Shown one piece after another: positions 1-64,000 of a stretch of DNA of 64,000 bases. Source of the DNA: Sordariomycetes sp. S80-01Y. Lineage: Eukaryota > Ascomycota > Sordariomycetes. The notes beneath the pieces were generated by a model, which was not told the DNA's origin, searched no databases, and saw nothing but the letters and a program-made list of their open reading frames with translations. The translations under genes were made by a program, and so were the position numbers. Each line of letters starts with the position of its first letter. Position 1 is the stretch's first letter. Where the stretch lies: assembly GCA_037042185.1 (NCBI GenBank), contig JAXQJY010000020.1, positions 620,001 to 684,000 of the forward strand, given 5' to 3'.

Positions 1-812
1 TAACACCGGCTGTGGCGCCCATGCCGAAAGTCAGGAATGGGTTCTTCGTGTTTTTGACATTGGTGCGGGCCGCAACAGCTTCTTTGATGACGTTGTAAGA
101 GCCCATGCGGACGGCGACGGTGGCTGACTGCTTCATGGTCGTCGAGATGAGGCCACGGTAGAGCTCGGTGATGCCACGTTCGGCGACAATGGTTCGTAGA
201 GCATGGAAACCTCCCCTGTAGCGCTTCGTTGCTGATCGAGCGTCGTCGATTCTATGGGAAGTCAGCTCATGTTCATGAATTGTAGTCCGCGCTTCAACGT
301 ACAGGGCAGTCTTGACGCGCTCAGTGGGCGTCACGGCGACAACGCTCTCGACGGCACCGGCGCACATCCCAGCCGCTATCGCTCTTGCAGGCGACAGCTT
401 CCCATCTGAGTCCACCAGCTGACTCTTGATAGCGTCAAATGACAGGAATCGAACGCCAGCCTTGAAGGCAGTTCCCAGTATCAGCGTTGAGCAGCCCGTG
501 TAGATGGCGCGGATGCCATCTTGGCGAGCAGTCTGCGACACCACGGCAAGAGGGTTTCTTGATACAGGAGCACCAGTGCTTTTGCTGAGCTGCGCCCTTG
601 TTTTGGCGAATTCGAAGGGGTACTGGATTCTGGTTAGACATGCCCCGGAGATGCTAAGGATGGGCCAGGCTTACTGTAGCTGTTGCTTCAACGGCTCCTC
701 CGATCGCGCCTGATAATAAGGAGACACCGGGCGTGACGACTTTCTTCTTTGCTTCGAGCTTCTCCAGCTGAGGCTTTGAAGCTACCAGTTGAGGTTGCGC
801 GATGGTAGCCAT
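1..812 (-). CDS. Mitochondrial tricarboxylate carrier (CTP1/MttA-like), 3' end off the window
   Basis: Three exons on the minus strand, 812-675, 622-303 and 251-1, with introns of 52 and 51 bp (donors GTAAGC and GTACGT). The protein is a mitochondrial carrier (SLC25), an inner-membrane exchanger of citrate, cis-aconitate or related tricarboxylates. Repeat 1 has the Px[DE]xx[KR] signature as YPFEFAKTR and repeat 2 has it as TPTERVKT. The conserved stretches KAGVRFLSF, TALIDDA and TTMKQSA are typical of tricarboxylate carriers. Repeat 3 starts at the window edge, so the C-terminus is missing. The YPFEFAKT form of repeat 1 recalls, from memory, the branch containing Aspergillus terreus MttA more than canonical CTP1, which usually reads YPLEF. 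The gene is divergent from a Zn2Cys6 regulator that is followed by a PrpF isomerase, so a role in moving aconitate or citrate for that locus is inferred. The family is certain; the substrate is not. Confidence 0.93.
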
Positions 813-1376
813 GATGTGATGTGTCCGTTCTCTCACGCAGATGTGGTTTAAGGAGGAGAAGACTTCACCCTGGGCGAGATTGAGAAGAACTGCACTGCGA
901 GATTCTGCTCTGCTTCGGAATCTGACCGAGCCTGGTCAGATTATCATGAGATCCTTTGGATTTCCAAGATCTGGAGTCTTGGGCGTTGCGCGTTCGAGAG
1001 GTTCGGGCAAAGTCCGAGAGGGAGACGGCTGCATGGTGAGAGCGGACACAGCCCATTTTTGATGACTAGGCCCAAACGGAGACCCGTAGTGACCAAAAGA
1101 GCCGCGTTTTCCAGTCCTCGTCGACAGTAGAGCTATTTTGGCTGCAGCGATATCGCCTGTCTCGAGATAGAAGGTTGAAGCTCTCCAAAGGGTTCAGGAG
1201 CGGAAGCGGGCTGGTGGAGTTCCCCCAATTTCTCCACAGTCAATTCAGGTTCCCGCGGGGAGAAGCAGTTCCCGGTCTTCCCGTCATCGGCTTCCAGTTC
1301 CCGTGGATGGCTGCCCTCAAACTCCTCCCATCTTCTGCTCCCCTCGTGTCGCTTATCCCGCAAGGCCAGAAACGAG
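813..1376. other. Divergent promoter region between carrier and Zn2Cys6 regulator
   Basis: These 564 bp lie between the start codons of two divergent genes and must hold both promoters and 5' leaders. One CGG-N7-CCG palindrome is visible (listed separately). The short open frames here look fortuitous. Confidence 0.6.
916..928. promoter_or_regulatory. Candidate Zn2Cys6 binding palindrome CGG-N7-CCG
   Basis: CGG at 916-918 and CCG at 926-928 form an inverted pair with a 7-bp spacer. It lies 104 bp upstream of the carrier start codon, in the promoter shared with the regulator. Zn2Cys6 dimers commonly bind inverted CGG half-sites. A match this short can occur by chance, so the call is tentative. 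Confidence 0.3.
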
Positions 1377-3859
1377 ATGCAGTCCAGCCGCGGAAAGGCC
1401 CCTTCCCGCGACAGCGCGCGCACTAAACGCTCCCGTCGACGGGCAGCGGAAGCGTGCTCATTCTGCCGCCGGCGCAAGGTTCGTTGACAGCCCCGCGATG
1501 AATGTGAGCGAATACGGACTGAGCTGGAGCAGATCAAATGCAACGCCGAGAGGCCCACCTGCAACAATTGCAAGACGTACGAGAATGAGTGCGTCTATGA
1601 GCCCATCCCCGAGGAGGCCAAGGAGGCTGGTCGAGAGAGGCACGTGCGCACCAAACGGCGCAAGACTGAAGCTTCTACTCCCGACAGGACGCAGAAGAGC
1701 TCTTCTGCTAGACAGTCAGAGTCGCCTCTGCCGCAGACTCCTGATGTGAGAGATGGAGCGGATAAGGAGACTTCGCAGACCTGGAGACCGGCGCCTGAGC
1801 GGGCATCTGAAGCCAGCGTATCGAGGATCTTGGTCTCTGCTAACGGAGTGTCGAGCTACCATGGACGGACCAGTGCCTTGTTTGAGGACAACATCCAGGA
1901 GAGACCACCAAAGGCCGATCAGAGGCGCATGCCGGATGACTGGGTAGAACGTGGTCTCGTCGCCGAAGCAGCGCGACAGCGTCAGATGGAAGAGCTCAAC
2001 TTCCGTCAGGGCAAGCTCGACTTCGACGGCGTCGATCCAGATCTGGGCATGCACCTCCTCTCCCTCCATTGGAACCGACAGCATCACTCATTCCTGCTCA
2101 CCTACCGACCGGCCTTCATGAGGGACATGGCCTGCAACGGGCCGTACTTCTCCAAGCTGCTCCTCAACGCAATTTACTTCGGCGCTTCCAAGTTCAGCCC
2201 AAGGCTGGAAGTGCGGAAAGATCCAAACGACGTCCGCACGGCGGGATGGCAGTATCGAGAGCGCGTGAGGGAGCTCCTCGGCGGCGCGCTCGACCGTAGC
2301 GATGTTACCACCATCCAAGCTTTGCTGGTCATGACGAATTCGCTGTTTGCGCTGGGTGACGAGAGGAGCGCGGCTTGGCTCTACGCCGGTCTTGCGTTCC
2401 GGATGTTGATTGATTTGGGAATGCACGTTGATTTGACAAGCACACGTCGGTTCTCGGACGAAGATCTCGAGATCAGAAGACGGGTGTTCTGGGGAGCGTT
2501 TGGTGAGTTGCCCCTTTTCTTCTGCTGATTCAGGGGCTAAAGTTCGCAGTTGTCGACAAGATCCAAAGTCTGTACCAGGGTCGGCCCGTCAGCCTCAAAG
2601 AGTCTGAGGCGCTCGTCCCCATCAAGTTTCTCGATACGTTTGAGGAGCTCGAGCACTGGCAGCCATTTGCGTACTCGACCTCGGCGACGGACTATCCAGG
2701 TTCGCCAGCGTACAGCATCTCGACCTTCACCTTCCTCTGCAAGCTGTCCATCACCATGAGCGACATCCTCGGCTGCATCTACACGGAACGAAGCTCGGAT
2801 CAGAGTCCAACGGAACTGGCTGGTATGCTCGAGAAGCTACAGTTGAAGCTGGATAGATGGCAGTCCTCTCTACCCACGCATCTCCAATTCGATCCTGCAA
2901 AGTCAAACAGGGGTACATTTCCACCACCGCATGTCTTCAGTCTTCAGTAAGCTTTCTCCTTAAAATTTCACGGGTCCTAGGCTAACACTGAGAGCGCGAT
3001 GCACAACGTCCTCGTCATCCTCCTCCACCGCCCTTTCGTGGCGGACGGCCATCTCTACAGCACCTCCCGCTCGATATCGGTCGACTGCTTCATGAAATGC
3101 GCGACCGCCGCGTCGAGCATCAGCAACCTCCTGCGCGCGTACCACCGGGCCTTCTCCACGCGGCGCGCGCCGTACCTCATCTCCTACGCTACCTACGTCG
3201 CTGCCACGATCCACTCCCGCATCGCCGCCAGGAGGGGGAACGACTCGACCGCGCACGCGAACCTGGCCACCTGCCTGGCCGTCTTCAAGGAGAATCAGGA
3301 AACGAATTCGGCGGTCGCGAAAGCAGCCATGATCGTGGAGAATCTCATGAAGAAGCTCGGAGTCGTGGTCGACAGGATCTCCAGCGATGCTCTGGAAATG
3401 ACCATCCCGAGCAGATCCCGAGACGACATTCAAGGCACTTCCGTCGAGGAGCCCCGTCCCGAGGCAGAAGCGCAACCCGTCACGGCTAAGCTCCCCGCAA
3501 CGCCCGCCCTGGGGAACGGCTTCTCTCCCGGCTCCGACTGGGTGGATATTGACGGCATCATCCAGTCTTTTCTCCACGAGAACGACGGCCACGAACCGGC
3601 AGAACAGCCCAGGCAACAGTGGGTCATGCAACAGCCGGATTCAAGCCAGGTGGTCATGGGACACGGTTTTCCCATGCAGCAAAATCAGATACCCGTTGCT
3701 CAGGACGTGGGGATGGCTCCCGCGGACGGGGGTTACGGGTATCAATGGCAAAGCCAGCAGGGTTGGAGACCGGCAAACAGTGAAGCTGCGAGTATGGAGG
3801 ATCCGCTTTTCGGATTCAACGGCGCTTCCACGGATAGTTTCGCCTTTATGGGGTGGTGA
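1377..3859 (+). CDS. Zn2Cys6 transcription factor with fungal-specific middle homology region
   Basis: Four exons: 1377-1478, 1533-2502, 2550-2946 and 2995-3859. The introns are 54, 47 and 48 bp and the product is 777 residues. The first intron splits the zinc cluster; after splicing it reads C27-x2-C30-x6-C37-x6-C44-x2-C47-x6-C54, an exact Zn2Cys6 binuclear cluster preceded by an Arg/Lys-rich stretch. Residues of roughly 130-450 carry the fungal transcription factor MHR, with blocks such as LLSLHWNRQHHSF, YFSKLLLNAIYFGASKFS and LVILLHRPF. The C-terminal 150 residues are Gln/Pro/Gly-rich and probably an activation region. The start is the first ATG giving an uninterrupted basic N-terminus before Cys27. 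The gene sits between the tricarboxylate carrier (divergent) and a PrpF isomerase (same strand, 202 bp on), as expected of a pathway-specific regulator. Its target genes are inferred from position only. Confidence 0.92.
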
Positions 3860-4036
3860 GCCCGTTCCCGCGGGTAGCGCCCCACGCACAGCCCACGGGA
3901 AGACGACGACGAGACTCCTTTGCACGCGCCACTTTGCAGTCGATCAGCTATCTTCCAAGAAGTCCGTTGCGACGCTTCGCTTATATTCTTCATGCCGCGG
4001 CTCAATGTCGTGCCGTCGATCCGGCGATGGGCTCCA

Positions 4037-4042
4037 TATATA
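4037..4042 (+). promoter_or_regulatory. TATA-like box upstream of the PrpF gene
   Basis: TATATA lies only 20 bp before the first in-frame ATG at 4062. If used in the usual way (initiation some 25-35 bp or more downstream), transcripts would begin at or past that ATG. Translation would then start at the in-frame ATG at 4212, which sits in a CCACC context. Confidence 0.45.
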
Positions 4043-4061
4043 GGCACTCGAGCTGATTAGC

Positions 4062-5559
4062 ATGGCCAGGCACGCCGTATCGCGACGAGCTCTGAGTACA
4101 CTAGTCCAACACACCGAATCTCTTTCTGTGAATCTGCCTGTTCAAGCTCTCTACGCTTCTCGACGAAACCTTCCCAAAACTCTCAAAGTTGTCTGGCCTG
4201 ACCTGCCCACCATGACGGTTGCAGACATCAAGCCTCGACGGCTGAGACGCCATGTGCTGCCTTGCGTGCTGATGCGCGCCGGGACGTCGAAGGGCATGTT
4301 CCTACACAAAGACGACCTGCCGGCAAACCAATCCGAGTGGGCGCCGCATCTTATTTCAGCCCTGGGCTCGCGAGGGAACGACCCTCGTCAAATCGACGGC
4401 GTCGGTGGCGGGACGTCGACAACCTCAAAGGTCGCCGTGGTCTCGCCCTCGAGCCGACCGGATGCAGATGTGGAATTCACCTTTGTGCAAGTCGCAGTCG
4501 GCAAGGAGTCCGTCGACTTCACCGGTACTTGCGGGAACATGGTCTCAGGGGTTGCGCCGTTTGCCGTGCAGGAAGGTCTGGTGAAGCCGAAGCCCGGCTC
4601 AAGATTCGTAAGTTCCCCTGATCTGCTGCTTCTCATGGCTCAGGCTAACAGAGAGATAGATGGACGTCCGCGTGTACAATACCAATACCGACCGAACCGT
4701 TGTCGAAACAGTCGAGATCGACGAGGCTGGCGAGTACGAAGAGGACGGAGAGTACACCATTCCCGGCGTCAACACCACTGGAAGTGAAGTCAAATGCGCC
4801 TTCGTCGATCCGGCGGGGAGCATGACTGGGAAGTTGCTGCCCTCGGGTCAAGCGCAACAAATGCTCCGGGTCCAGCCCCCGTCCACTTTGTCGAATCTTG
4901 AGCCCTTTGACGTGAGGGTATCGCTTGTTGATGCGGCGAACCCCTTTGTCCTGATCGACACCACTTCCATACAGACAATCCTCAATAGCCTGCCTTCGGA
5001 GGACGCCCAGCATGCTCTGGTTGAAACTGTCCGCCGCGAAGGAGCTGTAGCTATGGGTCTGGCCGAATCCGTGGAGGCAGCAGCTCTAGTACGCGGTACC
5101 CCCAAAGCTGCCCTCATGTACCCACCCCCCGCGGGCGGCAAAGTCGATGTCAAAGTGCAGGCCTACTCTATGGGTCTGCCTCATCCGAGCTTGCAGCTCA
5201 CCGGAGCCGTCTGCCTCGCCGCTGCCTTGAGCACACCGGGCACCATCGTCGCGGACCTGCGCTCCAGCCCGCGGAGAGACGCATCGGAGCCTCTGACGCC
5301 GGAAAGGACGCCAAGTCCCGGCAGTGAGAAGGCCGAGCTGGTTCCCGGAAAGCTTGAAAAGGAAAGGGAGGTTGTGATCCAGCACAGCAAGGGAACGATC
5401 AAGGTTGGGGTGGTTATGAGGGAGGACGGAGGGGTTGCGAGCTGTGCCGTGTCAAGAACGGCAAGGCGACTATTCGAGGGGAGAGTAAGGTACTACATCC
5501 AGGAGGTTTTCGAGAAGGTTGGGGCCGTGTTGGCCAGGGAGGTTGAGGCAGCGGGATAG
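4062..5559 (+). CDS. PrpF-family isomerase (aconitate / methylaconitate isomerase type)
   Basis: Two exons, 4062-4607 and 4660-5559, with a 52-bp intron (GTAAGT); 481 residues from the first ATG. The fold is the duplicated diaminopimelate-epimerase-like fold of PrpF (DUF453). Motifs visible are LMRAGTSKGMF (residues about 70-80), GGGTSTTSK with the conserved lysine, and FTGTCGNMVSG with the conserved cysteine. The second half contains GLPHPSLQLTGAVCLAAA. Known relatives include bacterial PrpF, which isomerises 2-methylaconitate, and Ustilago maydis Adi1, which converts cis- to trans-aconitate. The first 50 residues are Arg/Ser-rich and could be a mitochondrial presequence. A TATA box 20 bp upstream and a better ATG context at 4212 make a 431-residue protein starting there at least as likely. 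The family is firm; the substrate is inferred from the neighbouring tricarboxylate carrier. Confidence 0.92.
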
Positions 5560-6720
5560 ATCCACAGGCTTGCAGATAGTCACCGGGATGGCAGAGTCTA
5601 CATCACGTAGTCAGCTCCAATAAGAGAAACCCTCATGTACATCGTAGGGCACAACACTCGCAACCTTGAAAGTCCCGTCTGGCCAACAATGAAGCGTTGC
5701 AACCCGCGGTGGAGAGGTACATCAGCTTCGCTCATGGCCGTCCTATCGCAGAAGAGGGCCGTGCTGAAAATGGCAATGCGGTATGCAGCTTGTGGCCGAG
5801 GCCAATGGGCCGGCCCGCACGTGGTCACTTGATGCCGCACGCAGTGCAGCACCAGCGAAATGGCCTCGAAATGAGTGGACTAATGCTGGCGAGGAATCTC
5901 ACATATTCGCCAGGGGCTGTTCAGCTCACTCAGCAAAGGGGTCTGAAGCCGAAGCTCGACTCGTTTGAGTCGTTGACATGATCCTGCTCTGACTCAGCAG
6001 CCACGGCGCTCGGATTGTTGTTCAGCCGTCCCGCCCAGCCTCCGGATTTATCGCTCGTGATCACGTGTTGGTGGTGCCGATGATGCAAGACTGTTTGTGA
6101 ACACTGTGACGGCCAGAACTCTGCCACCCCCATGGCGTGACTGAAATGCAGCAGCCGAGTCTCGTTGAGCCTTGGAGGCGCTCCATTGGCCGATTAAGCT
6201 TCAACCGGGCTTCCAATTCCTGACTGCACCCCAGGTGCACACGCCCTGAGCCAGATTCCACCCCTTCGCAGACCCGCCTCTTTGCATCGTATCTCGAGCA
6301 GAAGATACTTCTGCACAGGCCAAGCCGTGCCCTGTCGTCATGTACTCTGCGGAGTGGGTACCCCGGCATCGCGGATCTCGAGCCTTGCCCAGTGCTGGCG
6401 CCGCTCTGGGGACGGAGCAGCTTCGAGCTCCCAGCTCCCCAGCTCCCCCTCTCGCCTGTCTCGCCCTCCCTCAGCCGTTGCGCGACCAAAAGGTACATGC
6501 CAATGGCTTGACCATCCCACGTAAAATGATGTACCGATGATGACGGCGCCCGAGGTGGCCAGCCTGGTTGCGCAGCTCCCCCTTCTCCTCTCTTCTTCTC
6601 TTCTCTCTTCCTCCCGACTCGTCTTATCACAACGGTTCCTCGCACACCGGACCCTTAGACGCTTCTCAATTCACATCACTGAAGACTCGAGCGCAAATCC
6701 TCAACACCCCCACATCCACA
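5560..6720. other. Intergenic region
   Basis: No gene is supported in these 1.16 kb. The end nearest the next gene carries a pyrimidine-rich tract at about 6578-6614, typical of fungal core promoters and 5' leaders. Confidence 0.5.
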
Positions 6721-7305
6721 ATGTCTAAGCGCGGCCGCGAGGAAGAGGAGGAGCTTGTCTCCCTGCCCGAGGACGACGACGGCGAGGAGGAGGAGGAGTG
6801 AGTTGCCCCCTGTCGCCCAGATGACGCCAATGCGCCGCCAGCTTCAGCTCTGCTCGAACCTTCATGGCCTGCGGCGTTGAGCTCATCATCAATATGGCAT
6901 TCAAGCTGACCAGCATAGGTACATCTCCACTGGCGACGAAGCAGAAGGCTCCGATGAAGAAGAAGAGGAGGAGGAAGAGGAGGGCGACGAGGAGGACGAC
7001 GAGGAAGAAGAGGAAGCTGAAGCCAACGGTAAGCAATCACCTTTGCGATTGACGGCAAGATCCCTGCTAATCGTCCCTTAGGCGACGAGCCTCCCGCCGC
7101 GAAGAAGCGCAAGACCGAGGAAGCTCCCAACGGCGACGCTGAAGGCGAGGACGAGGAGCCTGCCAAGGGCGATGATGAGGACGAGGACGCCGAAGAGACC
7201 GCCGAGACCTCTGCGCCCGCGAAGGACGCCGTCAAGGCGACCGAGAAGCCTGCTGAGAAGGAGACCGAGGACAAGGCTGTTGCCGCCAACGGCGAGGAGG
7301 CATGA
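6721..7305 (+). CDS. Small, highly acidic protein of unknown function (nuclear-type)
   Basis: Three exons: 6721-6797, 6919-7028 and 7082-7305. The introns are 121 and 53 bp, the frame is kept across both, and the product is 136 residues. Nearly half the residues are Glu or Asp, in long runs. A basic patch PAAKKRKTEE near residue 65 looks like a nuclear localisation signal. The C-terminal half is Glu/Ala/Lys-rich and lacks aromatic residues, so the whole chain should be disordered. The composition resembles acidic histone chaperones and prothymosin-like proteins, but I see no CHZ motif or other defined domain and do not assign a function. The start ATG has a good context (CCACAATG) after a CT-rich leader. 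Clean splicing into one frame supports a real gene. Confidence 0.75.
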
Positions 7306-8140
7306 TGCGCTCCAGCACAAGCGCTGCGCGTTGCAGCTGCTTGGTCTTGAGGTTGGGATGTACGCATTAATACAAAACGGTCGCAACTGATCCTGCTCGA
7401 ACCCGTGACCGCCTGCTCCTGTATTCAGTTGCATTCATCAATTGTTTTCTCCATGAGCGGCGATCGTGAGGGCCTTGGGCATCTGACAGGGTTGAATGAC
7501 TTGCACTCTAACCTGCAGGTTATTGAACAAAGGCAGGGCGAAGCAGCCGCCAGAGGCATCCACGGTAAGCTGCGAAGAGCTCATGATGACTGACTATAAA
7601 TGACCACGCCGTTGCTCTCGTCATCGCTCTCGTCCTTGATATGCAGAGTCCCGTCTTCACGCTGTCGCATGCGACAACACCAAGGCTTACAGCACCTAGG
7701 ACAACAGCTGCGCCCAACCCGACATCGCAGCCACTTTCACTCCACTCAGCTTCAAATTGAACCACCCCCCGTCGCGATTCAACGCGCGCCGCTCGAGCCA
7801 GCCCATGCACCTGGCTTACCCTGCGGCACCCTGAATCGCGCTCCTGGGCGAGGGGGATCGATCGGCGGAGCGAAGGCCCCGGGTCCAGCCTCTACTTCCC
7901 CCTCGTCCTCGTGGGGATCTGGCGATGCTTGGCATCCCGCCGGACGCGATTGGGACCAATTGGCGCATCAACGTCATTGCGCGATGAGGGGGAGGGGCAC
8001 TGGTAGGACGGCCTCTGTATTTACCCACGAGCCTTGATAAGAGGCTCCTCTGCCACGTATCCTTCGCTTTTCTTCCTCCTACCATTTTGAACTTCTCGTC
8101 TAGACTCTACTCTTCCAACCAATTCAACCTGAGATTTTGA
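7306..8140. other. Intergenic region with CCAAT boxes
   Basis: No coding region is convincing in these 835 bp. The part near the aldo/keto reductase has an inverted CCAAT pair (listed separately) and another CCAAT at 8119-8123. Confidence 0.5.
7949..7960. promoter_or_regulatory. Inverted CCAAT pair upstream of the aldo/keto reductase
   Basis: ATTGG at 7949-7953 and CCAAT at 7956-7960 face each other across two bases, about 180 bp before the start codon. CCAAT is the target of the fungal HAP/AnCF complex. The call rests on motif and position only. Confidence 0.35.
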
Positions 8141-9158
8141 ATGTTGCGCGCAACAATGGCTGCCGTCAAGCAAACAACGTGAGTCCCCCTCCTGTTCTGT
8201 ACACATACGTTGGATCACTGTGGTCAACATCAACACCAACGCTGCACTCGCCCTCCCTCACGAGCACCGCTGACGCACACGCAGCCGCACCGCCACCCTC
8301 AACACGGGCGACAAGATCCCCGTCGTCGGCCTGGGCACCTGGCAGTCCCGCCCTAACGAGGTGTCCGTCGCCGTCGAGACCGCCCTGCGCGCCGGCTACC
8401 GCCACATCGACACGGCCCACGCCTACGGCAACGAGAAGGAGGTCGGCGAGGGTATCAAGGCCTCGGGCGTGCCGCGCAAGGACATTTGGCTCACCACCAA
8501 GCTCGACAACCCGTGGCACAAGCACGTCACCGAGGGCCTGGCCGCCTCCCTCGAGGCCCTCCAGACCGACTACCTGGACCTGTTCCTCATGCACTGGCCC
8601 GCCTCGCTCGACGCCGAGGACAAGAGCAAGGTCTACTCCGACTGGGATTTCCGCGACACCTGGCGCGAGATGCAGAAGCTCGTCAGCACGGGCAAGGTGC
8701 GCAACATTGGCGTCTCCAACTTCGACATCACCAACCTCGAGAAGCTGCTGGCGCACCCGGAGTGCAAGATCATTCCCGCCGTCAACCAGATCGAGCTGCA
8801 CCCCGGCCGCCCCTCGCCCAAGCTCGTCGCCTACAACACCTCCAAGGGCATCCACTCCACGGGCTACTCGTGCCTCGGCTCCACCGACTCGCCCCTCTAC
8901 AAGAACCAGGACTTCGTCAAGGTCGCCGAGGCCAAGGGCAAGTCGGTCCAGCAGTGCCTGCTCATGTGGGGGCTGCAGAAGGGCTGGAGCGTCATCCCCA
9001 AGAGCGTCACGCCCAAGCGCATCGAGGCCAACTTCGAGCTGGACGGCTGGTCGCTGAGCGACGAGGAGATGAAGGTCTTTGACTCGATGCCCGATCGCTT
9101 CAAGGTCTGCAACGACAAGTGGCTGCCTGTGCAGGTCTTCTTCGGCGATGATGAATAG
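8141..9158 (+). CDS. Aldo/keto reductase (NADPH-dependent, glycerol dehydrogenase-like)
   Basis: Two exons, 8141-8178 and 8285-9158, with a 106-bp intron; 303 residues. This is an AKR-superfamily TIM barrel that reduces aldehydes or ketones with NADPH. The catalytic tetrad is visible as D55 and Y60 (DTAHAYGNE), K85 (WLTTKLDN) and H116 (FLMHWPAS). The coenzyme loop IPKSVTPKRIEANF is intact. N-terminal KIPVVGLGTWQS and mid-protein IGVSNFDITNLEKLL are hallmark AKR segments. A second in-frame ATG at 8156 would shorten the protein by five residues and has the better context (ACAATGGC). The sequence is closest in feel to fungal GCY1/GLD-type glycerol dehydrogenases, but the substrate cannot be fixed. 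Its 3' end converges on the HIT gene with about 100 bp between stops. Confidence 0.95.
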
Positions 9159-9256
9159 ACTAGTGTAACGAGGTCGCTCGTGGGCGGGGAAGGCAAAAAA
9201 AGTAGATATAGAAAAAAGGCAACGCTTGTGATAAAATGGAAGGAATCGCTCCAGCT

Positions 9257-9820
9257 CTATAACTTGGTCTTGATCTCAAAGTCTTCCTGCAAATCCTTCC
9301 CCTCCTCCGCCATGATCTTGGCCACCTCTTCGCGTATGCGCCCGGCCAGCACCTCGGCCTCCTCGTCGTCGAGCTCCTCCCGCGTCCCCCTGCCAAACAT
9401 GGTGAAGCTCTCCCTCATCCTCCCGCTGGCCCGTATCTCCGGCCGCGGTATGACATGGTAGTGCACGTGCGGAACGACCTGCGCCGCCGCCGCGCCGTTG
9501 TTCTGCACGACGTTCCAGTCCTCGACCCCCGTGGCCCGGCCGACGGCCCTGGAGAGGATGCGCACGGCGGCGCCGAGCCTGCGCGCCTCGGAGGGCGTGG
9601 CGTCCGTGAGCTTGGGGCGGTGTCGTCGCGGCGAGATGAGGAGGTGGCCCCGCGACAGGGGCAGGATGTCGAGGAAGGCGATCAGCGTGGGCGTGGAGAG
9701 GAGGATGAAGGACGCCGGCGTCGTGAGCGTGGGTGAGATGGTGCGCGGTGGTGACGCCGGGTCGTAGGGCTTGTGTGCTGCGGCGATGGCGCAGAAGGGG
9801 CAGGGGAGGTCGGTTGACAT
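9257..9820 (-). CDS. HIT-domain nucleotide-binding protein
   Basis: A single exon of 187 residues. The histidine triad is H118-x-H120-x-H122 in VVPHVHYHV, preceded by the HIT-typical QNNGAAAAQ. The N-terminal CPFC (C7, C10) is the half zinc site common in HINT-like proteins. HIT proteins hydrolyse or transfer nucleoside monophosphates from phosphoramidates, dinucleoside polyphosphates or AMP-lysine conjugates. After the triad comes a charged helical tail of about 60 residues rich in Glu, common in fungal members. The start ATG at 9820 is the only one ahead of the CxxC. The gene converges with the aldo/keto reductase. Confidence 0.93.
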   Translation of the reverse strand: MSTDLPCPFCAIAAAHKPYDPASPPRTISPTLTTPASFILLSTPTLIAFLDILPLSRGHLLISPRRHRPKLTDATPSEARRLGAAVRILSRAVGRATGVEDWNVVQNNGAAAAQVVPHVHYHVIPRPEIRASGRMRESFTMFGRGTREELDDEEAEVLAGRIREEVAKIMAEEGKDLQEDFEIKTKL

Positions 9821-11989
9821 GGCGAGGAGGGCGGTCGGTAGTGAGGGATGTGGTGGTGTGAGTTGGGTTGAAGATTGGGAATTTGAAGCTGCGCGAGATG
9901 GGCCGAGGCTGATCTGAGATGGAAGTCGCGTGGTGACGTGCCGAGTGGGTTAGTCAGTGGGTGACCTGAAGGGGGATTATATTGAAGCAATTGCAACATC
10001 TTTGACAGACAAATACCACTTTTCAGACCAGTTGCGTGACGAATAGAATAATTTCACACTAATTGAAGTTCTTTTTTGTATAGGGGATGACTTCTGCGCC
10101 TGAAAAAGACGAGTGGCTCAGGGACGGCTTGTACTGCACTATCTCAAGCAAGCAATACCATTGAGGCATCGCGGAGATCAAACCTGGCGCCAAAGTTCTT
10201 TATTAGCAAATTCAAAAGAAGACGGTACGCTATGAACAGCTACGATGTCTCGGGTCAGGTGTGTTAATACGGGCCGCTTGCCTGTTCCCTGCCCCTGAAG
10301 CAATTGTGACCTGAACAAGAGTGCGCTCCTGCCACGTATAGACAGGAGGAAACCAAATTTTGCATTCTTTCAAACTTCAGTAATCTTCTCTTGGCGATCA
10401 GATACTAGATTCAGAAGTTGGAATACCTCAGTAATGAGGCTGGTTTCACAATCGGCCGGTCTCTGCTTCTGTCGCTTGCCCGGCGTCGTAAAGGGCTTTG
10501 GCCCGGCATAAGGGGCTTCGAGACAGCAACTGACTCGCACGCCTTCACAAGTCCTGTATCTTTCATCTATATTACAGGAGACCGCTCATAGACAAAGAAG
10601 CAGTGTCTCATAACATATCAGTCTGAGTGAGGATTAACCAATGAAGAACTGACTCCAAGCTGGACTGAAACCTCGCATCATCGGCAGTAGACTCTCCGGA
10701 CCGTACGCTCCTAATAATTCATATGCTACCTTTGATGTGCTCTTTCTACTTGGATAATAAGTGGCTTCGCGCTGGGTAGAGCAGAGCTGAGTCAAGGGAG
10801 AATTGAAGCCCCAGAATGAGCAGCTATCGTCCTCGATATTCGACGCAATGAGTCAGAAATTTGATCTCTCTTCAGCCTTGGTACTTAGAAAAATTCGAGT
10901 TATGAACCCGGACCCCTTCTGTGTCCGTTGCAGACACCGAGACCGGCTCATCGACCTCCCAGCCAACATCGGAGCCGCACACTCCCAGAAGCCACTTCCT
11001 TGTCACTCCTGCTATTACACTAACAGCTTCATACCGTCTCGAACGGTATATAATCCCAATAATACGGTCATAAAGACCTTGCGGCCGACACGTCGGCGAT
11101 TGCTGAACAGCGTAAGCCTTGACTTCTGTCTTCGTGCGGCTCAGGGGCTGCAAGAAGCATCACACTTGGGGTGTGGGGGTCCTGAGGATGGAAAACGACT
11201 CCACGATTCCTTAAAGATCTTCGTAAATTGAAACCCTTGGCGTGGATTCGCGTCACACGGTCGCTCACTGCGCAACGAGCCATCCCGAGGGGAATCCAAC
11301 CACCGACAACTCAGCATCGAATCACACGTGAACGAAGCTCTTTCTACAATGGCGACAAATTACAACAAAGTCCCTAGGTATATCATTGTATCTATGTCTC
11401 TTTACTCTTAGGTAGATTCGGGGGGCATTGCTGACTATGCCATAGGTGCCCCGTGAATGACCTTCCTCGCCAGCTGATACGCCTCGCCGTGATCACCGTC
11501 GATATAGGAAAGCCCCCAACGGCTTCGTATAGGGACCTGAAAGAACATCCATCTCACCCGCAATTATCTCCGGCCCTGGCGGTCTGAAGGAGCACCAAGT
11601 AGTGAGTCAAGACGTTGAGTGCAGGCCGTCAGCTGAGACCGTACTTCAAGAACGCATCTCTTCGTCTGGCACGGACGCAGGTGCCAACGGCCGATTCACG
11701 AGATCTTCGGTGGGTAATTTAGAAGATTCTCCCTTGCGTCCTGCAGCAGACCTCGTGAATTCAGTCTTCATAGAGCTTAAAGGGGTTGGCTCCTTGTAGA
11801 TATCCGCTGGTGAATTACTCTCGAATCCGGTAGCATCGAGTGAAATCCAGGAGACATAAAAACACAAATTTAATATTCACAATGTTGGAAGACCTCGTGA
11901 TAGAAGGTTGGAAAATTCTGCCTCGAGTATCTGTCTACAGCGTCGAGCGTGTTCTTGGACAACCGTGCCACTAAGCGACCGCGACGAAG

Positions 11990-12660
11990 TTAAGTGCTGC
12001 TCGCAGTCTGCGCCATGGCCGGACAGCCTCAATACTGCGGCCGATTCCAATGCCTTCTTTGAGAAGATAGCTGCGGCCGACGAAAATGGTCATCTCGATG
12101 CCCCTGATGTCAAGCCCTCAGCCAACGGCCGCTCCGTCGCCACTGAGCCTCCTTCGTCGCCTCTTCACAAGCCGACGGCGCATCGCCCTCCTCGGCTTCA
12201 TGCTCGAGCAGGTTTCCAGGCGATCCATGATCTTCTCGTCACAAGCAGCAAGAGATAGTCTCTCGAGAACCGAAACTGCATCAGCTAGGAGTTTTCGTCC
12301 GCACTTACAACCGACTCGCCCGCCTAAGCCCGATCGTGATCGCTGAAGACCCTGCGCCACGCGACGGCCCTGCTGCCGCTGACAGCTTCAAGGCAAAGTT
12401 TCTGTACATGCAGGATGCATAGGCGGTGCAAGGCGGGACGGAAGTCCTCGAGTTGGTGCGGCAGTGCTCGAGCATAGGACGCGGCTTCTAGCCCGCTTCT
12501 ATCGCCGAGCGTGCATTGGGGGCCGGCTCCAGGCTACAAAGTGTTGATCTGGAGATCTCGGCAGACTGTATGCTTGACTGCCTCTTTGGGTCGGATGGCC
12601 CGAGGGGGGGATTTGAAGGACGAGCAGCATAGAGCGCTTCGTGCGTGGGATGGTGAGGAC
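11990..12660 (+). pseudogene. Possible decayed coding sequence of unknown family
   Basis: Conceptual translation on the plus strand gives protein-like stretches in changing frames. Examples are NAFFEKIAAADENGHLDAPD near 12.05 kb, VFVRTYNRLARLSPIVIAED near 12.3 kb, and VLELVRQCSSIG then SVDLEISADCMLDCLFG at 12.45-12.6 kb. These runs have balanced hydrophobic and charged content, unlike the low-complexity translations elsewhere in this gap, but they are separated by several stops and frame changes. I cannot name a family. It could be a dead gene or gene fragment, or chance in GC-rich DNA. The limits are approximate. Confidence 0.3.
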
Positions 12661-13748
12661 GGCTCCCGAGGACATTCGGGAGAAGCAACAACACGGGCCA
12701 GTAAGGGCTGAGCACTCTTGAGAGCCAACAAGCCCCCAAAACCAAGAGCCAATATTAGCCCGCTATCGAGTATCATTCTGCGGTCAGACTTTCGTCCACG
12801 CGCTGAAAAGGTGAGAGCCAAGCCGCAGCCGCCCACCTCGTTGTCCGCAACTCCATCCAATCCCTCCTCGCTTCGCCCAACCTTCCAGATGAGCTGCGAT
12901 GCTACTCGAAAGGCGGCAGGATTCCGGCCCGCGTCGACTAGGCCTTTGCGGAAACCCACCGCAGTTCTGTAAGTGATCTCGTCCGATCGGCTGAGGAAGC
13001 TTGATTCAACCTCGGGACCCAAAGACGCGGAACACGCACATGTAGGCAGGCACCAAGCCAACAGCCCGTGACCACTCAGCCGAGAGGTTCTCGATCATCT
13101 AGACGTCCAGTCCTACGATTCTTATGCCCGATCTCCTGGCGCCCAGCAGCACGGGCTGTGAAGGACAGACCTCGGCTGGCAGTTCCGCTACACGTTGGCT
13201 CCCGACGACAATGACGACGGGACCGCAGCGCCCTCGGGCCAACGAGACACCTACCTACATAGTACCCGCGAGCCACCACTCGGCCTGGTGTCTGGACACG
13301 GCAAGCTGCCCGCCCTGCAGGCGACAGCTGAGAGAAGCCGCGGCGAAGCCCACTGCCGTGCGTCCATGCGGTGCGATGCGGCATGCGATAGTGACAAGAC
13401 CTAGATCCGGACGAAGAAGCCGTTGGGGGGTGCTGCTGCTGCGCTGCGAAGCGACGAGGGCACGGCACTGTATTAGCGGGTGCGACGCCTGCTTTTGGTG
13501 GGTGGTGGTCGTGTAGATTTTATGGCCGATCCGCCGCAACGCGTATCCGAGCTGGGATGCCCCGCGCCGGCAAGATGCAGCGGCTTCTGGCGAATCAGGG
13601 GGTCATACCGGGGGGTGGTTGGGCGAGGTTTGGGGGACTCGCTTCTCAGAGCACTGAGTTCAATAGTTGTTTCGAAGTTGAGTGAGGAGATTAGACGCAG
13701 AGGAGAGGGATGAACGGTGAGAGAATTATTTCTTTGTTGTTTCCGTGA

Positions 13749-13762
13749 TTGCTTGCTTGCTG

Positions 13763-13795
<33 letters not shown>

Positions 13796-13809
13796 ATCGC
13801 TTGATCGCT
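13749..13809. repeat. CTTG tetranucleotide microsatellite
   Basis: About ten tandem copies of GCTT/CTTG run from roughly 13749 to 13795, with a GCTG variant early on. Two GATCGCTT copies follow. It lies in non-coding DNA just 3' of the Ser-rich gene. Confidence 0.85.
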
Positions 13810-13980
13810 CGTGTCTAAGTGATACACCTGTGACCTCCCTTCCCATTTCCTACCAGTTTCCGTTTGACGCCATTAAGAGAACAATGACCAGATATCTCCA
13901 ATCCCAATTGATAACCACCGTGATGCAATGAAGAAGTGACCGGCGACGGCCTCTTCACCGAGGGATGCCGCTGTGTCAGC

Positions 13981-14575
13981 TCATCTCTGCGCCCCGGACC
14001 CCTGTCCGCCGTTCCCTCGGTTCTGCGTCAACATGCTCACGAGGCTGTCCACCATCCTGAGCTCGGGCGAGAAGGCAAAGTGGCAGTTGTCGTCGTGCGA
14101 GCCCGCGCCCGCAGTCGTCGCGGAGCTCGAACCGCTGACGGAGCGTGACGAGGGTGTCGAGGCCGAGTCGTTGCTCGACGCGGAGCCGTAGCGCGGCGTG
14201 GATGAGTCGGCGTTGGAGGACATGGCGGTGCTTGTGCTTGTGCTTGCGGGTGAGGCTGGCTCGTAGGTGTGGCTGAGAAAGTCCTCGGCGGGCGGCGTGA
14301 GGACGGGAAGAAGGCGAGGGTCGAGGCGCTTGGAAGATCGCTTCTTGGACGTTGATGATGATGAGGTGGACGAGTGTGTAGATTTCCCGAGTCGCTTACT
14401 TCCCGATTTGGACTTGTGAGAAGCTGTGCGCCGTGTAAGTCGAGGGAGGGATCAACAGGCACGACGGGCGTTCTGGACAGGGCGACGAGGAGTGGGAAGG
14501 GAGAAAAGACTTACACTTGGCCTCGGAGGGTTTGTACTTGTCGTGGCCTGACGAGGTGCCCCGGGGATGCCCCAT
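13981..14575 (-). CDS. Small Ser/Thr-rich protein, unknown function
   Basis: Two exons on the minus strand, 14575-14515 and 14423-13981, with a 91-bp intron (GTAAGT ... CACAG); 167 residues. The N-terminal half is basic and Ser/Lys-rich (KSKSGSKRLGK and similar), followed by RLDPRLLPVLTPPAEDFLSHTY. A low-complexity Ser/Thr region follows, then a C-terminal segment HFAFSPELRMVDSLVSMLTQ that looks like one amphipathic helix and is probably the conserved part. There is no signal peptide or membrane segment. The two ordered patches in a disordered protein suggest a docking or regulatory factor, but I recognise no family. The splice and intact frame across a GC-rich low-complexity region support a real gene. 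Confidence 0.65.
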
Positions 14576-17500
14576 GATTTAAGTACGGGAGAGCCGACCT
14601 CCTAGACCGGTGACGGCACGCGGGCAGGCGGGCTGGCGGACAAGGTTTCACTGGGACCAAAAGGCAAAAGGCAAGGCTTCTCCAGCGAAAATGGTGGTGC
14701 CGGGCGGCGGGCGGCTTGACGGGCGCCGAGATCAGACCCCTGCCTGCCAGATCGAGTATCGGAGGCTCCTGGGCTGTGGGCGCGCACGCAAGGAGGTGAT
14801 GGTGGTGGTGCTGCTGCTACTGCTATAGCAGTGCAGGTATAGGGACTATGGTGCTAGGTCAATGATGCTGGTGCCGGTGCCGGTGCTGGTGCTGTTCGCG
14901 GTCGAGCTCGCCGCAAAGAGACACAGGTCAGGAACAAGAGACAGTTTCGACTTGGCAGAGATCCAGCAGCAGCGGGCATACGGGCTTTCAAAGACATCAG
15001 GGGGGGAGGAGGCGGCCATCCAGGAGCTTTATATCTACGGTCTCAAGCAGAGTAGCGCAGGGCAGCGCAGAGCCAGAGTCATGATTTGATTTAGAGCTGA
15101 GATGAGAGACCAACGCGCAAACAACACAAGACCCTGCATTGCAAGGGCCCGGCGCTCGAGGCCAGCGCTCCATAACGCCGGCGTGCTGACGACGATCTCC
15201 AGCCGGCCGGGCAGTGGGCTCTTAGGCCCGACAGCGCAGCATCAAGCAGCACCACCACCACCAGCAGGACTGCCCGTGCCCGTATCATCGTCGTACCGTT
15301 CGCGGAGCTGGCGTCGAAACGGCAGACGCAGGCTGGCTGTTGGCGACGCATCGAACGCTACATGGCGCCGTTCGAAGCAGCCCCAAGGTACGGAGCACGG
15401 ATACTTCCACTGAGTAAAGGCAAAATGCCCGGTGGTGCAGCAGTGGCGGAGGGCAATATGGGGGCCATCGGCGCGGAGATGGGAGGCCCGTCGGTAGAGG
15501 CCGGCGGTAGAGGGGGCTATCGCCGCTGAGTGAAATTTCGACGGCGGCCGACGTGCCACTGCCAGCGGGCGGCTCTTTGAACCAACCTGAGGTTGCCGCA
15601 AGCTGCTGTTGGTGGTACAGCACCGGCCACCGGCCACCAGCCACCACTACAGGCCCCGGGGCAGCAGCCACCAGCCACTGATGCGCCCTACCACGCAACC
15701 ACTATAGCGCCTGCTGCCAGTCCTGCCGATTACTGTACTCCTTACAGGCTGCTGTGATCTTGCGGCGCTGCAAGGGTGTCGATGTAGGCCCAGCCGGTCG
15801 GTGCCGCATGCCCGGGCATGTCATTGTCCAAATGACTGCCGTTGCGGAATGCCTCCTACTACTATTCCGACTTGGTATATCATAGAGCAGCGCCTGCGCT
15901 ACCACTGCACCCGCTGTCCGTCCACGGGCTCTGCTCTTGGCAGGACTTTGTCTCCCATACGTACCGCCGCAGCAAATAGTCTCCTGCCCAGGGATGCCCT
16001 CGTAACGGTGACGACAGAAAGGCAATTCATCTTCCCGACGACGACGACGACGACGCGGAGGTCCCTAATAGCGGTGATGCGCGCGTGTGCTGATCGTCCC
16101 GCCCCGAAAGATTCCCAAATCCAATCACCAGAATACCATTCCTGCTTCAGTAAATGCCGTCGGAAGCGGTGCCGAGATGCCAAATCAGCGTTTCGCGATT
16201 TCCACCCCGTCCATCCTGTCCTGTCCTGGCCCTTTAGACTCCCCCCCGCCGCCGCTGGGGCCGCCGCTGGGGCGCCAAGTCGTTCCCGCACCTCTGTCTC
16301 ACCAACAACTCATCAAAGCCGCACCCTTTTCCCCATCTAATTCATGCGACTCACCGAACTTCGAGCGAGCGAGCGTCGATGATGGGCCAAGCACGTAGCA
16401 TCGGCGGCGAGCACGGCGGTGGGAATCTCGGGCGTAAGCTCAGTTCCTCTTCGCCGACCGCGGGTTGGCTGCCAGTGCACTGATGCTGCTTCGTAGTACC
16501 GCCAGTAGGATGTCATTATAACGTACTGGCTTACCGCATGTGGCTGAAACGCCCGGGTCTTGCACGGGAGTCTGGACGTATCGCCACTTTCTCGATGTGA
16601 TCAGTGTACATATTTGCAACAGATGCTATGGCGCGGCTATATGGCTTGTTTTTTCGACACTGAACACGCCAGCCAGTCAGCCCACCCGCTGCATTCGCCG
16701 ACAAACCCCGTTGCTCGAAAGAAACGTACTTTCAGGACTCGGGCCAACAGCAGCCAACAACCAACAGCCAGCAGGAAAGATCCGCGCCGTCGCAAAAACA
16801 GCCCGGCATTGATCGTCAGTGCCACCGCCGTCCCCGTGACGGCAGCCAGCACCCCTCCGAACGAACCAACGACACCCGAAGATTCCAGGCAGGGCTAGGA
16901 CTCACCGTCTTGTCGGCCGAGTGTCGGCCGCGAAAAATTGAAGCAGGAGATCAGAGGGGTTCAGTTGGATGCGACGTCGTTCGGGGTGCCGGCAGTTGGG
17001 CGCAGGGGTCCGGCTCGACGGCCGGGCGTTGGGCTGCGCTGGGGAATGTGAGCGACCGCTCGCGCGGGGGGCAAGTGTGTGGCCTTGTAATCATTCTTTA
17101 CGAATTACATGCGCTTTGAAGCTTTGCCGTGGACATGGCCAAAGTTTCTCTCCTTGTGTAGTAATCACGAAAGTCGCCGTGAGCAATTTCCGGATTGGGA
17201 TAATGTTTCTGCAACTGAGGTTGAGTCCGTACGACGCTCAGGAACCGTTTGGCCATCGCAAATGTCTCGTCTTAGCTCGTCAGCATTCAGGCTCCTCCTA
17301 ATGACAAAGTAAGATTTAACCGTAAGAGAAAGCGTAAACGGCAATCCCTGGATCTGGCCAAGGGTAGCGGCGGGGAGAGGGGCACGCATCGCGCTACAGG
17401 GTAGCCAAATCAAGCCCGAGACATCCACCTGACCGCCTTCCTCTAGCATAATTCTGCCGTCAGAAACCCCCACCCATTCGAGTCACCGCCCTCATTTTTT

Positions 17501-17609
17501 GTCATCGCGAACAAAGTCCATCCAACCCAGCTTCACGCACGCGCCTTACCTCTCCGCCCTCCCACGAGCCGCCCCAAACCGACACACACAAACCTCCGCC
17601 GACGTCACC
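14576..17609. other. 3-kb non-coding interval with simple repeats
   Basis: This is the region upstream of both the Ser-rich gene (minus) and the RPB12 gene (plus). Visible structure is limited to short tandem repeats: GCTGGTGCCGGT-type repeats near 14.87 kb, CCACCGG/CCACCAG units near 15.63 kb, a GAC triplet run near 16.04 kb and a duplicated CCGCCGCTGGGG unit near 16.25 kb. The open frames have low-complexity translations. No gene is supported. Confidence 0.5.
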
Positions 17610-17883
17610 ATGCCCCGCGAGGACTACCAGCTCCCCACCGCCGCCGCGCGCGGCTCGACCAACGTGGGCAGCAACACCGACGTGCGCTCCGTCATGACCT
17701 ACCTGTGCGGCGACTGCGGCGGGAGCGTCAGCCTGGGCAAGGACGCGCTGGTTGCGTGTCCGCACTGCGCGGGCAGGGTACTTTACAAGGAGCGGACGAA
17801 GCGGTGAGTCTGGAGATGGAAGTTTGTGCTAGCGATGCGAGTGCTGATGATCTTGTAGCATGGTGCAATTCGAGGCGCGATAG
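17610..17883 (+). CDS. RPC10: RNA polymerases I/II/III shared subunit RPABC4 (Rpb12/Rpc10)
   Basis: Two exons, 17610-17803 and 17859-17883, with a 55-bp intron; 72 residues, against 70 in yeast and 58 in human. This is the smallest zinc-ribbon subunit shared by all three nuclear RNA polymerases; it bridges the two largest-subunit modules. The ribbon is YLCGDCGGS followed by VACPHCAGRVLYK, four cysteines in CxxC pairs. The conserved C-terminus KERTKRMVQFEAR is completed by the tiny second exon, which proves the splice. The N-terminal 30 residues are a variable extension. Its 3' end converges on GPN1, a GTPase needed for RNA polymerase assembly and import. Confidence 0.96.
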
Positions 17884-18065
17884 AAGAGGCACGAGGATAC
17901 GAAAGCGCGTGGATGGAATCGGCATCAGGAAGCGTGGGAGACAGTTAGACCTATGACTGGGAAGGTGCACGGAGTTGCATGATTTGAAATGATATCTTTC
18001 CGAGACGACCGTGTCTGATAAACCCACACAACGCCAGACTCCTTTTCCTAGAAACCCAGAGGCGA

Positions 18066-19279
18066 TCAGCCCTGTCGGTGCAGGTACTTTGCAAAACTCG
18101 CGTCCGCCATGACGCTATCATCATTCCCATCCCCCAGCGCGGCCTGGTACCGCGCCTGCAAGCCCTCCCTCTCCGCAACCGCATCATCTTCGCTGTCGTA
18201 GTCGTCCGCATCGCTCGCCACCTCGAGGTCGTCGTCATCGTCCTTCTTGCCGGGCAGGTCCTGCCCGTGGACGGACATGCCGCCCATCATCTTGTCGAGC
18301 TCCTTGTCGCGGTTCTCCTTCTTGGCCTGCTCGCGCTCCTCTCGCCGCCGCTGCAGCTCGGGCAGGTAGTCGTCTAAGAACTCCTGCTTCTTCTCCCCCA
18401 CCGCCTCGAAGAACTCGTCCATGCCCGTGCCCACCTTTGACGAGACGCCCACGACGCTGAGGTGCGCGTAGAACTCCTCCAGCATCAGGCTCATGCTGTT
18501 CAGCAGAGAGCCCATGTAGCCGCTGCCGCCGTGCCCGCCCTCTCCCCCGCCGAGGTTGTCCTCGCTCTCGTCCCTCCTCAGCGCATCCTGGAAGGCCTCA
18601 AAGTCCGTCATCCACTCCTTGGCAAACTCCGCATCCTTGACGTCCGTCTTGTTGAACACCAGGATCATCGGCAGCTTCGTCTTGTACAGGATGGAGCACG
18701 CGTAGAGCATGTTGCTCATGAAGGTGCTCGTGCTCGTCGTCCGTGGCGTGTCGATAATGTACGCTATGACCGTGGGGAACGAACTCGCCAGACTCTCCAG
18801 CAGGATGGTTCCCGAAGCTGACCAGACGAAGACTTCAATCTGGCCGGGTGTGTCGACCAGGATGTTCTCGATGGGCTTCTTCCCCTCCTGAGGCTTCGCG
18901 CGCTTCTCGAGCAGGTTGACGATCTGATCGACCTTGGTCGCAAACAGATTCAGGCTGGTCAGAATGCCTCCGTTGGGTCCGAGGTTGTACTGCTTCATCA
19001 CCTCCTCGTAGTTGACGCTGTCGCGGATGTCGATGTTGGACTCGAAGGGCGTGGAGAGAACGGCCGGGTCGAGGTTGATAACGTAGGGAGGCTTCTGCTT
19101 CTGGTGGAGGTAGGCATTTACGCGGCGCATGAAGGTTGTTTTACCGGACCCTGAGGGAACGTTAGACGTCGAAGAGCAGCGGGAGACGAGGGAGGTTTAC
19201 CTGCCATGCCGATGCAGACGATGGCGGGGGGCGCTGTTTTGGGGTCAAAGGGCGCATCGTCGGCGGTGGACGAGGCCAT
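18066..19279 (-). CDS. NPA3: GPN-loop GTPase 1 (Npa3/XAB1 homologue)
   Basis: Two exons on the minus strand, 19279-19201 and 19150-18066, with a 50-bp intron; 387 residues. GPN1 acts with GPN2 and GPN3 in assembly and nuclear import of RNA polymerase II. The P-loop GMAGSGKTTF is rebuilt across the intron. The family-defining Gly-Pro-Asn loop is visible in [14 protein letters not shown], the G3 box in DTPGQIEVF and the G4 box in VFNKTDV. After the GTPase core (about residues 20-265) comes a charged coiled coil ([16 protein letters not shown]) and an acidic tail, as in Npa3. The start ATG gives the usual short N-terminus before CIGMAG. It is in tandem with the BUD7-like gene upstream and convergent with RPC10. 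Confidence 0.96.
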
Positions 19280-19610
19280 CGTTGCGCTTTCTGTACAGTC
19301 GCTGTAGGATTCGTGGAGGGACTTGGTGGAGGGATGATGTTGCGATGGAGAGATGAGGAATGGACTTTTTGGCAGTTGGAGCTCTGATGCAAGAAAATCA
19401 ATGCCCCGCCGCGGGGCCGAAGCAGCGTCACCGGCGCGTTCAGCATGGCAGGGGTCCCGGCACTACCTTAGCTTTTATTGACATCCCTTTCGATATTGCG
19501 AGCTCCTCGAATTCAGCCCATATGGCGTACACCATCCATCATGTCTATGTACTCGCCTGCTCTCGGACTTCCCGTGCAATCGTCTAAGCTTCCACCAGCT
19601 CAACAACCTA
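19280..19610. other. Intergenic region (GPN1 promoter)
   Basis: These 331 bp lie between the stop of the ChAPs gene and the start of GPN1, both on the minus strand. No other feature is seen. Confidence 0.5.
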
Positions 19611-21917
19611 CTAACCATCCGTCCCGCTGCTGCGGAACGTCGCACACAACGCCGCATAGTGATGCGTCAGGTCCAGCACGTTCTGAGGCAGGCTTGTCGC
19701 CTGGATGATACTCCTGACCTTGACCGCGCCCTCGTCCTCGATCAGCGCCCTCACCGTGTGCAGCAGCTCCGGGCTGAACTCGCTGTACCACCTGTACTGC
19801 CATGCCACCAGCCTGATCACCGCCTGCACCGTGTCCCTCGTGCCCTTCAGCGTGCGGTACATGCGCAGGATACCTGCCAGAGCCCTGGGGCTGAATCGCA
19901 AGGACAGGCAGGCCCGGTACGCCTCGACAGCTTCGTCCTGGTGCTGCAGTCGCTCGGCAAGCTGGCCGAGGATCTCCCACTCCTCGGCAGACTTCTTGTA
20001 TTGCATCTGTTGGGCGCGATACTGGGCCATCTGGGTGCGCCATATGGTGTAGACGCGCAGGTCTTCGTAGAGAACCATGAAGAGGCTGTCCAGCCAGCGC
20101 TCACAGAGGCGCTTCGTGTTGAGCTTGGAGAGATGGTCGTCGTTGGCGGCCTGAAAAGTTAGCAAAGAAGAACCACGACGACTGGGATACGTACATTCTC
20201 CGTGTCGGCCTTGATCTCGTTGGGGTCGATCGTGCTGGACGGCTTCTCAACCTCGTTCGCGTCACCGTTGGGAGCCAACGTGTCGGCAGTATCTGCCTTC
20301 GGTTTCTCCTCATCTTCAGACTCCTCTCCTCCGTTGGTAGCTGCCTCCGAGGGCTCCTTGATCCCGTCAACGCTCGAGTTGCGTTTCGTCGCTGGCTGCG
20401 TGGCCTCGTGCTTCTCGGTGCGGTACTCGTCCTCCATGACGAAAACATTGCTCCTGATCTTGAGGAGTTGATCCCAGCCAATCTTAGACGTCATCTCAGC
20501 CAGGATGGCGTACGCAGCCTTGAAAGTGCCCTTGTACGTCGCGGCACGCAGGCCTAGTAGACTAGGATCGACCTGCTCAGAGAACCGCGACTCAGGCTCG
20601 CTGTCGATCTCATCGAGGCGGGTCTCTTGCAGAAGCGGCAGGGAAACCTCCTTGGGCTCTGGCATGACGGGGGTGTCCTTGTCCTGGTATGTGAACATTG
20701 GGCACGAGTTGAGGATTGTTAGCGCGTTCTCCCAGTCTTCCATAGCCACATACACCTGGGCTAGACGCGCCCATGTGCCGAACTCGCTAGGGGCGGCAAT
20801 GGTGCTTCGGTCGGCGCATTGCATGGCCGTCTTGAGTCTTGACTCTTTCTCTTCCGGAGTGCCGGCTTTCTGAGCCTTTTGCAGAAGGAACTCGGCCTGT
20901 GCGTCGAGCATCACGTAGTCCATGGGGATGTCTTGCAGCGACTGGTACAACGTCCTCACACCGGCCACTTCCTCGTTGCCCATGAACAGTACCTTCGCTA
21001 GGAGTGAAGAAACCTCGACGCTTTGTGTGCGGAGCTTTTCAAACAGATTGATGCCCGATGCGTATCGACCGGTTGTCTGAAGGTACCTTAAAAGTCCACT
21101 CGTCAGGTGGTTCGAAACAGCCGTCGGTACTTGAACGACACTGTCGGAGCCCAGTTGCCATCCTGTTTGCTGCTGTTAGCTGAGCCCTTTCAAAGGACAT
21201 CCAAAACCTACCCCTGAAAAAGAGCTGCTCGGCGGCATTGAGGAAGCGGTGCTCCGTCTCGGTGTTTGTGACGGGGTTGAAACGACGGACGCCCATGATC
21301 CTCCTAATAGTCTCGCCACTACCGTCGTCTGCGTATGAGTACGCCCTCAAGACACTGCATAGGTACGTTTCGAGCCAGAGCTCGTCGGTCGCCTTTCGCT
21401 TCTCGCCTCGCTCGTCCACGCAGTAGCTCTCGACCGTGCCGGGGATGGAGACGTGTATCCGCATGTCGAGCCTTGAGAAGGCATTGTAGCAGCTGCAACG
21501 GTCAGCCTCTCGTCCATCGCATGCTACCGGAACAAGCGTACCAATATATCCCCTCCACGATCCGGCTCGTCGCATTGGGCCCGTGCTCTTTGTAGGTCAG
21601 GGTGTTGATGTACGCAGCTAAACTGGCCGATGATGAGGCGTCGACTCCGGTAACATGGTGGTATATTCCAGTCTATCCCGTCAGCCATTGGATCCCCGAT
21701 GGGCGAACGCGAGTTCCTACCTGCTTCCCCTGATTGCGCGTCGCCTGCTTCACAAGGTGTACTAGGTCGGGCGGACCAAGCTCTCGCAGAGCTAATAGCG
21801 ATTCTGTGCGCGCATCGATGGATTCGTGCAGGATCTCCTCCGTGAGCCTGCAACCGTTAGCAACAATCGGTGAAGGGGCTTCTGGAGGTCGTACTCAGGG
21901 ACGGCTGGCGCTAGCAT
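19611..21917 (-). CDS. ChAPs family protein (BUD7/BCH1/CHS6-like), exomer component
   Basis: Six exons on the minus strand: 21917-21895, 21847-21721, 21672-21542, 21492-21212, 21162-20195 and 20150-19611. The five introns are 44-49 bp and every junction keeps frame; 689 residues. ChAPs proteins bind Chs5 and Arf1 at the trans-Golgi network and form exomer, the cargo adaptor that sends chitin synthase and other membrane proteins to the surface. Family features include TPR-like helical repeats (AEFLLQKAQKAG, GTWARLAQVYVAMEDWENALTIL) and the conserved C-terminal half with RLCERWLDSLFMVLYEDLRVY and WQYRWYSEFSPELLHTVRALI. An acidic linker lies near residues 440-500. Yeast has four paralogues; this reads as the BUD7/BCH1 type. 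Its promoter is shared with HIR3. Confidence 0.93.
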
Positions 21918-22693
21918 GGCGACTTGAGCTCCCTCGCGATGGGGGCTGACACCGCGGGCAGACTATTCGGATTGGTGATGGCAGACAGATAGAAGCCGCG
22001 AAGCTGAAGTCGAGGAAGGGAAACTACGCAATGCCGAGCCGAGGAATCCAGGAGTGAGAGCTGCTGATCATTGACTGTCGCAAGTGTGGAAGCTGCAGCT
22101 ATTGATTGTCCTGATTGAGGCACAAGCCAGGGGACTCCTGTGGCTGGTGCCCCGCTATCATCTGCGCCACAGCTCACGTGTCGTTGTTTGTACCTCCTGT
22201 AGAAGAGAGTGGCATTCTCGAAGATCTTTGTTCCCTATTATGGTCGTATTATAGTCTTCCAGAGGATTCACCACGCCCGAACCAACATTGCAGAGCCACT
22301 TCTACGTGCAAGGTGTAGCTTGTGCTCGTAAATGTTGGGTAGCGGCTGAAGCAAGTATGCGGTTGGATGACAGAAGTCCTGAAATGGAATCACGACTGTA
22401 CATGTTCCTTGAATACAAGGTTGGACTAGATGCGCTTAATATGTAGACTAACAAGAGATATCAGACGGAAAGTGAATGCGAATTTATGATCATTGTTTGT
22501 ATCATATCTACGTGCATCGAACGCCAAGAGAAGGGGACAGCATCTTGATCAGTGTTGTCCTCTTTTTGTCAGGCCCGCCCTTAATCGCGTCCCCCAAATC
22601 GCGTCTCCAACGTCGCCCATGGCAGTGATCCATCTTTTCAACTCGGCCATCATCAACTTCAGCATCGATACATGCGGCGCGTCTGGCTTTAAG
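21918..22693. other. Divergent intergenic region (ChAPs gene / HIR3)
   Basis: These 776 bp hold the two divergent promoters. An in-frame upstream ATG for HIR3 occurs at 22619. No other element is recognised. Confidence 0.5.
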
Positions 22694-25600
22694 ATGGTAG
22701 GTTCAATTGCTCAGCATGGCTCGGATACCTCTTTGCTAATGCGACACCATAGCCTGCCTTCCAGGCGATCAACCTCGAGCCCGAGGACAACGTCGACGAG
22801 CAGATCGACACAACCAAGGAGCTCCACGTTGAAGAAGCACACAGGCGATTCCACCGAGCTCTGCGCCTCCATGCCCAAGGCCCTCGATTTCGCGCCGAGG
22901 CCGAAGCTGCCTACGATGAGCTGTTCAGGTCCGACATCTACAAGTACCGCGAAGCAAGGACCGACTTCGAACGAGCCGAACGACACGCCAATGGCGAGGT
23001 CGACCCGCAAGATGAGCTCTCGGCTGGTCTCGACGTCGATGCCGGGGGTGCCGATGGAGTTGCCCAGTCGCTGTCGCAGGCGCTCTACCTAGGCTACAAG
23101 AACTTTGGGCAATTGTGGCTGGACAAGTTGAAGGACTCATTCGAGACGGACCCGTCGTGGAGGAGTAAGTCGAGGATATCATATAACGAAGATGGAGGAA
23201 AACAGGTGCTCGAAAACTGGGCAAAAGCTCTTGACCAAGACCCTTCCGATCCCGAGCTGTGGAGGTGCGCTGCCCGCTTCGCTGGAGCGATGAACAGCAC
23301 ACGCTTGAAGCGGTTCTGTCTTGAAGCTGCCATCGAGCTCGATGACGACCCTGCCGCTGAAGAAGTCGAACCGCCGTCCATCGCTGAAGCGCTAGCTGGC
23401 GAGAGCTTGAAAAGCCAGCAGGAGCTCTTGGGTGATTCGATGGCCCGATCGCACCCGATCATGGCACCATGGACCACGAAGGACATGCCGGATTACATCA
23501 AGAAACTCGCGGATCCAATGAAGTATCTGCCGGATCCAACGCGGCTTTTGACGCCGCCGGCCAGCAGCCCTTCGGAGGACCAGCAGATGCTCGAGAGTGG
23601 ACAGGGGGAAACCCTGACGGTCTCTTCGTGGTCTCAGCTGGGTAGAGAGCTGATGAAGCATCTCGAGGACACCCGCGCTGCTCTTCTGACATGCGAGTCG
23701 GTTTTGGAGGAAGCACAGGGCGACGTCAACATGTCGCAGCAACCCGAGCCGGAAGCTCGGCGCATCCAGAACGCCGTCGAAGAAGCACAAAGCAGCGAAG
23801 AACCTGTCTCGGCAACGTCCGACAAGAAAACCGAGCAAGGCGAGCAGGAGAAGAAGAATGGAGTTTCACCGGAAGCCCCAGAGAGCGAGAAAGACAAGGT
23901 CCAGAATGATCGCAGTGAATCAGCCCCTGCTACACGAAAACGCTCCCAGTCTGCAGCTGGCCTGGCCGAGCCTGCAGACGAGGACGCATCTCATGGCACG
24001 CGGAGCAAACGTGTCCGGCGAAGGGAGACCGCCGACTACAAAGCACTGTCGAAGGCTGTCGAAAAGGCTCCCCCTCCTGGACCGTCGATCGCTAGCCAGC
24101 TGGAAGCTTATCAATTATCAGATCAGCACCTGTTCCAAGTCACGCAAAGCTTTCTCGAACACATTGGCGTCGAAGACGACGATGCTTACCAACGACTGAA
24201 GGAGCTGAAGGACTCGGCGATGACCGAGGATCGCATGGCTGGATTGACGCCCCTGGCGTCGAAGGACCTGCGCGTTGCTACAACTAATCTTACCGATTCT
24301 ACTGCCAAGGTCTTACTGAATAAGGAGGAACAGGCATCTTTGGGCCTCTCCTCATTTCTCGAGCACGCCAAGTCAGGGTCTCAAGACCAGACCACGACCA
24401 CGCCATTCAACAACCACAAGGGGCTCCAGGCTTTCGTGGAGCAGCGCAACCAAATCGCTGACTCGACAGGCGGCGATGCTGCTTACGAATGGGTACGGTT
24501 TATCAGCACTACATACGCAGTGAACAAGTGGGACGATGAAATGAAGACACTGGTAGTGCAGATGCTCAATCAGCATCATGCCGGCCTGTTCGAGCGCACT
24601 ACCCAAGAGCTGGACCAAGGACGACTTGAAGGCCTCGCCACGCTCATTCCGATGCTACTGGAGCTCTACATCGATATTTACGAGCGCATCACCAATCCGA
24701 ACAGCGTGGTAGACTATGCTACCAGGGTTAGCACAAAAGACCGACTCAATCGATGGCTGGGCGTGGCTTCCCGGTATGTACACAGCCTCCAAGCAGCGCA
24801 GGATGACCCCATATTCATCCGCCACATGTGGGCGTCTGTCATGGCCGCGTCGTTGGCCGAGGAGCCAGTTCGGGAACACATGCTCTCAATGTGGACGTCC
24901 CTCAGGAATTTCCTCATCGAGCACGAATGCGCACCGATTTCGCTCCCTAACAACGTCGTGATGCCTCACATCACTGCCGAGGCAGCCGATCGCGAGATCT
25001 CCAAACTCACAACAATGGACTTTTTCCTGGGGTTGTTCCAGGACGAGCAGAAAGATCCTGACTATGTCATCAGGACTTTGGAGCCTGTTCTCAATCCGAA
25101 ATCGGTCCGTGTCGTATCGCAAGATGAGTCGCAGAACGGGTCTCCCACAGGAACCAGTGGTGAGCGGCGGGATGATTCTCAATCAGAAGAACAGGACGAG
25201 CCCCAAGAGGCGTCTTCAGCCGAAACCAAAGGAATACCTATCGTGGACTGCGCAAGCCAGGATCTGCGCGACCTATGGAAGTTCCTCACCACCAGTAGCA
25301 CGGAGCTTAGACTTTTCCTCTGGTCTCAGCTCGGACAGGCGTACGCGACGATCGGGTACAAGACAAAGAAGTTCTCGTGTCACCTCAAAAGCATCGAGAT
25401 GATCATCTCGGATCTCGACGGCGAGACTTATTGCAAGACATCCGACGAATCCCGGCAGCTTATGCTGATGCGAACGCTGAAGTCTTTGGATGAGCAGCTG
25501 GTGCTGGCATTGACGATGGGGATTAACGAGCCCAGTGCCTTCGATGTAATTGACGAGGACCACCTCAAAGCCAGCGCCGCGGCCCTCGCCAAGGCGAATT

Positions 25601-28600
25601 GTCTTCTGCACGTGGTAGCATTGTGTGAGGACGAGATTCGTATCGGCATCACGCCCTCGCCAGCGAGCAAGCCCACCTTCCAGAGCTTCAGCAACAAGCT
25701 CAGGGAGATGCAGGTGCGCGCTTGGACGCTGCAGTACGTACTGCTGGACGCCGCCGTTTCCCAGCTGAACTGTTTCGCGTTGCCTGACGTCGAGCGGGCG
25801 GGGTTCCTCGCGGCGGTTCATCGAGTCGTTGGCCTGCGTAAATACTGCTCCGTCTCGAATAAGATCTTCCTCAACATCATGAAGAGAGAGATCCTCAGGA
25901 TGAAGGATCTGGAGAACTGGGAAGACTACATTGAGCAGGTCTTGATTGATCTTTACGGCCTCAAACTTGGCGTGGGCGCGTACGCTGCCGAAGAGCACGG
26001 CTGTCTGGCCGAGCCCCTGACGAAGCCTAAGACGCTGGAGCTTGTGGAACGCGTCATGATGCTCGCGAACCGCATGCCTATCAAGGACTTGCTCAAGTCA
26101 GAGCTCAAGACGGCCATCGACCACATGCAGCAGACTATCGGTCAGCTCAAGTCGACGCCTCCCATGTCTCACAACCTGCGTAACTTCAATGAGTATCTGA
26201 AGAAGCCCATTCATCCTCTCCGGTTGTACCGTGCCCTGAAAGGTAGTGTCGATTTGGACGCGGTCAATATCCCCCCGCGGTCGGATGCCATTCTTGCCAA
26301 GCACGGCTGGTTCAACCTGCTAGGCATGATTGCCTTAGCCAAGTTCAAGGGCGTTGATCTTAACAGACGACAGACCCCCGGCGCCACCGATGATTTGCGC
26401 GTCGGCACCACATTCTTGCGCTTGCAGCTCCAATTCACCCCTGACCGCTGGGATACGTGGTTCCGCCTGGCTGAGTGCTTCGACTACGAGCTGGACGAAG
26501 CTGTGCTGTGGTCCGCCGACAAGATCAACAAAGACCGCGCCGAGCTCGTCAAGTTCCAACGCCACGCTATTCACTGTTATACGCTCGCTTTGTCCCACTC
26601 GCGCAATGTGGACATTGAGCAATACGAAGGCGATCCGCTCCACGACCTCTACTATCGCTTTGCCATGCGCATGTATGCTTCCAGCCGCGAGCCTTTCGCC
26701 ATGGAGCCCTTCAAGCACGCTGAGCAGGAGCGCTACTGCATCGAGATGAGCGGGATCAGCACTTTCAAGCGCATCGTGCACGTCGAGATGAAGCAGTACA
26801 AGGTCTGGAAGTTTGCCGCGAAGCTCTTCAAGATGGCCATGGGCCGCCAGCCCCAAAACTGGCAGAGCCCTTACATGCTCGCCAAGTGCTACTGGAAAAT
26901 GTACACCCTCAAGGAGGATGAGATGGACGAAGCCGATAAGAAGAGCCGCCCCTCCGTCACGATGCTCATCGACATATTGAAGAAGACGGTCGATGTCGCT
27001 TGGAATGCGCGCAAGTCCCGACGCAGTGAGCCTATCCTAGAGCCGCATTACAAGATCGTCTCTGTTCTGCACAAACTGGTCAAACGCGGCGATATACCAG
27101 CCAAGGACGCTGCGAACATTCTGTCGGAACAGCCCTTCGGCGTCAAGTTCAGCGAGGAAGACCACTACGCTGCCTTTATCGAGCCTGAAGACTGGGAAGA
27201 GTATGCTATCAATAACCTGACAAAGCTGCAAGACAAGGATAAGTCCAACTGGCAGCATAGGATCATCATGCGTCACGCTAAGATCGTCTTTGACGACAAT
27301 GAGGACCAGCATAACGCGGCCAAGACGGCCTTCAACATCCTCTCCGACAGCATGCTCACCAAAACCATGGTGATGAACGTATGGAAATGCGAAGCTGAGC
27401 GGCCGGGCCGTCACCACGTGTACACCGAGCGCTACACTCGCTTTGTAACTGACCTTCTGGTCATCCTGTCTGACCGCGCCAACATGGAGCAGCTGCTGAG
27501 GAGGATCCGCAAGAAGAGCGCCGACTTCTACCACTTTACCGACCTATGGCACACGGCTTGTCTCGAGTTTGTCAGGATACTGCGCCGGACGTACATGATG
27601 ATCGACTCACCCGAAGAGGTGTTCAAGAGCATGCCAACCGAGGAATTTGAGATCGTGACCGAGGGCATCACCGAATGGGCAGCTGGCGACGGCCCTTACA
27701 CGCGGGCCTTCAGCTGCATGAAGGATGCCATCGAACTGAAGAAGCTCAACGGTGGCTTGACCAGGTCGGGACCCATAGACGACCTCATTGTGGACTGCTA
27801 CTGCAAGATCTACCTGGACATTCGGGAGAGCCTGCCTTCTCCATCCCAAGTTATCGCGGAACGCAACCAAGCTAAAGCGGCCGGGGCCGAAGCAAAGCCT
27901 GTTCACACCGCACTCTCCAGCATCCTCAACCCGGCTGAGGGTCACGAAAGCCGCGGCGCGACACCGACGCCGCAGGACTCGGAACGCGCTGAGGGCAGCA
28001 CCCGCCGTAGAACGGGTATCCGGCGGCCCGACATTGTGCGTCGAGCCGAGGCCGCCGTTGCAAAGGCCATGGAGCCGCGTGCCGGCCCTGTCAAGAGCCG
28101 CCTGGGCAGCATGTCTAGCAAGCGTGGCAGCCAGACGCCTGTGGCCGCCCACAGCGATGACGGTTCGGATGAGGACGGCCCTGATGCGCAGGTTCGACGC
28201 GAGGCCGCGGATGTCGAGATGAAGGACGACGGCGATGGCGATGATGCCGACGACGAAAGCGATCTCAGTGAAGCCCCAGAGGAGTCGGACGAGGAGATGC
28301 CGCCTGGCCTGATGTTTCCCAACCTCAGACGAGTTGACACGGCGGCCGAAGCTAGCGGCGAGGAAGCCGATAGTGAGAGCGAGGGCGACGAGGAAGAGGC
28401 TGAGGAGGAAGCCGAGGAGGATGGCGAGGAGGAGGTGGGCGAGCCCGACGAAGGGGATGAAGAGGGCCATCACGAGGATGATCCTGAGGGCGAACATGAA
28501 CTTGAAGACGAGCAGGACGAGACCGCCCTGGAAGACGAAGAGACGGCTCTCCACACCGCCGACGAAGAGCAGCACGACGAAGACCACGACCACGAAGACG

Positions 28601-28650
28601 GCGACACAGAGATGGCTGATGTCGAGACGGCCCCGCAGTCGCCGACCTAG
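22694..28650 (+). CDS. HIR3: Histone transcription regulator 3 (HIR complex subunit, CABIN1-like)
   Basis: The first exon is the ATG itself (22694-22696), followed by a 56-bp intron and one long exon 22753-28650; 1966 residues. The N-terminus then reads MPAFQAINLEPEDNVDEQID, as expected for HIR3. An in-frame ATG at 22619 would add 25 residues and is less likely. Hir3 is the large TPR scaffold of the HIR histone chaperone complex (human CABIN1). It deposits H3-H4 independently of replication and represses histone genes. TPR-type helices start near residue 25 (EEAHRRFHRALRLHAQG) and recur through the protein, for example KQVLENWAKALDQDPSDPEL. The last 200 residues are a Glu/Asp tail after a basic stretch (RRTGIRRPDIVRRAEAAVAK), as in fungal orthologues. 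Long antisense frames inside it are shadows of this gene. Confidence 0.95.
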
Positions 28651-29189
28651 AAGGACAAGACAGGTTGGCCAAATGGGAGGCCGAAGCGCGGGAGGCGCGA
28701 TGCCGGAGCTGAAAGGCGGGACCTCGATGCTTTCAGAGAGTCGGGATTTTCTTGATCGGATGGCGCCAAAGGGGTTTTAAGCATAGAACAAGCACATAAA
28801 TAATATCTTTATAAGAGCGTTCATTGAGGGGGACACTGCAGGACGATCTGTTAGAAATAGGCAGCACGTAAACGAATGGTGGACGTGATGTGGCTATGGG
28901 ATTGACCTTGACGAATTCCTAAGCGGGCCTAGAGTAACGACAACTGCTCCTATATTCCGTGAGCTTCTTTGGACAGTTAAGAGTTGCATTGGTTGGGGTT
29001 CACTTGTCTCCTGACCTTTACGCAGATATTCGGCCCTAGCTAGGTGTGAATGTAACCTGGTCAATCAGCAGCGGAAGCGGCTCAAGCGTTGCGGGTTTGC
29101 CATTAGACGACCGTTGGTTCGAAAGCTTGTAATTGTAGATTATTATTGGAGTAGGAATCCATCGAACAAGACATCTTCCACTTGATCCC
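28651..29189. other. Convergent intergenic region (HIR3 / RRP3)
   Basis: These 539 bp lie between two 3' ends. They are A/T-richer than the flanking genes, with no gene or repeat seen. Confidence 0.5.
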
Positions 29190-30710
29190 TCAGCCCTCCT
29201 CGGCATCCATGTCATCCCTCCGCCGGCCGCCCTTGACCCTCATGGCCTTGGGGCCCTTGCTACTCTTCTGCTTCTCCTGCATCTCCTTCATCTCGATCTT
29301 TGCTATCCTCTGTGCCTCCTCCACGCGGCTCTGGAACGCCATGACCTCGTCCTTCTGGGTTGGGTACTCGGGCAGCTTCTTCTTGAGGAAGAACTCGATG
29401 CGCAGCAGGACCTCGATGTCGTACTGCGTCGTGATGTTGATGGCGATACCCGACTTGCCGGCACGGGCGGTTCGGCCAACACGATGGATGTAAGTCTTTG
29501 AGTCCTGCGGGAGGTCGAAGTTGATGATGACGTCGACATTGGGTACGTCCAGACCACGGGCTGCCAGATCTGTGGCAACGAGGATGTTTCTCTGCCTCGA
29601 GCGGAATTTGTTCAGCGCCCCCAATCGCGCGCTCTGACTCAGCTTAGCGTGTAGCGGGATCGCTCCGAAACCAAGGGTCCTCAGTAGAATCGAAATCCGC
29701 TGCGTCTCCCAAACGGTCCTTGTGAAGATGATCATGCTCCTGCCGGCGTGCTCATTCACCAGATGGACCAGGTACGTGTCCTTGCGCACCAGTGGGATGA
29801 ACAAGTAATGCTGCAGCAGCGTCGACACGGTCTGATACTTATTGGAGCTGATGCTGACCTTTGCGGGGTCGCGCAGGGACGCGCGCTGGAGCGACTCAAC
29901 CTTGGAGGACATTGTGGCTGAGAAGAGGTAGGTCCTGCGCTCCCGCGGGACGAACTTGAGGATCTTGTTGATGCTGGGACCGAAGTCCATGTCGAGGAGA
30001 CGATCGGCCTCGTCCATGACCAGGTATTTTAGCGTGCGCAGCGAGAACCCCTTGGTCTTCTCGAGGTGATCGACCAGGCGGCCGGGCGTCGCGACGATAA
30101 TGTGCGGCTTCTTGCTCAAGGCAATGCTCTGGGGCACCATGTCCAGACCTCCGACGATGACGGCGCAGCGCAGCGATATACCTGCGCCGAGACCTTCGAA
30201 TACCTGGCCGATCTGACTAGCGAGCTCACGTGTCGGCGCTAGTACGAGGCCGAAGAGAGGCTGTGGCTTATCGAGGAGGGCTTGAAGCATGGGCAGCGCG
30301 AAGGCGGCCGTCTTTCCGGAACCGGTCTCTGCGAGGCCGATGATGTCGCGGCCGCCGAGGGCGAGGGGGATGGACTGCGCTTGGATGGGGGTCGGGTGGG
30401 TGTAGCCGAGGGACGTGCAGGCTTCGCACAGAGAGTCGACGATGCCCTGGAAGAGTCAGCGATTGATTTGAAAAGATTTGGTCTGAGTCCGTACTAGTTC
30501 GGCAAACGTCTTCTTCTCTTCTGGCTCGGGCGCCTCCTCCTCGTTGGAAGGTGCATTTTCCAGGGTAGCGGATTCTTCCTCGGAGCCTTCCTGGGGATCC
30601 TCCTCGCTCGATTCTTCGTCGGAAGCGTCCGGGGCGGGCGATGGGTCCTTCCTGACCTTCTTCTTAGGGAGGTCCTCGTGGGAGATCTTGCGGCGTTTGA
30701 GGTCGGGCAT
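29190..30710 (-). CDS. RRP3: DEAD-box ATP-dependent rRNA helicase RRP3 (DDX47)
   Basis: Two exons on the minus strand, 30710-30495 and 30446-29190, with a 48-bp intron; 490 residues. RRP3 is a nucleolar helicase needed for early cleavage of pre-rRNA toward 18S rRNA. After an acidic, Lys-rich N-terminus (1-65) come all DEAD-box motifs in order: Q motif [10 protein letters not shown], motif I AETGSGKT, Ia APTRELA, Ib TPGRL, II DEAD ([10 protein letters not shown]), [24 protein letters not shown] and [12 protein letters not shown]. The basic C-terminus [14 protein letters not shown] fits this subfamily. The intron falls just before [10 protein letters not shown], joining the acidic tail to the helicase core. 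It is divergent from SSF1 across a 477-bp promoter. Confidence 0.96.
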
Positions 30711-30781
30711 CGCGGCGGTTGTGGTGGTGAAGGTTGAGGATGAGGTTGAGTTGCAGGTGGTTGTCGCGGGACGTCACCTTG

Positions 30782-30790
30782 GAAAATTTT
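30782..30790. promoter_or_regulatory. RRPE-like motif (GAAAATTTT) near RRP3
   Basis: GAAAATTTT lies 72 bp upstream of the RRP3 start. It fits the rRNA processing element core that marks ribosome-biogenesis promoters in yeasts and other ascomycetes. Confidence 0.5.
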
Positions 30791-30932
30791 GGTGGGGTCG
30801 GTCTTATCATGCAGTAGGAAGACATATTTACTCAGACAGCTCTGGCTCAGATGGGTCAGTTTGGGGAGTATCTACAGTCAGATTTTGATTAGCAGACGGA
30901 GACTTCCGTGTGCTGAGCCTCTTTGTGTGCTT

Positions 30933-30942
30933 TGAAAAATTT
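30933..30942. promoter_or_regulatory. RRPE motif (TGAAAAATTT) between RRP3 and SSF1
   Basis: TGAAAAATTT matches the RRPE consensus. It stands about midway between the two divergent start codons, so it could serve both. In yeast the element is bound by Stb3. Confidence 0.55.
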
Positions 30943-31187
30943 GAGAGGAGTTATTGAGAGTGATCACTTTATGGATTACTGCTCCTCATTTTGCCTGACT
31001 GTGTGGACATCGTTGGGAAGATCGCTACGCCTGCGAGTGCTCACTTTATTCTGTCTCTGATCAACATCGCTTATCGGCAAAGCCCCAGTTTAAAGTTTTC
31101 TCCAATACAGCCTTGCTCGGCTTCACTCTGCCCACGAACAAGACAACAAGAACCACCGTTACCAATTGAACCCCCTGAGAAGCCGCG

Positions 31188-32555
31188 ATGGCCCGCAAAC
31201 GCACCAAGAAGAGAACCCACGTCGGGGCCAACAACCAGGTCGTCGATGCCCCCGTCGGCCATGCCTCCGTCCGCGACCCCAAGAGCATGGTTGTGCGCAT
31301 CGGCGCGGGCGAGGTCGGAACCAGCATCAGCCAGCTAGCCACAGACGTGCGCAAAGTCATGGAGCCCGGCACGGCGAGTCGACTGAAGGAGCGGAGGGCG
31401 AACAAATTGAAGGACTACGCCGTCATGTGCGGCCCGCTGGGCGTCACGCACCTGATGCTCTTCTCGAGGAGCGACAGCGGCAACACGAACCTGCGGATGG
31501 CCCTGGCGCCGAGGGGCCCGACAATGCACTTCCGGGTGGAGAAGTACTCGCTTGCAAAGGACGTCCAGAAGGCGCAGAAGCACCCGAGAGGAGGAGGCAA
31601 GGAGTTCCTGACGCCCCCGCTGCTGGTCATGAACAACTTCACAACGCCCGGCGCCGACGCCAACTCCAAGGTTCCCAAGCATCTCGAATCGCTTGCGACG
31701 ACCGTCTTCCAGTCCCTCTTCCCGCCCATCAACCCACAGGCCACCCCGCTCAAGTCAATACGGAGGGTGCTCCTGCTGAACCGCGAGGAGTCAAAGGAGG
31801 ACGACGGCACCTTCATTCTCAACTTCAGGCACTACGCCATCACCACCAGATCGACAGGCGTTTCGAAGCAGCTGCGGAGGATCAACGCGGCCGAGCATTT
31901 CATGACGACAAAGTCGAGCCGCAAGAGCAAGATGCCCAACCTCGGCAAGTTGGAGGATATAGCTGATTTCATGACCGGTGAGGGAGGGGAAGGTTACATG
32001 ACGGACGCCACGAGCGGGAGCGAGCTGGACACAGACGCCGAGGTCGAGGTTCTTGACTCGGCACCCCGGAAAGTCCTGTCAGCGCGAGCACGACAAGCTG
32101 CTGCGAGGGAAGCGGAGCCCGAGGTGGAAGAGGAGAACGTTGAGCGCCGGGCCGTCAAGCTCGTCGAGCTCGGTCCGCGGATGCGCCTGAGGTTGACCAA
32201 GGTTGAGGAGGGGCTCTGCTCAGGCAAGGTCATGTGGCACGAGTACATTCACAAGAACAAGGCGGAGATCAAGGAGCTCGAGAAGCGGTGGGAGAAGAAG
32301 AGGGCCGAGAAGGACGCGCGGAAACGAGAGCAAAAGGCCAACGTGGAGAAAAAGAAGGCCGCCAAGGCCGCCAGCGGAGGCAAGGCTGGGCAGGACGACG
32401 ACGACGACGAGGATGAGATTGACTACAGCGACATGGATGTCGATGACTTTGACAGCGAGGGGTTGGAGGGCGACGCCGAGTATCAGGTCAATGAGAAGAT
32501 GGAGGGCGACGGCGACTGGGAAGACGAAGAGGAAGAAATTGCCAATGGCACATGA
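31188..32555 (+). CDS. SSF1: Brix-domain ribosome biogenesis protein SSF1/SSF2 (Peter Pan homologue)
   Basis: A single exon of 455 residues. SSF1 acts in 60S ribosomal subunit assembly and 27S pre-rRNA processing in the nucleolus. The N-terminus MARKRTKKRTHVG is the usual basic start. The Brix domain spans about residues 30-335, with the segments YAVMCGPLGVTHLMLFS, GPTMHFRVEKYSLAKDV and FILNFRHYAITTRSTGVSK, and ends with the conserved LVELGPRMRLRLTKVEEGL. A coiled coil of alternating Lys/Glu/Arg (about 370-410) and an acidic tail follow. The length matches fungal orthologues. The ATG context GCCGCGATGG is good. It is divergent from RRP3. Confidence 0.97.
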   Translation: MARKRTKKRTHVGANNQVVDAPVGHASVRDPKSMVVRIGAGEVGTSISQLATDVRKVMEPGTASRLKERRANKLKDYAVMCGPLGVTHLMLFSRSDSGNTNLRMALAPRGPTMHFRVEKYSLAKDVQKAQKHPRGGGKEFLTPPLLVMNNFTTPGADANSKVPKHLESLATTVFQSLFPPINPQATPLKSIRRVLLLNREESKEDDGTFILNFRHYAITTRSTGVSKQLRRINAAEHFMTTKSSRKSKMPNLGKLEDIADFMTGEGGEGYMTDATSGSELDTDAEVEVLDSAPRKVLSARARQAAAREAEPEVEEENVERRAVKLVELGPRMRLRLTKVEEGLCSGKVMWHEYIHKNKAEIKELEKRWEKKRAEKDARKREQKANVEKKKAAKAASGGKAGQDDDDDEDEIDYSDMDVDDFDSEGLEGDAEYQVNEKMEGDGDWEDEEEEIANGT

Positions 32556-32879
32556 GGCGACGGCTGGCTGTATGAAATGGTGCATGGATACGTATGGCGT
32601 TAAAGGGTTGCCCAATACCGTTCAATATCAGACATGTTTCTTGCCCGCTGCACGAGAAATAGAGACAGTATCTGACGGAGTGATGTACCCCTGCGTTTCC
32701 TGTTAGTGTCGCGCCTCATCCCTAAAGCTGTGATCCTTAGGGCCCCACTTATGTCAACCTCACTCTCACCATTACCTTTGCCCTTAATCCGCCGCAAGGA
32801 CTCGCCCCCGTGGACACTCTTGAACTCTGACCGCTGATTGTGATACTGCGCTATTATAGACTCCCATGGAATAGTCGCC
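32556..32879. other. Intergenic region
   Basis: These 324 bp separate the SSF1 stop from the PP2C start on the same strand. Nothing further is recognised. Confidence 0.5.
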
Positions 32880-34630
32880 ATGATGCGCTACCCCTCGCGA
32901 CGTCTTCTGGCCCGGCCTGCGTGGCACGCCCGACCCTCTCCTAAACAGCCTCACGCGCGTCTCTCACAGCTGCTGGTTCAACATCGCACGATACATGAGG
33001 GCGGGCGGCGATCGCTGCTGCCGTCCCAAGACAATCGTACAAGGACGGAACTTTCGAAATTCCAATTTAATGAGCTGAACAACCTGGGCGAGCACGGCGC
33101 TGAGAGCGGCGGGGGCAGTCACAAGCAGAAGCAGAGGGAGTGGTATGAAGCACCTGGTTCAGAGACCCCCAGACGAGCCGGTCTCGTGTCGGTGCTGGTT
33201 GTCGGGTTCGTTCTTTGGGACTGTTTCTACAAAACCTCGGATGTTGGTCATAAAACCTTGTGGTTGCGCGCAGACGGAGAACCGAACCTCACGAATGCCG
33301 ACTCCGTATTGCCTGATGTGGGGGAGTACGAGGGTGAGAAGGGCATCCGCGTCGAGTCGCCTGGCGTTATCCTGAGTCTGGAGGAAGCTTGCCACAAGCT
33401 CAGAGAGCAGGCTGCAACATTTGCCTTTGCCGGAACGGACAAGGACTCACAGGGGAGGATCGATGTTATCAGATTGGCGAGCAATGAGCCCGTAGAGGAC
33501 GAGTGGTACGCAGGTCAAGGGAAGGGACTTGGGGGGATGCGTTCAATCTATGTTGGTGTCTTTGATGGCCATGCGTAAGTGTTGTTACCCACTATCGTGG
33601 ACGTGACTAACGAAGCAGCGGCTGGGCCACATCCAGAGTTCTCAAGGGGGCCTTGGTGCCGTACGTATCAACATCCCTGAGTCAAGTTGACAAAGAAGCC
33701 GAAGAGAGCGTCGTGAAGAACGCTATCAAAGAGGCGTTCAGGAGCCTAGACGAACGAATTCTCGGCACAGCGCAAGCAGCTATCGCCTCAAACGGACCCG
33801 GCTCGCCCGAGGCCCTCAACGCCATGCTCCCAGCCATCGCGGGCTCATGCGCCCTGCTCGCTATCTACAACCCAAAAGACCGAACCTTGCGAACTGCGGT
33901 AACCGGCGATTCGCGTGCTGTGCTCGGATCATGGGAAGAAGACTCGCGTGCCTACGTGGCCCAGCCCCTCAGCAAGGATCAAACCGGCTTCTGCGATCAA
34001 GAGGTGGCCCGTCTCGTCGAGGCGCATCCTGGTGAGCAGCAGGACATGCTCGACCCCAAGTCCGGAAGACTCTTCGGCATGGCCATCACCCGTGCTTTTG
34101 GCGACCACAGGTGGAAGTACCCTCTCGATGTGCTGGAGCACATGAGAGATACGTTCTTCGACTCCGGACCGCGTCCCAAGTATAAGACACCGCCTTACAT
34201 GACCGCTGAGCCGGAAGTCGACACTCGTCGGGTCGCTACCAAGGACTTTGCCATCCTGGCTTCAGACGGGCTGTGGGACCACATGACCAACGAAGACGCC
34301 GTTGCCTGCGTGTCCGGCTGGCTCGAAGCTCGACGGTCCTCGTCGCCGAAGGCTACGTCCCCGCTCGCCAACGACGATGGCCCTGTCGAGCTGGACAGCG
34401 ACGGGAGCTGGGTGGTCAAGCCTGAGAGCTTCGTTTACGAGGACCTGGACAGCGCGGCGGTGTGCCTCGTGAAGAACGCGTTTGGCGGGAACAGGCGGGA
34501 TCTGTTCCGTGCCGTGATGAGCCAGACGGGGCCGCGGAGTCGATATGTGAGGGACGACATTACCGTGCAGGTCGTCTTTTTTGAGGATCCGTACCAGAAC
34601 AGGGAGAATCAGGTGAAGGCGAAGGTTTGA
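32880..34630 (+). CDS. PTC5: Mitochondrial PP2C-type protein phosphatase (PTC5/PDP-like)
   Basis: Two exons, 32880-33574 and 33619-34630, with a 44-bp intron; 568 residues. This is a metal-dependent Ser/Thr phosphatase. PTC5-type members dephosphorylate the E1 alpha subunit of pyruvate dehydrogenase in mitochondria. The N-terminus (MMRYPSRRLLARPAWHARPS) is Arg-rich without acids, a good presequence. A hydrophobic segment LVSVLVVGFVLWDCFY near residue 105 may anchor it in the inner membrane. The metal-binding motifs are present: GVFDGHAG (rejoined across the intron), VTGDSRAVLG, ASDGLWDHM and RDDITVQVVFF. The long gap between motifs, with FGDHRWKYPLDV, is typical of the PDP/PTC5 subgroup. A second ATG immediately follows the first. 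Confidence 0.93.
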
Positions 34631-35118
34631 GGCACCGCGTCAGTGACGGCGGAGGACATCGTTTGCATTGTGGAGTTATGTATCCATTCCGTAGAGGGTT
34701 TGCTGCTCAGTCAAACAGTGCATGACCAGGGCAGAATAGAAACCTCTACAGAGAACCCCATGCCTCTTTTTCATAAATGACACCTCCAGGATCCCACCAG
34801 CTTTCGGTTTCTCCCGACAGCAGAACAGCCCCGAACCTCCCCGTACCGGATGCCGTAAGAGTATCCACCCCGGCCGGAGCCCCGGCCAATGCCGGTGTAA
34901 GCCGATATCTTTCGTCATGATTTCTGGGTCGAGGGATCCTGTGACAAAAGATAAGGTAATTCAAGCCGAACGCGGAGCCCATCTAGACAGAGACCTTTTG
35001 GAAACGTGTGCTCTTTGACTTCGTTCTTAGAGGGACGCTGAACAACCATCATTAACAGCGGCATTGCCTTATCTTGAGTCGAGATCCTACTTGCTTCCCA
35101 CCAGTCTAAAGTAAAACG
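34631..35118. other. Intergenic region
   Basis: These 488 bp contain the PP2C 3' end and the promoter of the DUF1338 gene. A short direct repeat of CCCCGGCC occurs near 34.87 kb. Nothing else is seen. Confidence 0.5.
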
Positions 35119-36555
35119 ATGCCTTCGAAGACATCTCCTGAGAGCCGCGACGAGCCCCTATGGGCTGACTGCGATGCCCTCCGAACGGACTTCACCCTCG
35201 CCATGTCGGCCATGTACAAGTCCGAAGTGCCGCTCTACGGCTCCCTCGTCCAGATCGTCAACGAGGTCAACGCCTCGACCGTCAACTCCAACCCCTCAGC
35301 GGCGAGGTTCAACACTGAGGACGGCAAGATCCAGGACCGCATCGACATTGAGCGCCACGGGGCAATCCGACTCGGCACACCGCACGAGCTGCGAACCATC
35401 CGCCGCATCTTTGCCGTCGTCGGCCTGAAGCCGGTCGGGTACTATGACCTCTCGGCGGCTGGGCTGCCCATGCACGCTACCTGCTTCCGACCTGTGGATG
35501 GGGGGTCGTTGCGGAAGAACCCTTTTCGGGTGTTTACCTCTGTGCTGAGGCCGGAGCTGATCAGGGATCGGAAAGCGAGGACCTTGGCGTTGGACTTGCT
35601 CTCGAAGCGAAACATCTTCAGCGACGAGTTGATGCGCTTGCTGGACACTGCAGATAGAAACGGGGGGCGTTTGAAGCAGGATCAGGGTCAAGTCTTTGTC
35701 AAGGAGGTGATGAAGACTTTTGGATGGCACGGCACCGCCGCCGCGACCTACGACGAGTACCAATGTCTTCAGAGCGAGCACCCCATCCTCGCAGACATCG
35801 CCTGCTTCCAGACCGCGCACATCAACCACCTCACGCCGAGGACGCTGAACATCACGCTCGCCCAGCAGTCCATGAAGAAGGGGGGTCTGAAGGTCAAGTC
35901 GCGCATCGAGGGGCCTCCGCCGCGAGCGTGCCCGATCCTTCTACGACAGACGAGCTTCTTGGCCATCGAGGAACCGATTGGGTTCCTCGTGACGGAGAGC
36001 TCTTCGCCCACAGGCAGAGGCTCGCACCGCGCGCGGTTCGGCGAGATTGAAGAGAGAGGCGCGGCCGTGACCCCGAAAGGCAGGGCGCTGTACGACGAGC
36101 TCCTGAATGAGGCCATGAAGAGGGCGCAAAGGCGGGGAGATTGCTCATCAGCCACGGACATGGACGAGTTGGTGGAGACGTTGTTCAAAGACTACCCGGA
36201 CGACTGGAACGAGCTCAGGGAAAGAGACTTAATTTACTGCACGTACAGACCTCTCGAGAAGGAGGGGTCCGCGAGTGTAGAGTCGCTCAGTCTCGAGGCT
36301 TCGGTCCAACAAGGCCTCGTCGAAGCCGTACCCATCACTTACGAGGACTTCCTCCCCCTGTCAGCGGCAGGCATATTCCAATCGAACTTGGGATCCAAGT
36401 CTTCAGAGGACACCATCGAGGCAGTTCCAGACAGGGAAGGATTGGCCGAGGCGTTGGGCGTGGAGCTATCGGATCCCGATGAGCTTTACAGGATAATGCA
36501 GCAAGAGAGCATTGAGGCCTGTGGAAGAGTCCTGGGAACGAAGATCACGGTTTAG
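35119..36555 (+). CDS. 2-oxoadipate dioxygenase/decarboxylase (HglS/YdcJ, DUF1338 family)
   Basis: A single intronless exon of 478 residues, close to the bacterial family length of about 465. HglS is an Fe(II) enzyme of lysine breakdown that turns 2-oxoadipate into D-2-hydroxyglutarate with O2. The DUF1338 fold runs the whole length. The metal ligands are visible with the spacing of the bacterial enzyme: His80 in ERHGAIRLGT, His237 (or 234) in HINHLTPR and Glu309 in RFGEIEERG. Other family blocks are GYYDLSAAGLPMHATCFRP, NPFRVFTSVLRPELI and YEDFLPLSAAGIF. The start ATG at 35119 gives the normal N-terminus. The absence of introns and the mainly bacterial family may point to old transfer, though fungal members are common. 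A pipecolate/saccharopine-oxidase-like gene follows 1.65 kb on, suggesting a lysine-degradation pair. Confidence 0.93.
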   Translation: MPSKTSPESRDEPLWADCDALRTDFTLAMSAMYKSEVPLYGSLVQIVNEVNASTVNSNPSAARFNTEDGKIQDRIDIERHGAIRLGTPHELRTIRRIFAVVGLKPVGYYDLSAAGLPMHATCFRPVDGGSLRKNPFRVFTSVLRPELIRDRKARTLALDLLSKRNIFSDELMRLLDTADRNGGRLKQDQGQVFVKEVMKTFGWHGTAAATYDEYQCLQSEHPILADIACFQTAHINHLTPRTLNITLAQQSMKKGGLKVKSRIEGPPPRACPILLRQTSFLAIEEPIGFLVTESSSPTGRGSHRARFGEIEERGAAVTPKGRALYDELLNEAMKRAQRRGDCSSATDMDELVETLFKDYPDDWNELRERDLIYCTYRPLEKEGSASVESLSLEASVQQGLVEAVPITYEDFLPLSAAGIFQSNLGSKSSEDTIEAVPDREGLAEALGVELSDPDELYRIMQQESIEACGRVLGTKITV

Positions 36556-36631
36556 ACGCGGTACAAGGGCTACCGAATTCGAGGCACGAGAAGGCAGATG
36601 GACATGCACAGTCATTTTTGCGTTATCAAGA

Positions 36632-37181
36632 CTAGTTTCCATCCGTGTAGAAAGTCACGTCCCAGTGGTTACCCTCCTCCTGCAGCACGTTAGCGACGGT
36701 CCCAAATCCGCCCCTGGAAGGGCCACACTCACGCAGTACACGTTCCCCGACGCGGCCTGCCACTGGGGGTAGCTGCCGCGGTCGGCGATCCTTGTGAAGG
36801 TATTCTTGATGTAGCTGCTCAGCCCGCTCGTCAGCGAGAAGTCGAGCTTGTAGCCGTTGTAGTGCGAGTATTGGCCGTCGGCGTGGCCGACCTCGGTGCC
36901 GCCCGTGATGCGCACCTCGCAGTTGCAGGCGCCCTTGAGAGTGACGGCGCCGTCGACGGTGACGGAGCGGACCTGGTCGAGGGACGTGCAGGTCGGCGTG
37001 TTGCGGTCGCTGCAGCCGCCGGAGGAGGAGACGGTGATGCCGGCGGCGCTCAGGCGCGAGACCGCCGCGCTGTGGGAGATCTTCTGGGCGGAGGCCGCGC
37101 CGAGGAGGGCGGTGAGGGTGACGAGGGAGAACTGGCCGTCAGTTGCTTCGCTTGAGGGACAAGAACGTCACTCACCTTCAT
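36632..37181 (-). CDS. Small secreted protein with M15 (VanX-type) peptidase active-site pattern
   Basis: Three exons on the minus strand, 37181-37176, 37131-36733 and 36679-36632, with introns of 44 and 53 bp; 150 residues. A signal peptide (MKFSLVTLTALLGAASA) precedes a mature chain with five cysteines. The pattern His92-x6-Asp99 (SHYNGYKLDF) and Glu137-x2-His140 (EEGNHWDVTF) matches the zinc ligands and catalytic Glu of M15 D-Ala-D-Ala peptidases such as VanX (H-x6-D, E-x2-H). The conserved GGTEVGH block precedes it. Both downstream catalytic residues sit in the 48-nt last exon. M15 enzymes cut bacterial cell-wall peptides; no activity is shown for this branch, so a role against bacteria or in host interaction is inference. 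The gene converges with the HglS-like gene, 76 bp between stops. Confidence 0.88.
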
Positions 37182-38203
37182 GTTGGCTGGCTGTTGTGGA
37201 GGGTGCTTGGAAGCGAGATAATTCTACTTGCTCCCACCAGTCCGGCCCGTCTATATACCATCAACCGGACCCCTGATGACCCGTCCACCCTCGCGGTAGC
37301 TGAAGCCAAGAGCCATCGCCCCAGGGACCGTCCCGCAGTGTAAGCCAATCCAGGGAGGTGACATCGCGGCGCACTGCCGACAGGAACCGCAAAGGGACGT
37401 CGATCGCCAGCCCTGCTGCAAGCCTGGCTCGGCGAGGAGGGGGTCCCACCGATGAAATGCACGTGGAGCAGGGAAGCGATGACGGGGGCCGAGAGTTGCA
37501 GTGGTATTGTGGCTTTTGGCTAGGGGAAATGGTCCGCGGTGGCGCGGAATATGACCGGTGCTGCGGCTGGCGAGCAGCGCATGTCGTTGAAGCGAGTTTC
37601 TGCCAAGGCGTCGATTCCAGGATCATAATCTACCGCAGCGATCGGCGTAGGTATGCCACGTTCTTTTGAGATATGTGGCTTCGGATCCGAAGTAATTTGT
37701 TATCAATCCATTGAGCTCCCGGACAGCAGCCGGGCCACAAAGAAGTGTATCTGAAATAAGCGCAGCTCCCACAAACTTCGACATGTTTTATGAAATACTG
37801 ATACTTCACACATTGACTTCTAATCGCCAGAGTAGACGCGGAACCAAAGAGCGTCTTCAAGCTCCGGCTTCGGTGTCGGTGGGGCCGCCCGCCTCCGACA
37901 CCGAGGTGGGTCTGGGCTCCGGCGTCTCGGGGCAAAGCCGAAGACAGTCCTGCCATGTCTCGGTCACAAGAAGACACTGGCCTCTCGCTGTCATCAGAGA
38001 GGGCCTGCATGTATCTCTATCTCTTGGGAATGCCATACATACACCTGTTTGAATGGATGGCATGGTGCTGATCCAGGCTGTCTCGAGATGCTTCTCCTCC
38101 CCGAACACCGGAGTGGAAATCGGATCTTGTCCGCCAGATATCCATCCCCGCCTCACGCCAACTCCCGCCCTCACTTCACCACAACAACGCTGCACACTCC
38201 GAC
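37182..38203. other. Divergent intergenic region (secreted M15-like / oxidase)
   Basis: These 1.02 kb hold the promoters of two divergent genes. No repeat or further gene is supported. Confidence 0.5.
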
Positions 38204-39688
38204 ATGGCCACCCCTCCCGCAAAGAAGGACCACATCGCCGTCGTCGGCGCCGGCATCTTCGGCCTCAGCACGGCTCTCCACCTCGCCCGTCGCGGGTACA
38301 CCAGCGTGACCGTCTTCGACAAGCAGCCCTACCATGAGACGCACTACTCGTACCTCGACGGCTGCGATGCCGCCTCAGCGGGTAAGACTGTCGTTATTCT
38401 GTCTCTGGAGCCTAGCTAACTGCCATGAGACTTCAACAAGGTCATCCGCTCCGCGTACGGCGCGCAGACCGAGTATCAAGACCTCATGACCGAGGCGCTG
38501 CGGGGCTGGCACGCTTGGAATGCCGAGATCAAGACGTCCGGGGACCTCCCGGATGGCATGACTCCTGAGGACGAAGTCTTCGTCAACTGCGGCAGTCTGC
38601 AGTGCGGGGACGGCGAGGAGTTGACCCCCTTTGAGCGCGCGACGGTGGACAACATGGAAGCTCGGGGTCACAGGGGGACGCAGCTTGTAAACAACGACCC
38701 GACACACCTCAAGCTGGCCGCGGAAAGAGGCCTCAGCCAAGCCATGAACCCCTTCGCCAGGAAGACCGTCGGCGTCCTCGACACAACGGGCGGTTACGCC
38801 GTCGCGGACGACGCCTGCCGGTACGCTCTGCACAAGGCTCAACGACTAGGCGTCACCTTCGTCCTCGGACCCGAGTCAGGGAAGCTCGCCCACATCACAT
38901 ACGACGCCTCCAAGACGACGGGATTACAGACGGCAGATGGGAAGCACCACCCCGCCTCAATGGTCATACTCGCCTGCGGCGGCTGGACGCCCTCCCTGCT
39001 GCCCTCCATGGACGGCCTGTGCGAAACAACGGGCGGGAGCGTCATCATCCTCAAGATCCCCGACGGCCACCCCCTGCGGGAGCGCTTCCACCCCTCGCGG
39101 TTCCCGAGCTACATGCACAAGATGCGCGACGGGGCCGAGGGCGGCATCTACGGCTTCCCCGTCGACGCCCACGGCCGCCTCAAGATCGGCTACCGGGGCA
39201 CAAAGTACACGAACCCGCAGGTGCAGCGCGACGGCCGGGAGAGGAGCGTGCCCGTGACGCGCTGGACCGAGGGCCCCAGGCTGACGCAGATCCCCGAGCG
39301 GGCCTGCGCGGTCCTCCGGCGGTTTCTGGACGAGTACATGCCGGAGCTGGGCGAGGCGGGCATCGACGTCTGGATGAGCAGGGTGTGCTGGTACGCGGAC
39401 AGCTATGATAACCACTTTGTCGTCGACAGGGTGCCGGGCGCGGAGGGCGTCATGGTCGCGACGGGCGGGAGCGGCCATGCTTTCAAGTTCCTGCCCAATG
39501 TCGGGGACTGGGTGGTCGACATCATGGAGGGCAAGGGGATGGATAGGGAGCTGGTGAGGGCATGGCGGTGGAGGGAGCCGAGGGAGGGCCAGGCTGTCGT
39601 GAATGAGCTGGGCCAGGGGAGCAAGGGGGAGAGGGCGCTGGGGAACGTGAAGCTGGTCACCGCCGAGGGACCAAAGAGCCGGCTTTAG
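38204..39688 (+). CDS. Peroxisomal FAD amine oxidase (pipecolate/saccharopine oxidase-like, sarcosine oxidase family)
   Basis: Two exons, 38204-38381 and 38430-39688, with a 48-bp intron; 478 residues. This is a DAO/monomeric sarcosine oxidase-type flavoenzyme that oxidises a secondary amino acid to an imine with H2O2. The Rossmann FAD site is AVVGAGIFGLSTALHLARRG near the N-terminus. The cysteine in SRVCWYADSYDNHFVVDR is placed as the covalent-FAD cysteine of the family, and VATGGSGHAFKFLPNVG closes the FAD site. The block LKIGYRGTKYTNP is typical, as I recall, of the fungal L-pipecolate/L-saccharopine oxidase branch. The C-terminus is SRL, a peroxisomal PTS1 signal. Amadoriases (fructosyl amino acid oxidases) are the main alternative within the same superfamily. 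The nearby HglS-type gene supports a lysine/pipecolate role. Confidence 0.88.
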
Positions 39689-39856
39689 AAGTCATGTACT
39701 ATGAGGTCAATGAGGCCAAGTCAATAGTCATGCAATTACTGTATTGCTTCAAGAGCACTTGTTCATGATCTGGTAATCATGCGTCCAGCCTCTTTCTTTC
39801 CTAGAACAGTCCACCAGGAGGACATTGCTTTCCAAAATCCACAAACGCCGTTACTT

Positions 39857-42049
39857 CTAAGCATACTGCTCATCATCGCCATCCAACCCGTACTCCTCGT
39901 CCATCCCAGGATCGTCATCGTCGTAGCCGCCCTCAAACTCCCCACCACCCCCAAATTCCTCTCCCTGACCATACGTCGTCTCATCGTAGTCGGGATACTC
40001 CTCGTCCTCCTCCACAACGTCATCACCGGCAACGCTCTCATCGGGCGGCTCGTGCTGCTCCTGCCGCGTGCCGAGCGCGCTGCCCGCCAGGCTGGTCTTG
40101 CGACTCGTGGCCGCGGACCCCAGTCCCGCGGCGCCGGGCTCGTCAAAGATGCTCCGGATGGCGTCGTAGTTGATGCGCTTGGACCACGCGCGGTCCTTGG
40201 CCACGTTGATGGCGGCCTCGGCGGCTGAGCTGGCGGGGCTGGTCTGTCCCTCACCCATGCGCGCGCGCTTCCGCCTCTTGCGCGTCTGCTTCGGCCGGTC
40301 CGCCTCGACCTTGCGGCGGAAGACCTTCTCCTGGTGCTGGCGCAGCCACTCCTTGTTCTGGTTGACCCAGATCATCTCCTTGATCTTGGCCTCCTCCGGC
40401 GACAGGAGGCAGTTGCGCACTTCCGGATCGTCGGCGAATTCGTCTTCGGCGATGTCGGCAGCCATGCTGACCTCCTTTCCCGGTCGCTGCGCCAGCGCCC
40501 ACTGCGCGTGTACCAGCGCGCGCTGCTCGGCGTTGGAGTACGCCATTGCGTGTTCGTAGGTCAGCGGGTCGTTGAAGATTTCCTCGATCTGGCCCTCGAG
40601 CTCCTCCTCGTCCTCCACCCATTCTTCGTTGATGGGAAGCTCAGGCTTGCGCCCGCGTCCCTGGCCGCTCGCCTGCGCTGCCTCCTCGTCGCCAAACTCT
40701 TCTGCTAGTTGCTCGAGCTGCTGGGCCATGTCCTCGTCGTTTTGTTTCAGCCTGTCGTTTGGATCGTCTTGGGGTATTTGCGAGGGGTGTGGCGGAACGA
40801 TGAAGCCATCGGCGTCGCGACGGAATTCGATCGCGGGTATTTGGGAGAGCTTGTCCGACGGGATAGACTGCGCTGCCTGCTTCTTTGCCTTGGCCTCCCG
40901 CTGGGCTGCTTCCCACTCGTCCGGCCTCTTGCGCTTCAGTCCCTGCTTCTCTAGCATTTTCTGGTGTTCCTCGGACTGCTGGTAGAACGAGGGCGGATCA
41001 TGCGAGCTCTCTAGGAAGTCCTGCTTCAAGAAGTCCTCGACCGACATGCGACTCGATTCTGTAAACTTGAATTCCGAAAGACGGTTTTGGATCGTGTGGT
41101 TAGTAACCTTGACAATATAGACGACCTCGCGCACTGTTCTGCGGAAGTTGTGCATGCGGGCCGCCATCAGCAGGCAGGCACCGCAGATGCCTGATGGACG
41201 GCGACCCATGACCATCCAGTCGCGGCTCATACGCCTGACTAGGCGGACCGCGTCCTCGGCGACCTTAGCCGTGTCTTGGTGAAATTCCATCTTGGTGGCA
41301 AACCGCCAGATCAGGTCCTCGGGATAGACAGGGATCAGCCCATCGTTGCCTATCGGAACCACTTCATTCAGTTTCTTGAAGATGCGTCCCAGCTTGAACA
41401 CATTCAGCTGGACCAAATCCGCCAGGTCGATGAGCATGACCTTGCATGGCGGCTCCGCGCGGCACGCAGCGTAGAGACAGACCGCCGCGACACTGGCGAG
41501 CGTTCGTCCCTGGATGAAGTTTGCGCTGGACGCAAGCTTGAAGACCTGCGTCCCCGCCGTGACGAAGCTCTCGCTGACATTGAGCTGCTGCGCGTATCCC
41601 TGCATCAAGCTCCTCGCCTCCCTGATGCTCTTTTCGCGGTCCTCGGAGCCGCCAACTCTCCTGAACGCCGGGCCCACGCTGCGGACACCAGCCTGGTCCG
41701 CGCCGATGAAGGAACCCTGGACCACGGCGGCACCCGAGCTCGTCTCGCCAAACTGCACCTCGGCGACGATGTTGCTCTCATCAGCAACACGGCCGCAGGT
41801 CTGACAGGTGCCGTCGACGACGTTGGGCTTGGGACAGGCTTTGTTGGGACACTGCGGGCGGTTCGAGGTTGCGAGGGCCGGCGCTTTGGTGGACGGCGCG
41901 AAGGAGACGCCGCGGTTGGATTGAGAGGCCGCACTGTTGGCGGCGCGGCGCTCTTCACGCTCGCGCATAGCGCGAACGGGGTTTGGACGCGCAAGACGCG
42001 GTTTGGACGGGCCGCTGCCCTTCTTTGACGGGTTCATGAAGGAAGACAT
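39857..42049 (-). CDS. BRF1: Transcription factor TFIIIB subunit BRF1
   Basis: A single exon of 730 residues. BRF1 recruits RNA polymerase III to tRNA and 5S genes with TBP and BDP1. A zinc ribbon is visible as C67, C72, C82 and C85. Two TFIIB-like cyclin repeats follow: repeat 1 with GRTLASVAAVCLYAACR and repeat 2 with GRRPSGICGACLLMAARMH, the classic BRF/TFIIB signature. The C-terminal half has the BRF1 homology block (NEEWVEDEEELEGQIEEIFN onward), a basic stretch RKRRKRARM and an acidic, Gly-rich end. An N-terminal extension of about 65 residues before the zinc ribbon is common in fungi. The gene is convergent with the flavoenzyme (168 bp between stops). Confidence 0.96.
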   Translation of the reverse strand: MSSFMNPSKKGSGPSKPRLARPNPVRAMREREERRAANSAASQSNRGVSFAPSTKAPALATSNRPQCPNKACPKPNVVDGTCQTCGRVADESNIVAEVQFGETSSGAAVVQGSFIGADQAGVRSVGPAFRRVGGSEDREKSIREARSLMQGYAQQLNVSESFVTAGTQVFKLASSANFIQGRTLASVAAVCLYAACRAEPPCKVMLIDLADLVQLNVFKLGRIFKKLNEVVPIGNDGLIPVYPEDLIWRFATKMEFHQDTAKVAEDAVRLVRRMSRDWMVMGRRPSGICGACLLMAARMHNFRRTVREVVYIVKVTNHTIQNRLSEFKFTESSRMSVEDFLKQDFLESSHDPPSFYQQSEEHQKMLEKQGLKRKRPDEWEAAQREAKAKKQAAQSIPSDKLSQIPAIEFRRDADGFIVPPHPSQIPQDDPNDRLKQNDEDMAQQLEQLAEEFGDEEAAQASGQGRGRKPELPINEEWVEDEEELEGQIEEIFNDPLTYEHAMAYSNAEQRALVHAQWALAQRPGKEVSMAADIAEDEFADDPEVRNCLLSPEEAKIKEMIWVNQNKEWLRQHQEKVFRRKVEADRPKQTRKRRKRARMGEGQTSPASSAAEAAINVAKDRAWSKRINYDAIRSIFDEPGAAGLGSAATSRKTSLAGSALGTRQEQHEPPDESVAGDDVVEEDEEYPDYDETTYGQGEEFGGGGEFEGGYDDDDPGMDEEYGLDGDDEQYA

Positions 42050-43024
42050 GATGTGATGATAAGGTGGCTGACGGTGGGAGCCACCTGTGGATGCTGTGAG
42101 TGTCGCGCCCTAGCGTATGCTGCGATCAATTGAAATGAAACCCGACCGTCAAGCGATATTCATGATGAAACTGTCGTGGCCGGTGATGATGCTGGTGATG
42201 ATCGATGAATCGCGTGTGAGTGCGGTCTGGCGGTTGCGAAAAATGTTCTGCAGGCGGATTGGCGGCGGTGGTCAAGTGGGTGCAGCTGGCGGCTGTTGAG
42301 TCATCGGCCAGCGAGGCAGCTGGTTCGACTCTTGGTTATGGCGATGCAAGTGCACTTTTTAGAAGGCTTCACAATGTCGCCAAGGCGTGATTTATCTATT
42401 CTCAAAAGGTCTAAGGTGTCCTTAGATGACATTCAAGTGATTTTTCGAGTGCTTGTGTGGGTTGTTTCTCGTGGTTCCAGCGCAGAGCAAAATTCGATGT
42501 TGAGAAAACGAGGCAGTCCTCAGATCACGTGGTCCGCTCGAAACTCTGCTGCCCCCACCTCACCCGCTGAATGCAGCCCCCTCCAAGTCATGCAAGGCAC
42601 TTCTGGCTACCCTGCACCACGGGGAGTCGAGCTGGCAAAGCTTCCCAAAACAGAAGCACTCCCAGCCGTCCATCTCGCTCACTTACTGGTGTCGCTTCGA
42701 CTTGGACACTTGCCCTAGGAGAGGAAGCACACCTTTGCGGGAACCCGTTCCGAGCCCCGCAGCAGCCCCAAAGGCGACGAACAGGAACCTCAGCTCTGCC
42801 GGAGAATTACTGCTTGTGGTAACTGCCTCTTCCATGTCATGTCATGGGTTTGGTTTCTGCCATCATGAGCCGAGTGAGGGGCATAGTTGGACTATAAGAA
42901 GACCGGAACACCACTCCATATTTTGAGTTCATTTCTCTGCGATTCGCTCACACCTCATTCCCTAGTTGACAACAAACCCCTAGACATCTTCTAACCAAGC
43001 AATCTCCGACCAAGCCACTTCATA
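42050..43024. other. Divergent intergenic region (BRF1 / DUF1349)
   Basis: These 975 bp have no supported gene. A tRNA-like B-box word at 42321 lacks an A-box and cloverleaf (see rejected items). Two promoters are presumed. Confidence 0.5.
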
Positions 43025-43666
43025 ATGGCCCCTCAAGTCCCCTTCAAGCTCGCTGCCAGCCCGGGCACCGATCTCTGGAAGAAGCCCCCCTCCCACAACG
43101 CTACGAACGGTAAACTCCCACCCGGCCCCTTTTCAACCTTCCCCTGGGCTGACCTGACCCTCCTAGCACCCAAAATCCCATACTCTTCCGCGCCTCTTCC
43201 CTCTCTCTTCAAAGCCAGCACGACGTTCACCTTGGAGTACACAACCCAGTTCGACCAGGCAGGGCTCTACCTGCACCTCACTAAGCCCTCCTCCTCCGTC
43301 CCGCCGAAATGGATCAAGGCCGGCGTGGAGTTCTTCTCCGGTTCGCCGCGTCTTAGCGTCGTTTGCTGCGACAACTACTCCGACTGGTCCGTCGCTTCCA
43401 TCCCCTCGGAGCTGAGCCGGGGCGTGGTGGAGGGCAAGACGCCCGTGACGGTCGAGCTGGAGATCGACGACGTCACGGTGTGGATGTACGCCAGGGTCGG
43501 GGACCAGGCGGAGAGGACGCCCCTGAGGGAGATTGCGTGGATCTTTGGGGATCAAGGTGGGAAGGATTGGGAGTGCGAAATCGGGGCGCTGGTGGCGCGG
43601 CCCAACGAGGACGTCAAGGGGGAGCTGGAGGCTACGTTCCAGAAGTTCGACGTGCAGTGGAAGTAG
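43025..43666 (+). CDS. DUF1349 (concanavalin A-like fold) protein
   Basis: Best read as two exons, 43025-43109 and 43167-43666, giving 194 residues. The intervening 57 bp have a GTAAAC donor, a CTGAC branch site and a CCTAG acceptor, and they are in frame without a stop, so the unspliced reading would give 213 residues. Splicing yields NAPKIPYSSAP, which fits the family better. DUF1349 proteins have a beta-sandwich; yeast YKL033W-A-region and regulator-of-enolase-type annotations exist, but the biochemical role is unclear. Typical features are the N-terminal LWKKPPS, the FDQAGLYLHL block, WIKAGVEFF and SDWSV, and the C-terminal LVARPNEDVKGELEATFQKF. It is probably cytosolic, with no signal peptide or membrane segment. 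Confidence 0.87.
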   Translation: MAPQVPFKLAASPGTDLWKKPPSHNATNGKLPPGPFSTFPWADLTLLAPKIPYSSAPLPSLFKASTTFTLEYTTQFDQAGLYLHLTKPSSSVPPKWIKAGVEFFSGSPRLSVVCCDNYSDWSVASIPSELSRGVVEGKTPVTVELEIDDVTVWMYARVGDQAERTPLREIAWIFGDQGGKDWECEIGALVARPNEDVKGELEATFQKFDVQWK

Positions 43667-44597
43667 AGATAGAGACAATCATCTTACGTGAGCAACATCA
43701 CATGCAGGGGACAACTGTTGAGGCGCCTCACTTTTCATTACCTCAACCCTGCGGCAGCGTATCAGCCCAGGGAGGATCGTCTAGCGACCCTGTTACAATC
43801 TGTTGCAATCATCGTCAAGATCATCACACAAAATGAGCATCCTCAAATGCCCACCATACACTTCCCACTCTCGCATATCCCTCCCGACCGTCGTGACACA
43901 ACCCAGACAAAGGAAAAGTCCAGTCAGGAGTGGGTGGTGGCAATCTTATCAAGTGCGAGGGCGAGGAAAAGGGGCCAGGGGCACAGCCCCTGGCGTCTTT
44001 GGACGGGGAAACAAAAAAGCACTCTAGCCAACGCCGTGAGCGTCGACATGTGAAGGCAAAAACAAAATCCATCCAAAGCCTGCTGAGGGGCGACTGTTGC
44101 TCTTGGGTATCAGTCTGGGGTCGCCCGGAAATCATAAACAGCAATTCGTAACTTTCCGTCTGCACCATTCTTGTCGTCGTGTACTCGACCAGCGAAGCGT
44201 AATCCAAACAACGCCAGAATGGGGATCAAACAGCCCTGTGCCGCTGTCTAGGAAATCATGAGAGGCGAGGGAAACAACCCATCGAAACAGCTGAAGGATG
44301 ACAAGCGGAGGACCGCGCATCCGGCATTAGGCCTCCAGCTCAGCTCAAGCAGATAACGCCACCAACCTCGAAGAGTAGAGTCGTACCAGAAAACGCACTC
44401 CCAAACGGTAGGTCAATCTGATGAGGGAGAGCGTGAAAGCAGACAACGCCAGATACTTTGTTCCATATTCCGCGTACAGCCACCCCAACTTTTTTTTCGG
44501 CGGGTTTTCTAGTTTTCTCAATCCTTTCTCTTAATTTCCTCCAGCGCAGTCGGGGTCCTGGTGTGTCCTGGTGCCATGCCTCTTCGCCAACCACACC
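43667..44597. other. Convergent intergenic region (DUF1349 / BTB)
   Basis: These 931 bp between two 3' ends contain a perfect GC-rich hairpin at 43974-43994 (listed separately) and a run of eight T at about 44489. There is no gene. Confidence 0.5.
43974..43994. repeat. Perfect inverted repeat, 9-bp GC stem with 3-nt loop
   Basis: GCCAGGGGC and GCCCCTGGC flank an ACA loop. The stem is perfect and lies 308 bp past the DUF1349 stop, between convergent genes. It may form in RNA of either strand. Function is unknown. Confidence 0.7.
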
Positions 44598-45452
44598 CTA
44601 AACAGTCTTGGGCGTGCGCGCGTTGCTCACGTCAATGACGTCGTCGAGGTGGTTGCACATGGCCACAAACAGGTCAAAGAACAATTTGCTGCCTCCGGCT
44701 TCCATCTCAGCCTGCATGGTGCCGCTGCGCTTGAAGGTCTTGCGGCAGCGGATGATGAGGGCGAGGTAATGCGCTCGCAGCCTGGAGTCCGAGTCCGGCG
44801 TGTGCGCGTAGGCGTACTGCGCGGAGCGCAGAATGGTGCCCACGTCGATGCCGGACTGGAGGCCTTGCTTGCGCAGGGCGAGGCGCTTGAGTTCCTCGAG
44901 GCCGTAGCGGTCGGCGGCGCAGTAAACAACTGTGTCGCGTAGGATGTCGGCGTCGATACTGGAAAGGTAAACGGACGCATGGGCCGCGGCGCTCGGATCG
45001 GGGTTGGGTGAGGGGTGAGGGCTGCGCGGGTCTTTGGGGGTGTCCTCGAGCTCCCAGGAGTTGCGGGACCGGTTGTGGACCAGCCTCGGGTAGTAGTCCC
45101 CCTTGTAGAGGTATTCGAGGACGGCGGAGAAGACTTCCGGCTCCTCATCCGGGAGGTAGATTCTCCTGCTCTGCACGTCGAAGAGCTGCTCGCGGCAGGC
45201 CCTTTCGAAGAAGGGCGCCTGGCGGAGGACGTCTTCGTGCGCGGCAAAGAGCCGGCCCTCACGGCCGATGGTCAGGGTGACGATGGGCGAGGGCGCGGCG
45301 GACTTCTGGGGAAGATCCTGCTCGTGGTTGAGCGATCTCTGCAGTTTCGACAGCTTCTGGTCTCGAACGGAGCCTTGCTGCTGCTTCTTGAGGCGGGCGG
45401 CCTTGTCGATGCGGTTCTGGGCCTCTTGCGAGCGGAACGAGCGCTTGAACAT
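44598..45452 (-). CDS. BTB/POZ domain protein
   Basis: A single exon of 284 residues from the ATG at 45452 (MFKRSFRSQEAQNR). The reading frame stays open for another 444 nt upstream to 45896, but that part is compositionally unlike a domain and probably is 5' leader. A basic coiled N-terminus precedes a BTB/POZ fold at about residues 52-125, with IVTLTIGREGRLFAAHEDVLRQAPFF, then YLPDEEPEVFSAVLEYLYKGDYYP. BTB domains dimerise and often serve as CUL3 substrate adaptors. A disordered Pro/Ser insert follows, then a helical region YCAADRYGLEELKRLALRKQ resembling a BACK-like extension. Many fungal proteins share this architecture without a known role. Confidence 0.9.
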   Translation of the reverse strand: MFKRSFRSQEAQNRIDKAARLKKQQQGSVRDQKLSKLQRSLNHEQDLPQKSAAPSPIVTLTIGREGRLFAAHEDVLRQAPFFERACREQLFDVQSRRIYLPDEEPEVFSAVLEYLYKGDYYPRLVHNRSRNSWELEDTPKDPRSPHPSPNPDPSAAAHASVYLSSIDADILRDTVVYCAADRYGLEELKRLALRKQGLQSGIDVGTILRSAQYAYAHTPDSDSRLRAHYLALIIRCRKTFKRSGTMQAEMEAGGSKLFFDLFVAMCNHLDDVIDVSNARTPKTV

Positions 45453-46265
45453 GGCGGCGATTTGGCGAAGGAGCGGCTTGGGGTCGATCGAGGGGGTTTC
45501 TTTCAGCGAGCGACGAAAAGAGCGTGGGTAGGAGATGGTGGAAAAGAGCGTGAGTTGACGCACAACGGGCGGGCGTTGACGAGGGGGTCCGGGCGGAGGA
45601 AATGGTCCAAAGCAAAGCTTCCTGTTTTCTCGACAGTTAAGGCGAAAAATATGGCGATGCAATGTTTTGGTATCCAGATCCAACTGAGATTTGCGACCCT
45701 TTGGTTTGGCTGAGCGTGAGGAGGAGAGGAGAGAAGTCACGGCGGGCGCTTCCAACGGTTTTGTAGCCCTGGTGGTTGGGCGGTAGGCGGCCCGAACCAC
45801 ATCATCGTGCAGACCCCTAAGGCACCCCGCCACAGCGCAGACCGCCTCACTATCCACTATGTCCCTCCCCTTCAGGCACCGTCGCCACGAATTCATCGCT
45901 TGGAGACCATGTGACCTCGAGCAGATGCAGCATTTTACCTATGTAAGGATCCCGGATTTGCTGAGCCAATTGCCCTGCCAATAAATGGACAAGTCAGCGT
46001 TGGCATTGGTGATGCTGCGTGCAAGTCACGAGGCACGCGAGATGCGAGTGCAGCCAGTAAAGGAGCAACATCCATTATAGGACCAGTATGGATGCTAGTT
46101 ACAATCAGGTGGCGGCCGGTAATTGCTGCCAGACCCTCGCGGACCATGAAACATCGGCTGAATAATTCGGGCGTCAAACCAACAATGGGTCTAGTACCCA
46201 ATATCCATCCTCCAACGGGTTCCTTGCTGCCCGAGCAAGAGTCGCCTCAAGCTTGTGTCCGACCG
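45453..46265. other. Intergenic region upstream of the BTB gene
   Basis: These 813 bp include the open but probably non-coding 444-nt extension of the BTB frame and the 3' flank of the next minus-strand gene. No other feature is seen. Confidence 0.45.
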
Positions 46266-47538
46266 TCAATTGTCCTCGTCGTCAATCGCGTCTTGGGCGG
46301 CGGCAGCAATGGCCTTGGCGCGTGCGTCGGCGAGCGCCCGGGTGATGGCTTCGCGGGTGCCGACGAAACCTTGCATGAGGATGTACACTGTAGGACCAAC
46401 ATCAGCCGTGCAACTTCACCTCTGGAAGCAGACTCACTCAGGGGCGCCAGGATGACGAAGCCCATGCAGTACGCCGTGACAGCCTCTTCGGAGCCGACCT
46501 GCTCCTTGTCGAGCCAGAAGAAGGGGTACCAGCCGGTCAGGAGCTTGCCCATGGCAGCCCAACCGAGATACATGCCCGAAAGGAAGACGAGACCGACGAG
46601 GTGAGAGCCAACGGCCTGGACTGGGTCAGCCACCGTCACGAGACCAGCGTTGGACACTCACGAAAGGGCGCCTGATGCTGTTCAACAGCAGAATCTCAAT
46701 CACCATCACGATGGACGTGATGCCGTACATGTTGAGGATGTTGAACGTCTTGAACCAGCCGATGCCGAAAAGGTCACTGACTGCAGCCTGTTAGTGTGGC
46801 CTTTCAAGTTATTGAAGCAATACGGCGTACAAGGCGCATCGGGAACGTTATAGATCTTGGTTGTGTCGGCTCCCCAGCCCCAAGTTACACCCTCCTCCCC
46901 AGGCACACTGCTCGTCCGAGGTGGCTCAGGGGTAGGCTCGGTCGGGTCGCCGCTGAGCTGCTGACGGCCGACGAACCAGTACTCTGTTGAGTTCATGAAG
47001 TTGAAGACAACCGTGGCCGTGTAGAAGAGGGTGAAGTAGAACTGCTTGCGAAGGTTGCCCATGTTGTTGGGAAGGGACATGGCCGAGATGATCTACGTCT
47101 CGAGGCCACGGTCGCCCTCGTCGATGTGGGGGTAGTAAAGGTGGGTGAAGGTCCAGGACTAAGATGTCAGCAGTGGTAGAAAGGGCGAGTGGCAGAACTG
47201 ACAAAGGTGATGACCTGGTAGACGAAGGCCATCCCAAAACTGACGACGGCAAAGTCAAAGAGGTGTCGCCAGCTGGTCAGCTCTGAGTCCTGGCCCAACT
47301 TGTACTTGGCGGCCATGATACCACCCGCGAGCAGCCAGGCCAGGGTGATGCCGCGGAGGATGACGAGGATGTTTTGCGGAATGAAGCGCCATGGCGAGTG
47401 AGAGGCCCGAAGGAAGGCTGGCTGTGGTATGTGAGCGCAGCCCAGCTAGCAGTTCACGGCACTGACATGGTCCTGCATGACGTTGGGGCCAGGCAGTCCG
47501 CCCTCGGCGCCCGCGAGGAGGGGTGTGTTCTCTGACAT
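46266..47538 (-). CDS. Multi-pass membrane protein, unknown; contains an in-frame TAG
   Basis: Six exons on the minus strand: 47538-47467, 47421-47203, 47158-46831, 46780-46662, 46615-46438 and 46387-46266. The introns are 44-50 bp and all junctions keep frame; 345 codons before the final stop. Hydrophobic segments suggest about six membrane helices, for example NILVILRGITLAWLLAGGI and YGITSIVMVIEILLLNSI. Conserved-looking blocks are FTHLYYPHIDEGDRG, WYPFFWLDKEQVGS and the C-terminal FVGTREAITRAL. The layout recalls fungal FAR-17a/AIG1-like or other uncharacterised membrane families, without a firm match. Codon 119 (47095-47093) is TAG in otherwise sound coding sequence. The same TAG could act as a 3' splice site: splicing 47202-47093 would remove 22 codons in frame. 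So this may be a nonsense allele, an assembly error or an alternatively spliced gene. Confidence 0.75.
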
Positions 47539-48008
47539 GGCGGCCGATAAGAAGAGTATGCAGTTATATCAGTATTGTTGTGGAATATAGATGATGCGGG
47601 TTGGCGGCCTTCAGACCTCTACGGAGAGGGGCAAAGTGAGGCTTTGAGGTCGACGTCGAAGAGGAGGGCGAGAGATAAAGAATGAATAAGGGTCAGTGCA
47701 GTAAACAAAATCGTGTTCAGATGGGATGTAGAGGGTTCAGAATGCCCGGATCTGGAGGAAGGCACCTGCACACCACGCAGCCACGAGTTGTGATCTCTTT
47801 CCTCGAGAGGAGCCCGTCGCTCAACAGCAACCCGGCAAAAGTAGAAAGAAGATTGCCTACCTGGTGTTGGAGCGGTTCGTTTCCTTACGATATTTGTCAT
47901 CTTGATCTCACGATTCGTTCGGAATATCGGAAAATATGCTGTATGTATGTGTCTTCATTCATCGTGGCTCATATCATGCTCCCATCCCGGTCCATCCACA
48001 GGAAAGCA
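47539..48008. other. Intergenic region
   Basis: These 470 bp lie between the membrane-protein start and the CsbD-like stop, both minus strand. Nothing further is recognised. Confidence 0.5.
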
Positions 48009-48359
48009 TCACTCCTCTTTTTTGGAGGCGGCGCCCTCCTTCTCCATGCCCTCGCAGCCCGTGGCCTTTCCTGCCAGCTCCTCGGCCTTGCCGTATCCTT
48101 GGGAAGGGTCGCGGTTTTCGCCAGCCTGCTTCATGGTGTTCTGTCCGGCAGCCTTGTCCTGCTCCCCGGATGACTTCCACGCATGCGAACCGCTGAGGTC
48201 GCCGATGGCGGCCTGGGAATGTCAGCGTCTGAGATGGGAACGGACCCCGAGCGAGACAGAAGTGCGCGACGAGTGGAAACTTACTTCTGCTGCGCCCTTG
48301 ACGTACTGCGCGTGGCCGCCGATGAGGCTGGGCTCCTGGTTCTGGCTGTTGTCGGACAT
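48009..48359 (-). CDS. CsbD-like stress protein (Hmp1-type)
   Basis: Two exons on the minus strand, 48359-48285 and 48212-48009, with a 72-bp intron; 92 residues. CsbD-like proteins are small, hydrophilic, stress-induced four-helix-type proteins. Fungal members are annotated after Ustilago Hmp1, which binds mismatched and cruciform DNA. The repeated motif is visible: GGHAQYVKGAAEAAIGDLSGS and later GYGKAEELAGKATG. The Gly/Ala/Lys/Glu-rich composition without aromatic residues supports the call. The intron falls between two halves of the first motif. Its upstream region has a stress-type AGGGG word at about 48511. Expect induction by heat, osmotic or stationary stress, by family analogy. Confidence 0.9.
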
Positions 48360-49618
48360 TTTGTGGATTGTTTCGGTTCAATGCTGGTCTTGTGCAGTTG
48401 GGTGACGGATCAAAGATAGGAATCGAAGTTGAATTAAGCTGTTTATATGACCTCGGCAGTCGTTGTGACGTATGAGGTGGGCGATGGCTCGATCTATAGG
48501 TACCGTAGTCGAGGGGAAACCATCCCAATGACATCACCCGACCGTTTGCGACCACTGCCACTACCGCTGCACTTCAGCGCGTCTCAGCCGTTTGCAATGC
48601 GTGGGCGACGATTAACCGACCGAGATTCTAGAACACCTGGAGAAGCGCAGATGCAACTCTATTTCGAAGTGCCCTCCTCTGCCAACAGCTCTCCCGTAAA
48701 GCCCGGCCAGCTCCTGCTCGTGCGCGGTGTGGAGCCGTCGACTTACACGGCTCGGGAGCGAGGCAGCACACGACCTGCGCGCCTGATCGAGCTCGGGGAA
48801 CCTCGATCAGCTGGAGGAATCGCGGATCGGGGGCAAAGATGTCTGTCGCTTATCGCTTCTCATGCACAGCATTCGTGGGGGAGGGAAGCTGTGCAACGTT
48901 TTCGGCCGTCGCCGAGCACGCGCTACGATGGAAGCTTAATCGGCTGCCCCTTTTCCACTTACGGCCCAGACCGCTGAATGGACGAGCAGCGACTGATCGT
49001 CGACAGAATGGAGCGTCCCAGATCGGATTTTGAGAAACCTTCCCCTTTTTGCAGCCTGAGATTCCTGAATCCCATCCGGAGCAGATCCTCCCGCGACCCC
49101 CTGCGATCGGCCACACCATCTACCCAAACTTGCCGCGTCCATGACGTCTACGAAACCTGCCGCCGCCCCAACCGTCACAGCTATCCGTAGGAGCTCCCAT
49201 CACTGCAATTCCTCCAGGTGGCCGCTGTGGACGACTTCCACGAGCGCTCACCGGTCGCAGCCGCACATGCTCGTTGCAGCCTAGCGCCCGTCATGTGATG
49301 ATTCATGCCGTGTAACCACCGCGCCAGACAGCCTTCGGCCCAGTCGTGACATCCACGATGGCGTTGGTCCGGCCGCAACAAGACTCTATCGTCCCAGGAC
49401 TTGCCTCCGGTCTGCCTTGCAATTGGCCGGAAACGGGGTGCCGTGGGATGTATTGGAGCTGGCAAGGTTGGGCAGTTCCTGGTCTTATACCAGCCGGTGC
49501 CAACGATCTGTACCTTTAGCTGCACATCACATACCTGAAAGTCTCACGTTTTCCTTCATTCCCTCTCTTCCATTCTCCCGGACTGATTCAGGGCCTTGAA
49601 CCTTGTCTCGCCGCCAAA
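48360..49618. other. Divergent intergenic region (CsbD-like / MFS)
   Basis: These 1.26 kb contain no supported gene. They must hold both promoters, and a CT-rich leader sits just before the transporter start. Confidence 0.5.
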
Positions 49619-51403
49619 ATGTCCGTGTCGTCGCACAAGATGACGCCCACGACCAGCCCGGCGGCCAAAGCCATCTCGAATCCGCTGCTCGATCTCGAGA
49701 ACCGCGCCAACGGGCTCGACACGAGCGGTCTCGAGGGGCTCACGCTGTACGAGAAGAAGTGCGTGCTCGTCAACCGCGAGATCAACCTCCAGGGCATGGG
49801 CAAGTACCAGTGGTACATCTGGGGGCTCTGCGGATTTGGCTACTTTCTCGACCTCCTCTGGGCCCACGCGTTTGGTCTGGTCCTGAGTCCGCTGCAGCAG
49901 GAGTTGGGCTTCAAGAATAACGAGAGCGGGAACATCTCGACGAGTTTCAATGCTGGCCTGACCGCGGGAGCCTTCTTCTGGGGCTTCATGTCTGATATTG
50001 TTGGTCAGTTCACCCCTGGCTGAGACTTCTGAGTCGTTGCTAATCTTCGCAGGCCGCCGCTGGGCCTTCAATCTGACCTGTCTCATCGCCTCCATCTTTG
50101 GTCTCTGCCTCGGTGCCGCAGACAGCTACACAACCTTCCTCGTTCTCACAGCCTTCGTCGGCTTCGGCGTGGGGGGGAACATCCCGATTGACACCTCCAT
50201 CACCCTCGAGTTCATTCCGCACAACAAGCGCTTCCTCCTGGCTTGCCTGTCCGTCTTCCAGCCCCTCGGAGTCATCGTCTGCAGCGCGATCGCCTTCGGC
50301 TTCATCCCCGTGTACTCATGCAGCCCCAACTTTTCGGAAGCAGGCAGCCTGCCGAGCTGCAACAATGTGTCCCAGGGCGAGGAGTGCTGCTCCAGAGAGA
50401 ACAACATGGGCTGGCGCTATCTGTGCTTCACGCTGGGTGCCGTGACAATCTTCATCTTTTTCCTGCGCTTCGTTGTGTTCCACTTCCGCGAGACGCCCAA
50501 GTTTCTCATCACGCGGGGTCGCGACGCCGAAGCCATCACGGTCATCCAGCACATGGCCAAGGTCAACAAGCGCGAGTCCCGCCTCACGATGGAGGTGTTC
50601 GAGGCGCTCCAGGGCGAGCACGATTCGCTGGCCTCCGACTCGACGGACAGCAGCTCCCGGCCTGTGCTCGGTGGTGGCGCGAAGCAGCTGCAGACCACCT
50701 GGAGCGAGAAGCTAAGTCTTGAGATGGCTCGTTACAAGATGTTGTTCGACGGGTTCCAGATGACCAGGCTCACAATCCTGACGTGGCTGACTTACATTAT
50801 GGACTTTTGGGGCTTCACCGTGGCGGGTATGTCGATTAGTCCCTATGACCTGAGCAAATGACTAATATAGCAGGCTTCTACCTCCCTACTATTCTCGCCC
50901 TGAAGAACGGCGCCGCCAACGTCTCCCTCGAGCGCACCTACGCCGCATACATCTATACCTACGCCCCGGGCGTCTTCGGTGTTCTCCTCGGTGCATGGAT
51001 GTACATGGTTCCCGCCGTCGGCCAGAAGTGGACCATGGTACTCTCGTCCGGCCTCTTCGGAGCCTCCCTGTTCCTGTTCGCAACGGTCGACACCGTCGCC
51101 AAGAACCAGGGCATCTTCGCCATGGAGTACTTCTTCCAGAGCATGTTCAACGCTGTTTTGTACGGGTGGACGCCCCAGGCCTTCCCGGCGCCGGTGAGGG
51201 GAACGGCATGCGGCGTGGCGAGCTTCTGGGGGAGGCTGTTTGGCATTGTGAGTCCCCTCATTGCGCAGGGACTGACGCCGACCGGGGACGATGGGGACTA
51301 CAACCGGGTGCTGTACCTGGCAGGTGGTGTGACGTTGGGATGTGTAGTGACGACGGCGTTGCTGCCAAGTAAGCTCATGGAGAGCAAGGATGAGACGGCG
51401 TGA
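49619..51403 (+). CDS. MFS transporter (SV2/sugar-porter-like)
   Basis: Three exons, 49619-50003, 50053-50826 and 50874-51403, with introns of 49 and 47 bp; 562 residues. Twelve membrane helices are predicted from hydrophobicity. The conserved MFS loop 2-3 motif is read as GFMSDIVGRRWAFN across the first intron. Helix 1 contains FGYFLDLLWAHAFG and the end of helix 5 LSVFQPLGVIV. A long cytosolic loop (about 270-330, Ser-rich) separates the two halves, as in SV2/SVOP-like and organic-ion transporters. An extracellular loop has several Cys (YSCSPNF, SCNNVSQGEECCS). The substrate is unknown. The second intron ends in TAGCAG, a tandem acceptor that would add or drop one alanine. A TA dinucleotide repeat follows in the 3' flank. 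Confidence 0.92.
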
Positions 51404-52325
51404 GCAGGCTGTAGAGCGCAGCGATTCACGAATACACGAATTTCTTTTCCAGTACACGATACCACAATACATGATCGCTATATATATATATATACAATCA
51501 CGAGGCTGGCGCTGATTACGGGCAGCGAATGCGTTATAAGTCATTGACGAAGTATACTTGTCTCCGAAACAGTTGACAGTTCGAGATGCATGACAGCGCA
51601 GAAACCACAAGAGGGAGAGAAACAATCCTACGGGGAGAGGGTTGGATTGCTGAGCAGATCATGCGCTGGGAAAGCTCGAATTTTCAAAGCAGGTTCTCTT
51701 AGAAGCGTGTTGTTGTGGGTAGCCACCATGAGCTAGTGTGTTGCTATCAACACTGTGAGTTGGATGAAGTTGACTGAAGTGAACCGATGGCACTTGTTAA
51801 AAAGGTACCTTCAACCGTCAAAACTTTATGGTCATCTCTTCATAGCAAATGTGTGGATTTGAGGGCGTAAGAGAGAAGTGCGCCGAGCAAACGTTGAGGA
51901 GATAGGGTAGCTGGGTGAAAGCCGCTACATGCTACTAAGTACGAGGTCCAGAGTGCTCGACACGAATGCCTTGGAGAGGAGCCTCTACCCGTTTGTTGAT
52001 ACCTCAAAACGGTCTCGAATTACTGAGCCTATGGCATTATATTGCTCACACAGAATGAATGTCACACATCCGTCGGGAAAAGCCTATTATACCTCTGTTA
52101 TTCCGTGTTAGTCGTACGGCATGGCCCGGCTGGGGACTGAGGTGTGGGTCGTGCCCATGGTCCGTGCGCGAAGCCAGCTGTTCGTTCCTGGATCTCGAAT
52201 CCGCAGTGCGAAGCCACATCATCACCGGCTTCAACGACCTCCCGAGCTCCTCTTTCCCGCAATTGCACTGTTGCCGCCTCCTACAACTCCACCTCGACTG
52301 TAGCCTGCACCTCAGAACCCCCAAA
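51404..52325. other. Intergenic region (MFS / SEC11)
   Basis: These 922 bp include the MFS 3' flank with a TA repeat, then the SEC11 promoter. No gene is supported. Confidence 0.5.
51479..51494. repeat. TA dinucleotide repeat (eight units)
   Basis: (TA)8, 76 bp past the MFS stop and probably within its 3' untranslated region. Confidence 0.9.
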
Positions 52326-52894
52326 ATGTTCTCGCGCCTCTCCAACCCCCGGCAGCTGGCCGCCGGGTTGATGGAGTTCGCCCTCATCCTGTCGTCAGCA
52401 TTCATGGTACGCTCTGCCCGCGCAGCCCTCATCGACGTCGCTAACCCTCCCTGCAGATGTGGAAAGGTCTCTCCGTCTTCACCGACTCGCCGTCGCCCAT
52501 CGTCGTCGTCCTCTCCGGCTCCATGGAGCCGGCCTTCCAGCGCGGCGACCTGCTATTCCTGTGGAACCGCAACCTCGTGCAGGAGACCGAGGTCGGCGAG
52601 GTGGTCATTTACAACGTCAAGGACAAGGACATCCCCATCGTGCATCGCGTGGTGCGCAAGTTCGGCACCGGCGACGAGGCCAAGCTGCTCACCAAGGGCG
52701 ACAACAACGTGGCCGACGACACGGAGCTGTACGCGCGCGGGCAGGACTTTTTGGTCAGGAAGGACATCATCGGGAGCGTCATGGCCTACATCCCGTTCGT
52801 GGGCTACGTGACCATCATGCTGAGCGAGCACCCGTGGCTGAAGACGGTCGCGCTGGGGATCATGGGCCTGTTTGCGGTGTTACAGAAGGAATGA
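52326..52894 (+). CDS. SEC11: Signal peptidase complex catalytic subunit SEC11
   Basis: Two exons, 52326-52406 and 52457-52894, with a 50-bp intron; 172 residues, near the 167 of yeast Sec11. It is the ER-membrane serine peptidase that removes signal peptides. An N-terminal membrane helix ([18 protein letters not shown]) spans the splice. The catalytic serine is in [15 protein letters not shown] and the catalytic histidine in IPIVHRVV. Downstream [12 protein letters not shown] holds the conserved aspartates. A second hydrophobic stretch near the C-terminus ([14 protein letters not shown]) is typical. The ATG in AAAATGTT is the only start before the helix. Confidence 0.97.
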
Positions 52895-53675
52895 GGGCCC
52901 GCAGCATAGCACGAGATGAATCACGACGCCTTTTTTTCCCCCACGTTTGGCCGAACTTCGAGAGAGATGAAGGGGTGGGTGGGGAGAGATAGGTTTTGTT
53001 GCACGCGTAAGCGAGATTCGTTCATGCATAACTGGGTTTCCAAGTGCATGTCGCCAGAGTGCACGACTTCGCTCGCTTGCCCCCTTCTCATGGTCGCTTC
53101 TGACACTCGCTACCTGCAGTTTGATCAACGACAATCTGATCTGGCAGCTCCCAAATCCTCGGCTCAACGTGCAGAAGCACCGAGTACCGAGCAACTTTGG
53201 GCCTAGACGAACAAAACCTCCATCGCCGAGACTCAGCCCTGTCGGGCCTCGTCCAGAGCAAAGCGGAGCCGTGGGACCAGGGGCTCGGATCGGTCGTGGC
53301 CCAATAGCAACGATCGAAATCCCCCGTCTAAGCCCCCTCGACGACACCCGAGTCGGCTCCTGAGGCCGCTCGAGCCTTGGCAGGCCTCGCGCCTGTGATC
53401 CTGCGGCGCGGTTTAAAAAAAGAAACACCCACATGAGCTGCGTTCTTCCTCATTCACGCTTTCTGTCGCTCGCTTCACCGTTTGGTACACTTTCTTTCGC
53501 TTCACTCCCACGTCGTCGCTCGTTTGAAAGACGCTCCTCGCTTGTTTTGATTGCTTTTGTCTGTCTTGTCTGGACCGTCTGCACATCCGCTCCACTGCGA
53601 AGCCCCTGAATCGGAAGGGATCGCCTCTCCCACAACCCGACATCTCGACGCTCACACGACATCACGACCGCCCTC
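52895..53675. other. Intergenic region
   Basis: These 781 bp have no gene. A TATA-like TTTAAAAAAA at about 53412 is followed by a pyrimidine-rich stretch that runs toward the next start codon, consistent with a long 5' leader. Confidence 0.5.
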
Positions 53676-54710
53676 ATGGCGGACAACAACAACAACAGCA
53701 GCAGCAATAACGCTGCAGGGGATTCGGGCGCAGGATTCTCGCAGCCTGCTGCTGCCGACCCCGTTCAGCCCACCACCGCCTACGGCCAGCAACCCTCCGC
53801 CTACGCCCAATACCCCAGCGCCTACGGCCAACAGTACCAGAACTACCAGCAGTATGGCTACCAGAACGGCGGCTACTACGCTGCTCCCTACCAGCAGGCT
53901 GCCTACCCGCAGTCCGCACCGCAGTCCGCGCCGCAGGTGGCCGAGACCAAGTTCTGGATCAACGCCAAGATGGCTCTTCACGGCGTCAGCGTCGTCGCCT
54001 CCATCATCACCCTCGGCATGGGCCTGTCCCTGATCAACGGCGGCCCAGACGTCAGCTTCCTAGCAGCCATCGCCTGTCCGGTGCCCGTCATGGCCCTCAT
54101 CTGGTCGGCCGCCGAGCTGATCGTGCGCGCCGTGCACAAGTTCCAGACCGGCATCCACCCCGGTGGCCAAGTCGCAGCCACCCTCATCATCTGGCTCGCC
54201 GCCATCATCGTCGGCCCCCTGGAGGCGCTCTACAACGTCACCACCGACGGCTACTGCGACTACGAGTACAACTCGGACACGTCCAGCTACGACGTGACCG
54301 AAGACTGCTACGACCCCTGGAAGGGCCGCCAGGGCCTCTGGATCGCCATCACCACCTTCACCTGCCTGCTGTGGGTCGTCATGTTTAGCCTCTTCGTCAT
54401 GGCCTGCATCGACACCAGCAGGCGCAACGCCGCCAAGAGGGTGGTAATGGTCATGAACCCGGCCTCTTACTGGGGCCCCCAGGCCCAGGGCTGGCAGCAG
54501 ATGCCCCAGCAGAACAGCCAGTACGTCGCCGTGCCCCAGGCCGCCGCGAGGGGCGACGCGGACATCCCGCTGCAGCACCGCCAGCAGGCCTCGCCCAGCC
54601 CCGGCACTCCCTACGCCACGCCCATGGAGAACCCGATCAACGAGAAAGGCAAGGAGCCCGAGGTCGGTGCGCCGCACGGGGTTCAGGAATTCTACGGGGG
54701 GGGCCGGTGA
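53676..54710 (+). CDS. Four-TM membrane protein with Q/Y/A-rich N-terminal tail (MARVEL-like), unknown
   Basis: A single exon of 344 residues. Residues 1-90 are low complexity: an Asn/Ser run, then a Gln/Tyr/Ala/Gly/Pro stretch with repeated AYGQQ and YQQ units, a prion-like composition. Four hydrophobic helices follow at about 100-255: VSVVASIITLGMGLSLI, FLAAIACPVPVMALIWSAAEL, VAATLIIWLAAIIVGPLEAL and GLWIAITTFTCLLWVVMFSLF. A Cys/Asp/Tyr-rich loop (GYCDYEYNSDTS to EDCYDPW) lies between helices 3 and 4. The C-terminus is again Gln/Pro-rich and cytosolic. The topology fits MARVEL-like fungal proteins (eisosome Nce102 or similar), but no signature secures this. It is probably in the plasma or endomembrane system. 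Confidence 0.85.
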   Translation: MADNNNNSSSNNAAGDSGAGFSQPAAADPVQPTTAYGQQPSAYAQYPSAYGQQYQNYQQYGYQNGGYYAAPYQQAAYPQSAPQSAPQVAETKFWINAKMALHGVSVVASIITLGMGLSLINGGPDVSFLAAIACPVPVMALIWSAAELIVRAVHKFQTGIHPGGQVAATLIIWLAAIIVGPLEALYNVTTDGYCDYEYNSDTSSYDVTEDCYDPWKGRQGLWIAITTFTCLLWVVMFSLFVMACIDTSRRNAAKRVVMVMNPASYWGPQAQGWQQMPQQNSQYVAVPQAAARGDADIPLQHRQQASPSPGTPYATPMENPINEKGKEPEVGAPHGVQEFYGGGR

Positions 54711-55055
54711 TGAGCTTCATCTTGCTCAAGGCGGGTATGAAGGGTGTTTTGGGTAATTGCGGATGGCGTTCTGGTGCTTAACTAAGAGTGGGAAATACAG
54801 ACATGTCTAAGCGTGGCGCACACATACCAATTAATACCCGGTCTTTGCAGCCGTATAATCAGCATTAATAATGAGGGACATGGACCTCGCAGCATCAAAG
54901 AGTTGCGCAGTATGTGAACAATGGAAGTAAATGCAAATGCACCTGGAGAGCCAACCTGCCAAAACAGCCTCCAACGCAATAGGGTATCCGCCAACCGCCC
55001 GCCTCTATGCAAACCGAACAAATCATGGACCGTAGAAACATCAGGGAGACCAGTA
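54711..55055. other. Convergent intergenic region
   Basis: These 345 bp lie between the 3' ends of the four-TM gene and the kinesin gene. Nothing else is seen. Confidence 0.5.
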
Positions 55056-57591
55056 CTAATCCATCTCCTCCTCATGCTCCCACTTCTTGTTCCCCAAACG
55101 CCTCGTCTTCTTGCCGCTGCCGCTGGCAGCCCGCGAGCCGGGCGCGCTGTCGGTGCTGACCCGCATCTTCTCCAGCTTCCGGCCCAGGTTGGCGACGCCC
55201 TTGCCCTCTGACTTTGACGGCGACCCCTGGGGCGAGGATACGTAGTCCTCGCGCTCTTCCAGTGGCCGTCGCTTGCTCGGGCTGCGGCCCGTCAATTCTC
55301 GTTTGAGGATGGCGTTCTCCCGGCGGAGACGCTCGACTTCCTCCTCGAGATTCTCCACCAGAACGTTCTCCTTTTCATCATCCTCGTCCATGTCCAGACC
55401 TCGCTCCAGGACGTCCACCTTCTTGTCCCAGTGCTCTTCGTTGCGCTCGTGCTCTAAGGCCAGCGAGGCCTTGAAGCGCGCAATCTCGAGATTCAGGCGC
55501 TGCTCGAACTCGGTTGCGCAGTCGTCGCGGATGGCAGCCTCAAGATCGAGCATCTTGTCTTCGGTAGAGAGCAGATGTGCTTCGGCCTTTTCGCGTGCTT
55601 CCGTCTGCGCCAGCACATCCTCGTTCAAGTGATCGATCTCGTCCATCAATCGTGCAATCTCCAGAGCCGCCAGCTCCATCGTAGCACGCTCGTCCGATGA
55701 CGCTTGGCGGTAGGAGGCAGAGCTCCCGGGTGGCATAAACGGGCGAGGATGCTGCGTTTGTACCGGGCTTGGCGGTCGTGCAGCTGTCGTTGGCGAGTTG
55801 GCCAGGATGGTGGCGGTGATGGAAGGGATGCGAGGGACCGTGACCTCGCGGGCAAGGGCGCTGTATCGGAGGATCTGAGATGTCGCGTTGAAGTCTCCCA
55901 GAGGATCGGCCGTTACGATCATGACACCCCGCTGAGGGTTGCGTCGAGGTTGGTTCGAGGCTGCTGCCGAGGATGACGACGGGAATGAGTTCGAGAATAG
56001 GAGCTCGGTGAGCTTGCACTGCCTGTAAGGGACGATGTTGGGCTGTTTATTTGTTAGCTGGGTGTCTGAGACCATGTCTGGGATACCCACCCTGCTCGTC
56101 GTTCCGACCTCGCTCTGCGTCTGGAGACACTGTCCCAGAAACATCAGACTCTCATTGATCTTGCCGGCCTCCACCAACGTGGCACCGGCCGTCTTTGCGT
56201 CCCGCGCGCGCTCGCTGCCCGCCAAGTCGACAATGGTGAGCTTGCTGCCACCCCAAGGACCGGGACGTCTGCCCTGCGCCCGTTTGCGCACCTCAAAGCA
56301 GAAAAAGCCGTGGCTGCGGCTCGAGACGCTGTTGCTTCCGGTTCCGGCTACACGACGCTCCTGCAGACCTGCCTCGAGCACCACGATGGCCTCTCTGAAG
56401 CTGCTGCAGATCACCTTGCGGAGACCACACACTACCTTGCGGTCGGGCGAGAGCTCGGTCGACTTGAAGAGAAGCTGCCTCCTGCGGACGTCCTTGGAGG
56501 CTGCCGACTTGACGGGTGGCGTGAGAAGATCGTATATGCGGTCATTGTGCACTTCGTACATCGACACGACAATAGCGTACTCTGCTGAGGGGTCGCACGA
56601 TAGGTCAATCCCGCTCACGTCGGGCGTCTGCGGGAGCGCAGAAGGTCGTGCCATGTTACGCTTTGAAGGCACCGGCGACATGATGCCGTGCGATTCGCCC
56701 TTGTCTGTCTTAGTAACATTCTTGATACGAGAAGCTGTGGTGAGGTTCATAAAGTGCTGAGGGAGCTTTGAGATCTGTTTTCGGGGCGTCCGCTGGGACA
56801 TGATGGAGTCACGAAGCGACGGGGGAGAGGATGTCAATGATTGCTGCCAGCGCTCCTTGAGCCGCTGGGTTTCGCGGGCGTTGCTGACGAGCCGCAGACT
56901 TTGCGGACTCGACGGCGATTCTGGGAATGTACATGGTAGGGTTGGACTTCGTACAATTGCTGGTGTGGCGGCACGCGAGCGGGCGCCGGGGCCGTCTGAG
57001 TATATAGCATCGATGAAGCTTGTGGCCGTGACCAAGGACGCTTCTGAAGCGTCGCAGGCTTGTAGTGAGTCGGTCGCGGTGGCGAGGTCGAGGCCGTCGA
57101 TCATGTTTCGCCCTATAGACTTGAAGAGAACGTCGAGGGCGAGCTGTGTTAGGCCGCGCTGGCTTTTCGAGCCGAGGATCGTGTGCGTCTGGGTTCGTCA
57201 GTCTTGGATCCGAGGTGCGCAGAGCGTCCCGTACCTTTCCCGACCCTGTGCAACCCAGCGTTGCCACCATGGCGTCTGTTCCCTCGCCGCCGGTCGGAGC
57301 CAGCACGCCTTCGACCAAGGGCACCACCTCAGCGCAGTGGAAGACATCGAGCTGCGACGTTTCCTCCTCAAAGACACGAGTGAATGCGAACTTCTCGATG
57401 GCACGGCGTCGATCGGCAGGCGGGTTGAGTGTAATGTGCGAGGGTCCGACCGCCTCGCGCTGTTCACGTTCCTCTGACGACTCGGGCTCCTCGACTGTGA
57501 GGATCTTCTCGGTGTTGGTGGCACCTGGAGGAGGAGGTCGCAACCGGAGGTAAACCTCGAAGAGATTGTGCTGGGTGCGTGTGCCGTCCAT
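55056..57591 (-). CDS. Kinesin motor protein, kinesin-6-like
   Basis: Three exons on the minus strand, 57591-57235, 57188-56091 and 56042-55056; 813 residues. The first intron (46 bp) lies inside the P-loop codons: GCTGSGK ends exon 1 and THT begins exon 2. The second (48 bp) is in frame but has a GTGGGT donor, a GCTAAC branch site and an AACAG acceptor, and splicing gives the expected SRPNIVPYRQCKLTELL. Other motor motifs are YEVHNDRIYDLL, switch I NSVSSRSHGFF and switch II DLAGSERA. About 150 extra residues, Ser/Pro-rich, sit between helix 2 and YEVHNDRIYDLL; insertions in this region are a kinesin-6 trait (MKLP1, Klp9). A coiled coil (about 610-700) and a basic tail with SPSKRR sites follow. 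A spindle midzone or cytokinesis role is inferred from family. Confidence 0.92.
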
Positions 57592-59173
57592 GGTGATTTG
57601 ATGTGACGAATGTGGCTATGTGACGGATAGTTGCTGAAGATCACCTTGACGCCTCGCCGGGAGAGCAATGCGGTGGGGTGTTGTAGTTCAACGTGCCGGA
57701 CCCCTGTTTACTAGGACCGGCTGGGTGGGTTGGCCCAGCAACGCTGATCAAATTTACGCGCGACGACCCACTATCGCGTCTGCTAAGCGCGCCTCATCCA
57801 CCTGCTCGCACGTGATGCTTTATGGACCCTGGACATTTCGGTTTTCAACGGCGGCCCCGAGTCGCGTGTACTGAACAGATTTTCAAGCTTCCGCCGCTAG
57901 GAGTCTGACCGGAGGTCTGTCCGGGTCTTCGTGTTCCTTTCGCTCTGGAACCCAAGGTCCAGCACTGGCAGAGTGAGGCGCGTCCGCCTATGTTGCGCCC
58001 CCTTGCTCCCTGTAGACCCAAGTGAGTCGATGAGTGAGTCACGATCGTTATCGAGATTACATGTGCCAAGTCACCAGCTCAGTACCGTAGCACACATGCT
58101 GTTCAGAGGCATGCCAGACCGCGAGCACAAGACAAAGCCCAAGTAATGCCACGAGAGAGTCGACTTTCCAGCGTTCGGCTCTACATATCCTCCTGAAACT
58201 GACATGACGATGCCCCTCATGGTGTCATGGCGGTGGAGCAAGGGACTTTCTGCCCCGCTAATATGGCGTAGCAGCCGTGACCAGACCAGGTCTCTGGTAA
58301 GCCTAGAGTCGTTCGACCCTCCGTAAAGTTCAGGACAGCGAGATCTCTTCAATTCGAGTCAGAGCCACGAGGTGTGCTGTTCGGGTGCGTGACGGCGGTC
58401 AAGTCCGCCGAAGGCTGTCCCTCGACACGTAGACCCCTTTTGTAGGACCTTCCCTTTCACCATCCGCTCCGCATCAACCTGGAACACGTCGCGACGATCC
58501 AAAAGGCGGTGACAATCTCGAGACCCAGAGAGCGAGGTGATTGGAGATGCGCCGGCTCATCATTTGGAGTTGCAGCACGTCGCATCATTTTCAGTGGAGT
58601 GCAGGCGCTAACAGCAGACTTCAGCGGTCCTCTTCCAGTGGAGGTTAGACCCGGCCAATGGCATCGCCAAATTGTGTTCCTCCCGGGCCCACCCAAAAAA
58701 GTATGCCCGTACAAGAACCTCACCCCTCGTCCCTCCGACCTTTTCTTCCTCCCCAACCCAACCAACCATACCCAAGTCAACGAAGACGCACTATCGATCC
58801 TATCCAGACCCTACACCTCAACACCAACTTCGTCGTTCAAGATGCCTCTGGCCGTCGCTGAGCTGTAAACGCCCACTGCGGGCCGGGACCCCTCGGCTCG
58901 CAGTCCCGCAGTTCATCGAGTTACCACACCAAGAACCAATCGACGAAGCTACACAGGCTCAATCTCGCTCAACGAGCCTGCCCCCCAGATATACAACGAC
59001 AAACGACAGCCCACGCGAGGGGCACGATCCGACACAATAACCAGCCACGCGACACGGCTTGAACCAACCTTTGCAAGCACTCAGCGCTACACCAAACCAG
59101 GGCTCTCTACAGCCCAGATACAAGCCACCACCAACACACCAACCTTGGCCAAACCACATAACACCCCTCAGCA
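57592..59173. other. Divergent intergenic region
   Basis: These 1.58 kb lie between the kinesin and the acidic nuclear-type gene. The last 450 bp are C/A-rich (CAACC, CCACC words), as in long fungal 5' leaders. No gene is supported. Confidence 0.5.
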
Positions 59174-60857
59174 ATGTCGAACCGAAACCCCAAGCGCCCC
59201 GCCCCCAAGGCAACCAAGCCCACCCGGAAGCGCCAGCAGTCCATTAGCTCCACCTCCACCTTCGACTACCCCAGCCAGAACTCCTTCTCGGATGACCATT
59301 ACTCGGGCGTCGACGACATCGACGACGAAGATGAGGACGAGGAGGATGTTGCGGCGGTCGAGGAGCAAGACATCTTGGACGAGCCCAGTCCGGTCTCCAC
59401 TCCTCGACCAGACCACGACAATGACGAAGAAGAGGACGATGCCAACGACGGCGACGACGAGTCTGGCACCAATGATGACAACGCCACCGAGGCCAGCTGG
59501 CCCGGCCTCTCCGATGAGGAATGGGAGATGAAGGCGAACGATGAATATCTCGACGAGTACATGGGCCGCAAGGTCCGCTTCGCCGTGCCCAGCGACAGTT
59601 CCAGCTCGGTCTCGGACGACAACGAACATCTCTTGATGTATCCTGATATCCTCGTCCCCCAGTCCATGCTGGATCCCGCCTTCCGTCGCGAGATTGAGCA
59701 GCAGGACGACACCTCGTCCTTGTCCGAGACCTTCTATGACCATGAGAACTACAACGCAATGGACGACCTTGTCCTAGCACCTCCCCCTATGCACTCTGAC
59801 AATGCCATGGCTCCGCCGTCGAACCAGTCCATAGACCTCTTCGACATGATCCCCGACAACCTCGAAGATGAATACGACTGTAAGTTTTGTGCGCCGAGGG
59901 TCTCAATGCATGCTAAACCATTCAGCGGACGGCGAGACGACTGAAGACGAGGAGTACCCCGAGGGCCCTATCAAGCCACCGGCCACGGAGCCGCTTGACG
60001 AGGACTCCCCGTCCGACTCCGAGTATCACAAGCCGGTGAGGCACTCCAAGGATGAGCCCCTCACAACCGCCTTCAGCCTCAACAAGCGCCGCAACAAGCC
60101 CATCGCCGTCTACAACACAAAGACCAAGAAGATGATGTTCTTCACGCCATCGGGCAACCTTGCCGGCTCTGACGAGCAGCTCTTCAGTGAGGCCCGGTTC
60201 GCCATGAACTACTCCGAGCCCTCATCGCCCCTGAAGCACGGTGACATTGATTTCCAGAACCCATCCTACCTCCCAGGATACGTTCCCCACCATGCTACTG
60301 CTCAACTGCCTGCCGATGCCTTGAACCAGTTCGACCTCGGTGTCTTCCCCGATCCATTCCTGGACCTGACCCAGACCCTCGACGTCAGCAGCGAATCGAG
60401 CGACGCCGAGGACGACATCGACGTCAACGCTTTCCTCGACATGGGCGAGACCTCGGACGACTCCAGGCATGAGCCCGCCAGCACCCCTTTGCGGCCGACC
60501 ACCGCGTCCTCGGACGCCAACGTCCTGGGCCACCTTCACTCGTCCAACGTCGGCGCGTTCCGCCAGAACCAGGTCAACACGCGGCACCTCCAGAACGGCG
60601 GCACCCAGGACTCAATCGACTTCGCCGCCCCCTACTTGGGCGCCACCATCAAGGGCATCCGGAGCGACCGCTTCGACACGGCCATTGCCCCCCTGACCCC
60701 GGTGCGCCGCCACAAGCGGCACAACAGCGATGCCGCGCGCAGCCCGCTAGACGCTGCGTCCACCAAGCGAAAGGCCTCGGGCGAGGCCTCTTCTGCGCAG
60801 GGCAACCACAAGAAGCAGAAGAGCATCTCGACCGAGCTGACCGATCTGCACATGTGA
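59174..60857 (+). CDS. Acidic, Ser-rich protein of unknown function (probably nuclear)
   Basis: Two exons, 59174-59879 and 59926-60857, with a 46-bp intron (GTAAGT ... TTCAG); 545 residues. A basic start (NPKRPAPKATKPTRKRQQS) may be a nuclear signal. Residues about 40-110 are dominated by Asp/Glu, then a more ordered segment WPGLSDEEWEMKANDEYLDEYMGRKVRFAV. The middle has RRNKPIAVYNTKTKKMMFFTP, a pattern found in fungal nuclear regulators of unknown function. The C-terminus is Lys/Arg/Ser-rich with KRHNS and KKQKS phosphosite-like motifs and a second nuclear-type signal. No catalytic domain is visible. Chromatin or transcription-linked function is plausible but unproven. Confidence 0.88.
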
Positions 60858-62776
60858 TGTGAGCATCTTAACCGATGCGAGCACCACACCTAACACGAGC
60901 GAGGACGGCATAGCACCGGCCATGCTATCCCTGGCCTCGCTACGAATGAACGTCTCCTATTGTCTACTGGTATGTTGCCTCGCCTTTCCCCTAGCTGAGA
61001 TGCCGGGGGTTTGAGCGGTTGCAAATGAGCGGCTGGTCTACTGCTGTATGCACGATCAGTCGCGAGGTGATATTTCTTAGTCTCGTAGCGTTATTCTCAA
61101 ATAAAGCCAGTCATCCCATCTCGCTGCGTGGTCTTTTCCGCCTTCATGTGTAGATCGTCTGTCTACGGGCTGCAAGTGGCCCGGTGTAGTTGGGCCTGGT
61201 GTGGGTCGCGCAAAAAAGGGGTACTCGGGCGCGGCTCCCGGATCTTGCACCTCAGACTCATGCTCGACTGAAGCAATCGGGTGCGCATTAGAGAACAACG
61301 AAAAGCTCCTGTTGGATTGACAATCTCGCCCGTGTAGGATGGTTGTCCCCAGCTAGAACTGGAAACGCAGGCGCGTCTGTGGTGAGTCACATCCCTCAAG
61401 CCCGTCTCGTGAGTCACGGGTGAATTTCTCGATGTATAGAAGGCTGTGACTTAGTACTGGGATGTATTCAAACCACATGGATAAGCAGCTGTGACGAAGG
61501 AATCGATGATGGGGTGGAGTCATAGAGGTCCAGGAGATGGTTGCACGGACGAGCGAGGGCAAATTGCGGACGTGGTCTGTTCAGGGATGGAGGTGACAGC
61601 TGGCTTAGCACAGGAGAGACACACTCGTCAGGAAGAATGACTGACGTCCTCATGTTGCATGTTCAGACCTCCACGACCAGCCACCTGTTGACCTCTACGA
61701 CTGCACAGCTATTGTGCACTGAGGCGGAGTTTACAGCTACCATGTCTTCCCCTTATTTCAGGGGTGGCCTTTCATGGATTCAAAGGCCATTGTGAGAAGA
61801 TGTTAAGTCTCAACCACAGAAGAAAGCGTATTCAGGATCCAGACATCGACTTTCAGCCTACAAATACTCATCATCTGTCGGACATAGATTGAAGATGAGC
61901 CCAACGTGGTCTCGGCCCTGGGCTGCCCCCTCTCTGCGGTCAGACTCAGATTCTCCGGGGTGTTGTCAACGAGAGACGTCCCTTCCAGCCCTGATCCTGA
62001 GCAGGGAGGGCACGAGCCTCCAGATCCAAGAAGTGGCTTTGAATACTCCTGGTATGTACTGCAATTGCCTTGTTATTTTCATCTAGACAGCCCGTATGGC
62101 GACGAGCACGGTACCTGTGGTCTTGCCAAGCTTGCGTCCCGGACCAAGTTAGGTGCCAACGCACGTCCTCTCGCAGGCAGACACTGTTGCTTGTGGTTAC
62201 AATTGCGACTGGTGCGTTAGCAGTCTATTTGTCGAAGCTGAGGCCATAGGAGTTGATGGAAGCAGAAAAATCTTCATAATTCGAGTTGTCCTTGAGTTGA
62301 GTGTTGGTCAGGAGAATGGACACGTTTTGGTGAGGTGCGTGGCCTATCTAGTGTGGTGAGGTGGTTAGGGAGCGCATTGGGTAGTGAAAGCCAGGGGATG
62401 TGCTGCTTATCGAGTAGGTGAGCAAAGGTCCTTTCAAATAGCCAGTACGTCAGCTTTTGAAAGTGGAACGGAAGCGACAAATAACAGGGTTTGCGCCCAG
62501 GCGGTCGACCCAGCTGATTTCAAAGCATGATCCGCTTGCGCAGCTTGGGGGAGCTGATTTCGAAGCCAAGTCCACTTGTCCAGCAGTACAATCGGCATAG
62601 GCTAAAATACAACAATGTGATGAACACAATTTCGAGTATAAGTATGATCTCGACGCTATCAAGTATGCGCATGTCTCAGCTGACTCTCAGACTACAGACT
62701 ACAACTTTGCGATACGACCGCCTGCCAGCTCACTCTGTCACTTCTTGTCGCTATCTCCGTCGGTACCACTACCACA
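60858..62776. other. Intergenic region with a 40-bp duplicated unit
   Basis: These 1.92 kb have no supported gene; all open frames are short and low quality. The distal part carries an imperfect 40-bp tandem duplication at 62512-62591. Confidence 0.5.
62512..62591. repeat. Imperfect 40-bp tandem duplication
   Basis: Two copies with an exact period of 40 both begin AGCTGATTTC (62512 and 62552). They stay alike for about 30 bases (for example CCGCTTGCGCAGC against CCACTTGTCCAGC), then diverge. The repeat sits about 190 bp upstream of the DUF4267 gene, possibly in its promoter. Confidence 0.55.
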
Positions 62777-63148
62777 ATGCACTACCCAATTATCTTGAGC
62801 TTTCTGTCTGCCGTCATTGGGATGCTTCTCATAGGCTCTGGCCTCCTCGGGTTCTTCAACCCCAGTAGGATGGCCCGCACGTTTGGCATTGTCAACGTCA
62901 CTCCTGAGATGACGGTCTCCTTTCCCGGTATCGGCGGCCGTAACTTCGCCGCAGGGCTGATAATATGCTCCCTCGAGCTGGCTGGAGAACGCAGGGCGTT
63001 GGGCATCTTTCTATCGTGCTGGACTACGGCCGGAGTGGCCGACACCATCATGTTGCTGAGGCACTATGGCGAGGTAGATCAGGTCGCCATACACATATTC
63101 AACACTTGCGTTCTTGCTATCATGGGATCAGCACTGCTATACTCTTGA
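62777..63148 (+). CDS. Small membrane protein, DUF4267 family
   Basis: A single exon of 123 residues. Three to four hydrophobic segments are visible: IILSFLSAVIGMLLIGSGLLG at the N-terminus, FAAGLIICSLEL, LGIFLSCWTTAGVADTIMLL and the C-terminal FNTCVLAIMGSALLY. The arrangement, with FPGIGGRNFAAGL and the central WTTAGVADTI, matches the DUF4267 family of short fungal and bacterial membrane proteins, whose function is unknown. The ATG at 62777 follows a CCACTACCACAATG context. It stands alone, with no neighbour within 1 kb on either side. Confidence 0.85.
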   Translation: MHYPIILSFLSAVIGMLLIGSGLLGFFNPSRMARTFGIVNVTPEMTVSFPGIGGRNFAAGLIICSLELAGERRALGIFLSCWTTAGVADTIMLLRHYGEVDQVAIHIFNTCVLAIMGSALLYS

Positions 63149-64000
63149 GAAGAGTTTGGGAAGAGCGGGCTCTGTAGGGAGAGGGTAAAAAGAGAAGGGT
63201 TTGGCTCGAGCGGGATGAAGAGTAGAACAGGATGGAGTGCGGTACACACAAGTAGGAGAAAATCTTGCAAAAATAGACATGAGAAGGGTCGGCACTTCTA
63301 ATGGGATTTTAGAACGCATGAATTTCACTGAGCAAAGGTTCGTTTTGCTTAGTATGTTTCAACGCCTGTGTCGCACAGGTGAACATGTCGAGCAGGGCAC
63401 GGGTACATGGGACCCTGCCGGAGGGCCTGGATGACGTTCTTCCCGCAAATCCACGCCTGATCCAGAAAACATCCGTATTCAAATGAAGTCGTTCAACTGG
63501 TGCGTAGTGGAGAAACACTCCGTACGAGATGATTATATGAAACAAAGGCCTGGTAAGATACTGTCTCTGCAGAGCCATCTTGACAACTCGGCCCAGCAAT
63601 GAAGGCTTCAGCAGAAGGGCCTCAGCATCCAGATACCATGCAAAGCGCATAGCCAGGTTCACAACGGTCGCCATCTCTGGAAACGCAAATTCTCAATCAG
63701 TACGGTAATGAAAAGCGTGATTATCCGGAAGAAACTGTGAAGGGTGAGAACCAAAAGCGGGACATTGAACGTGGTGAGCCTAGAGCCTCATTATTCTGGC
63801 TCGCATTCATACTAGAAGGAACAAGGTACGACTGCACGAGAAATGTGTGAAAGATGTAATGGACGATCGAAAGCTTTTCAAGGCACTTCGAGAGTAAAAT
63901 ACCATTAGCGGGGGAGGTTGATGTCACCTTGGTCCCTCAGGAATGTCGAGAATATGCATTTTGCAAGTATGTGTCACGCCTCCAAAACAGAATTTTGAGT
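63149..64000. other. Right-end region without a recognised gene
   Basis: These 852 bp to the window edge hold only short open frames on the minus strand (for example 63309-63674) that lack recognisable motifs. They could be the flank or part of a gene lying mostly outside the window. Confidence 0.4.

Follow-up and report, generated by a model that had tools for sequence, protein, structure and literature searches.

The window, i.e., the whole 64-kb stretch of DNA that was analysed, carries at its left end a gene for a mitochondrial carrier, a gene for a Zn2Cys6 regulator, and a gene for a PrpF-family isomerase (the trio), and the question raised by this locus is whether the three genes act as a tricarboxylate module under the neighbouring regulator or are merely adjacent. 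These two readings were judged about equally likely on the evidence presented here. Gene models were derived by splicing by hand, and all three genes proved to be real and well-formed (Table 1). The carrier and regulator genes are divergent and lie 564 bp apart, and the PrpF start follows the regulator stop after 352 bp. The visible part of the carrier comprises 236 residues, with the C-terminal part lying beyond the left edge of the window, and matched PF00153 (Mito_carr) at 135 bits. The regulator product of 777 aa is encoded by four exons and is open throughout; the acceptor of its intron 3 is weak-looking (GAGAG), was picked by reading frame, and was the sole acceptor translated in the final model. 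Its Zn_clus (42 bits) and Fungal_trans (103 bits) domains (Pfam) identify it as a Zn2Cys6 regulator; together with the short introns, this pair of domains suggests that the window comes from an ascomycete. The PrpF gene contains one intron and encodes a protein of 431 aa, which belongs to the family by its match to PF04303 (297 bits; cut-off 27). A carrier divergent from a Zn2Cys6 regulator with a PrpF isomerase next to it, as described in the first-pass annotation, was thus borne out by the gene models and Pfam domains. An N-terminal extension of PrpF by 50 residues, starting from the in-frame ATG at 4062, was rejected based on its poor codon score (−0.16 per codon vs 0.00 and +0.09 in the next two 50-codon blocks). 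A mitochondrial presequence on this extension was also rejected, since such a composition often arises by chance: of the 1242 window ATGs followed by 20 open codons, 136 score as high. Both candidate PrpF ATGs (4062 and 4212) have an A at −3.

Table 1. Coordinates of the trio, the divergent intergenic region, and the TTCCCGYGG sites in the window
Feature	Position	Strand	Basis and details
Mitochondrial carrier gene, Ctp1-like	1..812	-	Exons 812-675, 622-303, 251-1; ATG at 812; splicing and PF00153
Carrier/regulator divergent intergenic region	813..1376	.	Gene models
TTCCCGYGG site 1 (TTCCCGCGG)	1250..1258	+	Motif scan
TTCCCGYGG site 2 (TTCCCGTGG)	1298..1306	+	Motif scan
Zn2Cys6/Fungal_trans regulator gene	1377..3859	+	Exons 1377-1478, 1533-2502, 2550-2946, 2995-3859; splicing and Pfam
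TTCCCGYGG site 3 (TTCCCGCGG), upstream of PrpF	3865..3873	+	Motif scan
TTCCCGYGG site 4 (TTCCCGTGG on minus strand), upstream of PrpF	3893..3901	-	Motif scan
PrpF-family isomerase gene	4212..5559	+	Exons 4212-4607, 4660-5559; K73 and C107 equivalents kept

For the surroundings, 29 ORFs of the window were chosen for their length and codon score, a selection by which short exons or low-scoring ORFs could be missed; three of these are the trio, and the other 26 were run against Pfam. The right-hand neighbours recognised in this way were general genes, i.e., an aldo-keto reductase, a HIT protein, an ATP_bind_1 protein, ChAPs, a DEAD-box helicase, Brix, and PP2C, as well as a 2-oxoadipate dioxygenase/decarboxylase, an FAD oxidoreductase, BRF1, a kinesin, and others, and the transporter-like ORFs among the 26 were located at 49.5–51.4 kb. 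Scanning the window against Rfam and for tRNAs returned nothing. Such general company is in keeping with the three genes being chance neighbours, namely a housekeeping citrate carrier, an unrelated Zn2Cys6 regulator, and a PrpF enzyme with a role of its own, without any module, which we consider quite possible but short of probable. Against this reading, an isomerase of a tricarboxylate-linked family that adjoins a tricarboxylate-type carrier makes a fitting pair.

The solved structures closest to the PrpF protein by sequence were 3-methylitaconate isomerase (166 bits), YbhH (155 bits), Shewanella PrpF (154 bits), the Pseudomonas relative 2h9f (151 bits), and LigU (147 bits). At the positions that align with K73 and C107 in Shewanella PrpF (2pvz), given in PMC5690661 as the two mutated residues of that enzyme, the PrpF protein has a lysine and a cysteine, and neither residue varied in the two alignments made, which held 10 and 19 sequences; judged by this retained pair, the predicted active site is intact. 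An AlphaFold model that drew on 18 bacterial relatives reached a mean pLDDT of 85 and a pTM of 0.83 (pLDDT below 50 at residues 8–10 and 346–362), and the first 16 rows of a Foldseek search with this model were all PrpF-family enzymes (Mii, YbhH, PrpF, LigU, PA0793), with a TM by target of 0.84 for Mii 3g7k_A. A PrpF/diaminopimelate-epimerase-like fold is consequently predicted with good confidence. Although clear, the fold picks no substrate, because Mii, YbhH, PrpF, and LigU were scored alike by Foldseek.

Among NCBIfam models, the PrpF protein was matched best by the 4-oxalomesaconate tautomerase model OMA_tautomer (NF033377) with 267 bits, below a cut-off of 440 that was set for prokaryotes, while the prpF model TIGR02334 (2-methylaconitate isomerase) gave 192 bits, likewise below its prokaryotic cut-off of 440.55. 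The best match speaks for the protein being a 4-oxalomesaconate tautomerase-like enzyme of fungal gallate/protocatechuate breakdown, unrelated to the carrier, an alternative that is rather improbable in our judgement. The preference for the tautomerase model fails to separate the substrates, because for U. maydis Adi1, whose activity as an aconitate isomerase is proven, the closest known homologue given in Table 1 of PMC4720413 is likewise an oxalomesaconate tautomerase, that of P. putida.

Bacterial relatives of the PrpF protein were collected together with their gene neighbourhoods. In a tblastn search against plasmids, 336 records were matched; among the matches listed, a relative on a Rhodococcus opacus plasmid scored highest (193 bits), its prpF-like gene lying near AcnA, a citrate symporter, and TctAB, and six relatives with gallate/protocatechuate genes reached 116–149 bits. 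Contexts were mixed across the 20 plasmid loci inspected, one of which (L010) came without annotation. Bacterial genomes were additionally scanned by peptide patterns, and the best 80 of at least 580 relatives were kept. A tricarboxylate marker (a match of at least 100 bits to TcuA, TctA, TctC, AcnA, AcnD, or a citrate symporter) was present at 48 of these best 80 loci and at 6 of the 10 nearest, where AcnA and AcnD markers cross-match each other and, presumably, ordinary aconitases as well. The sole control on this count was by distance bins: for the 46 loci with full flanks, the marker was located at less than 2.5 kb in 25, at 2.5–5 kb in 11, and at 5–8 kb in 8. Tricarboxylate transporter genes are common in many of those bacteria too. 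Matches to PrpB, PrpC, PrpD, or LeuC were found at 22 of the best 80 loci. A gallate marker was found at none of them, which means little because the peptide patterns used for retrieval cannot match six of the seven GalD/LigU references; this count was dropped as evidence of absence due to the biased retrieval.

In pairwise comparisons, the tricarboxylate-linked relatives L011, L001, and L002 scored 248, 235, and 205 bits against the PrpF protein, and six gallate/protocatechuate-type relatives that were fetched scored 145–182 bits (L092 at 182). By these sequence scores, the top tricarboxylate-linked relatives outscore the gallate-type ones, which argues against a tautomerase, yet other tricarboxylate-linked relatives (L003, 188 bits; L007, 180 bits; L101, 176 bits) do no better than the gallate-type. 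A quick tree was calculated from 102 rows (the window protein, 4 PDB proteins, and 97 loci), with L031, L082, and L090 removed for their length and L091 as a copy of L001. The PrpF protein has a very long end branch (1.92) in this tree, is in none of the starred sets that comprise at most half the rows, and sits, weakly supported, next to a group containing YbhH and GalD/LigU; placement in a subfamily by tree was rejected, since the long branch gave no answer. None of three forced groupings was rejected by AU tests (GalD/LigU, p 0.13; AcnD-type PrpF, p 0.465; YbhH relatives, p 0.086), and the failure to reject a clade with GalD/LigU speaks for the tautomerase alternative. Speaking against that alternative, the PrpF protein is like the larger group at 23 of the 46 columns that separate GalD/LigU from it, like GalD/LigU at 7, and like neither at 16.

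With LigU/GalD 4-oxalomesaconate isomerases, the PrpF protein shares family, fold, and the best NCBIfam model; it differs in that its pairwise scores with them are below those with the top tricarboxylate-linked relatives, and no ring-cleaving dioxygenase or other aromatic ring-cleavage family was found among the window ORFs scanned (Pfam). It also has the family and fold of Shewanella oneidensis PrpF (2-methylaconitate isomerase), along with the matching lysine and cysteine; identity to that enzyme is about 31%, and no aconitase or citrate-synthase family was found among the window ORFs scanned (Pfam). The long branch, the AU tests, and the counts over the 46 columns leave a tentative lean towards an aconitate-like tricarboxylate as the putative substrate.

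For the carrier, the visible part showed 46% identity (181 bits) to yeast Ctp1 and 33% identity (114 bits) to A. terreus MttA, both reference sequences having been entered by hand. It keeps a lysine aligned with K37 of the hand-entered Ctp1 sequence, for which an interaction with substrate is reported (PMC9104175). The label “MttA/CTP1-like” of the first-pass annotation is therefore right as to a mitochondrial carrier (PF00153) and loose beyond that, with the visible part apparently nearer Ctp1 by the hand-entered references. The carrier could simply be a housekeeping citrate carrier, and its apparent nearness to Ctp1 rather than MttA is in line with chance neighbours. In A. niger, ctpA has citrate synthase as a neighbour (PMC6447509). 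Still, this lean settles neither the role of the carrier nor the cluster idea, because Mtt1 of the U. maydis itaconate pathway itself has yeast Ctp1 as its closest listed homologue (PMC4720413, Table 1). Scanning of viral contigs with carrier and PrpF peptide patterns yielded pattern matches and no relatives.

The trio was then compared to known systems. The itaconate cluster of U. maydis, as described in PMC4720413, comprises Adi1, Mtt1, Tad1, Itp1, and Ria1, and the trio resembles part of it in having a PrpF-family isomerase near a Ctp1-like carrier and a regulator, the likeness to Adi1 and Mtt1 being judged by description. Similarly, the itaconate cluster of A. terreus (MttA, CadA, MfsA, and a Zn2Cys6 regulator; PMC6447509) combines a tricarboxylate-type mitochondrial carrier with a regulator of the class found here. 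These parallels, together with the homologues listed for Mtt1 and Adi1 in Table 1 of PMC4720413 and the best NCBIfam match obtained here, favour an itaconate-type or trans-aconitate-exporting cluster with its decarboxylase and exporter off the left edge of the window, which we nevertheless regard as quite unlikely. The Pfam scan of 26 neighbouring ORFs on the visible side revealed no PrpD/CadA-type decarboxylase, no CMLE/Tad1-type decarboxylase, and no P450; Ria1 is a helix-loop-helix protein (PMC4720413, Table 1; PMC6064134), unlike the regulator here; and the carrier leans away from the hand-entered MttA. The A. terreus cluster of four genes, as far as described in PMC6447509, is without a PrpF gene, and the trio has one. 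Of the aconitate/itaconate-type locus proposed in the first-pass annotation, the gene identities and orientation, the intact PrpF site, the tricarboxylate neighbours of bacterial relatives, and a shared motif (see below) are in support, and its itaconate-type cluster found none; by class, the regulator fits that of A. terreus and differs from that of U. maydis.

A further likeness, and a precedent in favour of a working module, is provided by the bacterial tar operon, in which a PrpF-superfamily isomerase, a transporter, and an adjacent regulator with a shared promoter serve the assimilation of trans-aconitate according to PMC11495376. The tar genes differ in being bacterial and in including an importer where the trio has a mitochondrial carrier, and TarA was likened by description. 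A search for fungal PrpF enzymes in literature consisting mostly of non-subscription papers retrieved the U. maydis Adi1 pathway, also as transferred to A. niger, and a broader search in similarly composed literature gave no mention of PrpF or DUF453 among the matches listed.

Signs of common regulation were sought in the two intergenic regions. An 11-base word common to the carrier/regulator region and the PrpF upstream region led to the pattern TTCCCGYGG, of which the whole window has four sites, all of them inside the two intergenic regions of the trio and two in each (Table 1). The expectation for the whole window was 1.3 sites, and four or more anywhere were obtained in 6 of 100 shuffles. 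TTCCCG alone was not enriched (35 window sites vs 38 expected), with 6 of its 35 sites inside the trio's 916 intergenic bases. In a control that searched all nine-base patterns with one two-fold position, a pattern present at least twice per region was obtained in 12 of 1000 shuffles, and one absent elsewhere as well in 3 of 1000. The same test on real noncoding pairs of the window, taken from stretches that were set by eye and may include unannotated exons, yielded 15 and 8 of 935, respectively. By these controls, such a distribution arises by chance in near 1 in 100 cases, the true chance being somewhat higher because word lengths of 8 to 12 had been looked at first. CGG/CCG half-site pairs as a sign of regulator action were ruled out, since the two intergenic regions show no enrichment of them, a result in line with chance neighbours. 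The confinement of a common motif to precisely these two regions speaks against chance neighbours, and TTCCCGYGG is a lead for co-regulation rather than a demonstration of it.

The trio is tentatively read as a small, possibly co-regulated tricarboxylate-handling module, and the tricarboxylate neighbours of the bacterial relatives and the shared intergenic motif make this functional reading the one worth testing. In such a module, the PrpF-family enzyme would shift the double bond of an aconitate-like tricarboxylate, with cis/trans-aconitate as the likeliest substrate and with the equivalents of K73 (lysine) and C107 (cysteine) carrying out proton transfer. The Ctp1-like carrier would exchange tricarboxylates across the inner mitochondrial membrane, and the Zn2Cys6 protein may activate all three genes via the TTCCCGYGG sites in both intergenic regions. 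As to direction, conversion of trans-aconitate (plant-derived or spontaneously formed) to cis-aconitate appears likelier than itaconate production, because no decarboxylase or nearby exporter is in sight. For comparison, PMC4720413 describes U. maydis Adi1 as located in cytosol and nucleus and as equilibrating aconitate to 88% trans and 12% cis, and it describes trans-aconitate as a toxic inhibitor of the TCA cycle that is accumulated by plants. In its most specific form, the trio would be an ascomycete trans-aconitate module in which one Zn2Cys6 regulator binds TTCCCGYGG and turns on a dedicated carrier derived from Ctp1 along with a PrpF aconitate isomerase, i.e., a fungal counterpart of tar that runs opposite in direction to the U. 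maydis itaconate pathway; as a whole, this is unlikely.

New here are the TTCCCGYGG sites confined to the intergenic regions of the trio. If the genes are merely chance neighbours, the finding is ordinary. If the PrpF enzyme does act on aconitate together with a co-regulated carrier, the trio would provide parts for organic-acid engineering and would explain how fungi of this kind deal with trans-aconitate or put it to use.

To the right of the trio of mitochondrial carrier, Zn2Cys6 regulator and PrpF-family isomerase genes, no ORF of convincing codon score was present across about 8 kb (positions 10000–18000, from the HIT gene to the ATP_bind_1 gene), and no direct or inverted repeats of at least 40 bases were found across positions 5500–23000. 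The highest codon score of the whole window belonged to a 1965-codon open frame, for which a Pfam search at a threshold of 0.001 returned no match. The 2-oxoadipate dioxygenase/decarboxylase (HGLS) ORF, whose product also acts on an organic acid, was surrounded by general genes and lay 30 kb away from the trio. The three transporter-like ORF pieces probably represent a single transporter gene.

Further features of the window and their profile matches
Feature	Positions	Match
Long open frame	22753–28647	
2-oxoadipate dioxygenase/decarboxylase ORF (HGLS)	35110–36552	PF07063, 493 bits, profile matched full length
MFS/sugar transporter-like ORF pieces (n = 3)	49520–51400	Pfam; two of three matched only under the Pfam cut-off

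Two of the bacterial relatives of the PrpF protein, at loci L004 and L097 on Rhizobium and Agrobacterium plasmids, grouped in the section of the tree that contains YbhH. Both adjoined ABC transporter genes and a LysR gene in divergent orientation, and the one at L097 additionally a tannase/feruloyl-esterase family gene. At two other loci, relatives annotated as 4-oxalomesaconate tautomerase adjoined tripartite tricarboxylate transporter genes (L003) or these together with TcuB (L007), surroundings which resemble those of L001, L002, and L101, where the relatives carry PrpF names. Automatic names may over-assign a role in gallate metabolism.
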